The notes below the pieces were generated by a model, which was not told where the DNA came from, searched no databases, and saw nothing but the letters and a program-made list of their open reading frames with translations. A stretch of 38,392 nucleotides of DNA from positions 1 through 38,392 of the IMG/VR virus record IMGVR_UViG_3300030108_001831; one strand, written 5' to 3'. A program made the translations under genes and the position numbers. Origin of the DNA: a virus. Positions 1 to 38,392 of this stretch are shown here, one piece after another (positions within the stretch are counted from its first letter, which is position 1; the number at the start of each line of letters is the position of its first letter).

Positions 1-27
1 TTGGAAACAGAAGATTATGAAAGTTAA
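1..27 (+). CDS. 3' end of the 129-aa tail-end protein (partial)
   Basis: The first 27 bases encode LETEDYES and a stop, identical to the C-terminus of the gene at 37888-38277. This is the same gene continued across the closure point, not a separate gene. Its end overlaps the ATG at 17. Confidence 0.85.
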   Translation: METEDYES

Positions 28-142
28 CGAATCAACAGATATAACTATACCATTAAGGAATTTGTTATCTATTATAGGTGGAGTAGCCGTAGCAGTTATA
101 GGTTACTTTCATATAGATGAACGTATAATGTTACTTGAGCAT
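1..142. repeat. Left copy of the 142-bp end repeat
   Basis: Bases 1-142 match 38251-38392 at all but five positions (55, 56, 58, 62 and 65). The repeat shows that the contig closes on itself with a unit length of 38,250 bp. It may be an overlap from assembling a circular or permuted genome, or true terminal redundancy. The five mismatches are clustered and all are synonymous in the gene starting at 17. Confidence 0.9.
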
Positions 143-286
143 GAACAAGTTCGTATGATTGATGATATAAGTGCTAATGAATTATGGATTGATGAGTGGG
201 AGTCTGATGGAATATTACCATTAGACGTAGAACAAAATATGAGATTAACTTTTATTGAAAAGAAACTAGAGGAAATCAGTGAATGA
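17..286 (+). CDS. Small membrane-anchored protein with helical tail
   Basis: An 89-residue protein. Residues about 15-31 (LLSIIGGVAVAVIGYF) form one hydrophobic transmembrane segment. The rest is charged and helical (for example MLLEHEQVRMIDD and FIEKKLEEISE), which suggests a coiled-coil or soluble face. It overlaps the preceding gene by 11 nt and is followed by another tiny membrane protein and a holin-like protein. That context suggests a lysis or envelope-associated role, but no family is recognised and a Rz/spanin role would be a guess. The second copy at the window end differs only synonymously, which supports real coding. Confidence 0.8.
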   Translation: MKVNESTDITIPLRNLLSIIGGVAVAVIGYFHIDERIMLLEHEQVRMIDDISANELWIDEWESDGILPLDVEQNMRLTFIEKKLEEISE

Positions 287-431
287 TTGTATTGAAAAAA
301 GCATGGTAGGAACAATAGGATTTATAAGTAGCTGGAATCTACAAGCAATTAATCCATTGTTATCGTTTATAATATCTATATTAACTATAGTATATTTAGT
401 AGTAAGTATTAAAACAAAACTAGGAAAATAA
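279..431 (+). CDS. Tiny single-span membrane protein (holin-like size)
   Basis: A 50-residue open frame from GTG at 279, preceded by AGAGGAAATCA, a plausible ribosome-binding site. An internal ATG at 303 has no such site. A long hydrophobic stretch (NPLLSFIISILTIVYLVVSI) is followed by a basic KTKLGK end, giving one transmembrane helix with a cationic tail. It overlaps the previous gene by 8 nt, and its TAA overlaps the next ATG (TAATG). The position within the late tail-end cluster fits a small holin or antiholin, but that is inference. Confidence 0.6.
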   Translation: MNDCIEKSMVGTIGFISSWNLQAINPLLSFIISILTIVYLVVSIKTKLGK

Positions 432-724
432 TGGCTAGAAAAAGATCAACTGCTATTAGAAGAACTACTGGTAAAGGTGGTAACTACAGATCAACTAAGT
501 CTGGTGCAGGCATGACTGCTAAAGGTGTAGCAGCCTATCGTAGAGCTAATCCTGGAAGTAAACTTAAAACAGCAGTAACAGGTAAAGTTAAACCCGGAAG
601 CAAAGCTGCTAAAAGACGTAAATCATTTTGTGCAAGAATGAAAGGTATGCCGGGTCCGATGAAAGATAGTAAAGGTAGACCAACAAGAAAAGCAATGTCA
701 TTGCGTAGATGGAGGTGTAGATAA
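431..724 (+). CDS. Basic protein, DUF6321-like
   Basis: A 97-residue, strongly basic protein rich in Lys, Arg, Gly and Ser. The segment AAKRRKSFCARMKGMPGPM and the terminal RKAMSLRRWRCR resemble, from memory, the conserved core of DUF6321 found in marine phages. The function is unknown; the charge suggests nucleic-acid binding or packaging with DNA. It is the first of a run of small basic genes joined by one-base TAATG overlaps. Confidence 0.8.
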   Translation: MARKRSTAIRRTTGKGGNYRSTKSGAGMTAKGVAAYRRANPGSKLKTAVTGKVKPGSKAAKRRKSFCARMKGMPGPMKDSKGRPTRKAMSLRRWRCR

Positions 725-903
725 TGGCAAAGAGTAGAGTTAATGAAGCTGGTAATTATACAAAGCCAGGAATGCGTAAAACATTATTTAATAGAATAAA
801 AGCAAGTGCTAGTTATGGTACAGCAGCAGGTAAATGGTCTGCTAGAAAAGCACAAGCATTAGCAAGACTTTATAAAAAACGTGGTGGAGGGTATCGTAAC
901 TAA
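724..903 (+). CDS. 59-aa basic protein
   Basis: ATG at 724 overlaps the upstream TAA, and the frame closes at 901-903. The product begins MAKSRVNEAGNYTKPGMRK, continues with KASASYGTAAGKWSARKAQALARL and ends YKKRGGGYRN. It is helical in the middle and highly basic. Small proteins of this look often sit beside DUF6321/DUF5872-like genes in marine phages; the role is unknown. Tight coupling on both sides and continuous basic coding support a real gene. Confidence 0.75.
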   Translation: MAKSRVNEAGNYTKPGMRKTLFNRIKASASYGTAAGKWSARKAQALARLYKKRGGGYRN

Positions 904-1142
904 TGGCGTTAGCTAAATCACAAACTAGTTTAAGAAAATGGGGCCAACAAAAGTGGCGTACTAAATCAGGAAAGAAATCATCTGTTACAGGTGAAAGATA
1001 TCTTCCTGAAGCTGCTATAAAGAATTTGTCTAGTGCTGAATATGCAGCTACTACAGCAAAGAAAAGAAAAGATAAAGCTAAAGGTAAACAATTTAGTAAA
1101 CAACCAAAAACAATAGCAAGTAAAACAAAGAGGTATAGATGA
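903..1142 (+). CDS. Basic protein, DUF5872-like
   Basis: A 79-residue protein with the pattern LRKWGQQKWRTKSGKKS, then TGERYLPEAAIKNLSSAEYAA, and a basic C-terminus (KGKQFSKQPKTIASKTKRYR). I recognise this from memory as the DUF5872 family, common in marine phages and some aquatic bacteria. Its biochemical function is not known; DNA or virion association is only suggested by the charge. The start overlaps the preceding stop (TAATG), and its end overlaps the next gene by 4 nt. Confidence 0.82.
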   Translation: MALAKSQTSLRKWGQQKWRTKSGKKSSVTGERYLPEAAIKNLSSAEYAATTAKKRKDKAKGKQFSKQPKTIASKTKRYR

Positions 1143-1360
1143 AATTAAAAAAAGTAAAAAGGAAAATAAAAAAAATAGGGAAGAAACTTATAAAAACAAC
1201 TCCTCAATATAAAATTAAACAAAAAATAAAAAAAACATTAATGAAAAAAATTTATTCTCCTAGCCAACTAGAAGCATTAAAAAATTTAAAAGAACTTGAA
1301 AAAGAAAAAAGACAACTTCAAAAAAGAGAAAGAACATTAATAAGGGAAGGTAAATTATGA
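1139..1360 (+). CDS. Lys-rich helical protein
   Basis: A 73-residue protein, extremely lysine rich in its first half (MKLKKVKRKIKKIGKKLIK), followed by a predicted amphipathic helix (LKELEKEKRQLQKRERTLI). It overlaps the genes on both sides by 4 nt and belongs to the same basic-protein chain. No family is recognised. A nucleic-acid-binding or membrane-active peptide would fit the composition, but nothing in the sequence decides. Confidence 0.7.
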   Translation: MKLKKVKRKIKKIGKKLIKTTPQYKIKQKIKKTLMKKIYSPSQLEALKNLKELEKEKRQLQKRERTLIREGKL

Positions 1361-1485
1361 AACATACTAAATTAAAAGGGAAGCAAAGTAAACTTGACGC
1401 TGATAAAGATGGAAAGATTACAGGTAAAGACTTCAAAATGTTAAGAAAGAAAAAGAAAACAGTAATGAATAAAGGAATGATGTAA
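1357..1485 (+). CDS. 42-aa EF-hand-like protein
   Basis: ATG at 1357 overlaps the preceding TGA (ATGA), and the frame ends at 1485, where the next ATG overlaps (TAATG). The product contains a canonical 12-residue EF-hand loop, DADKDGKITGKD, with Asp at loop positions 1, 3, 5 and 12, Gly at 6 and Ile at 8, followed by FKMLRKKKKK-type basic sequence. Such a loop normally binds calcium. A single EF-hand in a virion-module microprotein suggests calcium-dependent folding or attachment; that role is inference. Confidence 0.75.
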   Translation: MKHTKLKGKQSKLDADKDGKITGKDFKMLRKKKKTVMNKGMM

Positions 1486-1871
1486 TGGAATTAATGGCGA
1501 TGTTAGGTGGTGGATTAGCTGGGTTTATATTTAAACTTATAGGTACATTAGTACAAGCTCAACAAGCTAATATGCAAGCAATGATTACAAAGCAAGAAGC
1601 AGCTGATACAAGTGCTGATAAAGCAGCAGCTAGAGATGGAGGAACATGGGTACGAAGACTAATTGTTTGTGCCTGTTTGTTTGCTGTTGTTATTGTTCCA
1701 TTGATTATGGCATTCTCTGAAAATGGAATGACAGTATCTTCAGAGAAAGGATTTTGGATTTTTAAAAAAGAAGTGTGGACAGAACTGTCTGGTTTTGTTC
1801 TAATTAGTGAATTGAAAATTACGCTTTTAAGTATTATTTCATTTTATTTTGGAAGTTCTCAAATTAAATAA
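1485..1871 (+). CDS. Holin-like protein with three hydrophobic segments
   Basis: A 128-residue protein with hydrophobic stretches near residues 6-24 (LGGGLAGFIFKLIGTLV), 57-79 (RRLIVCACLFAVVIVPLIMAF) and 103-124 (VLISELKITLLSIISFYFG). A Gln/Ala-rich helix (VQAQQANMQAMITKQEAAD) lies between the first two. The layout resembles the three-TM holin family known from gene-transfer agents and phages. It would form the inner-membrane lesion that lets the GH24 lysozyme (16032) reach the cell wall. It is the last gene of the late operon before a terminator-like hairpin. Confidence 0.65.
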   Translation: MELMAMLGGGLAGFIFKLIGTLVQAQQANMQAMITKQEAADTSADKAAARDGGTWVRRLIVCACLFAVVIVPLIMAFSENGMTVSSEKGFWIFKKEVWTELSGFVLISELKITLLSIISFYFGSSQIK

Positions 1872-1925
1872 TTTAACTCCTGGTTAGAAGTTTTACCAAA
1901 GGTTTCATTACCTGTTCCATGTTGC

Positions 1926-1962
1926 GTCACTCAACATTAAAAACTTCAAAGTGACATTTTTT
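1926..1962 (+). terminator. Candidate terminator after the late operon
   Basis: A 6-bp stem GTCACT/AGTGAC (1926-1931 with 1950-1955) is followed by A and six T. The loop is long (18 nt), so the strength is uncertain. Position, 55 bp after the holin-like gene, fits the end of late transcription. Confidence 0.45.
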
Positions 1963-1988
1963 ATTCACATTTAATTAACAGGAGAGAA

Positions 1989-2147
1989 ATGTCTATGTAT
2001 CGTATTGTTCATAAAGAATCAGGAAAAGAAGCAACAGTTGAAGTAAAAGGTTTTGATAGATCAGAAATGATAAAACAAGCTAGCGAAAAAATAGGCATAG
2101 AAATAAGCCCCACCGAAGTAGGGCATATTCGCATACTACCTCTTTAG
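1989..2147 (+). CDS. 52-aa protein of unknown function
   Basis: ATG at 1989 follows CAGGAGAGAA, a good ribosome-binding site. The product starts MSMYRIVHKESGKEATVEVK and has a helix-forming middle (SEMIKQASEKIGIEI) and an end GHIRILPL, which suggests a small alpha/beta fold. No family is recognised. Its last 12 nt overlap the convergent YRG peptide gene on the other strand, and a minus-strand UUCG terminator hairpin lies inside its coding sequence (2107-2124), so its 3' part carries two signals. Confidence 0.6.
   Translation: MSMYRIVHKESGKEATVEVKGFDRSEMIKQASEKIGIEISPTEVGHIRILPL
2096..2124 (-). terminator. UUCG-loop terminator of the riboswitch cassette
   Basis: On the minus strand, GCCCTAC-TTCG-GTGGGGC forms a 7-bp stem (one G-U pair) closed by the very stable C(UUCG)G tetraloop, followed by TTATTTCT. 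It starts 12 nt after the stop of the 18-codon peptide. The T-tract is imperfect, but stem, loop and placement make an intrinsic terminator likely. Confidence 0.7.
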
Positions 2148-2192
2148 GATTTTTTTGTATGCTACTCCTCGATAAGTAAGGATAACTTCCAT
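2136..2192 (-). CDS. Riboswitch-controlled 18-aa YRG peptide
   Basis: The minus-strand frame encodes MEVILTYRGVAYKKILKR, preceded by GGGAGGTCTACA, a strong ribosome-binding site. The start LTYRGVxY matches the short YRG-type peptides (DUF4278-like in cyanobacteria) that characteristically lie downstream of the glutamine-binding Downstream-peptide riboswitch. The gene has its own promoter, aptamer and terminator. In cyanobacteria a glutamine riboswitch controls a small inhibitor of glutamine synthetase; whether this peptide acts on host nitrogen metabolism is inference. It is unusually short, so it could also be a trimmed leader peptide. Confidence 0.8.
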   Translation of the reverse strand: MEVILTYRGVAYKKILKR

Positions 2193-2212
2193 TGTAGACC
2201 TCCCAATGTTAG

Positions 2213-2259
2213 CGTTCCTTCAGTCACTTTGACCTACTTCCGACCATACAGGTTGAACG
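2213..2259 (-). promoter_or_regulatory. Glutamine riboswitch (Downstream-peptide / glnA type)
   Basis: On the minus strand the RNA runs CGTTCA, ACC-TGTAT-GGT, CGGAAGTAGG, GTCA-AAG-TGAC, then TGAAGGAACGC. P1 is CGTTC/GAACG, P2 is ACC/GGT and P3 is GTCA/TGAC. The joining segments CGGAAGTAGG and GAAGGAACG are the hallmark conserved sequences of glutamine aptamers. It lies 20 nt upstream of the peptide start and its ribosome-binding site, so ligand binding could control access to the site or transcription. The class is known from cyanobacteria, cyanophages and marine metagenomes. Confidence 0.92.
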
Positions 2260-2271
2260 AGTTATATATTC

Positions 2272-2300
2272 TGCATACTAAAAACACATAATGTCGTCAA
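2272..2300 (-). promoter_or_regulatory. Candidate promoter of the riboswitch cassette
   Basis: Minus-strand TTGACG (2300-2295), a 17-nt spacer, then TATGCA (2277-2272), with a second AT-rich TATATAAC just downstream. Initiation about 7 nt after the -10 would start the RNA only a few nucleotides before aptamer stem P1. The -35 is good and the -10 is weak. Confidence 0.5.
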
Positions 2301-2302
2301 TG

Positions 2303-2331
2303 AAAAAGCTAGTTTTTATCATGGAACTAGC
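2303..2331 (-). terminator. Terminator of the minus-strand early operon
   Basis: Minus-strand GCTAGTT / AACTAGC form a perfect 7-bp stem with a 10-nt loop, followed by TTTTT. It lies 18 bp after the last gene of the early operon (2349-2543) and just before the riboswitch promoter, so it separates the two transcription units. Confidence 0.7.
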
Positions 2332-2348
2332 AAACCATTGTGGGCAAA

Positions 2349-2543
2349 TTACATACCTTCTGCTTCTTGCGTAGGAACTTCAATAGTAGCTTTTTGTTTA
2401 GGCTTAACAAATACTTCGACATCAGAATTAAAAAACTTATTTAGTGTAGATTCAAATACACTAACTGTATCTTCTAGTGTCCAACTATGTTTATCCTTTA
2501 TACCTACCATTGTATCATCATCTTCTATTATTATTTTAATCAT
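2349..2543 (-). CDS. 64-aa acidic protein of unknown function
   Basis: The ATG at 2543 overlaps the stop of the phosphoesterase gene (ATGA). The product begins MIKIIIEDDDTMVGIKD and includes SWTLEDTVSVFESTLNKFF, ending in a PTQEAEGM tail. Beta-strand then helix character suggests a small compact domain. No family is recognised. It is the last gene before the operon terminator. The opposite-strand frame over the same bases is a shadow. Confidence 0.65.
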   Translation of the reverse strand: MIKIIIEDDDTMVGIKDKHSWTLEDTVSVFESTLNKFFNSDVEVFVKPKQKATIEVPTQEAEGM

Positions 2544-3361
2544 AGTTTCATTACCTCGTTAATACACGTTTCACCATTTATTATAACAGCACATCCTATT
2601 GCTGGTTTCTTTCCTCTTTTTGCATAATCAAACGCAAAACTAGAAAAATCTATACCACAACCTACTTGGCAACTAAATACTGATCTATTGATTCCAAACG
2701 ACCAATGAGTATATAGTTCTGTATGTCTGTGACCTTGTACACAAGAACTCATCTCATTTAAAGCTCTTGTTTTTGCAGTACCTGCTTCTCCATGAATATA
2801 TGATACATTGTCAATAGATACTTCATCTGTAAATATCCATCCTGGTGTTTCTAATACTTCTTTGTATGATTTAATCCAACGTCTAGGTACATTGCTTGTA
2901 ACTGATTTACGCATAACCATTCTATCGTGATTACCTATAGTTACATATGCTTCTGGAAAAGCCTTATTGTATGGTTTAAGTCTTTCAATAGCTAAGTCTA
3001 ATTCATCTCTACCAGACATACCATCAGGATCAGTTTCGTGATAAGATGTGTAATGATTGTCTATTACATCTCCTATAAATACAACAGTATCACAATCATA
3101 TTTTGCATACACGTTTATACAAAACTCTAGGTATCCATCTAAATCAAAAGGACAATGCAAATCTCCTACACATAATACTCTACGACCACCATTAATAACA
3201 CATTGATCTATTGGATTAGGTATTTTCTTTTTCTTATTTAGATAACGTAATGCACGTTTAACTGATGAAGCAGCAATACCATATTCCATAGCTGTTTCTG
3301 CTATACCAACTTGCTCTACTCTTGTAAGTATTTCTCTAGCCTTTTTTAGACTGTAAGCCAT
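2540..3361 (-). CDS. Calcineurin-like metallophosphoesterase with N-terminal HTH
   Basis: A 273-residue protein from ATG at 3361, chosen because TAGGAGGAGTT precedes it; the longer frame to 3397 lacks a ribosome-binding site. Residues about 1-45 look like a helix-turn-helix (GIAETAMEYGIAASSVKRAL). The metallophosphatase motifs follow in order: VGDLH (D-x-H), FIGDVIDNH (GDxxD), IGNHD, HGEAG and GHRH. Such enzymes hydrolyse phosphoesters with two metal ions; phage members may act on nucleic acids or nucleotides. The substrate is not visible. The HTH may guide it to DNA. Confidence 0.88.
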   Translation of the reverse strand: MAYSLKKAREILTRVEQVGIAETAMEYGIAASSVKRALRYLNKKKKIPNPIDQCVINGGRRVLCVGDLHCPFDLDGYLEFCINVYAKYDCDTVVFIGDVIDNHYTSYHETDPDGMSGRDELDLAIERLKPYNKAFPEAYVTIGNHDRMVMRKSVTSNVPRRWIKSYKEVLETPGWIFTDEVSIDNVSYIHGEAGTAKTRALNEMSSCVQGHRHTELYTHWSFGINRSVFSCQVGCGIDFSSFAFDYAKRGKKPAIGCAVIINGETCINEVMKL

Positions 3362-3448
3362 AACTCCTCCTATGTTACTAATTCCATAAACAAACAAAAC
3401 ATTATTGTTGCTAACATTATTAGAAATACATAATACATTAAATCGTAT

Positions 3449-3874
3449 CTATACATTTATAATCTCCTTTACAATTTCATAATACTTATCTGCGTAATCT
3501 GACCCGTCAGCTTTTGTATTTTCATGTAGTTCAGCTAAAACAGGTGTAGGTATTTTAAATTTTAAACTGCTCATTTCCATAAGATAAAAATATCTTTGAG
3601 GAAATTTATACTTAAACCAATTTGTTGCGTGTAGTACGTCTTTGTGCCACCAATGTAAATGATAGTAGCTAGATAAGACTTTCATATTAGTAGGGTCTAA
3701 CTCCATATTCTTATGAGTTCCTACATTTAAAACGTGAGAAGCATGACAATTAGCACCTGCACATTCTTGTCCTGAATATTGACAAGTGTAATTGTCACGT
3801 TTTTTAACACACAATTTTGCTTTAGACACTAATTTCTTAATGTACCAAGTTCGATTGTGTGCTAATTTAGGCAT
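3449..3874 (-). CDS. NinG-like HNH endonuclease
   Basis: A 141-residue basic protein. It carries KKRDNYTCQYSGQECAGANC, then HASHVLN, DPTNMKVLSSYYHLHWWHKD and a C-terminal helical region. Zinc-type cysteines followed by His...Asn...His resemble the NinG/Rap HNH recombination nucleases of lambdoid phages, which act on branched DNA. Exact subfamily is uncertain because the usual second Cys pair is replaced by SSYYH. Its start overlaps the stop of the SSB-like gene (TGATG), so the two are translationally coupled, in keeping with a replication/recombination module. Confidence 0.7.
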   Translation of the reverse strand: MPKLAHNRTWYIKKLVSKAKLCVKKRDNYTCQYSGQECAGANCHASHVLNVGTHKNMELDPTNMKVLSSYYHLHWWHKDVLHATNWFKYKFPQRYFYLMEMSSLKFKIPTPVLAELHENTKADGSDYADKYYEIVKEIINV

Positions 3875-4485
3875 CAGAAAGGTATTTCTTCTGTAGGCTC
3901 TATGTCTTGATTAGACTCTTTAAGAGTATCAATAAATTCTGTAGCCTTACTATAAAGAAAAGATTCTTGATCTTCCCATGACCAGGATTCTTTACCCATA
4001 TGCTCTGTTAATACAGGTGGTGGCATACCATTAGGATTATCTTTAGTATACGCTGATTTAACAGTTACATTATCTTGTTGTAAAAACATAAATGCTTTAC
4101 CTTCTTTGCTTTTACCTAGAATAAAACTAACAGCTTTATCTAAATCAAGATTAGGTATACGTTTAACAAACTGACCAAAGAATTGTGAATCAACTTTAAT
4201 CTGTAAGTCATATCTTGTTTCATCTTCATCAACAAGATTAAGTATTAGATTGCTTCCATATTTACTGTCAGCAAACTCAGCACCTATCATAATATTATTT
4301 GGTAATGCATTTGCACGAGCTTCTCTAACTTCTTTTCCTTGATTAGGGCCTGCTGTTAGTTCTCGTACTGTTAGCGTTGTACCTTGTGGTGCATCTTCAC
4401 CATCTTGTAAACGCTGATTGAATTGACCATGATTGATATCAATGATCTTACCATACTGCTTCATTCCTAGACTTGTTAGTCCCAT
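3874..4485 (-). CDS. Single-stranded DNA-binding protein (SSB-like)
   Basis: A 203-residue protein. The centre is beta-rich, compatible with an OB fold (MIGAEFADSKYGSNLILNL, RYDLQIKVDSQFFGQF). The acidic tail ends EPTEEIPF, matching the conserved DDIPF-type tip by which bacterial and phage SSBs recruit partners. ATG at 4485 follows ATAGGAGAAACAT. It lies between the methyltransferase and a NinG-like nuclease in the replication operon and has its own strong promoter candidate. The function comes mainly from the tail motif and context. Confidence 0.65.
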   Translation of the reverse strand: MGLTSLGMKQYGKIIDINHGQFNQRLQDGEDAPQGTTLTVRELTAGPNQGKEVREARANALPNNIMIGAEFADSKYGSNLILNLVDEDETRYDLQIKVDSQFFGQFVKRIPNLDLDKAVSFILGKSKEGKAFMFLQQDNVTVKSAYTKDNPNGMPPPVLTEHMGKESWSWEDQESFLYSKATEFIDTLKESNQDIEPTEEIPF

Positions 4486-4524
4486 ATGTTTCTCCTATGT
4501 TAATGTTTCTCTAATTAAAAGTTA

Positions 4525-4553
4525 ATACTTATATATTAATAGGTATTTGTCAA
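4525..4553 (-). promoter_or_regulatory. Promoter candidate for the SSB-like gene
   Basis: Minus-strand TTGACA (4553-4548) is a perfect -35 and sits inside the last codons of the methyltransferase gene. An AT-rich TATATAAGTAT stretch follows where a -10 should lie, though its exact register is unclear. It could raise SSB expression above the rest of the operon. Confidence 0.5.
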
Positions 4554-5822
4554 CCTATTAAACAAGGTAACAAAAGCTTTTGTTGCTGTCTGTGGCACTA
4601 CTCCATTTCCGAGAAGTCTAAGTCTGTCCACCCTACTTGAAGACCCATTAGTTGTTCTACCCAACTTGGGTTTAACTCTAGGCTCTTCCCATTCGTGTTG
4701 TTCTTGATTTGGTCTCCTTGGTATCCTTTCTTGCATCCATATATCATTTTTGGTAGTGACATATCTCGGAATGTCTTTGTTCCTGGTGTGTCCTTCCAAT
4801 CTCTCGCTGTTGGTGTCGGAAATGTTTCTACTGCATCCCTTAACTTGGCCCCAAACGTCTGATTGCTTTTGTGACGTTTGCTCTTGAATGTCCCATCTTC
4901 CACTATCGTTTCTATCCGACCCCCCTCTGCATCCGATGTCCTCGGTGTCGGATAATTCATCGCATCCTTGTATGCTTGAACTGATTCCGGATTTACTTGT
5001 TCTCTCAGATTGCTTGGCTTCTCTCTGTTCTTTCTGATTCCTTGGGCCTGCTTCATTGAAGCATTGTAGTCCTTTGGTGGTAACATATCCATTGTGTTTG
5101 GCGTGGCCCAATTCTTGTCGTTCACTTCTGCTTGTTGTGCTAGACTTAAAGAATTTCTTTTCAGTTGGCTTGCATCCATTTGTCTTGTTATCTGACTCGT
5201 TGTTGGAGTTGACCAATTCTTTGCTTGTTGTGCTAGTGGTATTCCTCCCTTCCCATTCGGTCTTGTCGAGTCTGTTGCACTCGCTCTCGGAGTAGCCCAT
5301 GATGAAGACTCTTTTTCTCTGATGTGGGAAGCCGACTTCACTCGCTGAGAATACTCCTGCCGTTGCTCTGTAACCCAATCTTTCCAAGTCTTTAAGCACA
5401 TAGTGGAGAACTGATTCTCCTTCTGCTGTTTTGCTTGAGATAATTCCTTCAACGTTTTCGAGGAAAACAATTCTTGGTCGACATTCTTCGATTCCTCTAC
5501 TGAAGTGTGGATAGAGATGTCTAGGGTCTTCAACTCCTTTTTTATGTCCTGCACAACTGAAGGGTTGACAAGGGAAGCCTCCTGATAAGATGTCCACTCT
5601 TCCACAAAACTCTTTGTATGGGAAGGTCTTAACATCCGAGTAGATAGGTGCTGCATCCAACTGTTCGCTTTCCATCTTCGAAACCAAGTTTGCGATTGCG
5701 AAGGCTTCGATCTCCACATAAGCGATTGTTCGCAAGCTTGGTAAAACTCGTTCAAGTCCGATTCCGATTCCATCATAACCTGCACAGAGTGATAGGTGTG
5801 TAATTGCTTTGGTAGTATCCAC
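4536..5822 (-). CDS. DNA (cytosine-5) methyltransferase
   Basis: 428 residues from GTG at 5822. Motif I (LCAGYDGIGIGLE, residues 12-24), motif IV with catalytic Cys85 (GGFPCQPFS), motif VI (LENVEG, Glu122), motif VIII (QRKRVF, about 169-173) and the C-terminal LLGNGVVPQTA (motif X region) are all intact. Residues about 180-370, the target-recognition region, are S/T/N/Q/R/E-rich, with five phrases like LSDTED, LVNSNNE and ISDTNSE. GTG is preferred to an ATG at 5870 because GGGAGGAG lies just upstream and the longer start lies inside helicase coding. The enzyme would methylate phage or host DNA. Nearly all of it is co-encoded with another frame. Confidence 0.93.
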   Translation of the reverse strand: MDTTKAITHLSLCAGYDGIGIGLERVLPSLRTIAYVEIEAFAIANLVSKMESEQLDAAPIYSDVKTFPYKEFCGRVDILSGGFPCQPFSCAGHKKGVEDPRHLYPHFSRGIEECRPRIVFLENVEGIISSKTAEGESVLHYVLKDLERLGYRATAGVFSASEVGFPHQRKRVFIMGYSESECNRLDKTEWEGRNTTSTTSKELVNSNNESDNKTNGCKPTEKKFFKSSTTSRSERQELGHAKHNGYVTTKGLQCFNEAGPRNQKEQREAKQSERTSKSGISSSIQGCDELSDTEDIGCRGGSDRNDSGRWDIQEQTSQKQSDVWGQVKGCSRNISDTNSERLEGHTRNKDIPRYVTTKNDIWMQERIPRRPNQEQHEWEEPRVKPKLGRTTNGSSSRVDRLRLLGNGVVPQTATKAFVTLFNRLTNTY

Positions 5823-5824
5823 AT
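4598..5824 (-). CDS. Overlapping-frame protein with TP repeats, inside the methyltransferase gene
   Basis: A 408-codon frame, one register off the methyltransferase over essentially the same DNA, starting at ATG 5824 with GGGAGGAG upstream and overlapping the helicase stop (TAATG). Five repeats [WYF]-x-TP occur at residues 176, 204, 239, 291 and 335 (WATPRAS, NWSTPTTS, NWATPNT, YPTPRTSD, FPTPTARDW). The end has LNPSWVEQLMGLQVGWTDL. I recall this TP-x-x-RD plus NPxWVExLMGxPxGWT signature from proteins annotated near phage methyltransferases; their function is unknown. So long a second frame in an AT-rich genome is very unlikely by chance. It may modulate the methyltransferase (inference). Confidence 0.7.
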   Translation of the reverse strand: MWILPKQLHTYHSVQVMMESESDLNEFYQACEQSLMWRSKPSQSQTWFRRWKANSWMQHLSTRMLRPSHTKSFVEEWTSYQEASLVNPSVVQDIKKELKTLDISIHTSVEESKNVDQELFSSKTLKELSQAKQQKENQFSTMCLKTWKDWVTEQRQEYSQRVKSASHIREKESSSWATPRASATDSTRPNGKGGIPLAQQAKNWSTPTTSQITRQMDASQLKRNSLSLAQQAEVNDKNWATPNTMDMLPPKDYNASMKQAQGIRKNREKPSNLREQVNPESVQAYKDAMNYPTPRTSDAEGGRIETIVEDGTFKSKRHKSNQTFGAKLRDAVETFPTPTARDWKDTPGTKTFRDMSLPKMIYGCKKGYQGDQIKNNTNGKSLELNPSWVEQLMGLQVGWTDLDFSEME

Positions 5825-5833
5825 TACTCCTCC
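5820..5833 (-). promoter_or_regulatory. Shared ribosome-binding site and ATGTG double start
   Basis: Minus-strand GGGAGGAGTAATGTG combines four signals: the last codons and TAA stop of the helicase, a strong Shine-Dalgarno, ATG (5824) for the TP-repeat frame and GTG (5822) for the methyltransferase. The two start codons overlap by one base and could compete for the same ribosome. Confidence 0.75.
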
Positions 5834-7095
5834 CAACTTTTGTGTTTAAATGTTTGTGTTGATTTATCAAAATCTAAAACTGCAACTGGAGATAATCCAT
5901 TACGATTCTTCTGCCATTTACATACAACTGTATCATCACTCGTTTCGTGATTCTGATGAATTGTTTTACCATTTACATCAATACCTTCATAAGGAACTGT
6001 ATGTAAATAAAGTATTACATCACATAAGTTTTCTATATTTCTACTATAAGCTACAAGTCCTTCAGCAGATGGATGTGCTAATAAAAATATTGGTATCTTA
6101 ATATCATTTCGTAAATCTACTAACTGTTGAATAAAGTAATCATACATAGCAGTTCTGTTTGTAAAGTTTCTACCACCATCATTTATACAAAGAAGATTAT
6201 CAATCATAATACAATCAGCACCATTTTTCTTTTCTGATAGGGCCCATGCTCGTATTTCCATAATATTCATAGACCCATCTCTAATATTTAAATTAAGGTC
6301 TTTTAGTTTTTGTGAAGCATTTAAAACTTTTTCTCTTTCATTATCGGTCATAAATCCTCTAGTCCTAATGGTGTACGTATTAACTTGACCAAGATGTGCT
6401 ATAAATCTACCTACTAATTCTTGCTTAATCATTTCAATAGATGCAAAGCTACACTTCATACCCTTGCTATGTAAGTGACATATATATTGTAGAAGCCAGG
6501 CTGTCTTACCTGTACTTCTAGGCGCATGGATAATACATACTTCACTACTTAATCTTGATAATTTAAAATTCCAATCTTCAAAGGGCCATTCTAAATGACC
6601 TGTGTTTCCTTCTTCTGCATCTTTAACCCATTCATCACATATCTTATCCATACTGCTATCTTGATTATTTATTGAGCTTCTTACTAAACTACTCATAACT
6701 CTATCTGCTGAGCTTTGCCCATCGTATGCTTTTATTAATCCTGATTCATACACTTCGATTTCTTTTCTTAAATCATATAATTCTAATAATCTATCTCTGT
6801 ATGATTTACTATGACTAGGTACAATCGTGCTATCTTGTAGTTTTAATAAATATTCTTCACCACCACATTGATGTAATATTTTTTTATCATTTAAATAATT
6901 TCTAACAGTTAATGCATCCATGTCCATATTTTGTACATACATTTCTCTTAATGCATCCCATAAATATTTATGTCTTTCTGTATAAAAATGTTTGCTTGAT
7001 AATGATATACAATTTTTCATTCTTGATGGATCAAGTAATACTGACCCTATAACACCTGATTCGCTTGCTAAACAATTAGGTTTTTGTTTACTCAT
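5824..7095 (-). CDS. DnaB-type replicative helicase
   Basis: A 423-residue protein. The N-terminal domain resembles DnaB_N (ESGVIGSVLLDPSRM, then HKYLWDALREMY and LTVRNYLNDKK). The RecA-like domain has Walker A near residue 190 (APRSTGKTAW), Walker B (CIMIDNLL), a motif-3-like FLLAHPS and an arginine-finger-like KWQKNRNG. It unwinds DNA ahead of the polymerase. No primase domain is present, so host DnaG is probably used. The start overlaps the initiator-like gene (ATGA) and the stop overlaps the ATG of the TP-repeat frame. Confidence 0.92.
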   Translation of the reverse strand: MSKQKPNCLASESGVIGSVLLDPSRMKNCISLSSKHFYTERHKYLWDALREMYVQNMDMDALTVRNYLNDKKILHQCGGEEYLLKLQDSTIVPSHSKSYRDRLLELYDLRKEIEVYESGLIKAYDGQSSADRVMSSLVRSSINNQDSSMDKICDEWVKDAEEGNTGHLEWPFEDWNFKLSRLSSEVCIIHAPRSTGKTAWLLQYICHLHSKGMKCSFASIEMIKQELVGRFIAHLGQVNTYTIRTRGFMTDNEREKVLNASQKLKDLNLNIRDGSMNIMEIRAWALSEKKNGADCIMIDNLLCINDGGRNFTNRTAMYDYFIQQLVDLRNDIKIPIFLLAHPSAEGLVAYSRNIENLCDVILYLHTVPYEGIDVNGKTIHQNHETSDDTVVCKWQKNRNGLSPVAVLDFDKSTQTFKHKSWEE

Positions 7096-7700
7096 ATACT
7101 AATCCTTTTCATTGTTTGTTCCTCAACTTGGTCTTCCCATATTCTATTAACTCCATTAATATATCCTTGGAAGTCCTTTCTATATTTATATTCTCTGCTT
7201 TTGATATATGTAGGTATACACTTATTAACAGCCTGTTGATCATCTGTTGATAACTTTTTCCAATATCGTAATGCAGTTTGTTTGTTACCTTTTCTGCCAT
7301 ACATAACCCAACATTCTTCAAACAATGTATCTGTTTTAGTATCTTGTTTAGTATTTGGTATAGGTTGTTTACTTTCAAACTTTCGATTGTTTAATTTTAA
7401 ACATTGGATTGTATACCATTTAGTTTGATCATAACCAACTTTATTAAAGTTACCTGATACAATTAATCCATCATCTTCCATCTCTCTTAATAGTCTACTA
7501 ATCTTTTGCCTAGACCAATAAGGATAATGCTTTGCCATATCAGCAGCAGATTGAAACATCCAAACTTTATTATCATGTGTATGTGATTTCTTACCTTCAT
7601 TTTGATGTATCCAAAAACGAATGTGCTGTAGTAATATAGCTTTATCTAATCCATACTCTACAGCATCATCAACAATAAAAGCGTGTGCATCATTACCCAT
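7092..7700 (-). CDS. Replication-initiator-like winged-helix protein
   Basis: 202 residues from ATG at 7700, which follows AAGGAGGTGGATTG. The N-terminal half has the pattern of phage replisome-organiser winged-helix domains: AILLQHIRFWI, a W-containing stretch, YWSRQKISRLLREMEDDGLI, then NFNKVGYDQTKWYTI. The C-terminal part (LFEECWVMYGRKGNKQTALRYWKKL ... YRKDFQGYIN) resembles the tails of phage O-like or DnaD-like proteins. It probably recognises the origin and helps load the adjacent DnaB-type helicase. It overlaps the upstream gene by 8 nt and the helicase start by 4. Confidence 0.7.
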   Translation of the reverse strand: MGNDAHAFIVDDAVEYGLDKAILLQHIRFWIHQNEGKKSHTHDNKVWMFQSAADMAKHYPYWSRQKISRLLREMEDDGLIVSGNFNKVGYDQTKWYTIQCLKLNNRKFESKQPIPNTKQDTKTDTLFEECWVMYGRKGNKQTALRYWKKLSTDDQQAVNKCIPTYIKSREYKYRKDFQGYINGVNRIWEDQVEEQTMKRISI

Positions 7701-7938
7701 CAATCCACCTCCTTATGTGACAAACTTCTACTTCTTCTTCTATGCCATTTTCATTAGGTAGCATAATAGTTTCTATATAGATGTATGCACTATCTCCTAT
7801 TCTACTGCACTCACGAATACACCAATCATGATAATTTTTTGCATCATGTGAATTTGGGAATACTTCTTTGCAAGGATAAACATCTGTAAGCTGTATACTA
7901 CCTTTAAGGTTAACACCTTGATTGCTTGTTCTTAACAT
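7693..7938 (-). CDS. 81-aa protein of unknown function
   Basis: The frame begins MLRTSNQGVNLKGSIQLTDV and has a Cys-containing centre (YHDWCIRECSRIGDSAYIYI) and an acidic ENGIEEEVEVCH stretch. It starts 9 nt after the previous gene, with TAGGAAAAATT upstream, and overlaps the initiator-like gene by 8 nt. No family is recognised. Beta-strand character and even codon use along the frame support coding. Confidence 0.65.
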   Translation of the reverse strand: MLRTSNQGVNLKGSIQLTDVYPCKEVFPNSHDAKNYHDWCIRECSRIGDSAYIYIETIMLPNENGIEEEVEVCHIRRWIDG

Positions 7939-7946
7939 AATTTTTC

Positions 7947-8336
7947 CTACATATAATCAATAACTATACTAACACTTTTGACTTGATTATTTTCATCACG
8001 CATAATTCTTCCTACAAACCCAGGAATAATACGCAAATGATTACGATGCATATCATTAAAGATATTATCTCTAATTACTTTTGTAGCTACATAGCGATCA
8101 CGATTGTAGTTATATGATTCTAAATCACCACGTTCTTTTGCATCTTCACCCCACTTTTGGATAGTAGATAATTTAGGTATATACCCTACAACTGATAAGC
8201 CATTATGCTTTACTACATACGCAGTTTCATCATCTTTAATTGTGTCATCAATAGATATTTCAACATCATCTCCTGTATGAATATCCATATCATCAAAGTT
8301 AACAAATGTAATTCCGGCTAATGTTGTTCCAATCAT
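7947..8336 (-). CDS. 129-aa protein, possibly HIRAN-like
   Basis: ATG at 8336 follows AAGGAGGAAGA and overlaps the previous stop (ATGA). The N-terminal half is acidic. The segment DETAYVVKHNGLSVVGYIPKLSTI resembles the D-x-x-A-V-x-V ... VGYIPK core of HIRAN domains, which bind damaged or 3' DNA ends. The rest (YVATKVIRDNIFNDM, RIIPGFVGRIM) is unassigned. A DNA-related role fits the replication operon, but the HIRAN match is weak and by eye only. Confidence 0.6.
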   Translation of the reverse strand: MIGTTLAGITFVNFDDMDIHTGDDVEISIDDTIKDDETAYVVKHNGLSVVGYIPKLSTIQKWGEDAKERGDLESYNYNRDRYVATKVIRDNIFNDMHRNHLRIIPGFVGRIMRDENNQVKSVSIVIDYM

Positions 8337-8644
8337 TCTTCCTCCTTATCATTCATAATTTTATCTACATCTATAAATGCTTTAGGATTCATCAATTTTT
8401 CCATTTCATACTTACTTCTAAATATATCATTCTCAGTAACATTGAAGAATGGGTCATTGTTTTCTTGAATGAATGTATCAATCTTTGAATGTAAACTACC
8501 AAGATGATCAATAGTTAACTTCATACTTTCAATATCTTTACCTGTATTGCTATCGTGAAGAGCAATTTGTACCATATCAGTACCAAAAACACTTCTGATC
8601 TCTAATTTAATTCCTAGAATTTCTTGCATTGCTGCTTTGTCCAT
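8333..8644 (-). CDS. 103-aa acidic protein of unknown function
   Basis: ATG at 8644 follows TAGGAGTTAAT. The product begins MDKAAMQEILGIKLEIRSVFG, has an amphipathic helix (LTIDHLGSLHSKIDTFIQE) and ends in the very acidic IMNDKEEE. No family is recognised. It is the first gene of the tightly coupled replication operon, and its stop overlaps the next start. Confidence 0.68.
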   Translation of the reverse strand: MDKAAMQEILGIKLEIRSVFGTDMVQIALHDSNTGKDIESMKLTIDHLGSLHSKIDTFIQENNDPFFNVTENDIFRSKYEMEKLMNPKAFIDVDKIMNDKEEE

Positions 8645-8668
8645 ATTAACTCCTATTTAGTTTTATTT

Positions 8669-8696
8669 ATCTTAACAAATGATTTTTAGTATGCAA
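8669..8696 (-). promoter_or_regulatory. Weak promoter candidate for the replication operon
   Basis: Minus-strand TTGCAT (8696-8691), a 16-nt spacer, then TAAGAT (8674-8669), 25 bp before the gene starting at 8644. The -35 is poor (3 of 6). The rest of the gene-free stretch 8697-8827 holds two TGGCCCCAAA copies and otherwise nothing I can name. Confidence 0.3.
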
Positions 8697-8787
8697 CCCC
8701 TAAATTTGCCTTTTCTTGCTCGTTTTAAAATTTCATTAAAGCCTGGATGTATTACAGTTTTGCTCGCAAATTTTGGTATTTAAAAAA

Positions 8788-8803
8788 TTTTTGGGGCCAA
8801 TTT
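8788..8803 (+). repeat. 16-bp inverted repeat, left copy
   Basis: TTTTTGGGGCCAATTT here is the exact reverse complement of 9368-9383. A shorter relative (TTTGGGGCCA) lies at 8815-8824. The pair flanks a two-gene minus-strand segment. Confidence 0.7.
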
Positions 8804-8827
8804 CCAGAATTTAGTTTGGGGCCAGAA

Positions 8828-9028
8828 TCAGGAATTTCGTGGCAAAATCCATCCAAACGATTGGCACTCGGCATTTATCTGGTCTTGTCTCAAAAGATAA
8901 ATAGAATGTTTAATTCCTTCATACGCATCAGAAAAATTTTTTTCTTCCATAAGGGTCATTACATTTTTTAAGTTTTCAATTTTATCTTGATGTAATGTTA
9001 TATCATCTAAATTTTTATATACTCTCAT
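8828..9028 (-). CDS. 66-aa protein of unknown function
   Basis: ATG at 9028 follows AAGGAGATAAA, a strong ribosome-binding site placed directly after the T-tract of the upstream terminator. The product begins MRVYKNLDDITLHQDKIENL and is helical, with LKNVMTLMEEKNFSDAYEGI. No family is recognised. Because the only visible promoter is upstream of the terminator, expression would depend on readthrough or on an unrecognised start site. The opposite-strand frame at 8747-8971 is a shadow. Confidence 0.65.
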   Translation of the reverse strand: MRVYKNLDDITLHQDKIENLKNVMTLMEEKNFSDAYEGIKHSIYLLRQDQINAECQSFGWILPRNS

Positions 9029-9039
9029 TTTATCTCCTT

Positions 9040-9067
9040 AAAAAAAAAGAGAGGGGTTTCCCCCTCT
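9040..9067 (-). terminator. Strong intrinsic terminator between two small early genes
   Basis: Minus-strand AGAGGGG-GAAA-CCCCTCT, a 7-bp stem with a GAAA tetraloop, is followed by C and nine T. It overlaps the stop codon of the gene at 9066-9272 and lies immediately before the ribosome-binding site of the next gene, so it could act as an attenuator. Confidence 0.85.
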
Positions 9068-9272
9068 ACTCCCACACGATGTCGTCACCATCCCATGTCC
9101 TAAGCGTGATTGTATCGCCACAAATGTTTGCTTCATCTATGGCGCTAAAATCGAAATCGTAAGTACGCTCACGATTGATTTGCTCACACGCTTTACGAAT
9201 GACATAGTCAAACTCGTTACAGTTTGCACTATTAGTCACAAACCAACTACGCTCTAAATCTATATCTAACAT
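9066..9272 (-). CDS. 68-aa acidic protein of unknown function
   Basis: ATG at 9272 is chosen because AAAGGGGGTGAATTCA precedes it; the longer frame to 9308 has no ribosome-binding site. The product begins MLDIDLERSWFVTNSANCNE and includes IRKACEQINRERTYDFDF and an end TLRTWDGDDIVWE, which suggests an alpha/beta fold with strong net negative charge. No family is recognised. As the first gene behind a good promoter, it is likely expressed early. A DNA-mimic type inhibitor is possible from its charge, but unproven. Confidence 0.68.
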   Translation of the reverse strand: MLDIDLERSWFVTNSANCNEFDYVIRKACEQINRERTYDFDFSAIDEANICGDTITLRTWDGDDIVWE

Positions 9273-9314
9273 TGAATTCACCCCCTTTATTTTTTCGTTC
9301 CTAACCATGCATCT

Positions 9315-9342
9315 AATATATAATAATAATAAAAATTCTCAA
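9315..9342 (-). promoter_or_regulatory. Minus-strand early promoter
   Basis: Minus-strand TTGAGA (9342-9337), a 16-nt spacer, then TATATT (9320-9315): 5 of 6 matches in each box. It lies 43 bp before the gene starting at 9272 and next to a 16-bp palindrome. It resembles a host sigma-70 promoter, in keeping with the absence of a phage RNA polymerase. Confidence 0.6.
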
Positions 9343-9349
9343 CATCTAT

Positions 9350-9365
9350 AACGTTTATAAACGTT
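9350..9365. promoter_or_regulatory. 16-bp palindromic operator candidate
   Basis: AACGTTTATAAACGTT is a perfect palindrome centred 18 bp upstream of the minus-strand -35 and about 50 bp upstream of the plus-strand promoter candidate. Its position between divergent units fits binding of a dimeric regulator. No repressor gene is recognised in the window. Confidence 0.5.
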
Positions 9366-9367
9366 TA

Positions 9368-9383
9368 AAATTGGCCCCAAAAA
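9368..9383 (+). repeat. 16-bp inverted repeat, right copy
   Basis: AAATTGGCCCCAAAAA is the exact reverse complement of 8788-8803 and begins 2 bp after the palindrome. With the left copy it flanks the segment holding two minus-strand genes. Confidence 0.7.
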
Positions 9384-9410
9384 ATAATGCAATTTGATTA
9401 CATTTTATGC

Positions 9411-9439
9411 TTTAAAATCGGGAATTATTTTACTATATT
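9411..9439 (+). promoter_or_regulatory. Plus-strand early promoter candidate
   Basis: TTTAAA (9411-9416), a 17-nt spacer, then TATATT (9434-9439). The -10 is good and the -35 weak. The leader that follows contains a small hairpin (GTTAGGGA/TCTCTAAC with one G-U pair) before the ribosome-binding site of the gene at 9487. Confidence 0.4.
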
Positions 9440-9486
9440 ATTAAGGAAGTTAGGGATGGTCTCTAACACAAATTAAGGACAAAAAA

Positions 9487-9687
9487 ATGACTCAATCAGA
9501 AATTAAGAAGTTGCAAGTGAAAGAAGCTAACTTGTGGAATGACTTAAAAGCTTGGGAAAGTTATATTGGTGAAAAAAAATTCGACACGTGTAAAGTTTAC
9601 GCAATGAAACTTTCAGAGTGGAATATGTGTGATGATATATTACAGATGTTAAATATTCCAACAGACTTTGAGTTACATACACGTTAA
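9487..9687 (+). CDS. 66-aa protein of unknown function
   Basis: ATG follows TTAAGGACAAAAAA. The product is MTQSEIKKLQVKEANLWNDL at its start, then a Trp/Lys-rich helical middle and LQMLNIPTDFELHTR. It is mostly alpha-helical, and no family is recognised. It is the first gene of the plus-strand early operon and is followed by a small terminator-like hairpin, so it may be made in larger amounts than the genes after it. Confidence 0.62.
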   Translation: MTQSEIKKLQVKEANLWNDLKAWESYIGEKKFDTCKVYAMKLSEWNMCDDILQMLNIPTDFELHTR

Positions 9688-9703
9688 TAATAATAGGTAA
9701 TTG

Positions 9704-9724
9704 GGGAGCTAACCACTCCCTTTT
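9704..9724 (+). terminator. Attenuator-like hairpin
   Basis: GGGAG / CTCCC (9704-9708 with 9716-9720) form a 5-bp stem with a 7-nt loop, followed by TTTTAATT. It is probably a partial terminator between the first and second genes of the plus-strand early operon. Confidence 0.5.
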
Positions 9725-9740
9725 AATTAAGGAGTTAAAA

Positions 9741-9989
9741 ATGAGCGATAGTTGGATTAATGAAAATGAACAAAGAATGGATGCTTGTGACAGATGGGAA
9801 GCAGAAGCTGACAGATGTGGCATCCATGATGATTGGCAAACACATCCCATATATGATTCAGATGAAATGCCAGAAGTTAAAGATATTAATGTATGGGTCA
9901 TGGTTGAAGTTGATACCACAATGTCAGCTAAAGAAGTTGCTAAAAAAATACAAGCGAAATTAGAACTATTAGATTGGGAGGTTGAATAA
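9741..9989 (+). CDS. 82-aa acidic protein of unknown function
   Basis: ATG follows TTAAGGAGTTAAAA, a strong ribosome-binding site. The N-terminal half is acidic with Cys and Trp (ENEQRMDACDRWEAEADRCG). The C-terminal half, VNVWVMVEVDTT-like beta-strand then MSAKEVAKKIQAKLELLDWE, looks like a small beta-alpha fold. No family is recognised. Its stop overlaps the next start (TAATG). Confidence 0.65.
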   Translation: MSDSWINENEQRMDACDRWEAEADRCGIHDDWQTHPIYDSDEMPEVKDINVWVMVEVDTTMSAKEVAKKIQAKLELLDWEVE

Positions 9990-10606
9990 TGGATTATTAT
10001 AAAGTAGGCAAGCATTCGTATTTTGTTGATTGTAAAGATCGTGCTGAATACAACGATGATGTTACAAAAGCAATCAATTCATCAAATCATATTGTAAGAT
10101 ATGTTCCAAAGTATTCTTTTGTAAAACATGATACTATAATATCTGATAAAAATTCTTACTGTGTAAGATTCTGTTCAGAGTGGTATAACGTTAAATTCAA
10201 AAGTGGATGGGATCAAGATGATTACATTATTGATCAAGATAGTAGAATAGTAAAATCAATTAATCATGTCCTAAATGGTGATCTTAAAGATTCTTACACT
10301 TGGATGCAAAATATAAAAATAATGGATATTACTCAAGACCCACCAGTATATGGTAGTGGATATCGTTTTGAGTTTTCTAATAAAACTGATGCAGTAAAAT
10401 TCTGTGAGAGTGTATTAAAAAACTTTCATGCATCTCAACAAGATGATGTTGCACAATGTTTTGCAGATTACAGAAAAGCAATAAAAGAGTCTGATGAAGT
10501 TCTAGATCAGATTATTAAAAGCAATAATTTTCAAGATGGATCAATATTAGATTCTATGAAAAAAATAAAAGAGTTATCAGATAAAATTAAAAAGGAGTTA
10601 AAATAG
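9989..10606 (+). CDS. 205-aa protein of unknown function
   Basis: ATG overlaps the previous TAA, and GGGAGGTTGAATA provides the ribosome-binding site inside the upstream gene. The sequence mixes beta-rich parts (HIVRYVPKYSFVKHD, YCVRFCSEWYNVKFKSGW) with a helical C-terminal region (EVLDQIIKSNNFQDG, MKKIKELSDKIKKELK) that could form a coiled coil. No motif or family is recognised. The place in a plus-strand early operon suggests a host-takeover role, without direct evidence. Confidence 0.65.
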   Translation: MDYYKVGKHSYFVDCKDRAEYNDDVTKAINSSNHIVRYVPKYSFVKHDTIISDKNSYCVRFCSEWYNVKFKSGWDQDDYIIDQDSRIVKSINHVLNGDLKDSYTWMQNIKIMDITQDPPVYGSGYRFEFSNKTDAVKFCESVLKNFHASQQDDVAQCFADYRKAIKESDEVLDQIIKSNNFQDGSILDSMKKIKELSDKIKKELK

Positions 10607-11136
10607 TGATAGAAAGTAAATATATATTTAACAATCGTAAAAATAAAGATTGGGTTACAGCTGATTATCAAGGCACATATTATAATGCTGATATTCAAAA
10701 TGTAGCTGATGAAATTCAAATTATTAAAGATGTCTTAAAAGAATCTAATCAACATTTAAGACGTATGTATAAAGGTGATGGCAAAACGCCATTAAGGTTT
10801 AGCCTTGTTCAGCGTGGTAGAAGGGGTAAGAAAAATCCCCATCCTTACTTTATAGATAATAAACTTGTTGGTCACAACGATGGACATTGTCCACCTTCAG
10901 TAGCTCATCGAGTTGATATTTACATTCGTAAAAACATAGATGAAGAATGTTTTGAAGTAATGAAGATGTCACCTAAAGATTATGAAGATATGATGGGTGC
11001 AATTGAAGAAATGTATAGTTGGATTATTAAAGAAATCAATAAACGAATATACACTTTTGAATGTAAATCTCGTTTGGAAGATTTATTAAATGATAGAATT
11101 GAGAAAGGGGTAGATTATGACTTGGGAACTGTATAA
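10606..11136 (+). CDS. 176-aa protein of unknown function
   Basis: The start is GTG overlapping the upstream TAG (TAGTG), supported by AAAGGAGTTAAAATA. The product begins with I/E/Y/K-rich sequence and has a basic, Gly/Pro-rich centre (RFSLVQRGRRGKKNPHPYF), a His/Cys stretch (VGHNDGHCPPSVAHRVDIYI) and helices at the C-terminus. The centre might bind nucleic acid or metal, but no family is recognised. Its last 20 nt overlap the next gene. Confidence 0.65.
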   Translation: MIESKYIFNNRKNKDWVTADYQGTYYNADIQNVADEIQIIKDVLKESNQHLRRMYKGDGKTPLRFSLVQRGRRGKKNPHPYFIDNKLVGHNDGHCPPSVAHRVDIYIRKNIDEECFEVMKMSPKDYEDMMGAIEEMYSWIIKEINKRIYTFECKSRLEDLLNDRIEKGVDYDLGTV

Positions 11137-11287
11137 GTTTAATCTTATTTCTTATAACTATTACGCTCATTTAATTCATAGCGTATCAAAGGAAAATCAA
11201 ATGGTAGTGGAACATCTCGCTTCCAAATATCCACATTACCATTACAGATATTTAAAAGAAGAATATTATAAGGAACAAAACAAATAG
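11117..11287 (+). CDS. 56-aa Tyr/His-rich protein
   Basis: ATG at 11117 lies inside the end of the previous gene, after GAAAGGGGTAGATT. The product begins MTWELYKFNLISYNYYAHLI and contains MVVEHLASKYPHYHYRYLKEEYYKEQ, unusually rich in Tyr and His. No family is recognised. It ends with TAG directly before the GC-rich RNA-like stretch at 11287. Confidence 0.6.
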   Translation: MTWELYKFNLISYNYYAHLIHSVSKENQMVVEHLASKYPHYHYRYLKEEYYKEQNK

Positions 11288-11482
11288 TGAGTATCAACTT
11301 CAACATGGTCCAAGCTCGTCCCCATTGCGTGCGTATGTGTAGCAACTTCCATACCAATCACCGGTGGGCGAGCCTACCCTTACCCTTAATTCCTGGAGAA
11401 AGTGCCTTAAATCGAATTCTCGTGCCTTTTATGGCTGCTCTAGGGCAGGGGTTGTTACGGGCCCCACCGTCGGTTTTTTTTT
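11287..11482 (+). ncRNA. GC-rich structured RNA candidate ending in a T-tract
   Basis: My count for 11287-11473 is 99 G/C in 187 bases (53%), far above the AT-rich surroundings, and nine T follow. Possible pairings include GCTCGTCC (11314-11321) with GGGCGAGC (11366-11373), GTATG/CATAC inside it, and a competing CGGTGGG (11362-11368) with CCCACCG (11463-11469). It lies at the end of the plus-strand early operon, so it is at least a large terminator region and possibly a separate small RNA. It matches no class I know. A GTG-started frame through it has no adequate ribosome-binding site and unlike composition. Confidence 0.55.
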
Positions 11483-11528
11483 ATGTCAATTTTTATGTGT
11501 GTAGACCCAATCAAACACTTTTTTTTAT

Positions 11529-11555
11529 TTGACTCTTTACATCCTCTCTTATATT
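11529..11555 (+). promoter_or_regulatory. Candidate promoter for the late operon
   Basis: TTGACT (11529-11534) and TATATT (11550-11555) with a short 15-nt spacer, located just after the early terminator region and before the first late microprotein. Box quality is good and spacing is poor. Confidence 0.35.
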
Positions 11556-11570
11556 TAGCTATCTACCCAT

Positions 11571-11726
11571 ATGGACATCGATGATTTGTCAGTATGCGTA
11601 TGTATGTGGTGTAATAATTCTTTTTATGTATATGAATTACCACTAGGCATCAATGACCCCATTTATTGTCCATATTGTGGCATAAGTTTTGAACAAACGA
11701 TAGATATAAGCGAAAATGAGCAATAA
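11571..11726 (+). CDS. 51-aa zinc-ribbon microprotein
   Basis: The frame starts MDIDDLSVCVCMWCNNSFYV and contains CPYCGISFEQ. A C-x-x-C knuckle and a CPYCG knuckle separated by about 25 residues form a typical four-cysteine zinc ribbon. No clear ribosome-binding site precedes the ATG, so the start is less sure. Zinc ribbons of this size often bind nucleic acid or transcription proteins. Its position at the start of the late region would fit a transcription factor; this is inference. Confidence 0.6.
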   Translation: MDIDDLSVCVCMWCNNSFYVYELPLGINDPIYCPYCGISFEQTIDISENEQ

Positions 11727-11877
11727 ATATTGTAGTGAGTGTGGGTGTATGAATACATCAGATAATCCTGTAAGTGATGTAGTAGATCAAAACACAGGTA
11801 TTATAGATAATTTGTGCCTACAATGTATAACTGAACAAGCATATTACAAGGAGGAACAAGATGGGACATTTTCCTAA
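11716..11877 (+). CDS. Second zinc-ribbon microprotein (53 aa)
   Basis: ATG at 11716 overlaps the end of the preceding zinc-ribbon gene by 11 nt. The product begins MSNKYCSECGCMNTSDN and later has NLCLQCITEQAYYKEEQ, giving two C-x-x-C pairs that can hold one zinc ion. Its acidic C-terminus overlaps the next gene. It may be a partner or diverged duplicate of the gene before it. No family is recognised. Confidence 0.6.
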   Translation: MSNKYCSECGCMNTSDNPVSDVVDQNTGIIDNLCLQCITEQAYYKEEQDGTFS

Positions 11878-12031
11878 TTTACCACATAAATATAGTCCAG
11901 ATGCACAAGAAGAACGTAATTGGAAAGCAAAGAATAAGCGTGAAGGGCGTGAAGGATTGAACTATAACTATGCAAAATATGACAAAGAAAAGTATCGTAA
12001 AAATTATGATGAAATAGATTGGAGTAAATGA
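11861..12031 (+). CDS. 56-aa charged protein upstream of the terminase
   Basis: ATG at 11861 follows AAGGAGGAACAAG, a near-perfect ribosome-binding site. The product begins MGHFPNLPHKYSPDAQEERN and is highly charged and tyrosine rich (KREGREGLNYNYAKYDKEKY), probably unstructured or helical. Its stop overlaps the TerS start (ATGA), so it is translationally coupled to the packaging genes. No family is recognised. Confidence 0.65.
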   Translation: MGHFPNLPHKYSPDAQEERNWKAKNKREGREGLNYNYAKYDKEKYRKNYDEIDWSK

Positions 12032-12411
12032 GTGCGCAAGAAATATTTGATCAAATTAAGAAAGCCGACAACAAAATCAATTGGTCTATTGCCTCGGAGC
12101 TTGCAGAATTTAGAAGAAGAGCAAAGAAAAATGTCAAAATTGATGATGTTGATTTTTCTGATAAAAAGGCTGTAGAACAAGACTTATATAGCGAGTTAAG
12201 AAAAGCATATAAGACTGGTAATGTAGCAGGGGCCAAAGAATTAGCTAGACTATTAAACATAGGTGAAGCAACACAAGACATAATTATCCAGGTGGTAGAT
12301 TTTGCAAATGCATACAACGAAAAAGATACAATTACCGCAGCTGAAACCAAGGTTTTACCAAATCAACTGTTGGAAAGCATTGGATCAGGGCAAGAAGAAT
12401 CTACTGATTAG
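12028..12411 (+). CDS. Terminase small subunit (putative)
   Basis: A 127-residue protein directly upstream of, and overlapping, the large terminase. It is mostly helical. NWSIASELAEFRRRAKK may be the DNA-binding part, GNVAGAKELARLLNIGEATQD an oligomerisation helix pair, and the C-terminus is Gln/Glu/Ser rich. In T7-like phages the small subunit recognises the concatemer and feeds the large subunit. The identification rests on position, size and helical look; no diagnostic motif is seen. It overlaps TerL by about 100 nt, more than usual. Confidence 0.6.
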   Translation: MSAQEIFDQIKKADNKINWSIASELAEFRRRAKKNVKIDDVDFSDKKAVEQDLYSELRKAYKTGNVAGAKELARLLNIGEATQDIIIQVVDFANAYNEKDTITAAETKVLPNQLLESIGSGQEESTD

Positions 12412-13690
12412 TTGGCCCCGAAGGCATGGTAAGGATGTAACTACTGCTAGCATACTATCAAAACGTGCTATGACTAGAGTTGGTAGTTATTATTATTTAT
12501 TTCCTACGAGAAAATGGGCAGAACGTGCTATTTGGAACAATATTGTAACTATTAATGGCAAGGGTGGGCATCTATTAGACCTTATCTTTCCACCTGAAAT
12601 AGTATCTTATAAAAACAATACAGATATGAAAGTTGGTCTTATCAATGGCTCTGTAATTAACTTTAGTGGTACAGATAACTTAGATTTCGTAGGGCAGGGT
12701 GGTTATGGATATGCTCTATCTGAGTTTTCTTTGCATAAAGCAGAGGTTACAGGCTTTCTTGCACCTATATTAGACGAAGGTAACTCTTGGATTATGATGA
12801 ATGGTACAATGCGTGGTAAAAAAAACCAACTATATCAGATGTATGAGTCTAATAAACATCAACCTGATTGGTTTTGTGAATGGCTTACTCCTGAACAAAC
12901 AAAGCGATATGCTTGGGTTGGCGATGAAATGAATCTCAATCCGGAGCTGTTACAAAAAATTGATCCCTTAACAGGGATACCATATCTCAACGTCCAAGAC
13001 AGAGTTGACTCCAAAATGATTTCGTATTCATTAGCAAGACAGGAGTATTTAAACGAAGCAGTAGCTGATGTGGCTAATTCTGTCTATGGGTTTGAAATGA
13101 CCAAGTTAGAAGATAAAGGTAATATTGGTGTGTTTGACCCACCTAATGAGCCTGTATATACGTTTTGGGATTTGGGTATGGATGACCCAACAGCTATAGT
13201 ATTTGCAAAAATAATAAACAAACAAATATACATTATAGATTTTTATGAGAATACAGGACATGATATTGGACACTATATTGACATAATCAATAGTAAAAAT
13301 TATAAGTATGCAGGTCACTTTATGCCACATGATGCTAAAAAAAGAAACAATACTGTAGGTGTTAACATACTTGATTTTTGTAGAACAGAATATAATTTTA
13401 GAGCAGAGCCTATACCAAAAACTAATTCTGTACGTGATGATATAGAGATTGTTAGACGTAATCTTCCAGATATATTAATAGATGAAAAGGTAGATACACT
13501 TATAGATCATTTAAAAAACTATCAATGGAATCCTACTACAGGTAAAATACTACATAATGAACATTCACACGCAGCAGATGCAGTTCGTATGATGTTTATG
13601 GCTTATCATCATGGCATGATAAAAGAATATTTAATTAAATCAGATAAACCTGTAATGCAATATGTAACAGATGATTGGATGATATTATGA
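12308..13690 (+). CDS. terL: Terminase large subunit
   Basis: 460 residues from ATG at 12308 (a TTG at 12302 is also open). The N-terminus has LKPRFYQINCWKAL, then Walker A ISWPRRHGKDVTT near residue 37. The ATPase region is followed by a nuclease domain with the RNase H-like FWDLGMDDPTAIVF, a middle FMPHDAKKRNN and the terminal HAADAVRMMFMAY. The order matches T7-like/P22-like large terminases, which package DNA by ATP hydrolysis and cut the concatemer. It overlaps the small subunit at its start and the next gene at its stop (ATGA). Confidence 0.93.
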   Translation: MHTTKKIQLPQLKPRFYQINCWKALDQGKKNLLISWPRRHGKDVTTASILSKRAMTRVGSYYYLFPTRKWAERAIWNNIVTINGKGGHLLDLIFPPEIVSYKNNTDMKVGLINGSVINFSGTDNLDFVGQGGYGYALSEFSLHKAEVTGFLAPILDEGNSWIMMNGTMRGKKNQLYQMYESNKHQPDWFCEWLTPEQTKRYAWVGDEMNLNPELLQKIDPLTGIPYLNVQDRVDSKMISYSLARQEYLNEAVADVANSVYGFEMTKLEDKGNIGVFDPPNEPVYTFWDLGMDDPTAIVFAKIINKQIYIIDFYENTGHDIGHYIDIINSKNYKYAGHFMPHDAKKRNNTVGVNILDFCRTEYNFRAEPIPKTNSVRDDIEIVRRNLPDILIDEKVDTLIDHLKNYQWNPTTGKILHNEHSHAADAVRMMFMAYHHGMIKEYLIKSDKPVMQYVTDDWMIL

Positions 13691-14016
13691 CACCATTTGA
13701 ACAGTTTTTATTGTTTTATAAAAATGATGATGCATTAGAAGCATTAAAAGATTGTACTCATATTTATTGCGATAATGATGTATTTGTATGTGGATATATT
13801 ACAAATTCTAGAGCTATAGGTAGAAATTCTAATATATCACTTGACATTGGTGATACTTGGTATGTAGTTTTCGCAGCAGGTAATATTACAAAATTGTATG
13901 ATCACTTTGAAAAGTTGCCATACATATGTTTTTACAGAGATTTAAAAGATACAAAATTAAGAATTTTAGATTATAATCGATTTAGGAGAATATATGGGAA
14001 GCAGAAGAAAAGCTAG
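13687..14016 (+). CDS. 109-aa protein between terminase and portal
   Basis: ATG at 13687 overlaps the terminase stop; the longer frame from 13675 reads inside the terminase. The product begins MTPFEQFLLFYKNDDALEAL and contains VFVCGYITNSRAIGRNSN, DTWYVVFAAGNI and a basic C-terminus. Size and place recall T7 gp13-like proteins, which aid head assembly, and the layout might suggest a GNAT-like fold. I see no acetyl-CoA motif, so function is open. Confidence 0.7.
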   Translation: MTPFEQFLLFYKNDDALEALKDCTHIYCDNDVFVCGYITNSRAIGRNSNISLDIGDTWYVVFAAGNITKLYDHFEKLPYICFYRDLKDTKLRILDYNRFRRIYGKQKKS

Positions 14017-14206
14017 ACCTATTGAGCCACCAAAGATTCAAACGCCTATGGAGGCTATAGACCCAATAGATGTTACAATGACAGCTACAGATTATCAAAG
14101 AGCTGCAACTGCTGATGATATGACCATGGCAAGCACGATACTTACAAAGCCAAAAAGAAAGAAAAAAGAACAAACCAATACCTTAATGGGTGGTTATGGA
14201 AGCTAG
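13994..14206 (+). CDS. Small basic portal-adjacent protein
   Basis: A 70-residue protein starting MGSRRKARPIEPPKIQTPME, after TTTAGGAGAATAT. It is Pro and Lys rich and probably disordered, and ends with ASTILTKPKRKKKEQ and TLMGGYGS. Small proteins with a Pro-rich start and a TILT ... TLLGG-type end occur just upstream of podovirus portals, and I place it with those from memory. It overlaps both neighbours. The role may be in portal or connector assembly. Confidence 0.68.
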   Translation: MGSRRKARPIEPPKIQTPMEAIDPIDVTMTATDYQRAATADDMTMASTILTKPKRKKKEQTNTLMGGYGS

Positions 14207-15839
14207 AGATATAATAAAAAAATATGATTCTATGAGTTCCCATGTTATTGGTAATTGGTTGAACTTATGGCAAGAGTGTGCAGATTGGTGTTATCAATCA
14301 AATGATAATATAAATCGTATTCGTGTAGCTGGTCAAGAAAAGCCACCACAACGTATGATAGATACTTGTATAGAAGCAAACAATAATTTTGCTAGTGGTT
14401 TCTTTTCACATATGTTCCCACCAAATACTGTATGGGCTAGATACAGACATCCTGATCCAAGAACTATGCAAAACGAAGATGTTGCTTATTATTTTGAGCA
14501 AGTAAGTCGTATAGCACATAGAGTTCTTATTGGCTCTAACTTTGCACAAGAAGAGTTTCAAGCTTTATTATCTATGGGATGTTTTGGAACGAATTGCTTA
14601 ACTTTAGAAGAAGATGATAAATCAGTTATAAGATTTAAAAATCTAGTAATATCTAATGTTAGAATAGATGAAAATCATTTAGGTGAAGTAGATACTATAG
14701 CTAGAGAATATAAATTAAATATTCGCCAGGCTATACAAAAATTTGGAATAGAAGCATTAAAAACTGCAAACTTTAATGATATTGATGCTATATTAAAAAA
14801 TAATCCAAACAAAAAATATACATTTATACAATGTGTACAACCTAGGTTAGATTATAATCCTAAAGGTTTAAAAGCTACAGATAAACCATTTGCTTCTTAT
14901 CATGTATGCAAAGAAACAAACTCTATAGTTTTAGAATCAGGTTTTGATTATAACCCATATAAAGTATCTAGATTTGTTGTAGGTAACGAAGAAATATATG
15001 GTCGATCACCTATGAGTATGGTGTTAGGTACTGCAAGAAGAACTAATGTTGTTTATAGATCACTTATGGTTTCAGCAGAACAACACTCTAATCCACAATG
15101 GCTTATACCTGATGACGATAGTGTTAGTGGTATGAGTAATAGAGCAGGCTCGTTTATTAGATGGCGTGCTACTAACCCTAATGGCAAACCTGAAAGACTA
15201 GCACCTAATGGGAATCCACAACTTGCTAACGAAATGTATAAACAACATGATGATCAAATTAAACGTATGTTTTATAATCATTTATTTAGACCATTAGATC
15301 AATATAGAAACATGACTGCTACTGAAGTTAATGAAAGAATGACTACAGACTTAATGACATTAGCGCCATTTGTTTCTCGCTACATAGAAGAACACGTTAC
15401 TCCACTTATGGAACACGTTTACTATATTTTAGCGAAGAAAAAATTATTACCACCATTACCTGAAATATTAAGAAATGACCCACAATATGAAATAGATTAT
15501 GTAGGTAGATTGTCAATGGCAACAAAAGCATTTGAAACTATGGGCGCAATACAAACTTTAAGAATGTTTGGTGAAGTATCACAACTAGACCCAAGAATGT
15601 TACAATCATTAGATAATGTCGATAAAGATAAATTCTTTAGAGAGATATGGTATGCTAATAGTTCTAGCATGAATGCATTAAAAGACCCAAGTGTTGTTAG
15701 AGATGAAAGAGAACAACAAGCTGCTGCTATGGCAGAACAACAATCTATACAACAAGCACCTGCTGTAGCTGATGCAATACAAAAATTAAGTGGTGGAGTT
15801 GACGAAACTAGTATTCTTAATAATCAATTAGGTGAATAA
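14196..15839 (+). CDS. Portal (T7-type head-tail connector)
   Basis: 547 residues from ATG at 14196; another ATG at 14190 is two codons upstream. The protein has the T7 gp8 look: N-terminal WLNLWQECADWCYQ, ASGFFSHMFPPNTVWARY, FQALLSMGCFGTNCLTLEE, YGRSPMSMVLGTARRTN, MTATEVNERMTTDLMTLAP, and a Gln/Ala-rich C-terminus (EREQQAAAMAEQQ). Twelve copies would form the ring through which DNA is packaged and ejected. It sits between the terminase and scaffold genes as expected. Confidence 0.9.
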   Translation: MEARDIIKKYDSMSSHVIGNWLNLWQECADWCYQSNDNINRIRVAGQEKPPQRMIDTCIEANNNFASGFFSHMFPPNTVWARYRHPDPRTMQNEDVAYYFEQVSRIAHRVLIGSNFAQEEFQALLSMGCFGTNCLTLEEDDKSVIRFKNLVISNVRIDENHLGEVDTIAREYKLNIRQAIQKFGIEALKTANFNDIDAILKNNPNKKYTFIQCVQPRLDYNPKGLKATDKPFASYHVCKETNSIVLESGFDYNPYKVSRFVVGNEEIYGRSPMSMVLGTARRTNVVYRSLMVSAEQHSNPQWLIPDDDSVSGMSNRAGSFIRWRATNPNGKPERLAPNGNPQLANEMYKQHDDQIKRMFYNHLFRPLDQYRNMTATEVNERMTTDLMTLAPFVSRYIEEHVTPLMEHVYYILAKKKLLPPLPEILRNDPQYEIDYVGRLSMATKAFETMGAIQTLRMFGEVSQLDPRMLQSLDNVDKDKFFREIWYANSSSMNALKDPSVVRDEREQQAAAMAEQQSIQQAPAVADAIQKLSGGVDETSILNNQLGE

Positions 15840-16039
15840 TGGAAGCTATAAATCTTGTAAAGATATATGAATCTGCATTAAATACAGAAAATGGTGATAA
15901 AATTATCCAAGACTTGCGTGATTTTTGTGGTATTGATAAGCAAGCTGGCTCTCAGCTATCACACGCAGAATGTGCATACAAAAATGGAATGCAAGATATG
16001 TTTAGATATATCGAAGCAATGGTATCAAATAATGACTGA
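15839..16039 (+). CDS. Bbp19-like small virion protein
   Basis: A 66-residue protein whose start overlaps the portal stop (TAATG). The core DLRDFCGIDKQ ... AYKNGMQDMFRYI resembles the short Bbp19 structural-protein family found next to portals, in which a short helix and a G-x-R/Q-x-x-F-x-x-I pattern are conserved. It is probably a minor structural or assembly factor. The match is by eye. Confidence 0.65.
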   Translation: MEAINLVKIYESALNTENGDKIIQDLRDFCGIDKQAGSQLSHAECAYKNGMQDMFRYIEAMVSNND

Positions 16040-16685
16040 AGAACAATTTATTTTAAGAACGAGATCATACGTTCAAGGTAATGAAGGATTTAAAAACTAT
16101 GTATATAAAGATACTCGTGGTTTTTTATCTATGGGATATGGTCATAAACTAACAGCAGAAGAAAAAAAGAAATATAAATTAGGAGATAGAGTAGATGAAA
16201 AATTACTTGAAGATTATTGGGAAAAAGATTGGACAACTCATTACAACGCTGCGAAATCAATTGAAGGATATGATAAACTTAGCCTTCAGCAAAAAGTAGC
16301 AATAATTGATTTAACATTTAATATGGGTGTTAATTGGGTTACAAAGTTTCCTAATTTAATAAAAAATATTAAACAAGCTGGATTAGCAGAAAACGATATA
16401 ATGAAAGAATTATATATATCAAATGCTGCTAATGAACTTAAATATAAAAATTATAAAGAAAATAATTTAGAGCCATCAAAGTATTGGGGCCAAGTAAAAG
16501 GCAGAGCAATAAGAAATTATCAGTTATTACTAAATGATTATTTTGAGTGGGATGATTATGCTGATCCAATAGTTGATGATGAAGATGATGAAATAGAAGA
16601 AGTGTTTCAAGCAACAGAAGATAGATATTCTGGTATGTTTGGAAACGATAACATGGATAGTTTTTATCCAACAACAAGACCATAA
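16032..16685 (+). CDS. GH24-type lysozyme (endolysin) with acidic tail
   Basis: 217 residues from ATG at 16032; the longer frame upstream reads through the Bbp19-like gene. The catalytic region NEGFKNYVYKDTRGFLSMGYGH aligns with T4 lysozyme: Glu, then Asp nine residues later, then Ser where T4 has Thr26. The downstream NMGVNW and KGRAIRNYQLLL segments fit the C-lobe. GH24 enzymes cleave the sugar backbone of peptidoglycan. Residues about 170-217 are an acidic extension (DDEDDEIEEVFQ) not typical of the family. No signal peptide is seen, so release needs the holin-like protein. Confidence 0.85.
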   Translation: MTEEQFILRTRSYVQGNEGFKNYVYKDTRGFLSMGYGHKLTAEEKKKYKLGDRVDEKLLEDYWEKDWTTHYNAAKSIEGYDKLSLQQKVAIIDLTFNMGVNWVTKFPNLIKNIKQAGLAENDIMKELYISNAANELKYKNYKENNLEPSKYWGQVKGRAIRNYQLLLNDYFEWDDYADPIVDDEDDEIEEVFQATEDRYSGMFGNDNMDSFYPTTRP

Positions 16686-16696
16686 AGGAGGGTATT

Positions 16697-16789
16697 ATGC
16701 CAGGTCATAAGAAAAAACCAATGAAGAAAGCAACAAAAAAAGTAGCGGCAAAAAAAGTAAAAATGAAAATGAATCGTAAAAAATATTAA
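16697..16789 (+). CDS. 30-aa Lys-rich peptide
   Basis: ATG follows AAAGGAGGGTATT, an excellent ribosome-binding site. The product MPGHKKKPMKKATKKVAAKK, continuing to a stop at 16787-16789, is nearly all lysine, alanine, valine and methionine. It may bind DNA or balance the acidic scaffold encoded next, but no family is known for such a peptide. Confidence 0.55.
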   Translation: MPGHKKKPMKKATKKVAAKKVKMKMNRKKY

Positions 16790-16797
16790 GGATAATT

Positions 16798-17637
16798 ATG
16801 AGTGAAGATACACAGACACCTGTAGAAACACCTGTCGAAACGACAGATACTGTAGAACAGCCTGTAATACTGAACAATGAAGGGAACTTTAATTCAGATT
16901 GGCTACAAGGATTACCAGATGAGTTAGGTAATCATTCAATATGGTCTAAATATAACAATCCTGTTGATTTAGCCAAAGGTGCAATAAATGCACAAAAAAT
17001 GATTGGTGGTAAATTAGATGACTTTTTATCATCACAAGATGCAAATGATATTGCAAAAAGAAATGAGTTATTAGGAATACCAAAGTCTGCTGAAGACTAT
17101 AACTTTTCTCTTGATATACCTGAAGATATAGAATTATCTGATAGTAGAATTACAGAGTTTAAAGAACTTGCTCATTCTCTTGGTATATCAAATAAAGCAG
17201 CAGAAGAACTTATTAAGTTCGATATAGAAAAAGCAGGTCAAGATTTACAACAAAGTGATCTTGATTATGAAGCAGAAGTACAGAATGCTGAAAATGAATT
17301 AAGAGAAGTATGGAAAGGTGATACCTTTGAATACAATATGTCTAAAGTAGCTGAAGTTATGGAGTTTTTAGATTTAGGCGACATGATGGATGATCCGGCT
17401 ATAGGAAACAATACTCAACTTATTCAAGCAATATATAATAAGTTTGTTCCATTGTTAGATAATGACACTCTTATAGAAGCTAAAAACAATGATAATTTTG
17501 CTTCGGTACTTGATCAATTAACAGATGTAGAAAATCAGATAGATAATTATGAAGGTAATTTTTCAGAAGCTGGTTATCAAAAATTAATTGAGCAAAGAGG
17601 AATATTATTGAATCAATATGCAGAATTAAGAAGTTAA
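16798..17637 (+). CDS. Scaffolding protein
   Basis: A 279-residue acidic protein just before the major capsid gene. It starts with a Thr/Pro/Glu-rich disordered segment (TQTPVETPVETTDTVEQP), then DWLQGLPDELGNHSIWSKY and a long helical body with coiled-coil character to LLNQYAELRS. Composition, length and position match T7-like and P22-like scaffolds, which guide procapsid assembly and leave before DNA packaging. No catalytic motif is present. Confidence 0.85.
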   Translation: MSEDTQTPVETPVETTDTVEQPVILNNEGNFNSDWLQGLPDELGNHSIWSKYNNPVDLAKGAINAQKMIGGKLDDFLSSQDANDIAKRNELLGIPKSAEDYNFSLDIPEDIELSDSRITEFKELAHSLGISNKAAEELIKFDIEKAGQDLQQSDLDYEAEVQNAENELREVWKGDTFEYNMSKVAEVMEFLDLGDMMDDPAIGNNTQLIQAIYNKFVPLLDNDTLIEAKNNDNFASVLDQLTDVENQIDNYEGNFSEAGYQKLIEQRGILLNQYAELRS

Positions 17638-17650
17638 TTTTAAATATATA

Positions 17651-17679
17651 TTGACAATAATGTAACATTTTATTAAAGC
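17651..17679 (+). promoter_or_regulatory. Promoter candidate for the capsid gene
   Basis: A perfect TTGACA at 17651-17656 is followed by weak -10 options (TATTAA at 14-nt spacing, TAAAGC at 17). It would give the capsid its own transcript starting just before the structured leader. Confidence 0.35.
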
Positions 17680-17698
17680 AAAGACAGATTTAACACAG

Positions 17699-17815
17699 AT
17701 ACCTCCATGTGAGCCTGGTGAAGAGTCAAAGCTGAGAAGCTAATATTAGGTTAGACCCACGAGTGTGGACACTCATAGCCGAAACTAGTATATAAATATA
17801 AATTAACGGAGGTAT
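17699..17815 (+). promoter_or_regulatory. Structured leader of the major capsid gene with anti-Shine-Dalgarno
   Basis: The 181-bp gene-free stretch before the capsid holds ATACCTCC (17699-17706), which pairs perfectly over 8 bp with GGAGGTAT (17808-17815), the capsid ribosome-binding site. Between them are AGCT-GAGA-AGCT (17730-17741), a GNRA-loop hairpin, and GAGTG-TGGA-CACTC (17761-17774). The long pairing would close a multi-hairpin domain and hide the ribosome-binding site. Translation control of capsid is inferred. Confidence 0.6.
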
Positions 17816-17818
17816 ATT

Positions 17819-18850
17819 ATGGCAGGAAATCTGCTTAATACTTATATTATTGGTTTTGACAGAGCTATCAGAGAAACTGTTGAGACTAAAGGTGGAAAAA
17901 TGCGTCAGTACATTCAAACTGCTACTGGTGATTTATTTCGCAAAGAAGGTGTATATCAACGTACTACAGGTGGAGGGCTTCCTTCAAAAGTAGTTAACCG
18001 ATTTGGTGACTCACCTGTTTCAGACATTGATTACAGTCGTAGACGAGTAACAAGAACTGCATTTCAAGATGGTCAATTTATGGATTGGGCTGACTTATCT
18101 AAAATGGGTGTTGATCCTCGTTCAGCTAAATTAGCTATTATGAAAAACAAGTTTCTTCGTCAAGAAGACTTAACTATTGATGCAGCATTATTAGGCTCAG
18201 CACAAGGTGGTGTTGAAGGTAATACTACTACAGCATTCGGTACAGGTATTGATACTGTAACTGACTTCATTGCTGAAGGCATTATTGATGTTGGAGTTGC
18301 TGATGATGGAACTTCAGGAAGTGCAGATGGATTCAACTATGGTAAATTCCTTACTACTTTAGAGCAGTTCGGAAATAACTCAGTTGACATTGAAAACCAA
18401 AAAGTAATCTTTAAGATTTCTTGGAATCAATGGAAAGATATCATGGACAACGCTAACTTTACAGACTTCGATAACAGAGGTGGTATTAAAGTTAATGAGT
18501 CTGGTGTAGGGCAAATTTATGACTACATGGGATGTCACTTCTGTATCTCAAACATCGTTCCTTTCTTCAGTTCTGCTGATCCTAAAACAGCTGCTACATT
18601 GTTAGTTGATTTAGATGCAGATGTAAACACTACAACTGGTGTGTGGAAAGATGATTCGTCGGCAAATAATACTCGTGCTTGTTATGCATTTATACAAGAC
18701 GCAGGATTATTTGAAGTTAACCCTGATATGACAACTAAAATTAGTGAGCGTGCAGATAAGTCGTTCAACTACTATGCGTACATGAAAGCAGAATTTGGTG
18801 CTGTTCGTATGGAAGAAGAAAAAGTTATCGCAATCGCTTGCGCACAATAG
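17819..18850 (+). CDS. Major capsid protein
   Basis: A 343-residue protein behind the scaffold gene. It contains GGKMRQYIQTATGDLFRKEG, SRRRVTRTAFQDGQFMDWADL, a middle with Gly-rich loops, and a C-terminal RADKSFNYYAYMKAEFGAVRMEEEKV. The N-terminal pattern resembles the Phage_capsid_2 group seen in podoviruses. It is expected to form the HK97-fold shell. ATG follows CGGAGGTATATT, a ribosome-binding site that the leader can mask. Codon use is less AT-biased than in neighbours, as expected for the most abundant protein. Confidence 0.9.
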   Translation: MAGNLLNTYIIGFDRAIRETVETKGGKMRQYIQTATGDLFRKEGVYQRTTGGGLPSKVVNRFGDSPVSDIDYSRRRVTRTAFQDGQFMDWADLSKMGVDPRSAKLAIMKNKFLRQEDLTIDAALLGSAQGGVEGNTTTAFGTGIDTVTDFIAEGIIDVGVADDGTSGSADGFNYGKFLTTLEQFGNNSVDIENQKVIFKISWNQWKDIMDNANFTDFDNRGGIKVNESGVGQIYDYMGCHFCISNIVPFFSSADPKTAATLLVDLDADVNTTTGVWKDDSSANNTRACYAFIQDAGLFEVNPDMTTKISERADKSFNYYAYMKAEFGAVRMEEEKVIAIACAQ

Positions 18851-18862
18851 GAGGATAGTTAA

Positions 18863-19303
18863 ATGGCTGAAAACTTCAATTCAGAAATTGTTACAGCAAT
18901 AAATACTGCTAACAACCTTCAAGGGCCTTCAGAGTATTTAGGTAATATTAAATACATACCTGTAAAGTTCACAGATGATCACGCTGACTTAACAGGCGAT
19001 ACACTTACTTTAAGTGGTACATTACCTGAAGGTACAAAAGTTGTTGAAATTAACTTAAAGCACACAGCTATTTCTAGTGCTAACCAAGTTGATATCGGAA
19101 CTTCTGCCGATGCTGATAAAATCGACAATAATGTTGATATCAGTAGTGCTGGAAATTACAACTTTCCATATGATGGTGCAAGTGGTACTACAGCTGGCAA
19201 GCCAGTTGACGTAGGAAATGACAAAATTATATTAACATTCAATGCCGGAGCGATGAGTTCTGATTCTATTGAAGGATATATTTTAGTCTCTACTGGACAA
19301 TAA
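18863..19303 (+). CDS. Capsid-associated decoration-like protein
   Basis: A 146-residue, Gly/Ser/Thr/Asn-rich, beta-type protein immediately after the capsid gene, with AGGAGGATAGTTAA upstream. Phrases such as DTLTLSGTLPEGTKVVEINL and DISSAGNYNFPYDGASG suggest an exposed beta sandwich. Position and composition fit a head decoration or fibre protein. No family match is certain. It is followed by a GC-rich hairpin. Confidence 0.65.
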   Translation: MAENFNSEIVTAINTANNLQGPSEYLGNIKYIPVKFTDDHADLTGDTLTLSGTLPEGTKVVEINLKHTAISSANQVDIGTSADADKIDNNVDISSAGNYNFPYDGASGTTAGKPVDVGNDKIILTFNAGAMSSDSIEGYILVSTGQ

Positions 19304-19311
19304 CATTAATG

Positions 19312-19326
19312 GGGGGGCAACCCCCC
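19312..19326 (+). terminator. GC-rich hairpin after the capsid genes
   Basis: GGGGGG-CAA-CCCCCC is a perfect 6-bp all-GC stem, followed by TTAACTTTT rather than a clean T-tract. It may partly stop transcription or protect the capsid mRNA 3' end, lowering tail gene expression. Confidence 0.5.
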
Positions 19327-19345
19327 TTAACTTTTCGGAGAAACA

Positions 19346-20293
19346 ATGTCTTACGCTAGTAAAACTATAGCTACAAATTTAGCATTATCAAAATTAGGAC
19401 AAGATAGATTACAAATATCAGACTTTGATTCTGATAATACAATTGCTGGCGTACAAGCAAGATTACATTATGATCCTGCTTTAGAGGAACTAACAAGAAT
19501 GCATACATGGTCTTGTTGTAAAAAGAGAACACAAATAGGCCCTTATAAAGTACAAATAGTTAATGGTTTAACTTTTGGAAGCACAACTGTAATACTAGAA
19601 GCTACAGGTACATCTGCTTCAGGTAGACCAATATTTGATTCTGTTGCTCCAAATACAGTTATTGCATCAGATACAGATGGTTATATAAAATTAGAATTTG
19701 ATGAAGATAATGGTGGTAGATGGAAATTAACAAGAAGACAAAGCACTACTCGTACACATTTTGTAACATCTACAGAATATTCACCAACATTAACTTTTGA
19801 AAGTGGTGGAGATATAGGCACAGTAACTATAGTAAAGCCTGAATTTGAATATGATTATCAATTTAGAATACCATCAGATGCACAACGATCAGTATATACA
19901 ACAGATCAATCATCATCATATAGATATGCTAAATCAAACTTTGCTTGGAAAAGAGAAGGCAATGCAATACTAACAGACTTTTCTCCACTCTATATTTGTT
20001 ATGAAGCCATACCTGATACAACAGATTTTGATCCATTGTTTGGAAATGCGTTTACATCTTATCTAGCATATAAATTAGCTATGCCTGTTACAGGTGATAA
20101 AGAGTTAGCATTATTATTACAAAAAGAATTTCAAGAAATCGTTTTACCGGAAGCTAGAAGAATAAATGGATTTGAAAGAAATGAGTCACCTAATATTGAT
20201 AGTGAATGGCTAGAAGCTACATACACATCTGCTAGTTCATCTATTACATCATATCCACCATTCTCACTATCTTCTTATGGTACATTTGAATAG
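19346..20293 (+). CDS. Tail tubular protein A (T7 gp11-like) with inserted domain
   Basis: A 315-residue protein. The start (SYASKTIATNLALSKLGQDRL ... LHYDPALEELTRMHTW) and the region IPDTTDFDPLFGNAFTSYLAYKLAMPVTGD are typical of T7-like adaptor/gp11 proteins. Residues about 60-165 form a beta-rich insertion (ILEATGTSASGRPIFDSVAP ... GGRWKLTRR) absent from short family members. It joins the portal to the tail nozzle. The C-terminus is Ser/Tyr rich. Confidence 0.88.
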   Translation: MSYASKTIATNLALSKLGQDRLQISDFDSDNTIAGVQARLHYDPALEELTRMHTWSCCKKRTQIGPYKVQIVNGLTFGSTTVILEATGTSASGRPIFDSVAPNTVIASDTDGYIKLEFDEDNGGRWKLTRRQSTTRTHFVTSTEYSPTLTFESGGDIGTVTIVKPEFEYDYQFRIPSDAQRSVYTTDQSSSYRYAKSNFAWKREGNAILTDFSPLYICYEAIPDTTDFDPLFGNAFTSYLAYKLAMPVTGDKELALLLQKEFQEIVLPEARRINGFERNESPNIDSEWLEATYTSASSSITSYPPFSLSSYGTFE

Positions 20294-20301
20294 GAGATAT
20301 T

Positions 20302-23300
20302 GTGGCTAAACAAGTTATAAATGCTTTTAATAGTGGTGAAGTAGCACCATCTACATATGCACGATATGATCAAGCATTATATAACACAGCTTGTTTAAAA
20401 ATGGAAAACTTTGTACCATTACAAACAGGTGGTGCAGATAGACGACCAGGAACAAAATATTTAGCTGATTTAGATACAAATAAATCTGTAGCATATTCTT
20501 TTATATTTAATAACAGTAATACATATGTTCTTGTGTTTTCTAATTTAGAATTAAAAATTTATGATAAAGATGGAACATTTATTGAAGTATTTACAACAAC
20601 ATATTTAGAAGCAGAACTATATGATTTAAAATTAACACAATCTGCTGATGTAGTATTTATTGCACATCCTAATCATCCAGTACAAAAATTATCTAGAATA
20701 GCTGTTGATGATTTTAATTTAGAAGAATTAACATATTCTTTTCCACCAACTATTGATTTAAATGAAGATTTAACTTTTTCTGTATCTGAAAATTTAAAGT
20801 CAGAAACTATAACTCATGTAACTATAACAAATAGTGGTGCATCAGCAGTATTTACTGTAGCATCACATTCGTTTGTAATTGGCTCTAAAGTAAATGTAAT
20901 AAACGTAACAACATCATCTCATTCTTCTGATTTTTTAAAAACAAATGGAACATGGGAAATTACAGCAACTACTAGTACAACAATAACTTGCACTATACAT
21001 GATGATAGTGTAACAGCAAGAAGTATACAAGCAGTTGCAGATACTAGTGCTACTATAAGAGAATTTAGAACTTCTATACCTGCTAATACAACAATTACAC
21101 TAACTTCTTCACAAGATTTTTTCACATCAGATCATGTGTCTAGTGAATTTGTTTTACGACAAAAAAGAGATAATGCTAATTCTTTAGTTGATTCAACAAA
21201 AATGTATCCTTTAGCAAATGCTTCTAAAACTACTGCAGCAGGTATTATATCAAGAAATGGTTATTCAGATTCATTAAATGCTTCTTTATCTAATTGGTCT
21301 ATTGAAACATTAGGTTTTTGGAGAGGTAAAGTTATAATACAAAGAAGTTTAGATAATGGTGTTACCTATGAAGATTATGTAGTTGTAGGAGATACAAGTG
21401 GTTTATTTATAACTGATGGAGTTGGTGACCCTTCTTTAGAAGATGGTGCTGCTGCATTAGATTTTCCTAGAAAAAACTTTACGTTTTCATCAACCGAGCC
21501 TGAGCCTGCTAATAGTTTATTAAGAGTGGTAACTAGTTTTTTTAGTAAAATTTATGAAAATGTAGATGCACCTGGTGGAGACAAATTTGGTTTTATTTTA
21601 AAAACAGAAAGTCCATATATTTTAGCACCTTGTACAATAAATACTGTAACAAGTGCTACTCAAGCAACAGCAATTTTAAGTTCTCCATTAATTGATGCAG
21701 TAAATGATTACGAATCAAATACAGGTAACTGTAAATGGGTAACAGGTAAAAAATATTTTAAACATGATAAAGTTAAATTTAGTGGTACATTAACAGAACT
21801 TACAGATGCAGTTCCTGAACAATTAGTTAAAAACGATGGCTCAACACCTTTAGCAGGAGTAAAGGGTGCGTGTTGGGATGCTGATAACGATAGGTTATTA
21901 GTATTAACTGATGAAAGTTCTACATTTAAAGTGTATGCCTTTTCAGGCACATCTTTAGCACATGATGGCACAGACATTACAGGTAATAAAACAGCAGATG
22001 CTACAGTAATAACTTTAGCTACAGCTAATGCAAGTTCTTCTTATGACACATATGCACCTAGTGATATTGCTTGGTATGATGGACATATATATACATGGGG
22101 TACAATGTTTCCACAAGGTGCGCATAAAAATAGTTCAAGTGGCTCACAAATGAATAGAAAGCAGTTATCTAAATTTAATGTAGATGGCTCACATGAAAGT
22201 GTTATAGCAGGAAATGATGAAAAGAATTTTTCTTTAAGACGAGGTGTAAATCAAACTCATGGACTTGGATTTGATGGCTCTCATTTTTATGCAGCATATA
22301 GTTTTTTTGATGAAGGTGGTAGTGATGTTGTATATAGTTTAAAAATAAGAAAATATAATACAAGTGGAAGCACTATAGCAACATATACAAAAGCTACACA
22401 AACTGTATCAGGAGATGTAGATACAGCCGCTTTTAGTAATGGTGCAAGTAGCACAAACTTTGATTGGAATACAGAATATTTAGATATAACTGCAAAAAAT
22501 GGTTTACTTTATATATTAAATAATAATGCTGATGAAATTAATATTTTTGATACTTCTTGTAATTTTCTCACTCAAGCAGTTAATTTAAGTACAGATGACT
22601 ATAGAGGTATAGGTTATAATCCACAAACACAAACTTTTTATACAGTAGAAGATGATGGATTTGCTCAAGGTTATTCTGTAGCTGACACAGTTACAAGCTA
22701 CTATCAATGTCAAGTAGAACATACATCAAGTAATTTTGCAACTGCATTAGATTTAGGATATTGGGTAGAAAGATTTCCAAATAAAGTAGAATTTTTTGAG
22801 TCAGCATTTAACAAAATAAAAGGGTTTCCTCATTCTATTGCAATATATGAAAGCAGATTATGTTTTGGTGGTACAGATTCTAATCCTAATACCATATGGT
22901 TAAGTAAATCTAATGACTTAAATAATTTTGCTGTAGGTGTAAATGCAAATGATTCTATGCGTCTTACAATAAATTCTAATACTATAGATGAAATACGATG
23001 GTTATGTCCTTCTACTAGTTTAATTATAGGTACAAGTGCAAACGAATGGGCCTTAGGCTCTGGGTCTGATCAGTTAGCAATAACACCAACACAATTAAAT
23101 ATTAAACGTCAAAGTAATTATGGATCAAATAAAATACAAGGTGAGCTAGTAAATGCATCTATTTTATTTTTTATGAGACAAGGAACAAAGTTAAGAGAGT
23201 GGATACAACAAAATACTGCAAATGTATTTTTAGCGTCAGACCTTGCATCATACGCAGAACAAGCTACAGATGGTGGTATACTTCAAATGGCAGTACAAAC

Positions 23301-24063
23301 ACAACCTGAAACAATTATATGGATGATAAGAAATGATGGTCAACTTATTGGTCTTACATATGAAAAAGAAACAAAAACATTTGGATGGCATAGACATACG
23401 TTTGATGGTGCAACTGCTGAATCAGTAACAGTATTACCTACATCTACTGGAGAAGACTCTATTTATATTGTATTAAAGAAAACATCAGACAATAAAAGAT
23501 GTCTTGTTAAAATGGATGATCGTGATTGGGGGTCTACATACACTACAGAATATCCTGGATTAGATTTATATAAAGAATACACAAATCATTCTAGTGCAAC
23601 TGTAAGTGGATTAGATCATTTAGAAGGAAAATCTGTCATAGCTAAAGTTAATGGGGTTACACAAACTAAAACAGTTAGTAGTAATGCTATTACATTAGAT
23701 TCTACTCCATCTAACGCTACTGTTTATGTAGGATTATCATACACATCAACACTAGCACCATTATATTTAGGATTAGAATATAAGAGTGGAACAACTAGAG
23801 GAGATAAAGTAGGTGTTAAATCTGCAATGATTAGATTTGATGAAACATTATCTGCTAAAGTAGGACAAACAGAAACAGCATCAGATTTACAAACAATTGA
23901 GTTTGCAAGTACTTCTTCATTGAATAGTGAAGATGTTCCATGTTATTTAAGCAATGCAAATGAATTTTTACAAACTGTATATGTTATCCAAGATGAGCCA
24001 CAACCATGTACAGTATTAGGAATGGTTATTAATTTAGATATAGGAAGAGGAAATACAAGCTAA
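20302..24063 (+). CDS. Tail tubular protein B (T7 gp12-like nozzle) with large insertion
   Basis: 1,253 residues from GTG, after TAGGAGATATT; T7 gp12 is about 800. The N-terminus (INAFNSGEVAPSTYARYDQ, LQTGGADRRPGTKYLADL) and later FPHSIAIYESRLCFGGT, WLSKSNDLNNF, LIIGTSANEWALGSG and RQGTKLREWIQ are classic for the family. Residues about 496-799 hold repeated beta-propeller-like blades (GACWDADNDRLLVLTDE, DIAWYDGHIYTWG, GLLYILNNNADEINIFDTS, GIGYNPQTQTFYTVED), placed inside a W-x-x-G-x-x-Y / HTSxxF-type module. It should form the tail nozzle; the propeller may contact the host surface. Confidence 0.9.
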   Translation: MAKQVINAFNSGEVAPSTYARYDQALYNTACLKMENFVPLQTGGADRRPGTKYLADLDTNKSVAYSFIFNNSNTYVLVFSNLELKIYDKDGTFIEVFTTTYLEAELYDLKLTQSADVVFIAHPNHPVQKLSRIAVDDFNLEELTYSFPPTIDLNEDLTFSVSENLKSETITHVTITNSGASAVFTVASHSFVIGSKVNVINVTTSSHSSDFLKTNGTWEITATTSTTITCTIHDDSVTARSIQAVADTSATIREFRTSIPANTTITLTSSQDFFTSDHVSSEFVLRQKRDNANSLVDSTKMYPLANASKTTAAGIISRNGYSDSLNASLSNWSIETLGFWRGKVIIQRSLDNGVTYEDYVVVGDTSGLFITDGVGDPSLEDGAAALDFPRKNFTFSSTEPEPANSLLRVVTSFFSKIYENVDAPGGDKFGFILKTESPYILAPCTINTVTSATQATAILSSPLIDAVNDYESNTGNCKWVTGKKYFKHDKVKFSGTLTELTDAVPEQLVKNDGSTPLAGVKGACWDADNDRLLVLTDESSTFKVYAFSGTSLAHDGTDITGNKTADATVITLATANASSSYDTYAPSDIAWYDGHIYTWGTMFPQGAHKNSSSGSQMNRKQLSKFNVDGSHESVIAGNDEKNFSLRRGVNQTHGLGFDGSHFYAAYSFFDEGGSDVVYSLKIRKYNTSGSTIATYTKATQTVSGDVDTAAFSNGASSTNFDWNTEYLDITAKNGLLYILNNNADEINIFDTSCNFLTQAVNLSTDDYRGIGYNPQTQTFYTVEDDGFAQGYSVADTVTSYYQCQVEHTSSNFATALDLGYWVERFPNKVEFFESAFNKIKGFPHSIAIYESRLCFGGTDSNPNTIWLSKSNDLNNFAVGVNANDSMRLTINSNTIDEIRWLCPSTSLIIGTSANEWALGSGSDQLAITPTQLNIKRQSNYGSNKIQGELVNASILFFMRQGTKLREWIQQNTANVFLASDLASYAEQATDGGILQMAVQTQPETIIWMIRNDGQLIGLTYEKETKTFGWHRHTFDGATAESVTVLPTSTGEDSIYIVLKKTSDNKRCLVKMDDRDWGSTYTTEYPGLDLYKEYTNHSSATVSGLDHLEGKSVIAKVNGVTQTKTVSSNAITLDSTPSNATVYVGLSYTSTLAPLYLGLEYKSGTTRGDKVGVKSAMIRFDETLSAKVGQTETASDLQTIEFASTSSLNSEDVPCYLSNANEFLQTVYVIQDEPQPCTVLGMVINLDIGRGNTS

Positions 24064-24719
24064 TGTCGATAGGAATAGGAGCAATAGTTAGTGCAGGTGC
24101 AAGTATACTTGGTGGTGCTATACAGTCTAGAGCGCAAAGAGCAGCTGGTAAAGCCCAATTAGAACAAGCTAAGTATAATAAACAAGTGTACGATAATCGT
24201 GCTAAAGCAATAGATATAGCTTCTAGTGCTGAACAAAGACGTTTGGGTAAAGAACAAAGAAAACAAGCTGCTGCAACAAAAGTAGCGTTTGCTAAATCAG
24301 GCGCACAAATATCATCAGGTACACCTCTTATAGCACAATTAGATCAATTTAGTGACATGGTATATGATTTAAATAATTTTAAAAGAACACAAGCATTAAA
24401 ATCAGCTGAACAAACGCAAGCAGGCGAAATGACTTTATATAGAGGAAAGGTTGCTAATCAACAAGCTAGAGCGCAAGCTAGAGCTACTATGATGTCTAGT
24501 GTGCTAACAGGTATAGGACAATTAGCAGGTGGATATACACCTAAAGGCCCTACATTTGATACTAAAGATAGTTCTTTTTTAGATAGTAGAACACCAAGAA
24601 TACAAAATTTAACATCATATGATTTAGGGCCTATGGGTGATTTTGGATTTGGAGGTAGTAATAATTTATTTGCTGATCCTACAATACCAAACCCAATGGG
24701 TAAGTATAATTTTAATTAG
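24063..24719 (+). CDS. Internal virion protein B-like (T7 gp14 position)
   Basis: A 218-residue protein whose start overlaps the tail gene stop (TAATG). The N-terminal GIGAIVSAGASILGGAI is hydrophobic and glycine rich, able to cross a membrane. It is followed by a long Ala/Gln/Arg/Lys helix (AQRAAGKAQLEQAKYNKQV, RRLGKEQRKQAAATKVAFA) and a Gly/Pro-rich tail. This layout matches T7 gp14-like ejection proteins, which extend the channel into the host envelope. Confidence 0.78.
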   Translation: MSIGIGAIVSAGASILGGAIQSRAQRAAGKAQLEQAKYNKQVYDNRAKAIDIASSAEQRRLGKEQRKQAAATKVAFAKSGAQISSGTPLIAQLDQFSDMVYDLNNFKRTQALKSAEQTQAGEMTLYRGKVANQQARAQARATMMSSVLTGIGQLAGGYTPKGPTFDTKDSSFLDSRTPRIQNLTSYDLGPMGDFGFGGSNNLFADPTIPNPMGKYNFN

Positions 24720-24727
24720 GAAATAAA

Positions 24728-26545
24728 ATGCCAAAGATACCATTATATGAACAACAAACTAGAGTAAGTGGAGAAACATCATCACCACTATTAGATAGGT
24801 CTGCTGAAATACAATCTATACAACAAATAGCGAATACGTATGCAAAAGGTGTTGGTAATCTTGCTAGTGGTATTGGTGATATGATTGATAACTATGAAAG
24901 ATTAGAAGAACAATCAGCTGTAGCAGATGCTAATAGAGAGATGATAGATTTTAAATTAGAAATTGCTAAAGAAAGAGATGAAGTTTTAAAAAGAGATGAT
25001 GTTAATTTAGCAAACTATGAAGAAAAATATTTGTTACCAAAAATAAATGAGTTTAAACAAAAATTAAATAACAAAGGATATTCTCCAAAAGCAATGCAAA
25101 GATTAGTACCAGTTATTGATACTGATCTTGGAGATTTAAGAAACGAAGAACAGTTAACTCAAATTAAAATTAAACAACAACAACACGTTTCTACTATTAC
25201 TAATGAAGCTAATACTTTTTTAAGAACATCAAAAAGACAAGCAGGTGTTGATATTTTAAATGAAGCTGTTGCAGATGGATATATACTTCAATCAGATGCT
25301 ACTAAATTAATTAATGATGCAGATAAAGATTATTTTACGTTAAAATCAGATAAAGCAAAAACAATGAAAGACCTTGAAAATTTAGGTGTTGAAATAAAAA
25401 AAATAAATTTTGAAGGAAAAGAAGTAGTTATTAATCAAGATGAAGTAGACAGATGGAAAAATATGGATCAATCTATAAAAGATAATATTCTTGCAAAAAG
25501 ATCAAAAGAAATACAAGAACAATATAATAAAGACACAGGTAATCTGTTTAATACTATAAAAAGTCAAGCACAAGCGTTAACAATATCTGAACAAGAAATA
25601 AGAAATGCAATAGGTGGTGATGGTAAACCACTTCATCCTGATTTAATAAATACATTAATAAATTTTAGAGATGGTGCAGTTAGTGAACAAAAGAAAAACC
25701 TAAGAGGTAGTGCAAAAACAGGTGATAGTTTTCAAAAACTAGAAGCAGATATAGCAAAATTATTTAAAGGTGAATCAAATGATCCTAAAAAAGATTTTGA
25801 TGATATAATGAAAAGAATTATTGAGTCTAACTTTATAAGTGATGGTTTACAAGAAGATTTAATTGATGGATTTGTTGATATAATGAAAACAGAACAAGGT
25901 TATAATATTTTTGTATTAGGTCAAAAAGGAGTTCCTGTATATGGAGGTGAAGCAGAAACCAAAGCCTGGTTAAAGTATTGGGAAGTATATGATAATGCAA
26001 CTACTTATATGAGAGATATAGATAAACCTGAAGCATTTCAAGATGCTAGAAAAGCCTTTAATGAATTTATTAAAGATTCTAGAGAAGCGGCTCTTGGTAT
26101 GAAAGCACCAGAATTTGAAACATCTGCAACTACAAAGATAAGGTCTAAACCAAGTAAAGCAAAAGTAAAATCAGAACAAGAAGCTATAAGAGCAAGAAGT
26201 AGTGCATTAAAACAAGTATCTGAAAATCAGTTAGAATTTGATAGTAAAGGATTTCTAATAATGTCACCTAAAAATGATGCTATAATTAATTCTTTTATTA
26301 ATAAACAATTTGCGTCTTATAGAGAAGCTCAAGCAGAATCATATTTTAATACAGCTCTTAATGAATCTGTGCCTATGGGAAGAAAAACAACATTTAGTCA
26401 ATATTATTCTTTACCAACAGAAAAAGATAAATTAGGAATTTCATTAGAAAAAGCAAATGAACTTAGATCATTAGGAATTTTAGAAGACTTCGATGCTTTA
26501 ACTGCTGAACAAAAAGAAGACTTACCATTTGATTTTAGAGGATAA
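24728..26545 (+). CDS. Internal virion protein C-like (T7 gp15 position)
   Basis: A 605-residue, largely helical protein without strong hydrophobic segments. It starts MPKIPLYEQQTRVSGETSSP, and the body is rich in charged helices (EYLLPKINEFKQKL-like repeats, KNMDQSIKDNILAKR). It has Gly-rich turns near the middle and ends QKEDLPFDFRG. The order after the gp14-like protein and before the giant protein matches the internal core proteins of T7-type phages. Assignment rests on context and helical architecture. Confidence 0.75.
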   Translation: MPKIPLYEQQTRVSGETSSPLLDRSAEIQSIQQIANTYAKGVGNLASGIGDMIDNYERLEEQSAVADANREMIDFKLEIAKERDEVLKRDDVNLANYEEKYLLPKINEFKQKLNNKGYSPKAMQRLVPVIDTDLGDLRNEEQLTQIKIKQQQHVSTITNEANTFLRTSKRQAGVDILNEAVADGYILQSDATKLINDADKDYFTLKSDKAKTMKDLENLGVEIKKINFEGKEVVINQDEVDRWKNMDQSIKDNILAKRSKEIQEQYNKDTGNLFNTIKSQAQALTISEQEIRNAIGGDGKPLHPDLINTLINFRDGAVSEQKKNLRGSAKTGDSFQKLEADIAKLFKGESNDPKKDFDDIMKRIIESNFISDGLQEDLIDGFVDIMKTEQGYNIFVLGQKGVPVYGGEAETKAWLKYWEVYDNATTYMRDIDKPEAFQDARKAFNEFIKDSREAALGMKAPEFETSATTKIRSKPSKAKVKSEQEAIRARSSALKQVSENQLEFDSKGFLIMSPKNDAIINSFINKQFASYREAQAESYFNTALNESVPMGRKTTFSQYYSLPTEKDKLGISLEKANELRSLGILEDFDALTAEQKEDLPFDFRG

Positions 26546-26550
26546 TTTTT

Positions 26551-29500
26551 ATGAAAATGAACGATAAGCAGTATACTCTGCAAGAAACTACAGTTCGTGA
26601 TATAGGAGTAAATCCTTTTTTCGAAAATTTAGATGTAGATTTTGTACCTAGTTTAAAAGAAAAATCTGATCGAGAATACTTTAGAAGTGATCAAGGTAAA
26701 CTTACTCAAGCTCGCATTAAAACTAGAAATATGTGGCGAGAAACTTATGGAGGAAAAAGTTTTTATAGAGATTATAATAGAGAAATGCGTGATGATGAAG
26801 TTGATGCTGCTCTTGTTCAATATTTTAAATTAAATCCTGATACTCCTATTGATTACTATAAAATTCAAGAAGATTTAAGAAGGCAAAGAGATTTATATTA
26901 CACCGGTGATTTTGAAACCTTAACTGGTGGAGAAATGTTTAGAGGAGCTTTAGGTGCATTTATGGAGTGGGGTGATAATGTTAAAAGAGAAGCCTTGTCT
27001 CTTGGAATTGATTTAATGAGCACTGGTCAAGCACTTCGTACAAAACAAATAGGTCAATCTATTCCTATGGCTACTTTTCAACAAATGCCTTTTCCTGGTA
27101 CTACTGTTCCTAAAGAAAAAAGAGAAGAAGAAGCAAAAAATATAAAAGATGAAGCAACTTTCTTAAAATTAAAGGTTGATCAACTAGAAGGGTTATTAGA
27201 AAAATTTCCTAGTTTTAAAGATGATTTAGAAGAATTAAGAGCAAAAGCAGGTGATGAAGAAGCAAATTGGTTTTTATCATCTTTTGCTGCTACTTTAGCA
27301 AATGCACCTAACTTAGTAGCAGGAGGATTAGGCGCAAGATTATTTGGTAAAAGTGGATGGATTTTTTCTATGGCTGGTATGTATGCTCAAGAAAAAGATT
27401 CAGCTTTTCAGTATTTTAAAGAAATATATGATATATCTTCATCAACAACTTTAGAAGAAATTAAAAAAGACCCTACGCTTTCAGAAAGATATAATCAAGC
27501 TACTAAGCTTGCTAGAGCATATGGATTACTTTCAGCAGGTATAGAGTATATCCAAACAGGTGGTTTTTTAAGAATGGCAGGTATTAAAAAAGGTGCTAGA
27601 CCAAAAACTTTATCTGAATTATTTAAAAATAAACCTACTAGAGAATTTATTACTAATTTACAAGGTCATATAAAAAGAACTACAGGTATGGCAATTGAAA
27701 ATATTGTAGAAGAAGTATCACAAGGTATTTTATATAATCAATTTGCTAACATGGCAATTACTGATGCTTTTTTAAATTATGATATAGATAAACGTGATGA
27801 AATGACACCACTTTTTAAAGATTGGGAAGAAAATTCAAGAAGTGCTTTGCAGTTAACAACCATACTTGCTCCTGTAGGTGCTTTTAAAAATTTTATGGTG
27901 CAAAAAAACTATAGGTCTAAAACAGTTCAAAGATTAAAACAACAAGGTTTTACTCATATGGAAGCATCAGAGTTTGCATTAGATCTAGCTAATGCTGCAG
28001 GTAATAAAGAAGAATTTAAAAAAGTTGCTGCAAGAATACAAAGTCAATTTGAATCTAAAGAAGCTAGTAAAGTAATATTAGAAAAAAATAAATTAAGACA
28101 AACTTTAGAAGATGATTCTGGTCTTAAAACTATGGATGGTAGTGTTTTTACTGATCAAGAGTTTGATGCTTTAGCTACAACTTATTCTACTGAAGAGCTT
28201 ATTAAAATGATTCCTAATAAAGAATATCAAGATTTATTTATTGCTGCTGTAAATGGAGATATGGAAGCTAGAATAGAATATAATAAATCAATTCAAAATA
28301 TTGTTAATATAAATAATAACAAAAATAAAAAAAGAAAAGAAACAGAAATACCACCAAGAATACAAAAAGTAATTACAAAAATAGAAGATGGAGAGCTTGA
28401 TAAAAGTCTTGATATTGAAGAAGGTGAAACTATTGAACAAGCAAGAGAAAAAGAAATAAATAGAATTTTAGAAAAAGAAGGATTAAAACCTAGAGAACAA
28501 GAAACGACTGAAGAAGCTGCTGAAGAAACTACAGAAGAAACAATACCTGATCAGCCAACAGAAGTAATGCCTGAAGATACATCTTATAATGATGTAAAAA
28601 CAGAAGCTAAAAAATTAGGTATTCCTATAAAAGGTAAAAAAGCCGAACTAATAAATAAAATAAACAGAGAACGTGCTAAACGTGGTGCAGAACAACAAGC
28701 TAAACAATTTGAAGATACACCTACTAAATATCAAGAAAAATTTCAACGCAAGATGGCTCAAGTTATGCAAAACTCAACTAGAGCATTACGCAAAATAGCA
28801 CCTACTGTAAAAATATTATATGCTAAATCTGAAGAAGATTATTTAAGAATAGTAGGAAGAAGCTCTAGAGGTGCATATGTAGCAAGTGAAAATACTGTTT
28901 ATTTAAATCCTTCAAAAGCAACTCAAGGAACTGTAGTACATGAAACTGTACACGCTATACTACAATATAAACTTGGTAATGATAAAAACATACAAGCAGT
29001 AACAAATGTATTACTTAATGATATTTTAAAAGATTCTATTTCTTTTGCAGCAAAAATAAGAATTAGAAGCTACATGGATAAATATATAAAACAATTAAAT
29101 TTTACTGAAGAAGCAGCCTCTGAAGAAGGTGTATCAGAGTTAGCAGCAATACTTCTTGATAATATTAATTATGTTCAACCATCTTTAAAAGCAAGAATAA
29201 TTGATTTTGTATCTAGAATATTTGGAATAGATTTTAAAAATGATGAAATGAGAGCAATAAAAATGTTACAAGCTATTGCTTCTAAAACTACTAAAGGTGA
29301 AATGATTTTAGAATCAGATGTATCTATATTAGATGATATAGCTAAATCAACAATACCTGGATATTCTAATGAAAGTCAAACAGCAGAAGCTAACAGTAAA
29401 TTTCAATTAAGTCATACTGATCCTATAACAGGTTTTACTTATGAATATGACCTTCCTGATGGTGAGTTTCAAGAATTAGAAGATAATGGTAATGTTACAA

Positions 29501-32500
29501 AAGATCAAAGTATAACTGATTTTGTAGATAAATTTATGGCTGTTACTTATCCTGATAGTATGTTTACAGGAACAATTACAAATGAAAATGGAGATATATT
29601 AGTTGAAGGATCAGGTGGTATAAACTTTGTTTTAAAATTTCATAAAGGTAATTATGTGTGGGCTGCAGGAAAAAAATCTCTTGCTCAGGGATTATTGAAT
29701 AGATTAAATGAATCATTTGAAGATAATAATGGAGTAGCATATTTAGCATTAGCATTAGGAAGTAGAGAAAAACTTTTAAGTAACACACAAGCAAATAAAG
29801 GTGTAATAAATATTATACAAGATTTTATTAACAATAAAAAAATATCAGTAACTCAAGAACAGTTTGATAAAATATTAAAAGATGTTTATGGAACAAATAA
29901 TATTTTAGAAATATATGAAAAGCTATTACCAACAAATACCGAATTTTCACAAAGAAAAGCATTTGCATTAAAGATAGCAGGAGAAATTGCAAAAATAGCA
30001 AAAGATTCAGAAATAGAAGCAATTTTAGAAACTGCTAATATTCCTCAAACACCTTTAAAATTTCAAGAAAAAGCAAAACCCAAAGAACAATCAAAAGCTA
30101 AATTAGTAAGATATTTTGTTGAAGTAATGACAGAGCCTTTTCTTACTAATACAGGAATAACAGATGAAGATCAAATGATAGATAAAAAAGAAATAGGTCA
30201 AATATATGCTGTTATTGAAATAAGAAAAGGAGCAACTAAGGCTGCACTTTCAATACAAGATGTTACAAATCAACCTACAGTAAAACAAAATGAATCGTAT
30301 CCTTATATTATTCAAGGAGATCAAGATATTAAAACTAAACTTCATATATTAAAAGATCGTTATCCTATACATGAAGTATTTGTAGGTAAAGATGGTGAAG
30401 TAATAGAAAAAAATTTACCACAAAAACAAGTTCCTAATTTTGGTATATCTAAATCAACACTTAGAGTAGTAAATCCTAAATTTCAATTAGAAGATACACA
30501 AGATCAATATCAATTAAATTTTGATGTAATACCACAAGTTAAAGATGCATTAAGACAATACTTTGATGGTAAAATTTCATACGAAGAGTTTTTAAGAATA
30601 CAAGATAAGTTTGATCCTATAAGGAGATTTGAAGTTCTTCCTGAATTACCAACTAATCAAGAAATGAAAGATGTATTAGATGAAGGTAAAAAAGAAAAAG
30701 TAGGCATAAAGCCAAAAGATGGAGAACAAGTTTCATTACGTTTAGATATACCTGCTTATACAAGAAAAGACAAAGATGGTAAAAGAATTGGTAAATATGT
30801 AGTTACTATTCATAAAAAAGGAATACAAGGAGTAATAGGATATACATCAACTGGTAGGGCCAAAAATGTAAGAATGACTTCACCAAAATTAAGAACTGCT
30901 CAAATAGCTCTTAAAGAAACTCCTAAAGGGCCTGTGTCTGCTATTAATGGACAATATGTTGAAGCTACAGATGAACAAAATTATAAAGATGCTCAAGAGT
31001 TAATTAATGACCCAAATTGGGTACAAATAGGATTTAATCCATTTAGACGTTCTTTCTTTTATGTTAGAGAAGGTGCATTAAGAGGAAATCCTGTTGTAGC
31101 TGCTGATGAAGTAATTCAAATTGGTGGATTAGTTTTAGCTAAAAATATAACAATGGCTTCGGTTGAAAACTTTAAGTTTAACGAAAAACAAAAAGAACAA
31201 TTAGAAATTTTAAGAGATGATGCTAAATTCCAATTAGATGAAACAAAACCTAAAATGTTTTTTGGTATGGCTGGTATAGGCACTATAGAAATGGCATTTG
31301 CTAATACCGAGTTTAGAAACTTGTTTAATATAAAACCTGCTGAATATAATCAATCTATTGTTGATGTTCATAATGCTATACATGGTACAGGCTATGCTTC
31401 ACAAGACTTTATGGACCTTGATCCTAATGAGTTTAAAGATTATGTATATTGGCACGCATCATTTCCTTGCCAATGTTTTAGTGCATCTAATCCAAATGGA
31501 TTAAAAGCTAATGGTGAGCCTAAACAAGGTAATTTAACAAAAGCTGATTTTGATAAAGAAATGCAGTTAGCAAAACATGGTGCTAAAATTATTACTACAT
31601 CTAAACCATTAAATGTAACAATAGAAAACGTACCTAATTATCAAGGATCAGATCAATATGCTGTATTAAGAAAAGCATTACAAGATGCTGGATATACAAT
31701 AAGAGAAGAAGTTGTAAAGGCACAAGATTATGGTGCTATATCAAGTAGAAAAAGATTTATTGTACAAGCTACGTTAAGAAAAGATAAAGATGGTAATCCT
31801 GTTTTACCACCTGTTCCTGAACAACAAGGTTTTGGTGATTGGTATAAAGCAATAGAGAAGTTTATAAAAGATGCACCTCATTATGATACACTACAAGAAA
31901 AAGTAAAAACTAAACCAGCTAAATACATTCAAGAGTTACTTGAAAAAATAGACAGAAAACATAGAGATGCTCGCAATAAAGATATTATCTTTACTGAAGA
32001 TATTGCATATATAGCTACAGGAGATGAAAGTAATTTTTCACCACAAGGTTTACCAGGGCCTGCAATACAAGCAGGATTAAGATCAGATAGAGATATGTCT
32101 AAAGGCTCTAAAAAGATTCCAAAACTTTTACTACCTGTAAGAAAACTAGTACAAGAACAAGGTGTAAATGCTGTTGCTGAAATGTATGGTGTTCATCCTA
32201 GTTTAGTAAAAGAAGTATATGACTCACCATTCCCTTTTATTATTAAAAGATTAAGTCAACAAATGTTATTAGCATATATGGGATTAGACCCTAATTTAAA
32301 TTTAGGATTAGATAAACTTACACCAAGTCAAATAACACAATTACAAATACTAAAAGCTGGATTAGGTAACGGAGTACATGAAAAAACAACTATGTCACAT
32401 TTAAAACCTATGATGCAAAACTTTGATAATGCACCTAAATTTCAATTATCTGATGATGAGATTGATGCTTTATTAAATCAAATAGATAAAGAAATAGAAG

Positions 32501-35500
32501 CAGAAGTAAACAAAGAATACGATTTAGCTGCTAAAGGTGCAGAAAAAATAGGAGAACAAGATTATACATCTGTAGATGAGTTATATGGAGACCTTGTTGA
32601 TTTAGAAGAAGAAGAAGAATTAGAAGGTAAAACAAGATTAACTTTAAGAGATGCTGCTAGATTATTTGATAGTTTTAATTTAGGTACTTTTTCAAAAGAA
32701 AAACAAGTTAATACATTTACAGGGTTTGCTAAAGCAGCAGATATAAATGCATCTATAGAAGATTTATTATCATTAGCAGATTTAGTCTTAACAGGCGACA
32801 CTCCAATACTAACAGATATTCAACACTATCAAATGATATTAGGTGTTACTCAATTAAAAAATGAATTAGAAGAAATAAGAAACTCTGAAGAAACAGGAAC
32901 AATAATAAATTTAGATGCTGATACTAGAGGATCATATGAAACAAAATTAGAACAAATGGAAAAATTAGTTCGTGCAGACACAGCATCAGGTAGTCGTACA
33001 GGATCAGCATTAAGAGCTAGGTCGGTAGCAGCAAATAATGATTATTCATATTATGGTGTTATAAGAAGAGCTACTAAAATGAAACGTGGTATGCCTTTAA
33101 CTAAAGAAGAAATTTCTAAACTAGCAGAAGTTCAAGCTAAATATGAAAAAACTAGAAGAGAAGTTAATAAATTAAGAAGTAAGATTGAAAAGTTAACAAA
33201 CGATGAAGATATATCATCAGCACAAAGTTTCTTTGATCAAGTGTTAGTAGAAAAAGAAAAATTTCCTAAAGGTAAAATAAACAAACTAATAAAAGAAATT
33301 AAACAAACTCTTAAAAATAAAGGTTATAATTTAGAAAGTAGTGGTAAGTTTCAGTTAGGTTTTGGTATAGATGCTAAATTAGCTAAAGATATAAGAGCTT
33401 ATGCTAAGTTATTAATTTTAGAAGCAGATGTAAAAACTTTAAATGAAGTAGTTGCTTTAATAAAATCTGATCCTGAATTTATGGATGTTTCTGATGCTGA
33501 TATATATGGCTCAATATCTGGAAGAATACAAAGAGTACCTCGTACAAAATCAGAAGCACAAAAAAGATTACAAGCTCTTACATTACAAGCTGATTTACAA
33601 GTGCAAATAAACAATGCATTAGTAGGAGTATTTGATCCTAAACGTGCTACTAAACCACCATTAGAAGAAACTAAAGATTTAAGAAAGAAACTTAATAAAC
33701 TAAAAGAACTTGCACATGATGCTGCAACAGAAGATGAAAGAGCAGATAAAATATTAACACAAGTTCGTAACATAGAAGAAATGATAGATGGTTTATATAG
33801 ACCAATAAAAAAACCAACTAAAATAAAATCTGATAAAATACAAGCAGCATTAGATAAGTTATATACTGCTAGGGCAGAGTTAAGAGCGCAAGATAGATTA
33901 TTATTATTACAAACTATTTTAGAATATGGTGAGCCACCTAAATTTACTAGACAAAAACGTGACCCACAATCTGATAGATTAGAAAAGTTAAGAACAGACA
34001 TTAAGTTATTAGAAAAACAAATACGAGAACGTAAAAAAGTAGAAGCTGATAAAGAAAGACAAAAAAGAATTAAGGCTGAACAAGAACAAAAACTACAAGA
34101 TTTAAGTAAACAAATATTAGGATGGTATAGAGATAATGTAGGGCCTGCTTCTAAACCTGAATTAAATGAAACACAAAAAGGTATTAAAGAAGCTAGAAGA
34201 TTACAAAAACAACAAGATAGAATAGGAGAACTTGTTGAAATAATAGCTACAGGTAAACTGCCACCTAAAAATAAAAAAGTTGAAATAGCTGATCCTATGG
34301 GCTTTTTAAAAACTATAGATACTTTAAAAGAAGAATTAAAAAATCAAGAGTGGTATAGACAAATACAACAAAATAAATACGAAGAAAAACGTATAGAACA
34401 AGTAAAACAAAAAATAAAAGAACAAGAAGAGCTTATAAAATCTGGAGACTTTACTGATTATCTAACACCTAAAGAAAAGAAAGAAATAGATAATCCTCAA
34501 TTAAAAGCATTGTTATTACAACAAGCAACAAATACTAGAATAATTCGTAAAACAATAAATGAGTTAAGACCAAGAACTAGAATGGAATTAGCAGGTGATA
34601 TAGCTAGTTTACCTCGTGCATTTATGGCAACTGCTGATATGTCAGGAACATTTAGACAAGCATTTTTAATGGGTGTTAGAGACCCAAAAGCGTTTGCAAA
34701 AGCATTTAAGTATGCTGCTAAAGCTGCTGTTGATCCAAAGTTTGCTGAAGAAGTTATGTTTATTTTAGAAAGTGATACTAATGCAGCAAGAAGATTAGAA
34801 TCAGGTTTATTCTTTTCAAATCTTGATACTGGTATGATTGATTCTGAAGAATCATTTAGTTCTAATATGTTACAAAAACTTTATAAAATACCTGGTCTAG
34901 GTAAGCCATTATCTGTTGTTATGGGCGCATCTGAAAGAAATATGGTAGTAATGTTAAATGTATTAAGAGCAGCTGCTTTTGATAAATATTGTGAAGCAGT
35001 TCCTAACGCTACTTCTAACGAGTTAAAAACTTTTGCTCATTTTATAAATACAATGAGTGGTCGTGGTGATTTAGGAAAACTTGAGCCTGCAGCAGATGGT
35101 TTATCTTATTTATTTTTCTCACCTAGATTTGCTGCATCAAGATTAATGGTTATACCAGAATCTGTTGGTATTGGTGTTAGTCCACTTGTTAAGAAAGATA
35201 AATTAGGTCAATTAAAAACAAAACAAGATAGAGAAGGTGACGTTCGATTAGCAAAAGAAGTTGCTAAATATTGGGGATCATTAGCAGTAACAACAGCTAT
35301 AGTATTTGGATTAGCTGCTTTAGCAGGAGCTGAAGTAGGAGATGAGCCTGATGAGCCTGATTTTGGTAAATTAATTTTTGGTAATATGAGATTAGATATT
35401 TTTGCTGGTGTTGGTCAGCCTATGAGATTGTTAGCTAAAGCTTTAGATAGTGCATATAAAACATCTACAGGACAAGAGGTAAAGCTTGATTTATGGAAAG

Positions 35501-35766
35501 AAACACAAAATACATTAATTAAATATAAAGTAACTCCTTGGGTATCAGGTGTTATTGAATTACTTCAAGGTAAAGATTTTGTATCAAGACAAGATAAAAG
35601 TGCTATGAAAGTTCTTCTTCAAAGATTAGCACCAATAACATTTTCAAACTTATATGAAAATATATATGAAAGAGATGCAGAAGGATATCAAATATTTACA
35701 GAGTTTGCAGCAGAGTTCTTTGGACTATCTGTCTATACTCAGACAAGACGTGGTGGTAGTTTATAG
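26551..35766 (+). CDS. Giant polyvalent internal virion protein: SAP, zincin and C5-methyltransferase domains
   Basis: 3,071 residues, a quarter of the genome, after AGAGGATAATTTTT. In order: helical N-terminal part (FMEWGDNVKREALSLGID); SAP-like DNA-binding motif about 677-709; zinc peptidase motif HETVH at 797-801 with a downstream Glu-rich segment; undefined domains about 950-1310; a polyvalent-associated domain about 1310-1558 (ADEVIQIGGLVLAKN); C5-methyltransferase about 1568-1960 with FGMAGIGTIEM, Cys1640 in FPCQCFS, Glu1692 in IENV and SRKRF at 1732-1736; coiled coils; and a C-terminal phage domain (about 2671-3071) with a hydrophobic segment near 2906-2930. KFQL recurs at 950, 1310, 1559, 1963 and 2266. 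It takes the T7 gp16 position and is likely ejected with DNA. Confidence 0.88.
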   Translation: MKMNDKQYTLQETTVRDIGVNPFFENLDVDFVPSLKEKSDREYFRSDQGKLTQARIKTRNMWRETYGGKSFYRDYNREMRDDEVDAALVQYFKLNPDTPIDYYKIQEDLRRQRDLYYTGDFETLTGGEMFRGALGAFMEWGDNVKREALSLGIDLMSTGQALRTKQIGQSIPMATFQQMPFPGTTVPKEKREEEAKNIKDEATFLKLKVDQLEGLLEKFPSFKDDLEELRAKAGDEEANWFLSSFAATLANAPNLVAGGLGARLFGKSGWIFSMAGMYAQEKDSAFQYFKEIYDISSSTTLEEIKKDPTLSERYNQATKLARAYGLLSAGIEYIQTGGFLRMAGIKKGARPKTLSELFKNKPTREFITNLQGHIKRTTGMAIENIVEEVSQGILYNQFANMAITDAFLNYDIDKRDEMTPLFKDWEENSRSALQLTTILAPVGAFKNFMVQKNYRSKTVQRLKQQGFTHMEASEFALDLANAAGNKEEFKKVAARIQSQFESKEASKVILEKNKLRQTLEDDSGLKTMDGSVFTDQEFDALATTYSTEELIKMIPNKEYQDLFIAAVNGDMEARIEYNKSIQNIVNINNNKNKKRKETEIPPRIQKVITKIEDGELDKSLDIEEGETIEQAREKEINRILEKEGLKPREQETTEEAAEETTEETIPDQPTEVMPEDTSYNDVKTEAKKLGIPIKGKKAELINKINRERAKRGAEQQAKQFEDTPTKYQEKFQRKMAQVMQNSTRALRKIAPTVKILYAKSEEDYLRIVGRSSRGAYVASENTVYLNPSKATQGTVVHETVHAILQYKLGNDKNIQAVTNVLLNDILKDSISFAAKIRIRSYMDKYIKQLNFTEEAASEEGVSELAAILLDNINYVQPSLKARIIDFVSRIFGIDFKNDEMRAIKMLQAIASKTTKGEMILESDVSILDDIAKSTIPGYSNESQTAEANSKFQLSHTDPITGFTYEYDLPDGEFQELEDNGNVTKDQSITDFVDKFMAVTYPDSMFTGTITNENGDILVEGSGGINFVLKFHKGNYVWAAGKKSLAQGLLNRLNESFEDNNGVAYLALALGSREKLLSNTQANKGVINIIQDFINNKKISVTQEQFDKILKDVYGTNNILEIYEKLLPTNTEFSQRKAFALKIAGEIAKIAKDSEIEAILETANIPQTPLKFQEKAKPKEQSKAKLVRYFVEVMTEPFLTNTGITDEDQMIDKKEIGQIYAVIEIRKGATKAALSIQDVTNQPTVKQNESYPYIIQGDQDIKTKLHILKDRYPIHEVFVGKDGEVIEKNLPQKQVPNFGISKSTLRVVNPKFQLEDTQDQYQLNFDVIPQVKDALRQYFDGKISYEEFLRIQDKFDPIRRFEVLPELPTNQEMKDVLDEGKKEKVGIKPKDGEQVSLRLDIPAYTRKDKDGKRIGKYVVTIHKKGIQGVIGYTSTGRAKNVRMTSPKLRTAQIALKETPKGPVSAINGQYVEATDEQNYKDAQELINDPNWVQIGFNPFRRSFFYVREGALRGNPVVAADEVIQIGGLVLAKNITMASVENFKFNEKQKEQLEILRDDAKFQLDETKPKMFFGMAGIGTIEMAFANTEFRNLFNIKPAEYNQSIVDVHNAIHGTGYASQDFMDLDPNEFKDYVYWHASFPCQCFSASNPNGLKANGEPKQGNLTKADFDKEMQLAKHGAKIITTSKPLNVTIENVPNYQGSDQYAVLRKALQDAGYTIREEVVKAQDYGAISSRKRFIVQATLRKDKDGNPVLPPVPEQQGFGDWYKAIEKFIKDAPHYDTLQEKVKTKPAKYIQELLEKIDRKHRDARNKDIIFTEDIAYIATGDESNFSPQGLPGPAIQAGLRSDRDMSKGSKKIPKLLLPVRKLVQEQGVNAVAEMYGVHPSLVKEVYDSPFPFIIKRLSQQMLLAYMGLDPNLNLGLDKLTPSQITQLQILKAGLGNGVHEKTTMSHLKPMMQNFDNAPKFQLSDDEIDALLNQIDKEIEAEVNKEYDLAAKGAEKIGEQDYTSVDELYGDLVDLEEEEELEGKTRLTLRDAARLFDSFNLGTFSKEKQVNTFTGFAKAADINASIEDLLSLADLVLTGDTPILTDIQHYQMILGVTQLKNELEEIRNSEETGTIINLDADTRGSYETKLEQMEKLVRADTASGSRTGSALRARSVAANNDYSYYGVIRRATKMKRGMPLTKEEISKLAEVQAKYEKTRREVNKLRSKIEKLTNDEDISSAQSFFDQVLVEKEKFPKGKINKLIKEIKQTLKNKGYNLESSGKFQLGFGIDAKLAKDIRAYAKLLILEADVKTLNEVVALIKSDPEFMDVSDADIYGSISGRIQRVPRTKSEAQKRLQALTLQADLQVQINNALVGVFDPKRATKPPLEETKDLRKKLNKLKELAHDAATEDERADKILTQVRNIEEMIDGLYRPIKKPTKIKSDKIQAALDKLYTARAELRAQDRLLLLQTILEYGEPPKFTRQKRDPQSDRLEKLRTDIKLLEKQIRERKKVEADKERQKRIKAEQEQKLQDLSKQILGWYRDNVGPASKPELNETQKGIKEARRLQKQQDRIGELVEIIATGKLPPKNKKVEIADPMGFLKTIDTLKEELKNQEWYRQIQQNKYEEKRIEQVKQKIKEQEELIKSGDFTDYLTPKEKKEIDNPQLKALLLQQATNTRIIRKTINELRPRTRMELAGDIASLPRAFMATADMSGTFRQAFLMGVRDPKAFAKAFKYAAKAAVDPKFAEEVMFILESDTNAARRLESGLFFSNLDTGMIDSEESFSSNMLQKLYKIPGLGKPLSVVMGASERNMVVMLNVLRAAAFDKYCEAVPNATSNELKTFAHFINTMSGRGDLGKLEPAADGLSYLFFSPRFAASRLMVIPESVGIGVSPLVKKDKLGQLKTKQDREGDVRLAKEVAKYWGSLAVTTAIVFGLAALAGAEVGDEPDEPDFGKLIFGNMRLDIFAGVGQPMRLLAKALDSAYKTSTGQEVKLDLWKETQNTLIKYKVTPWVSGVIELLQGKDFVSRQDKSAMKVLLQRLAPITFSNLYENIYERDAEGYQIFTEFAAEFFGLSVYTQTRRGGSL

Positions 35767-35844
35767 CTTAATTTTGCTTATATCTTGACCTTCTATAAAG
35801 ACTAGTTTAGAACAGCGATTAAAGACACATATATAGGAGGTTTT

Positions 35845-36135
35845 ATGCAAGGTTTAAGATATAGAGTTACAGGCGCACCAATTCAAGTCGGTGGTATGAC
35901 TGTAAAAGGTAATGCTAATACAGCTATAACTATAACAGCAGATTCAGTTATAGAAGTTGCAGACACAGCTGGTGCTGGTGCATATGTTAAATTAGATACT
36001 TCTGATCCAGGTACAGTATCTAGTGGTACATCAGGTGCATTCTTTATTCCACCATTTGGAGTAACAAGACCATTTCATGTTGGAAGTAATACAGTTGTTC
36101 GTGGCTCTGCCGTTATTAATGTACGAGAGTTGTAA
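35845..36135 (+). CDS. 96-aa virion-associated protein
   Basis: ATG follows ATAGGAGGTTTT. The product is beta-rich with Gly, Thr and Val (RYRVTGAPIQVGGMTVKGNA ... VADTAGAGAYVKLDTSD) and ends RGSAVINVREL. It looks like a small beta-sandwich structural or fibre-base protein. The 78-bp gap before it contains a weak TTGACC-type promoter. Its stop overlaps the next start (TAATG). No family is recognised. Confidence 0.68.
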   Translation: MQGLRYRVTGAPIQVGGMTVKGNANTAITITADSVIEVADTAGAGAYVKLDTSDPGTVSSGTSGAFFIPPFGVTRPFHVGSNTVVRGSAVINVREL

Positions 36136-37898
36136 TGTCGTTAGGATTAAATTTAGGACAAGGCAGTAGTGGTAAAGATTTATTACTTCCCGAACAAACT
36201 AATTTAAATACTTGGCTTATAAAACCATCTACAGATGGTGAGACATCAGTTAATGTTAAGGGTACTGATGCTACTTTTACAGGTATTAATAGTATTGCTG
36301 TAACTAGTGGTGATACTATAACTATTACAGGATTAAGTAGTTCGGCATCTGTATCTAGCGTAGCTTCAGGATCAGTAACACCAACTGTTTCTTCTAATAC
36401 ACTTACATTTGGATCATCAGGTTTTTGTTCTAATATTGTTTTATCAGATGGTACACATTTGCCATTAGCAGAAGGTAGTGGAACTAGAGTTTTTGATATA
36501 AGTGGTAATGGTAATCATGGTACATTATCAGGTACATCTTGGACAACTACTAATAGTATTGCTTCACACAACAATCTAAATGGATTTATTAAATCTGCTA
36601 TAACAGAGAAATCAGTATTTAGTGGAACTAATTGCACAGGTGCTATAAACGCTGATGGAAATTTAGTAGTAACAAGCACAGCAAATAGTAACGTAGCTTG
36701 GACTTTAGGATTTCCTGTTCAACTAACAGGAAGCGTAACTCTTGCATATGATGCTGTTGTTAGTGATGGTGGACAAGTAGCGTGTAACATAAACTTAAAT
36801 GATACAGGCTCATTTTGGGGAACTAGTGGTGGTAGTCCAAATAGTAATATACCAAATGGGTCTTATAGTGCTAGTGGTACTATATCAAGCGACCAAGATA
36901 TAGGATTAACATTTAATGTTTATAGTTTTTTACCAACAGGTCAAACCATTACCTTTAGTAATTTAACTCTTACACCTGCTAGTGGTACTTGTAGATTTCC
37001 TGCATTAATAAATAAAACAAAACAAGGTTACACAGGAGATGGTGTAGCTGATGAAATAGAATTTAATCATAGTTTAAATGCTAGTTCTGATTTTGAAGCT
37101 GAAAGTGAATTTATTGTAAATGACCCTTCATTATCATTACAAGCTGTTATCTCTGCTACAGGAAGTACAACTAACGACAGAGGTTTCTTTTTAAGATATG
37201 AAGCAGGTAGCACAAGATGGTTAATAAAATTAGGAGATACTACTTATCATATTAGTAGTCATTCAATAGCTAGAGGAGATGTATATAAGTTTAATTTAAA
37301 ATATCATTCTAGCACACAGAAAGTTACAGTAACTATGACTAAAAATGGAACAACTACCACACCTATAGATAATCAAGCTGTAACTCATGTTCCTGATTTT
37401 AATGGTCAAGCATCTTTAGGCTCATTACGTTGGTCAGCATCATCACCTGCAGGGTTTACATTTAAAACTTGTAAATTTATACAAGGAACTACAACTAATG
37501 TAGAACTTGATATTGAAAATAGTACAGGGTTATCTACTGTTGCTGACTTATCAGGTAATGGAAACAATGGTACATTACAAAGTGCTACTCTTACATTAAA
37601 TTGGGGTAAAAGATATGTTGATTCTAATGGTAGTATAGTGCCTGCTAACTACATACAAGGACATACTACAATAACTAATCCTAGTGGATTTGTTCATAAT
37701 GGTAGCGAATGTGGATTAGATTTAATTACTACAGATGTAAGTGCATCAGATATAGCGAGCATTAATAATGCAAGTGCTACACAAACTTTTGCAAAACGAG
37801 ATGCAACAAATTCAGATTTAGTTATACAACTTTTACAATATAGTAGTGCGTTATCAGACGCAGGAGAATTAGCAAGGACAAGAGCTTATGTCAGTTAA
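36135..37898 (+). CDS. Tail fibre/spike-like protein with two LamG-like modules
   Basis: A 587-residue Ser/Thr/Gly/Asn-rich beta protein. Two phrases, DISGNGNHGTLSG and DLSGNGNNGTLQS, about 350 residues apart, are typical of concanavalin/LamG-like domains in surface proteins. The middle (RGFFLRYEAGSTRWLIKLGD, DVYKFNLKYHSSTQKVTVTM) also reads as a LamG jelly roll. It probably binds the host surface. The start is short and not clearly a T7 gp17 N-terminal domain, so how it attaches to the tail is unknown. It overlaps the next gene by 11 nt. Confidence 0.78.
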   Translation: MSLGLNLGQGSSGKDLLLPEQTNLNTWLIKPSTDGETSVNVKGTDATFTGINSIAVTSGDTITITGLSSSASVSSVASGSVTPTVSSNTLTFGSSGFCSNIVLSDGTHLPLAEGSGTRVFDISGNGNHGTLSGTSWTTTNSIASHNNLNGFIKSAITEKSVFSGTNCTGAINADGNLVVTSTANSNVAWTLGFPVQLTGSVTLAYDAVVSDGGQVACNINLNDTGSFWGTSGGSPNSNIPNGSYSASGTISSDQDIGLTFNVYSFLPTGQTITFSNLTLTPASGTCRFPALINKTKQGYTGDGVADEIEFNHSLNASSDFEAESEFIVNDPSLSLQAVISATGSTTNDRGFFLRYEAGSTRWLIKLGDTTYHISSHSIARGDVYKFNLKYHSSTQKVTVTMTKNGTTTTPIDNQAVTHVPDFNGQASLGSLRWSASSPAGFTFKTCKFIQGTTTNVELDIENSTGLSTVADLSGNGNNGTLQSATLTLNWGKRYVDSNGSIVPANYIQGHTTITNPSGFVHNGSECGLDLITTDVSASDIASINNASATQTFAKRDATNSDLVIQLLQYSSALSDAGELARTRAYVS

Positions 37899-38277
37899 TG
37901 AAGAACACAAGTACGATAAGTTTGTACACAGCAATGGTATGCCTTATGCTTATCTTGAAGTACCTATAGCATTTCTATCTGAAGAACTACCAACAGATGC
38001 AACTTGGTCGGCGAGTGAAGTAGATGATGATGGTAATTCTACTAAACAAAAAACCATAGAAGAATATGCTATATGGATTAAAAAATCTAATGATGAAACC
38101 AAAGCTATTATAGGATTAATGGCTACAGTTGCACCTACTTATCGTGTACCTAAATTTACTAAAGATGATTTACAAGATTGGGAAACTTGGTTAGATACTA
38201 AAGAACATACTATAGATACATGGCTTACTATAGAAGAACGTAACGTTTTATTGGAAACAGAAGATTATGAAAGTTAA
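37888..38277 (+). CDS. 129-aa protein following the fibre gene
   Basis: The frame starts MSVNEEHKYDKFVHSNGMPY inside the end of the fibre gene. It is acidic with several Trp (AIWIKKSNDETKAI, LQDWETWLDTKEHTIDTWL) and ends ETEDYES, the same end seen at 1-27. It may be a fibre chaperone or a fibre-tip partner because of position. No family is recognised. Confidence 0.7.
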   Translation: MSVNEEHKYDKFVHSNGMPYAYLEVPIAFLSEELPTDATWSASEVDDDGNSTKQKTIEEYAIWIKKSNDETKAIIGLMATVAPTYRVPKFTKDDLQDWETWLDTKEHTIDTWLTIEERNVLLETEDYES

Positions 38278-38392
38278 CGAATCAACAGATATAACTATAC
38301 CATTGCGTAATCTGCTATCTATTATAGGTGGAGTAGCCGTAGCAGTTATAGGTTACTTTCATATAGATGAACGTATAATGTTACTTGAGCAT
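38251..38392. repeat. Right copy of the 142-bp end repeat
   Basis: Matches 1-142 with five substitutions, at 38305, 38306, 38308, 38312 and 38315. See the left copy; together they mark closure of the genome. Confidence 0.9.
38267..38392 (+). CDS. 5' part of the membrane-anchored protein (second copy, cut by window end)
   Basis: The first 42 codons of the same gene as 17-286. All five base differences are silent (TTA/TTG, AGG/CGT, TTG/CTG and TTA/CTA). The protein is identical as far as it can be read. Confidence 0.85.
   Translation, partial: MKVNESTDITIPLRNLLSIIGGVAVAVIGYFHIDERIMLLEH

Follow-up and report, generated by a model that had tools for sequence, protein, structure and literature searches.

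Does a phage read glutamine directly through RNA at this locus, and if so, what use is an 18-residue peptide to it? A preliminary description had proposed a self-contained cassette on the minus strand, in which a promoter, a glutamine aptamer, a peptide gene and a terminator follow each other. The window, meaning the whole stretch of DNA that was analysed, is one viral record with a length of 38,392 bases. Because its ends share a 142-base repeat that is 96% identical (1–142 and 38251–38392), it is probably a complete genome, circularly permuted or terminally redundant. The phage is uncultured and probably marine; no near relative was found among named phages at the DNA level, and its capsid and terminase are only 24–33% identical to those of pelagiphages of the HTVC010P kind and of other phages.

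Late genes lie on the plus strand and run across the genome ends to about 2147, early genes occupy the minus strand between about 9308 and 2349, and the cassette sits on the minus strand where the two meet. The stop of the peptide ORF overlaps the final 12 nt of the last late-operon ORF (1989–2147, plus strand, 52 aa), placing the cassette against the late operon as first described. This convergent ORF is 86–96% conserved in four related contigs (L122, L123, L258 and L315), and since the codons for its C-terminus lie antisense to both the terminator and the last part of the peptide gene, that stretch is constrained on both strands.

The aptamer and its surrounding signals

The whole window was searched with Rfam 15 at gathering thresholds, and a single match was obtained across all families: the type-1 glutamine riboswitch aptamer (RF01739, glnA) at 2261–2209 on the minus strand, full length (1–53), scoring 48.2 bits (gathering cut-off 35) at an E-value of 1e-7. 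This is the sole RF01739 match in the record, and the related cassettes score 36–52 bits. The claim of a glutamine aptamer was therefore upheld, although only one of the two models named for it applies. RF01704 (Downstream-peptide, now Glutamine-II) had no match in a search of the window, a weak negative given that this search matched no control genome either, and gave nothing up to an E-value of 1 in a local Rfam scan; the Downstream-peptide type was rejected on this basis.

Across 10 distinct cassettes from related phages, 100% of the pair cells in the P1, P2 and P3 helices are formed, the conserved segments CGGAAGUA and GAAGGAACG are both invariant, and CGGAAGTA is conserved. P2 and P3 covary, with 6 of the 13 aptamer pairs altered on both sides and a covariation score of 0.434, compared to 0.119 for shuffled alignments and at most 0.024 for slid structures. 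Score, covariation and conservation exclude a chance match, and we infer that the window RNA binds glutamine. A weak match to the STnc100 sRNA over the terminator (25 bits, cut-off 47) was attributed to chance arising from the terminator hairpin.

The candidate sigma-70-type promoter, TTGACG-N17-TATGCA (2300–2272, minus strand), is missing from the list produced by a consensus scan, which itself expects several chance matches, and could not stand alone. Its support is comparative: in every one of the 12 loci with an autonomous cassette, the distance from TTGAC to the aptamer is exactly 41 or 39 nt. Part of this promoter region (2284–2272, minus strand) recurs as TTTTTAGTATGCA at 8680–8700 on the plus strand, near the start of the early operon and on the opposite strand from it. 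Downstream of the aptamer, the sequence has a Shine-Dalgarno GGGAGG (2204–2199, minus strand) and, after the peptide gene, a C(UUCG)G intrinsic terminator, GCCCTAC-TTCG-GTGGGGC (2124–2107, minus strand), detected by scan and by folding. With its flanks (31 nt) this stem-loop folds at −15 kcal/mol with a z-score of −5.2, its U-tract is imperfect (UUAUUUC), and its stem carries compensated changes in L122 and L123 (GUCCCAC/GUGGGAC) and in L258 (GCCCUAC/GUAGGGU). A second terminator-like hairpin, a 7 bp stem followed by TTTTT (2331–2308, minus strand; −6.9 kcal/mol, z −2.6), lies after the last early gene. The insulating terminator that had been proposed is thus present in the window, but it was not seen at the corresponding place in L122, L123 or L258, and insulation from the early operon is therefore not conserved.

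Related contigs were found via the neighbouring phosphoesterase gene and two pattern scans, and several diverged phages have a cassette of this kind at the corresponding junction. The cassette follows the phosphoesterase region on the early strand in L122, L123, L258 and L133 and is on that strand too, adjoining the same early gene, in L315; it occupies the same junction on the other strand in L125, L126, L128 and L130, and follows late genes in L240 and L310. It is absent from L124, L127, L129 and L131, and is therefore dispensable. Together with the TTGAC spacing and the terminator, this recurrence bears out the proposal of a self-contained unit, and from these comparisons we regard the cassette as accessory. 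Two of the contigs that lack it (L129:7040–7460 and L131:1518–2110) have a promoter-like stretch, TTTAGTATTTATATACTGG, with a terminator directly after, which would fit either a deletion of aptamer and peptide or the making of a short RNA. In a further type of cassette, represented by L004, there is no TTGAC at promoter distance and another gene lies close in front, which suggests that these are probably inside an operon. L258 and L315 are two divergent copies of the junction, each with a cassette, in one contig of 62,102 bases, which was probably assembled from two related phage genomes.

The YRG peptide and the proposed control of its translation

The peptide is encoded by an 18-codon ORF, MEVILTYRGVAYKKILKR (2192–2136, minus strand). 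Synonymous changes exceed non-synonymous ones between the window and L122 (5 to 0), between the divergent copies L258 and L315 of the one contig (5 to 0), between L125 and L310 (7 to 0) and between L125 and L287 (13 to 2), while a single residue, with 2 non-synonymous changes, separates the L123 peptide from that of the window. From this synonymous excess, the gene is very probably translated and kept by selection. Within the window clade synonymous changes occur only in codons 6–13; codons 2–5 are part of a hairpin around the start codon, and the 3′ end of the gene overlaps the convergent late ORF. Peptides of the related phages have 16–20 residues and form three groups, MEVIL(T/Y/N)YRG..., MEVTLNYRG... 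and M(E/KE/RE)(V/I)TLVYRG..., among which M, E, L, Y, R, G, Y and K are invariant. The earlier impression that the peptide is among the shortest of its class agrees with these lengths and with the 17–100 aa published for Downstream-peptide ORFs (PMC2864571). The core of the peptide is also found behind a different leader in another phage group (L004, L018, L210, L217 and L226).

The peptide contains the YRG unit of DUF4278 (LxYRGxxY), and an HMM built on 78 such units, taken from loci in cyanobacteria, gives it 19.2 bits, a score that none of 20,000 shuffled sequences reached (best 14.7). Judged by these matches, it is one single YRG unit of DUF4278, as the name YRG peptide had implied. The Pfam model of DUF4278 (PF14105) has 57 positions, and 18 aa is too short to scan with it; relatives of 20 aa gave no Pfam match, and the larger riboswitch-controlled YRG proteins of phages match Pfam DUF4278 and PHROGs 545 and 5049, both without assigned function. 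No solved structure of DUF4278 was found by sequence. An AlphaFold model of a phage protein with three YRG units has three beta-hairpins, but at a confidence too low for a fold search (pLDDT 67, pTM 0.20).

The expression platform is a hairpin (2220–2178, minus strand) in which the 3′ strand of the aptamer, AAGGAACGCU, pairs with codons 2–5. The AUG is held in its CAUUG/CAAUG stem and the Shine-Dalgarno sequence in its loop. In 10 sequences 95.8% of the hairpin's cells are paired and one pair alternates between UA and GC; where the left arm reads CAUG in place of CAUUG, the right arm is altered to match (L123, L258, L133 and L287). In the window clade the lower stem (AAGGA/UCCUU) is made of the conserved aptamer 3′ strand (AAGGA, GCU) and codons 2–5, and withdrawing the aptamer strand weakens the hairpin from −13.3 to −4.9 kcal/mol. 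This predicted competition between hairpin and aptamer fits a glutamine-ON translational switch. Against it, the computed accessibility of the AUG is near zero in both states, and only the stability of the hairpin shifts. Since 11–12% of synonymous versions of codons 2–5 fold at least as stably in this clade, selection on their pairing is only suggested. The sister clade (L125, L128, L130 and L310) has a hairpin that is stable without the aptamer strand (−10.1 vs −9.7 kcal/mol), so the switch as described fails there in computation and the ON model does not clearly work. For the group of L004, L210 and L226, which has a different leader, folding of the aptamer raises computed AUG accessibility in five of five loci. 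Overall, the folding predictions make the glutamine-ON direction likely.

Known systems, other viral peptides and the host

The closest known arrangement is the 5′ UTR of Synechocystis gifB, a type-1 riboswitch (glnA motif, RF01739) that shares the aptamer consensus and structure and likewise precedes a coding sequence for DUF4278/YRG. The window cassette differs from it in being phage-borne, in having its own terminator and a hairpin that holds the AUG in a stem and draws on coding sequence, and in encoding an 18-aa product that lacks the C-terminal segment of IF17. Glutamine-II riboswitches (RF01704; Yfr6 and others in marine picocyanobacteria) likewise govern very short ORFs, but belong to an aptamer type that has no match in the window.

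Among phages, YRG proteins are found in the named cyanophages S-PM2, P-SSM7, S-CREM1 and DSL-LC03. In S-CREM1 (OP535465) an annotated 'glnA' riboswitch is directly upstream of a hypothetical YRG protein, as in the window, and a glutamine riboswitch before a phage YRG peptide is thus already known in kind; by our own search, none of the leaders of the named-cyanophage YRG genes reached the RF01739 cut-off. These cyanophage proteins (S-CREM1, S-PM2 and P-SSM7; PHROGs 5049 and 545) differ from the window peptide in having 40–56 aa and in consisting of more than a single YRG unit, and they belong to T4-like phages. What is new is the cassette with a single YRG unit and its own promoter and terminator; we found no description in the literature of a stand-alone, very small riboswitch-YRG version. 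In the S-CREM1 protein (L500:1001–1147) an N-terminal YRG unit is joined to NWLALIRAQIEKENKLKEAQLAMAMK, which resembles short peptides that stand alone behind the riboswitch elsewhere (L012 and L006). The sequences suggest that YRG modules and modules of the NWLALIRAQIEKENKLKEAQLAMAMK type have been split and joined.

Two exact-pattern scans of viral contigs gave at least 120 matches each. Among the matches listed there are 141 links between an aptamer and an ORF, with 118 distinct peptides of which 44 carry YRG, the remainder falling into about ten other short families. These families, of 26–81 aa, are unrelated, stand directly behind viral glutamine aptamers and mostly belong to no known family; they include peptides of the NWQL..., FTHLF..., WxDFCRK..., NFKWDL... 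and TKYQ...NPYYP types, and others (e.g., L006, L020, L023, L039, L047 and L024).

The riboswitch is not proof of a cyanobacterial host, because genomes of marine Alphaproteobacteria also carry RF01739. In a record titled Pelagibacteraceae (L424:3412–4906), tandem RF01739 aptamers precede an ammonium-transporter-like ORF (438 aa, read from the sequence), and L381, L387, L411, L476 and L490 are likewise records from uncultured marine Alphaproteobacteria in which tandem aptamers stand before ORFs resembling either ammonium transporters or glutamine synthetase (476 aa, likewise read from the sequence). These tandem aptamers contrast with a review in which the glutamine riboswitch is restricted to cyanobacteria, and are in accord with the environmental associations reported earlier (PMC2864571). 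Glutamine riboswitches have also been reported in the SAR11 and OM43 phages Mosig and Melnitz, which infect streamlined heterotrophs; in Melnitz the riboswitch is tied to tmRNA (ssrA), whereas in the window it is tied to the YRG peptide (PMC9004378).

What the cassette may do

We think it fairly probable that the cassette is a self-contained glutamine-responsive gene, switched on by glutamine, whose product is a lone-YRG effector peptide acting in trans. Transcription would start a few bases before the aptamer. When glutamine is lacking, the aptamer 3′ strand AAGGAACGCU would pair with codons 2–5 and extend the AUG-bearing hairpin, blocking translation; when glutamine is bound, P1 and the binding site would take up the same strand, the hairpin would lose its lower stem, the Shine-Dalgarno sequence in the loop would become usable and the 18-aa peptide would be made, with the UUCG hairpin ending the message. 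The single YRG unit, a predicted beta-hairpin, may then act as an effector at plentiful glutamine, presumably on a host protein, the most likely target being the partner bound by the YRG domains of host nitrogen-control proteins.

The ON reading follows cyanobacteria, where glutamine riboswitches mainly precede DUF4278 genes and the type-1 and type-2 riboswitches tested are both ON with glutamine (PMC6316151). There is a smaller chance that the same riboswitch and peptide work in the other direction, with glutamine turning translation OFF or the hairpin being a constant dampener, and with the peptide produced under glutamine scarcity. For this direction, the sister clade allows P1 and the hairpin to form together, and the tandem aptamers of marine Alphaproteobacteria, standing before glnA and amtB, are expected to be glutamine-OFF; the cyanobacterial results speak against this direction, as does the competition of aptamer and sequestering hairpin for one strand in the window clade. 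It is very unlikely that the RNA rather than the peptide matters, the ORF being a leader peptide with a regulatory role or a relic without coding function. In favour of this are the tiny size of the gene and the absence of the entire cassette from some relatives, but the synonymous excess is strong, the same peptide core occurs behind a different leader, and the window ORF has no glutamine codons and no same-strand gene between it and the terminator, which led us to reject leader-peptide attenuation.

We considered it similarly improbable that the peptide is a phage-made glutamine synthetase inhibitor of the IF7/IF17 type. In its favour, the inactivating factor IF17 has DUF4278 as its N-terminal part, and genes of the gifB type are preceded by glutamine riboswitches (PMC6316151), as is also the case in the cyanobacterial loci examined here. 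However, inhibition does not require the YRG part (PMC6316151), and a profile of the inhibiting segment (ARxLM...NRQxSMLxR) has no match in the window peptide (E-value 5.3, negative score). Neither this peptide nor the other riboswitch-controlled phage peptides gave a significant match, and mimicry of IF7/IF17 was rejected. As the peptide corresponds to the dispensable part of IF17 and lacks the inhibiting segment, inhibition by the known route appears unlikely, and for the same reason we say only that it may control host nitrogen. A more specific form of the effector explanation, which we hold to be rather unlikely but better placed than an inhibitor, is that a YRG-only peptide serves as a decoy against host YRG-domain proteins, keeping nitrogen assimilation running despite glutamine. 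It would combine the same signal with the same domain minus the inhibiting segment, and SAR11 cells raise expression of glnA, gltBD and amt upon infection (PMC12753301), though the idea is conjectural and the host may lack IF proteins.

More broadly, and tentatively, glutamine riboswitches could gate unrelated microproteins (YRG and about ten other families) in many aquatic, largely marine phages of several lineages. RNA-based glutamine sensing would then be a general means by which phages steer the nitrogen use of their hosts, and the window peptide would be the smallest of the effectors, perhaps acting as a decoy for YRG regulators of the host. The locus offers a compact, testable system in which a phage would read a host metabolite directly through RNA, and since the unit measures about 200 bp from promoter to terminator and occurs on either strand in relatives, it should be transferable to a laboratory strain for assay. 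It also bears on the role of the YRG/DUF4278 domain, as selection keeps a single unit of 16–20 residues in these phages in the absence of the remaining protein, and through it the pairing of riboswitch and YRG may extend to phages of non-cyanobacterial hosts.

Follow-up and report, generated by a model that had tools for sequence, protein, structure and literature searches.

C5 cytosine methyltransferases made of two polypeptides are an already known kind of enzyme, represented by M.AquI and M.EcoHK31I. M.EaeI is a two-polypeptide enzyme like M.EcoHK31I, whose small gene is nested within the large one in a different reading frame. The single-chain methyltransferases of Bacillus phages SPR, phi3T and H2 have tandem recognition domains between motifs VIII and IX (cited e.g. 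in PMC8936443). The large polypeptide of M.EcoHK31I carries motifs I-VIII and X, together with the predicted recognition domain, and the small polypeptide carries motif IX (PMC3404938). In M.AquI the alpha and beta chains are separated after motif VIII, before the distal half, and beta contains motifs IX and X (PMC3404938). Overlapping frames are also present in actinophage methylases that harbor the ShiLan element, an out-of-frame HNH insertion (PMC11855218). We describe here a phage locus in which one stretch of DNA read in two frames appears to encode two proteins that build one DNA-methylating enzyme. No description of such an overlapping phage pair was found in the literature searched.

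The window analysed is the whole 38,392-nt stretch of record IMGVR_UViG_3300030108_001831. A preliminary description had pointed to a 428-aa C5 methyltransferase and a 408-codon frame on the same minus-strand DNA, and both frames are indeed present. Frame A starts with GTG at 5822 and ends with a stop at 4536; frame B starts with ATG at 5824, has its stop at 4598 and is read in the +1 phase of A, the first codon position of B being the second of A. The two starts overlap as ATGTG, that of B lying 2 nt before that of A, and this double start is kept in 71 of 115 distinct start regions. Their shared Shine-Dalgarno sits within the 3' end of the upstream gene, which codes for a DnaB-like helicase (phrog_19) and has its TAA stop at 5824-5826. 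The elements of the locus are:

4536..5822, minus strand: frame A, a 428-aa C5 methyltransferase bearing motifs I-VIII plus X; the proposed catalytic subunit
4598..5824, minus strand: frame B, 408 aa, PHROG 1008 family; proposed target-recognition/motif IX subunit
5827..5834, minus strand: Shine-Dalgarno GGGAGGAG, common to A and B, assigned by sequence

Frame A has a C5 cytosine DNA methyltransferase fold with motifs I, IV (PCQ), VI (ENV) and VIII, and matches Pfam DNA_methylase (PF00145) at 8.6e-40 and PHROG 363 at 7.4e-56. Motif X (RLRLLGNGVVPQ) is carried by the same polypeptide, in a C-terminal helix that is predicted with confidence. The motifs of A are:

5754..5798, minus strand: motif I region HLSLCAGYDGIGIGL, by sequence
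5556..5582, minus strand: motif IV GGFPCQPFS with the catalytic Cys, by sequence
5442..5468, minus strand: motif VI VFLENVEGI, by sequence
5295..5324, minus strand: motif VIII HQRKRVFIMG; the first TP cassette of B starts over its end
4572..4634, minus strand: motif X RVDRLRLLGNGVVPQTATKAF, by sequence and predicted structure

The AlphaFold model of A alone is confident at residues 1-178 and at the motif X helix, and Foldseek aligned about 175 columns of it to M.HhaI (327 residues; 1e-13). A small domain with motif IX was not found in the A polypeptide, either by motif search or in the model, where residues 224-357 are disordered. Frame A is predicted to consist of the large catalytic domain plus the motif X helix, without the small domain. 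The window has a second C5-methyltransferase domain (PF00145, 1.6e-17) at residues 1574-1794 of a 3071-aa ORF (26551-35766, plus strand); its motifs share a single frame, and its +1 frame is closed.

Frame B is not a novel type of protein; it matches PHROG 1008 (1e-22). PHROG 1008 is labelled DNA methyltransferase and has 329 positions; its N-terminal part corresponds to frame B over motifs IV-VIII and not to a catalytic domain. Two proteins annotated as second methyltransferases, gp75 of mycobacteriophage Stasia and BN12_63 of Paenibacillus phage BN12, belong to the same family, with matches of 1e-74 or better. B alone is not matched by Pfam DNA_methylase. Its recognizable elements are the following:

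5279..5299, minus strand: cassette start WATPRAS, by sequence
5198..5218, minus strand: cassette start NWSTPTT, by sequence
5093..5113, minus strand: cassette start NWATPNT, cassette type NTMD-LPP...NLREQV
4934..4954, minus strand: cassette start YPTPRTS, cassette type RTSDAEGG...KLRDAV
4802..4822, minus strand: cassette start FPTPTAR, by sequence
4619..4675, minus strand: C-terminal LNPSWVEQLMGLQVGWTDL, motif IX-like, by sequence

The five W/Y/F-x-TP repeats and the C-terminal LNPSWVEQLMGLQVGWTDL had been noticed in the preliminary description and all lie where it placed them, the repeats coinciding as claimed with the phrases MGYSES, LVNSNN, LGHAKH, LSDTED and ISDTNS of A. Its assignment of the A region under the C-terminal motif of B has to be corrected: the overlap is with VKPKLGRTTNGSSSRVDRLR, just upstream of LLGNGVVPQ and not on it. 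The C-terminal consensus of B, LNPxWVExLMGxPxGW, is motif-IX-like. Between motifs VIII and IX, B is made of 1-9 W-x-TP cassettes per locus, each of about 30-50 residues. Clustering with strict coverage grouped 334 cassettes from 90 loci into 34 clusters of at least three members, single-linkage having joined most cassettes, and most of these clusters occupy differing positions in different phages. A cassette of marine phages, TARDWKDTxGM...RLDQLPRAV, is found again in Salmonella phage epsilon15 and in a Klebsiella phage. The cassettes are probably exchangeable target-recognition modules and, by analogy, one cassette could correspond to one recognition module. The AlphaFold model of B alone is of low confidence (mean pLDDT 59); the exceptions are a few helices, among which residues 141-170 reach very high confidence, and the segment with motif IX. 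Foldseek gave no structural match for the B model, and this speaks neither for nor against a two-subunit enzyme. Loci of the Stasia type lack the long N-terminal part of B, indicating a lineage-specific role.

Stops and substitutions tell how the two frames are constrained. When protein A is kept fixed and its synonymous codons are resampled with the codon usage of the phage's own genes, a mean of 26.8 B stops is expected, and none of 2000 trials gave fewer than 17. The observed number is zero, and the third frame of the locus has 31. Over motifs I-VIII of 118 sequences, with 22,698 opportunities, not one A-synonymous change that makes a stop in B is seen. Changes of this type do occur in three neighbouring control genes, at a pooled 68/702, which is close to the rate of other silent changes. 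For transversions at A position 1 that are nonsynonymous in A, the rate in the same region is 0.0104 if B is also changed versus 0.0309 if the change is B-silent, a depletion of about 3-fold that is absent from the control genes; all these substitution figures are effect sizes and not p-values, with non-independent pairs and few sequences for the control genes. Stop avoidance and the transversion-controlled test were used instead of plain codon-position ratios, which over I-VIII are uninformative alone because the neighbouring genes have similar ones. Over I-VIII, A position 3 (B position 2) changes no more slowly than in the control genes, so that the amino acids of B are only moderately constrained there. 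In the TP region the fastest site is B position 3, with 0.259 versus 0.116 and 0.113 per codon (80-90% identity), and the same wobble is seen in an A-based alignment, showing that B is the main coding frame of this region. A is dominant over I-VIII and B over the variable region, with both frames constrained. The test of selection in each frame that the preliminary description proposed gives purifying selection in both, on stop avoidance, transversions and TP-region wobble. As far as sequence can tell, B is a second, functional coding frame, most likely translated as a protein of its own.

Homologous loci were collected from both sides. A viral set of 80 loci was picked by the motif I-VIII part of A only, without selection for B. 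In all 80 the B frame is long and keeps its phase, the third frame being closed by stops; LNPxWVExLMGxP is found in B in most of them and a motif IX-like sequence was never found at the proper place in A. A set of 80 loci from bacterial genomes was picked by B and has A upstream, with B in A+1, in 79 cases and in the same frame in none. The proposal of a widespread overlapping pair is borne out by both sets. In locus L154 the top-scoring A is an adjacent tandem copy, and the A that overlaps its B is visible in translation; this Pseudodesulfovibrio genome bin has two differing A/B methyltransferase pairs in tandem (1575-3369). L188 is a remnant with the last B cassettes, motif IX and, in the frame of A, motif X; by eye, a phosphoadenosine-reductase-like sequence stands in place of the catalytic part. 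One uncultured Roseovarius genome contains the A/B locus five times (L158-L162), with the same match scores for each copy.

The preliminary description held that loci with B commonly broken and A intact would speak against a functional second frame, and the opposite is seen. Frame A is full of stops between motifs VIII and X in four of 80 loci (L073, L118, L120, L134), in which B is open through motif IX, indicating that the variable region of A is dispensable where that of B is not. In L118, L120, L157, L134 and L073, A is split into a I-VIII piece and a same-frame downstream X piece, B being uninterrupted.

The motifs of the two frames complement each other. Canonical C5 methyltransferases have motif IX in frame with I-VIII and a broken +1 frame. 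In ten bacterial genomes, the near-full-length one-frame DNA_methylase matches have, where evaluable, 3-15 stops in +1, whereas matches limited to profile positions 1-165 have a +1 frame without stops over IV-VIII, with TP cassettes and motif IX in it. Motif IX of the canonical loci found here reads LTPRECARLMGF or LTPQECSRLMGF, its counterpart in B LNPEWVEWLMGF. In the clade of the window, I-VIII and usually also X are in A and motif IX is in B. In L079, L084, L097, L114, L142, L181 and mycobacteriophage Stasia, frame A terminates early and motif X follows IX within B; most of a further group of loci have motif X in A as GNGQVP (by eye). With IX and X on a single chain, 26-33 residues usually separate MG from GN (48 in L181), compared to 20-26 in canonical enzymes. 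When they are on two chains the median distance is 12.7 codons, too short for one chain. If A is joined to B by a +1 shift in L097, the fused chain reads as a complete enzyme and its Pfam match grows from profile positions 3-170 to 3-318 of 324, for a gain of only about 5 bits. The C-terminal block of B looks like motif IX of a C5 methyltransferase, an assignment based on a short motif, its position and its spacing; the complementarity of the frames, the mobile motif X and the stop-riddled A frames facing an open B make it more than a mere resemblance. In L114 an HNH endonuclease ORF (2364-2933; PHROG 1271/2340) is inserted in the third frame between the IX and X regions of B, resembling the ShiLan element of actinophage methylases (PMC11855218).

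We privilege the hypothesis, to which we give a probability of roughly 0.84, that the locus codes for one two-subunit C5 methyltransferase, with A as the catalytic subunit and B as the target-recognition and motif IX subunit. Both proteins would be translated from one Shine-Dalgarno via the overlapping ATG and GTG starts. A would provide S-adenosylmethionine binding and catalysis through its large domain, with motifs I-VIII, and its C-terminal X helix, a flexible stretch replacing the canonical small domain and joining these two parts. B would provide the missing small domain, a row of cassettes followed by motif IX, and its helical N-terminal part (first 170 residues) probably docks on A, which is a guess. 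B would bind A and supply target recognition. The assembled enzyme would methylate the phage DNA, presumably to evade host restriction. The overlap would keep A and B in step, and the cassette region could be a mere flexible linker in A. A partner, an inhibitor or a specificity factor had been envisaged for the second product; the motif IX-like C-terminus of B favours a specificity subunit over an inhibitor. The view that this product is unexplained holds only in part, given the precedent of M.EcoHK31I with motif IX on its small polypeptide (PMC3404938).

Three other explanations of frame B were weighed against the two-subunit enzyme. B could be expressed and yet act outside the methyltransferase, as an independent overprinted accessory protein such as a regulator or an inhibitor of host restriction or of A. 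Its constraint over the full length in the clade of the window and its predicted helical N-terminal part would suit such a protein. However, B without A was not found: A accompanies it in 79 of the 80 B-selected loci, always in the A+1 arrangement, across a dozen or more phyla. The end of B also resembles the motif IX that A lacks, and B includes motif X where A is devoid of it. We find this explanation improbable. The chance that B is an accident, a +1 frame left open by the amino-acid and codon composition of C5 methyltransferases, is negligible. Shuffling the codons of A itself does lower the expectation to about 9 B stops in all, fewer than with genome usage, and the codon usage of A is biased against B stops; but even under this most lenient shuffle zero stops has P<=0.004 per segment. 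Canonical methyltransferases have broken +1 frames, including the domain of the 3071-aa ORF in the same phage with 37 stops, and the stop avoidance and substitution patterns among homologues also stand against an accident. The accidental open frame is ruled out by the stop counts, the avoidance of A-silent stops and the closed +1 frames of canonical enzymes.

A single chain made by programmed frameshifting, in which A would shift +1 after I-VIII into B to reach the cassettes and IX, is very improbable in our judgement. A hypothetical A-B fusion does read as a complete enzyme, and Stasia, L097, L084 and L181 need one +1 shift to have I-VIII, IX and X in order. In the clade of the window, however, a conserved ATG belongs to B itself, and the frame stays open over some 170 codons ahead of any useful shift site, an openness that is superfluous for a frameshift. 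Reaching the motif X of A would require a second, backward shift, leaving about 13 residues between IX and X versus 20-33, and inspection by eye revealed no conserved slippery site. The conserved start of B, its upstream openness and the too-short link from IX to X make frameshifting unlikely as the normal route in this clade.

Read as a two-subunit enzyme, the locus resembles M.EcoHK31I as described, with I-VIII and X on A and a IX-like motif on B, the comparison being one of descriptions. It is also like M.EcoHK31I in that the small gene overlaps the large one in another frame. It differs in that the variable cassette region appears to be encoded by B, given the A stops in four loci and the wobble at B position 3; a recognition domain that is not on the large polypeptide A is opposite to the prediction for M.EcoHK31I (PMC3404938). 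Compared to the small polypeptide of that enzyme, B is far longer; it begins 2 nt before A and has 1-9 exchangeable cassettes, and genes of the window type are phage-borne and very widespread. Stasia gp76/gp75, L084, L097 and L181 resemble the M.AquI split with an overlap in addition. The window is unlike M.AquI since X stays on A and the overlap of the genes is near-complete. The cassettes of B follow the layout of SPR, phi3T and H2, as tandem exchangeable modules between VIII and IX, but these phage enzymes are a single chain in one frame, whereas here the array is on a separate predicted polypeptide in an overlapping frame. The ShiLan element is an inserted selfish endonuclease of some phages, in contrast to B, which belongs to the gene in all homologues seen. 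What is new here is the breadth of the arrangement, the variable region in B, the row of cassettes, the mobility of X between frames and the shared double start.

Relatives of frame B are present in 539 phage records when Stasia is the query, in 192 for epsilon15 and in 71 for BN12. Named carriers include gene 58 of Escherichia phage N15 and Basel phage Bas70, and the B-selected genomes span about a dozen or more bacterial phyla. Judging from these sequence matches, the overlapping arrangement is present in hundreds of phages and prophages, named phages alone numbering in the hundreds, and usually just one of the genes is annotated. In Escherichia phage K1ind1 the nested +1 gene inside the C-specific methylase is annotated Mte8-like. 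This 'Mte8-like protein' of K1 coliphages (L249) corresponds to the nested B frame, annotated without function or link to a methyltransferase; it has been listed among the genes by which better therapeutic phages differ from poorer ones (PMC5582158). The nearest named phage, Phage C75C1 (L001), has amidoligase and gamma-glutamyl cyclotransferase genes upstream of its replication genes (740-3421).

A broader proposal, to which we give even odds, is that a dominant architecture of phage C5 methyltransferases is a fully overlapping two-gene enzyme, with recognition placed in the cassette row of the second frame, and that phages change or add specificities by swapping frame-B cassettes, both frames being kept readable. 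Among the phage and prophage genes that carry the annotation of a complete cytosine methyltransferase, hundreds appear to be only half an enzyme, the other half being in a second frame that is mostly unannotated or named as a separate methyltransferase. If true, this would explain failed heterologous expression and would affect annotation and specificity prediction in REBASE, PHROG and Pfam; the pair would be among the broadest and oldest same-strand overlapping genes in prokaryotes. N15 gene 58, epsilon15, Basel phage Bas70, the Paenibacillus phages and the mycobacteriophages are available models. It also becomes testable whether phages evolve their methylation specificity by exchanging cassettes while both coding frames constrain the sequence.

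Follow-up and report, generated by a model that had tools for sequence, protein, structure and literature searches.

Polyvalent proteins, the Dar proteins of phage P1 and the virion RNA polymerase of phage N4 are among the described systems closest to the giant protein analysed here. Polyvalent proteins (Iyer et al. 2017, PMC5512222), as characterised in the available text of that paper, share with it a giant multidomain build, a gene placed among virion genes, a zincin-like domain and a DNA-modifying enzyme. The methyltransferases (MTases) treated in that text are of the adenine type (EcoKI/TaqI-like), whereas the one embedded in our protein is of the C5-cytosine type; neither a cytosine-type MTase nor a linker motif was found in it, the word cytosine occurring in the reference list only. 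In P1 a methylase (the methylase-helicase DarB, alongside DdrB with its zincin) is held in the head, is ejected and protects DNA in cis, and its partner proteins are proteolytically processed, DarA being cut by the prohead protease Pro according to the accessible part of PMC12810830. Our protein would resemble Dar in bringing a methylase in with the particle and in a putative cleavage, but P1 is a myophage whose adenine-type MTase comes with a SWI2/SNF2 helicase, whereas the protein described here has a C5-type MTase and gave no helicase match. The N4 polymerase (gp50) is likewise a giant ejected protein with a zincin region, but it is an RNA polymerase, packaged unprocessed according to the available text of PMC5512222, where our protein has an MTase instead. 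With T7 gp16 and other podophage ejection proteins the resemblance is one of position, behind gp14-like and gp15-position genes, and no sequence similarity to gp16 was found. The literature consulted on virion-carried MTases, phage polyproteins and virion proteomes yielded no precedent beyond the polyvalent and Dar work, and the available text of PMC12707154 describes a methylase in the particle as known mainly from P1 Dar, the mechanism of which is still unclear. Set against these systems, the giant is in our assessment a C5-MTase variant of the polyvalent/Dar-like strategy, to which we attach a polyprotein hypothesis.

Position and kinship of the giant gene

The window (the whole stretch of DNA analysed, a viral record of 38,392 bases) encodes the giant behind terminase, portal, capsid and tail genes, a gp14-like gene and a gene for a 605-residue protein. 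The features concerned are the following.

14190..15839, + strand: portal (head-tail adaptor), phrog_332 E 1.8e-98, used for finding relatives
24063..24719, + strand: gp14-like internal virion protein, phrog_418 E 1.6e-11
24728..26545, + strand: 605-residue protein in the gp15 position, no convincing family match
26551..35766, + strand: giant ORF, ATG start, 3,071 residues, putative ejection/polyvalent protein in the gp16 position, by synteny with cultured phages
28588..28665, + strand: SAP-like segment, residues 680-705, sub-threshold
28738..29385, + strand: zincin-like metallopeptidase region, residues 730-945, HETVH at 797 and EE at 858-859
30490..31215, + strand: module M4, residues 1314-1555, conserved, without a sequence match in the PDB and largely missing from the relative L055
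31237..32436, + strand: embedded C5-cytosine DNA methyltransferase, residues 1563-1962, from Pfam, profile, fold and dN/dS
32449..33336, + strand: module M6, residues 1967-2262, helical in a low-confidence model
33358..35763, + strand: C-terminal region, residues 2270-3071, well conserved, the query for the wider giant family

The initial annotation had placed the giant gene where T7 encodes gp16, and the order gp14-gp15-gp16 is indeed matched at this locus, the giant lying two genes behind the gp14-like gene as in T7-type podophages. Neither a gp16 nor a lytic transglycosylase family match was obtained for the giant protein in PHROGs or Pfam, and the profiles of M4 and of the C-terminal region retrieved no informative chain from the PDB, nor the latter any ejection protein. 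The closest cultured phages by portal and tail include Pelagibacter and Vibrio podophages at ∼25-36% identity, and two of these have a giant ORF at the equivalent position: 2,329 residues with HELGH in Pelagibacter phage Baldr and 2,222 residues with HEFSH and an LPD22 domain (E 4e-13) in Vibrio phage PS25B.1. Such same-position giants with an HExxH motif assign the protein by position to the ejection-protein slot. It probably travels inside the particle and leaves it together with the DNA.

Relatives were collected by a portal scan (49 loci) and PF00145 was sought in 90 records in total, the window included, while scans for embedded MTases added 18 further viral contigs, of which 11 are of the window type, two are L142 and L143, and five (L128-L132) belong to another phage type. 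The giants of these five are of ∼2,200 residues (2,198-2,208 where complete), and in L132, the one whose neighbours were examined, the giant lies between terminase and capsid genes. The giant of L142 (3,483 residues) is preceded by a tail gene (phrog_376) and by two genes at the gp14 and gp15 places; its MTase comes before its HExxH, so the module order differs from that of the window. In a separate alignment of giants, ART-PolyVal was found in two of 18 members other than the window's and an HATPase domain in one, indicating that the slot carries varied effectors. A single scan of bacterial genomes gave 83 pattern stretches, none of which was confirmed as a relative. The modules come and go as blocks: L061-L064 align at both ends with next to nothing in the MTase columns, and L055 is missing most of M4. 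We also observed that the nearest relative, L003, has ∼170 extra residues exactly between the motif K4 (see below) and the MTase, and that in L127 (G049, 11514-12136) the embedded MTase frame is broken by a TAA, through either a broken gene or a sequencing error. In the records G003 (L055/L007) and G004 (L056/L008), ∼98 bases are shared by each record's two non-overlapping pieces, suggesting terminal repeats and complete genomes.

The suggestion that the giant fits the polyvalent concept is borne out by its kin, given the LPD22 and ART-PolyVal domains just described, and by the protein itself, which joins disparate activities in one polypeptide (an MTase and a zincin motif) and is encoded among virion genes. 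Since the window protein contains no curated polyvalent domain (LPD or ART-PolyVal, which are common in the class and not required), its filing there rests on architecture and kin.

An HETVH zinc-peptidase motif had also been proposed, and its residues H797, E798 and H801 as well as E858 and E859 are invariant in 11/11 aligned giants. The AlphaFold model of residues 700-1312 (pLDDT 72.9) gave nothing at E≤0.001 in Foldseek with the zincin region. In VIA the matches of this region are rich in gluzincins (best zincin Z 5.6, none above 8), and residues 2124-2366 of the N4 polymerase align to it with Z 4.8 and 6.2 Å over 170 residues; with every Z below 6 the comparison is suggestive of a zincin fold only. 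The N4 alignment agrees with an HExxH domain placed at residues 2130-2448 of the starting protein in the passage of Iyer et al. on N4-like virion RNA polymerases (PMC5512222). P1 Dar has Pro, whereas no separate protease was recognised among the window genes scanned, the zincin being the sole convincing protease-like domain. The product of 16798-17637 was considered as a prohead protease and rejected: its phrog_458 'protease' match reaches 2.9e-7 only, a better match is functionless, no Pfam family applies, and by sequence it resembles an acidic scaffold. As for the SAP-like motif of the initial annotation, a match exists (E 9.6e-4) but its 19.2 bits fall below the curated cut-off of 23.9; SAP matches at E≤0.05 occur in three of 11 giants, the best at 3.7e-5.

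The embedded C5-cytosine methyltransferase

The C5-MTase domain noted earlier from its motifs I, IV, VI and VIII is recovered by PF00145 at residues 1574-1794 (E 1.6e-17; 64.3 bits against a curated cut-off of 22), with AGIG at 1574, PCQ at 1639 (Cys1640), ENV at 1692 and SRKRF at 1732, and we add a GNGV motif X at 1939. With a profile built from seven embedded relatives, matches were obtained to M.HhaI (E 4.7e-12) and EhMeth (E 1.8e-14) as well as to M.HaeIII and Dnmt2 chains. Absence of a Rossmann MTase fold at residues 1568-1960 had been set beforehand as the outcome that would tell against the domain. Although the AlphaFold model of residues 1306-2268 has low confidence as a whole (mean pLDDT 53.9), it improves over the MTase: the predicted fold retrieves M.HhaI in Foldseek (E 1.2e-11), and VIA places model residues 260-660 (window residues 1565-1965) on M.HhaI 10-327 with Z 19.1 and 4.2 Å, 294/327 residues aligned, so that the fold is present in the model. 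The aligned stretch takes in motif X together with the catalytic and target-recognition parts. Fold and catalytic motifs are thus common to M.HhaI, M.HaeIII and our domain over its full length, and the differences are that ours is a fused module and has SxRxR for QxRxR. On these profile and model comparisons, a complete C5-cytosine methyltransferase, a predicted enzyme, is embedded in the giant. Among cultured phages the window MTase matched 167 records, none covering 80%; the one examined, H2, has a 372-residue ORF, and Mx4, one examined among the matches to the L142 MTase, has a 534-residue ORF.

If the domain were no longer a methylase and served instead as a DNA-binding or base-flipping module in DNA packing or ejection, deviations of its motifs would find an explanation, and motifs I and VIII do deviate (AGIG/FSG; SxRxR). 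PCQ itself is present in 6/9 aligned embedded MTases, with SCT in L059 and VCK in L132 and L128. However, no variation occurs at the catalytic Cys, EN, RxR or GNG in any of the nine, two of which come from another phage type, and dN/dS of the module is 0.30 for window-L003, 0.41 for window-L055 and 0.15 for L057-L058 (simple Nei-Gojobori). The module is under purifying selection in the three pairs tested, and we consider loss of methylase function improbable.

Punctuation of the giant by [KR]xQ motifs

Short motifs of the form KFQL lie at the borders of the modules.

29398..29409, + strand: K1, KFQL at residue 950, in a low-confidence linker of the model
30058..30069, + strand: K2, KFQE at residue 1170, only in the window and its 86% relative, not conserved
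30478..30489, + strand: K3, KFQL at residue 1310, punctuation motif
31225..31236, + strand: K4, KFQL at residue 1559, punctuation motif
32437..32448, + strand: K5, KFQL at residue 1963, punctuation motif
33346..33357, + strand: K6, KFQL at residue 2266, punctuation motif

KFQL occurs five times in the giant against 0.09 expected, a count reached in 0/300 shuffles, and is missing from all 31 other proteins of the window that were tested. Aligned borders in relatives read DKFQL, GKAQL, GKFQL, GKSQL, GKTQL, GRRQK, GRQQK, GKEQR and others, so that other dialects at alignable borders take the forms GK(A/S/T/N)QL, GRxQK and GKEQR. Taken by itself, the broad pattern [KR]xQ[LIMKRP] shows no enrichment in the window (11 against 9.0) or in several other giants; what is enriched is the specific form, KFQL or GKxQ, and its placement at borders. 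Clear punctuation was absent from L062 (G014), and none was seen in Baldr or PS25B.1. In the MTase-less giant L063 we observed a GKEQR/GREQR/GKEQK dialect at residues 915, 1168, 1765 and 2028, together with a DUF7178 domain (E 1.1e-20).

If one recogniser reads all the sites of a protein, they are expected to vary in concert. Identity between motif sites is 0.66 within proteins and 0.51 between them (0/5000 permutations), in a comparison that set aside K2 as not conserved and L003, L125, L076 and L064 as near copies, and that used only K5 and K6 for L061, L063 and L082. With the seven MTase-bearing rows, 0/3000 random column sets match this concerted variation, although it leans on L059, all of whose sites start with R, and shrinks to a difference of 0.026 (41/2000 permutations) when L059 is removed. 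As judged from the aligned residues, KFQL belongs, as one dialect among several, to a [KR]xQ motif that is found at module borders and changes in a coordinated way across the sites of each protein. A shared recogniser is the simplest reading, possibly the giant's own zincin. K1, K2, K4, K5 and K6 lie in model stretches with pLDDT <50, and K3 does so in one of two models, a placement suited to linkers that is tempered by such stretches making up 44% of the second model.

It is also quite possible, at somewhat short of an even chance, that the motifs are docking sites or recombination junctions and that the protein stays whole, as the N4 polymerase with its zincin does when packaged uncut (PMC5512222, available text). 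The coming and going of modules at [KR]xQ borders would suit this. At K4 and K6, however, the codons differ synonymously and the flanks have no common sequence, which indicates selection on the peptide and counters an origin of KFQL in DNA-level recombination linkers; the concerted variation in turn suits one shared recogniser, which a docking partner fits equally with a protease. Cleavage at the motifs would be one of the readings of a constraint that acts on the protein.

A second methyltransferase, restriction sites and timing

The second, early MTase that had been proposed exists.

4536..5870, - strand: standalone C5-methyltransferase, E 1.3e-39, adjoining a DnaB-like helicase gene, with a long repeat-like target-recognition region

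The embedded and standalone MTases differ in type (blastp E 0.06, separate groups) and are therefore not simply one activity present twice; the same comparison rules out the embedded copy as an offshoot of the early one. Among the 31 records that reach 30 kb, a limit picked after the records were seen, a standalone C5-MTase accompanies the embedded one in 7/7 (the window, G003, G004, G006, G010, G018 and the distant G055) and is found in 1/24 without it (G023), for a Fisher value of 3e-6 that is uncorrected for kinship and in which the 24 may include records lacking a complete giant. The 59 shorter records comprise 11 with the embedded MTase only, two with the standalone only, one (G052) with the embedded MTase and an edge fragment, and 45 with neither. 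Between motifs VIII and IX the standalone MTase of the window has ∼200 residues. By eye, this region consists of short repeat-like units whose number and order differ among relatives (L006, L007, L013, L023, L044). Multispecific MTases exist in Bacillus phages such as SPR, and the repeat-like region suggests that the standalone MTase is of this kind, with targets that might be readable from its unit array.

Restriction-site totals were taken over nine main records, six MTase carriers and three MTase-less relatives, with overlaps removed and G008, L025, L076, Baldr and HTVC010P set aside. Observed over expected counts in carriers and in MTase-less relatives, respectively, are 103/104 and 0/65 for CCGG, 157/173 and 25/86 for GGCC, 219/201 and 0/67 for CCNGG, and 96/141 and 2/53 for GGNCC, while the control sites AGCT and TGCA are near expectation in both groups. 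For GCGC they are 85/175 (G004 0/14.3, G010 4/33.7) and 0/96, and for CGCG 3/103 and 0/64; as GCGC is avoided in the carriers G004 and G010 and CGCG in all carriers, protection is partial. Each MTase-less relative by itself, G012 (L028+L061), G014 (L031+L062) and G016 (L036+L063), has zero CCGG, CCNGG, GCGC and CGCG sites, and G016 also has zero GATC (0/78 expected), which hints at a different restriction pressure.

In the portal tree CCGG/CCNGG persist in a 17-row clade with the window and every MTase-detected record of the tree, whereas they are avoided in two clades that lack MTases (8 rows; 3 rows, one of them with too few expected sites to be scored). As the tree needs only three changes between avoiding and keeping, the site contrast is strong within the lineage and rests on few independent events. 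CCGG is also kept where no C5-MTase was detected, in L053, PS25B.1 and the partial outgroup contigs L043-L050. At least one of the two MTases probably protects C-containing sites, and the counts fit either enzyme. GCGC counts lie between half and all of those expected where the embedded MTase is of the window, L057 or L060 type, whereas the site is avoided alongside the divergent types of L056 and L059; that GCGC retention tracks the type of embedded MTase is a lead only.

The keeping of restriction sites in carriers suggests that at least one of the two enzymes protects the phage's own DNA, and so speaks against the idea that the MTase of the virion has its target in host DNA or in the DNA of another phage. 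The early enzyme could already methylate the phage's own genome, and arrival at entry would suit a host target, yet we hold a foreign target to be very improbable.

The initial annotation proposed two rounds of DNA modification, one at entry and another during replication. The second MTase that this calls for is real, but the logic is weakened by the exposure of progeny DNA before packaging to both the early enzyme and the late embedded one, so that a role at entry needs another specificity or another target. Timing is hence the weakest step, as action at entry would pay off only at sites still unmodified or on a different target. The main rival to entry action is a late finishing role, in which the embedded MTase is active, methylates progeny DNA around packaging in the producing cell, and is present in the particle incidentally. 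The giant gene lies among structural genes and is thus probably late, and DNA protected at packaging would explain the kept CCGG and GGCC sites without any action at entry. However, the same genomes already encode an early MTase, and fusion into a 3000-residue protein in the gp16 position is an odd route to a cytosolic enzyme, so that we think this role unlikely.

We lean, by a small margin over even chance, towards the whole scheme of a podophage polyvalent ejection protein that delivers an active C5-MTase. The giant would be made late alongside the other structural proteins, packaged with the gp14- and gp15-position proteins, and delivered along with the DNA into the next host cell. Cutting at the [KR]xQ linkers, by its zincin domain or by some other protease, would free modules, among them an active C5-cytosine methyltransferase that would modify DNA at its own target sequence. 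This modification, together with that by the separate early C5-MTase, would aid restriction evasion. In its boldest version the giant is a phage polyprotein whose own zincin reads a lineage-specific [KR]xQ dialect coevolving across sites and frees exchangeable effectors after delivery, with the C5-MTase obligately paired with a multispecific early C5-MTase in a two-stage epigenetic antirestriction; we treat that version as a doubtful though not negligible prospect.

Relative to the polyvalent and Dar systems, another enzyme class here occupies the podophage ejection-protein slot, and the relatives without the module, in which restriction sites are avoided, provide a natural comparison. Many animal-infecting RNA viruses use site-specifically cut polyproteins. 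The short repeated motifs between the methylating enzyme and the protease-like domain suggest a self-cut toolkit that aids survival of the phage DNA against bacterial defences. If the dialects are cleavage sites, these phages would use such polyproteins as well and their modules would be readable from sequence.

Follow-up and report, generated by a model that had tools for sequence, protein, structure and literature searches.

The giant protein encoded in the viral DNA analysed here (IMG/VR record IMGVR_UViG_3300030108_001831, whose 38,392 nucleotides are referred to as the window) is probably a self-processed polyprotein, cut at a recurrent KFQL tetrapeptide by its own zincin-type metallopeptidase. 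KFQL occurs five times in the 3071-aa protein, against 0.064 copies expected from composition, and is its top-ranking tetrapeptide; the presence and position of the sites, their conservation and their co-occurrence with the peptidase are established by computation. The coordinates are collected in Table 1.

Table 1. Sites, domains and predicted products of the giant protein (nucleotide positions in the window).
Feature	Residues	Nucleotides	Strand	Basis or remark
Giant polyvalent-type protein, 3071 aa		26551..35766	+	One uninterrupted ORF
Zincin-type metallopeptidase domain	724-934	28720..29352	+	AlphaFold model, alignment
HETVH	797-801	28939-28953	+	Peptidase motif
Junction site 1, KFQL	950-953	29398..29409	+	KFQQ/KFQL/KFQP aligned in L028/L029/L031
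Predicted product 2, 40.5 kDa	953-1312	29407..30486	+	Limits inferred; domain common to Flavobacterium elemo phages
Junction site 2, KFQL	1310-1313	30478..30489	+	KSQL/KAQL/KAQL aligned in L028/L029/L031
Mobile domain A3, core of predicted product 3	1376-1545	30676..31185	+	IMG/VR relatives
Junction site 3, KFQL	1559-1562	31225..31236	+	KFQL in L028, L029 and L031
C5 cytosine DNA methyltransferase match, core of predicted product 4	1574-1794	31270..31932	+	Pfam, phrog
Junction site 4, KFQL	1963-1966	32437..32448	+	KPQL/KAQL/KAQL aligned in L028/L029/L031
Junction site 5, KFQL	2266-2269	33346..33357	+	KNQL/KTQL/KSQM aligned in L028/L029/L031
Predicted C-terminal product 6, 90.8 kDa	2269-3071	33355..35763	+	Internal site absent

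The giant protein and its peptidase

On the 5' side of the ORF are found a gene for a tail protein (phrog_376), one ORF resembling an internal virion protein (phrog_418) and another of 605 aa that matched nothing. Its product, encoded next to virion genes, may be carried in the virion or injected; an elemo relative is annotated as "structural protein". The chain contains more than one unrelated enzymatic domain, namely a C5 methyltransferase recognized by Pfam (PF00145, E 1.6e-17; phrog_116, E 1.2e-21) and a zincin peptidase recognized by alignment and modelling. Zincin-like MPTases are the commonest domain of polyvalent proteins, which, like the window protein, are giant multidomain chains that combine enzymatic effectors with a zincin-like peptidase of their own (PMC5512222). 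At E<=1 the window protein matched no named LPD or ART-PolyVal domain of Pfam, and its C-terminus does not reach Pfam LPD38; thus, it is treated as polyvalent in a working sense and not as a catalogued architecture. Named domains of these types were found in L047, L058, L071, L153, L162, L166 and L170, and ART-PolyVal gave 2 matches in 296 genomes of one phylum.

The AlphaFold model of the peptidase domain has a mean pLDDT of 82 and a pTM of 0.77, and the His, Glu, His and distal Glu (H86, E87, H90 and E148 in A9) are invariant in 21/21 aligned family members, sequences that had been selected for HExxH. A Foldseek search of the PDB with the model returned nothing at E<=0.001; in VIA-align, zinc metallopeptidases fill the top rows, with a best Z of 7.9 (lethal factor), which is below 8. 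The nearest structural rows are the lethal-factor-type zincins (lethal factor, PPEP and Zmp1; Z 6.4-7.9), whose sequence identity is some 7-14% across about 140-165 residues, a likeness of fold only. The window peptidase also aligns to a profile family containing proteins with LPD38 and ART-PolyVal.

The KFQL sites and their conservation

In 1000 shuffles of the protein no tetrapeptide reached five copies and KFQL never exceeded two, which rules out chance or composition as the source of the recurrence; the five copies use three codon spellings. The first site follows HETVH (797) by 153 residues, and neither KFQL nor K-x-Q-L occurs in the protein beyond the site at 2266. The preliminary description had located the five copies exactly, at both residue and nucleotide level, and had rightly placed the methyltransferase between two of them (Pfam match 1574-1794, sites at 1559 and 1963); the even placement that it reported does not hold, the gaps from site to site being 360, 249, 404 and 303 residues. 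Site 1 corresponds to residues 239-242 of the AlphaFold model and lies within its sole internal stretch with pLDDT<50, beyond the folded peptidase.

All five places are retained as K-x-Q-[LMPQ], mostly with L, in three relatives with 40-43% identity to the window (L028, L029 and L031), where identity is 0.67-1.0 at the sites and 0.20-0.48 in the flanks; the alignment proposed earlier as a check thus finds that the motif persists where linker sequence does not. The spellings KSQL, KPQL and KNQL in relatives indicate that a hydrophobic residue is not required at position 2. KFQE at 1170, regarded at first as a relative of KFQL, is indeed present; since neither it nor KFQR at 730 is conserved in the 40-43% relatives, both were excluded from the set. 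In L006 an additional domain of about 145 aa starts straight after KFQLDE at site 3, and no site separates it from the methyltransferase. Elemo-type relatives have a lone RFQA or KFQA after the peptidase and nothing further; window residues 801-1310 have 36% identity to L007, the 3694-aa structural protein of Flavobacterium phage elemo (QMP85339.1), in which the RFQA is at residue 1683 by the annotation and 1692 by the open frame. An AlphaFold model of residues 1301-2000 (mean pLDDT 46) was left out of the argument.

Sites in other polyvalent proteins

The site pattern was picked after part of the data had been viewed; in the 54 family-peptidase proteins of IMG/VR outside the window lineage, [KR][FY]SL recurred at domain junctions, 103 times where 6.8 would be expected and spread over 48 distinct contexts, and 27 comparison patterns gave 0-18 contexts each. 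When strict sites were compared in proteins of at least 1200 aa, 126 were counted in the 65 with the family peptidase (20.2 expected), 6 in the 22 with another HExxH (5.7 expected) and 3 in the 32 complete proteins without HExxH (5.8 expected). At least two strict sites were present in 34/65 family-peptidase proteins vs 0/32 of the complete HExxH-less polyvalent proteins, and, save for one protein with another HExxH, repeated sites were confined to family-peptidase or 5'-truncated proteins. Once A3 and ART, the domains used as queries, had been masked, the comparison gave 64 sites in 169,661 aa vs 2 in 53,685 aa (p 4e-6). Site density per 1000 aa was 0.73 downstream of the first HExxH and 0.14 upstream. 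Location inside folded domains, named at the outset as an adverse outcome, was not the pattern observed, as the sites avoid domain cores: within those of four profiles there were 4 against 3.0 expected, three of them on a profile's final two residues, and outside there were 127 against 17.7.

The spelling of the sites tends to follow the chain: Q-type sites are found in the close relatives of the window and S-type in the main clade, and site letters are more alike within one chain than between chains. The mobile domain A3, for which the best 80 of 548 IMG/VR relatives were retained, has KFQL or KYSL/KFSL behind it in 6/13 peptidase-bearing proteins and 0/21 others, its tag type (Q-type, S-type or none) varying with the host chain. 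The trimer class [KR][FY][SQ] was not enriched (144 vs 133.6), and unsupervised motif finding on post-peptidase linkers returned common domain text and not the tag.

The association has exceptions. Fewer than two strict sites were present in 31/65 family-peptidase proteins and in 17/50 with LPD38. Presence of the peptidase switches just 2 times on the LPD38 tree and 5 times on the A3 tree; with so few switches the peptidase-site association is not lineage-independent, and an independent-pairs test is unable to reach significance. Eight LPD38 relatives in cultured phages have no recurrent tag, and 7/8 are without HExxH; the tag is likewise absent from JC1, from four ART matches and from Ruegeria phage 45A6, whose peptidase is located after its enzymes, so that the full pattern was seen in none of these cultured phages.

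Proposed processing and alternative explanations

As to mechanism, the zincin domain would read a short linear site, K-F-Q-L in this protein, that lies in the linkers where domains meet, and would cut the chain at each site, most likely ahead of Leu (K-F-Q↓L); lethal factor cleaves directly before an aliphatic residue (PMC3153234). Six products are predicted from the 348-kDa chain, of 108, 41, 29, 45, 34 and 91 kDa: the first, N-terminal one would contain the peptidase, the fourth would be the C5 DNA methyltransferase, and the sixth would run to the C-terminus. In related phages the design would be kept but spelled differently, with [KR]-[FY]-S-L prevailing in the main peptidase clade and K-x-Q-L in the close relatives of the window. 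We infer cleavage, enzyme, bond and timing (in the head or after injection) from the computed pattern. The early suggestion of processing sites served by HETVH is thus favoured, as far as sequence can tell, by conservation, core avoidance, downstream placement and co-occurrence, and has lost the even spacing and the KFQE relative.

The tags might instead be short linear docking motifs by which an uncut chain binds the ejection machinery, a packaging protein or some other partner. They are indeed short, recurrent, placed in linkers and variable at one position, and the N4 virion RNAP, packaged whole, is a documented case of non-processing (Iyer 2017, PMC5512222); docking, however, would not predict a single tag per junction, the scarcity of tags before the peptidase or their absence from complete HExxH-less polyvalent proteins, and it is considered unlikely. 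That the cuts are made by a different protease, from the host or from the phage prohead, appears decidedly unlikely: the tags follow the in-chain peptidase family, the remaining large ORFs on these contigs have no tag excess (4 vs 6.1 expected), and a Pfam scan of 10 other ORFs of the window names no protease family, although virion proteins of other phages are cut by head proteases (PMC10052503) and the activity of the in-chain peptidase is itself putative.

The tag could also be the first or last strand of adjoining domains, spread by domain shuffling and with no role of its own. ART-PolyVal modules do have a tag close by, which partly travels with the domain; the 48 dissimilar contexts, the dependence of the A3 tag on the chain and the greater uniformity of spelling within than across chains make this very improbable. 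DNA-level recombination seams would fit the domain inserted at site 3 that distinguishes L006 from the window, but codons vary among copies, the five KASLR of L170 being encoded by five different 15-mers; seams, or chance, which the shuffles exclude, can hardly be credited. Self-processing by the in-chain zincin is therefore the reading preferred here.

Relation to known polyproteins

Eukaryotic RNA virus polyproteins, which typically have cysteine or serine proteases, contain their protease within the chain and repeat a consensus site where domains join, as proposed for the window protein; the latter differs in belonging to a DNA phage, in its zincin and in its unrelated effectors. This parallel was already drawn by Iyer et al. 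(2017; PMC5512222), who proposed self-processing of polyvalent proteins from their peptidase and left undecided whether these act as whole chains or are cut; a word search of the main text finds no recurring cleavage site named. Their examples include the polyvalent DdrB of phage P1, which has a peptidase domain and is reported to enter packaging as a processed form of 76 kDa (PMC5512222); the DdrB peptidase is C-terminal, unlike that of the window, and a peptidase domain in a polyvalent protein is common to both. In the open PMC literature KFQL linked to phage had no match; among the matches listed, none joined KYSL, RYSL, RFSL or KFSL to polyvalent proteins or prophages, and no cut site was given in those dealing with how polyvalent or giant proteins are processed.

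A defined, lineage-specific site allows exact prediction of bonds, products and protease; effector borders would then be readable from sequence, also for many domains without known fold. If the chains are cut, they would be DNA-phage counterparts of RNA virus polyproteins, with modular swapping of counter-defence domains. With somewhat less than even confidence, we suggest that a whole class of phage polyvalent proteins may be genuine polyproteins whose cleavage code can be read, in which zincin and sites co-diverged in each lineage (S-type, Q-type, perhaps FSAR, EISFR and KASLR), so that modules could be swapped given the local tag; peptidase-less polyvalent proteins might use a second, unrelated junction code, aromatic-x-x-Gly-Gly. 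As a minor observation, some A3 relatives have a sub-threshold Pfam match to Phage_L5_gp82.

KFQL sites in the giant protein and its relatives

The giant protein of the window (ORF 26551-35766, 3071 aa) contains KFQL at all five positions given in the preliminary description, versus 0.064 copies expected from composition, and five copies were reached by no tetrapeptide in 1000 shuffles of the protein; codons differ among the copies, thus the recurrence is not a DNA repeat. The sole strong Pfam domain, a C5 DNA methyltransferase, lies between sites 3 and 4, in agreement with its proposed location between two KFQL; the placement, described as even, proved instead to be uneven.

The product of L006, an IMG/VR locus (86% identity; 3257 aa, stop-to-stop reading), has all five KFQL, and about 145 additional residues start immediately after KFQLDE of site 3. 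In three relatives with 40-43% identity (L028, L029, L031), Lys and Gln are conserved in 15/15 cells of the five-site alignment and Leu in 12/15, with identity of 0.67-1.0 at the sites versus 0.20-0.48 in the 20 residues on each side; the motif is therefore conserved where the linker diverges, the outcome that the check proposed in the preliminary description had looked for. KFQE-1170, previously considered a relative of KFQL, is not conserved in these proteins, and KFQR-730 was ruled out as a member site for the same reason.

Sites and features of the window and of the comparison loci
Feature	Position	Details
Site 1	residue 950	L028/L029/L031: KFQQ/KFQL/KFQP
Site 2	residue 1310	KSQL/KAQL/KAQL
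Site 3	residue 1559	KFQL in all three
Site 4	residue 1963	KPQL/KAQL/KAQL
Site 5	residue 2266	KNQL/KTQL/KSQM
C5 DNA methyltransferase domain	residues 1574-1794	
L006 extra segment	6600-7040	without window counterpart; Cys/His/Asp pattern (by eye); Pfam only sub-threshold (YunG, E 0.017)
L170 ParB_N	residues 906-966	between KASLR 819 and KASLR 971
Peptidase-less A3 proteins with F-x-x-G-G word (examples)	L008 10315-14499; L061; L086; L110; L183	
Second, stand-alone C5 methyltransferase-like ORF (by eye)	window 4536-5870, minus strand	highest-GC part of the window, 0.401
Long ORF in another frame, overlapping the preceding	window 4598-5836	
Phage_lysozyme gene	window 15891-16685	Pfam E 4.6e-9; between portal and capsid genes

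Site words among polyvalent proteins

Metagenomic contigs were gathered with a profile of A3, a mobile domain flanked by sites 2 and 3 (tag-free query; best 80 of 548 IMG/VR loci), and with alignments of ART-PolyVal (80 loci; the query has a tag, i.e., a site word, at both ends) and LPD38 (80 loci), the three sets overlapping partially. A blind scan of 97 proteins for tetrapeptides that recur inside one chain placed FSLR, KFSL, RYSL, KYSL, YSLR and RFSL near the top, a rank zone also holding words from duplicated ART domains. When unrelated flanks were required, KFQL of L006 was the strongest word among all 117 proteins (p 9e-9), followed by ISFR, YAGG, ASLR, IRES, FSAR, RYSL and NVMP (p at most about 2e-7); since any repeated word under the cut-off was found in 38/117 proteins versus 12-29 in 20 shuffled sets, only the strongest words are meaningful. 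IRESR, ISFR and FSAR, each recurring four times in unrelated contexts in giant proteins of the loci L184, L046 and L045, are possible further site dialects.

After masking of known domains with a margin of 40 residues, 137 nonredundant polyvalent ORFs contained 63 [KR][FY][SQ]L (18.1 expected) and 23 [KR][FY]SLR (0.5 expected), versus 4 (6.1) and 0 (0.1) in a further 137 large ORFs from these contigs. The pattern was partly selected on the same data later used for counting, while neither the comparison of codons nor the alignment of the five sites is affected by this selection. In 54 proteins with the family peptidase, window lineage excluded, [KR][FY]SL occurred at 103 sites versus 6.8 expected, in 48 distinct contexts, and 27 comparison patterns gave 0-18 contexts; the signal was lost on replacing Ser with Gln, Thr or Ala and partly kept with Gly (34 sites, 9 contexts).

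Site words agree more within chains than when permuted between chains (0.074 versus 0.030, 0/2000), although part of this may come from amino-acid composition. In the peptidase tree (52 rows) there are 5 switches of the prevailing letter (S or Q), versus at least 8 (mean 11.8) in 300 shuffles; 8/13 Q rows belong to the window clade, the other five having one or two matches each.

Association with the in-chain peptidase

A peptidase profile grown from one member gathered 67/98 HExxH segments. Among proteins of at least 1200 aa, those with the family peptidase (n=65) had 126 strict sites versus 20.2 expected, with at least two in 34, whereas proteins with other HExxH (n=22) had 6 versus 5.7 (two in one protein) and complete proteins without HExxH (n=32) had 3 versus 5.8, none with two; seven 5'-cut proteins without HExxH, from which the peptidase may be missing, had 10 versus 1.3. 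Ignoring kinship, the comparison of proteins with at least two sites (34/65 versus 0/32) gave p 3e-8, and that with A3 and ART masked (64/169,661 versus 2/53,685 residues) p 4e-6. The peptidase changes so few times, twice on the LPD38 tree (64 proteins) and five times on the A3 tree (39 proteins), that a kinship-corrected test is without power; no tree pair contradicts the association. Proteins that have another zincin, or whose 5' end is cut, were excluded from these trees, and in the LPD38 set all 33 proteins with at least two sites have the peptidase, while 17/50 peptidase-bearing proteins have fewer than two.

A3 itself offers a natural comparison: KFQL or KYSL/KFSL follows this domain in 6/13 peptidase-bearing proteins versus 0/21 others (15 without HExxH and 6 with another HExxH; 2 cut ones omitted), a result less dependent on pattern selection because the A3 query has no tag. 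A possible second junction signal is the word F-[NADSQEK]-[EQNKDRMS]-G-G, which frequently comes after A3: 37 peptidase-less A3 proteins have 36 copies versus 2.6 expected (3 for the reversed pattern), and 16 peptidase-bearing ones have 3 copies versus 2.0 expected.

Site density is 0.73 per 1000 aa downstream of the first HExxH versus 0.14 upstream, where 6/11 sites lie 71-74 residues before HExxH, approximately at the start of the peptidase domain. Inside the profile cores (peptidase, ART, A3, LPD38) there are 4 sites versus 3.0 expected, three of them falling at the last two residues of A3, and outside the cores 127 versus 17.7. In L170 a topoisomerase-I domain begins 34 residues past KASLR 1668, and L166 has six tags (1048-2443) downstream of the peptidase and upstream of LPD38.

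Proposed processing of the chain

The most probable mechanism is cleavage at the tags by the peptidase, in its own chain or in that of a neighbour, which would free effectors from between the N-terminal and C-terminal parts; these two parts have no internal tag, and the predicted window products are of 108, 41, 29, 45, 34 and 91 kDa. The model of the window peptidase (residues 712-966, alignment of 21 rows) has a pLDDT of 82; the peptidase fold ends at about 934, with site 1 in the low-confidence linker that follows. A model of residues 1301-2000, with a pLDDT of 46, was discarded. Structural comparison gave lethal factor, Certhrax, PPEP-3 and Zmp1 as top rows (Z 6.4-7.9), and a Foldseek search no significant match. 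Since lethal factor cuts just before an aliphatic residue with basic residues nearby (PMC3153234), cleavage between Gln and Leu (K-F-Q/L) would be favoured.

Among the cultured phages examined, none with the full pattern was found. Limnohabitans phage DC33 (L286, PQ492659.1), with a 39-kb genome and a 3133-aa open frame, is recorded under Inoviridae (filamentous phages), a filing that looks wrong.
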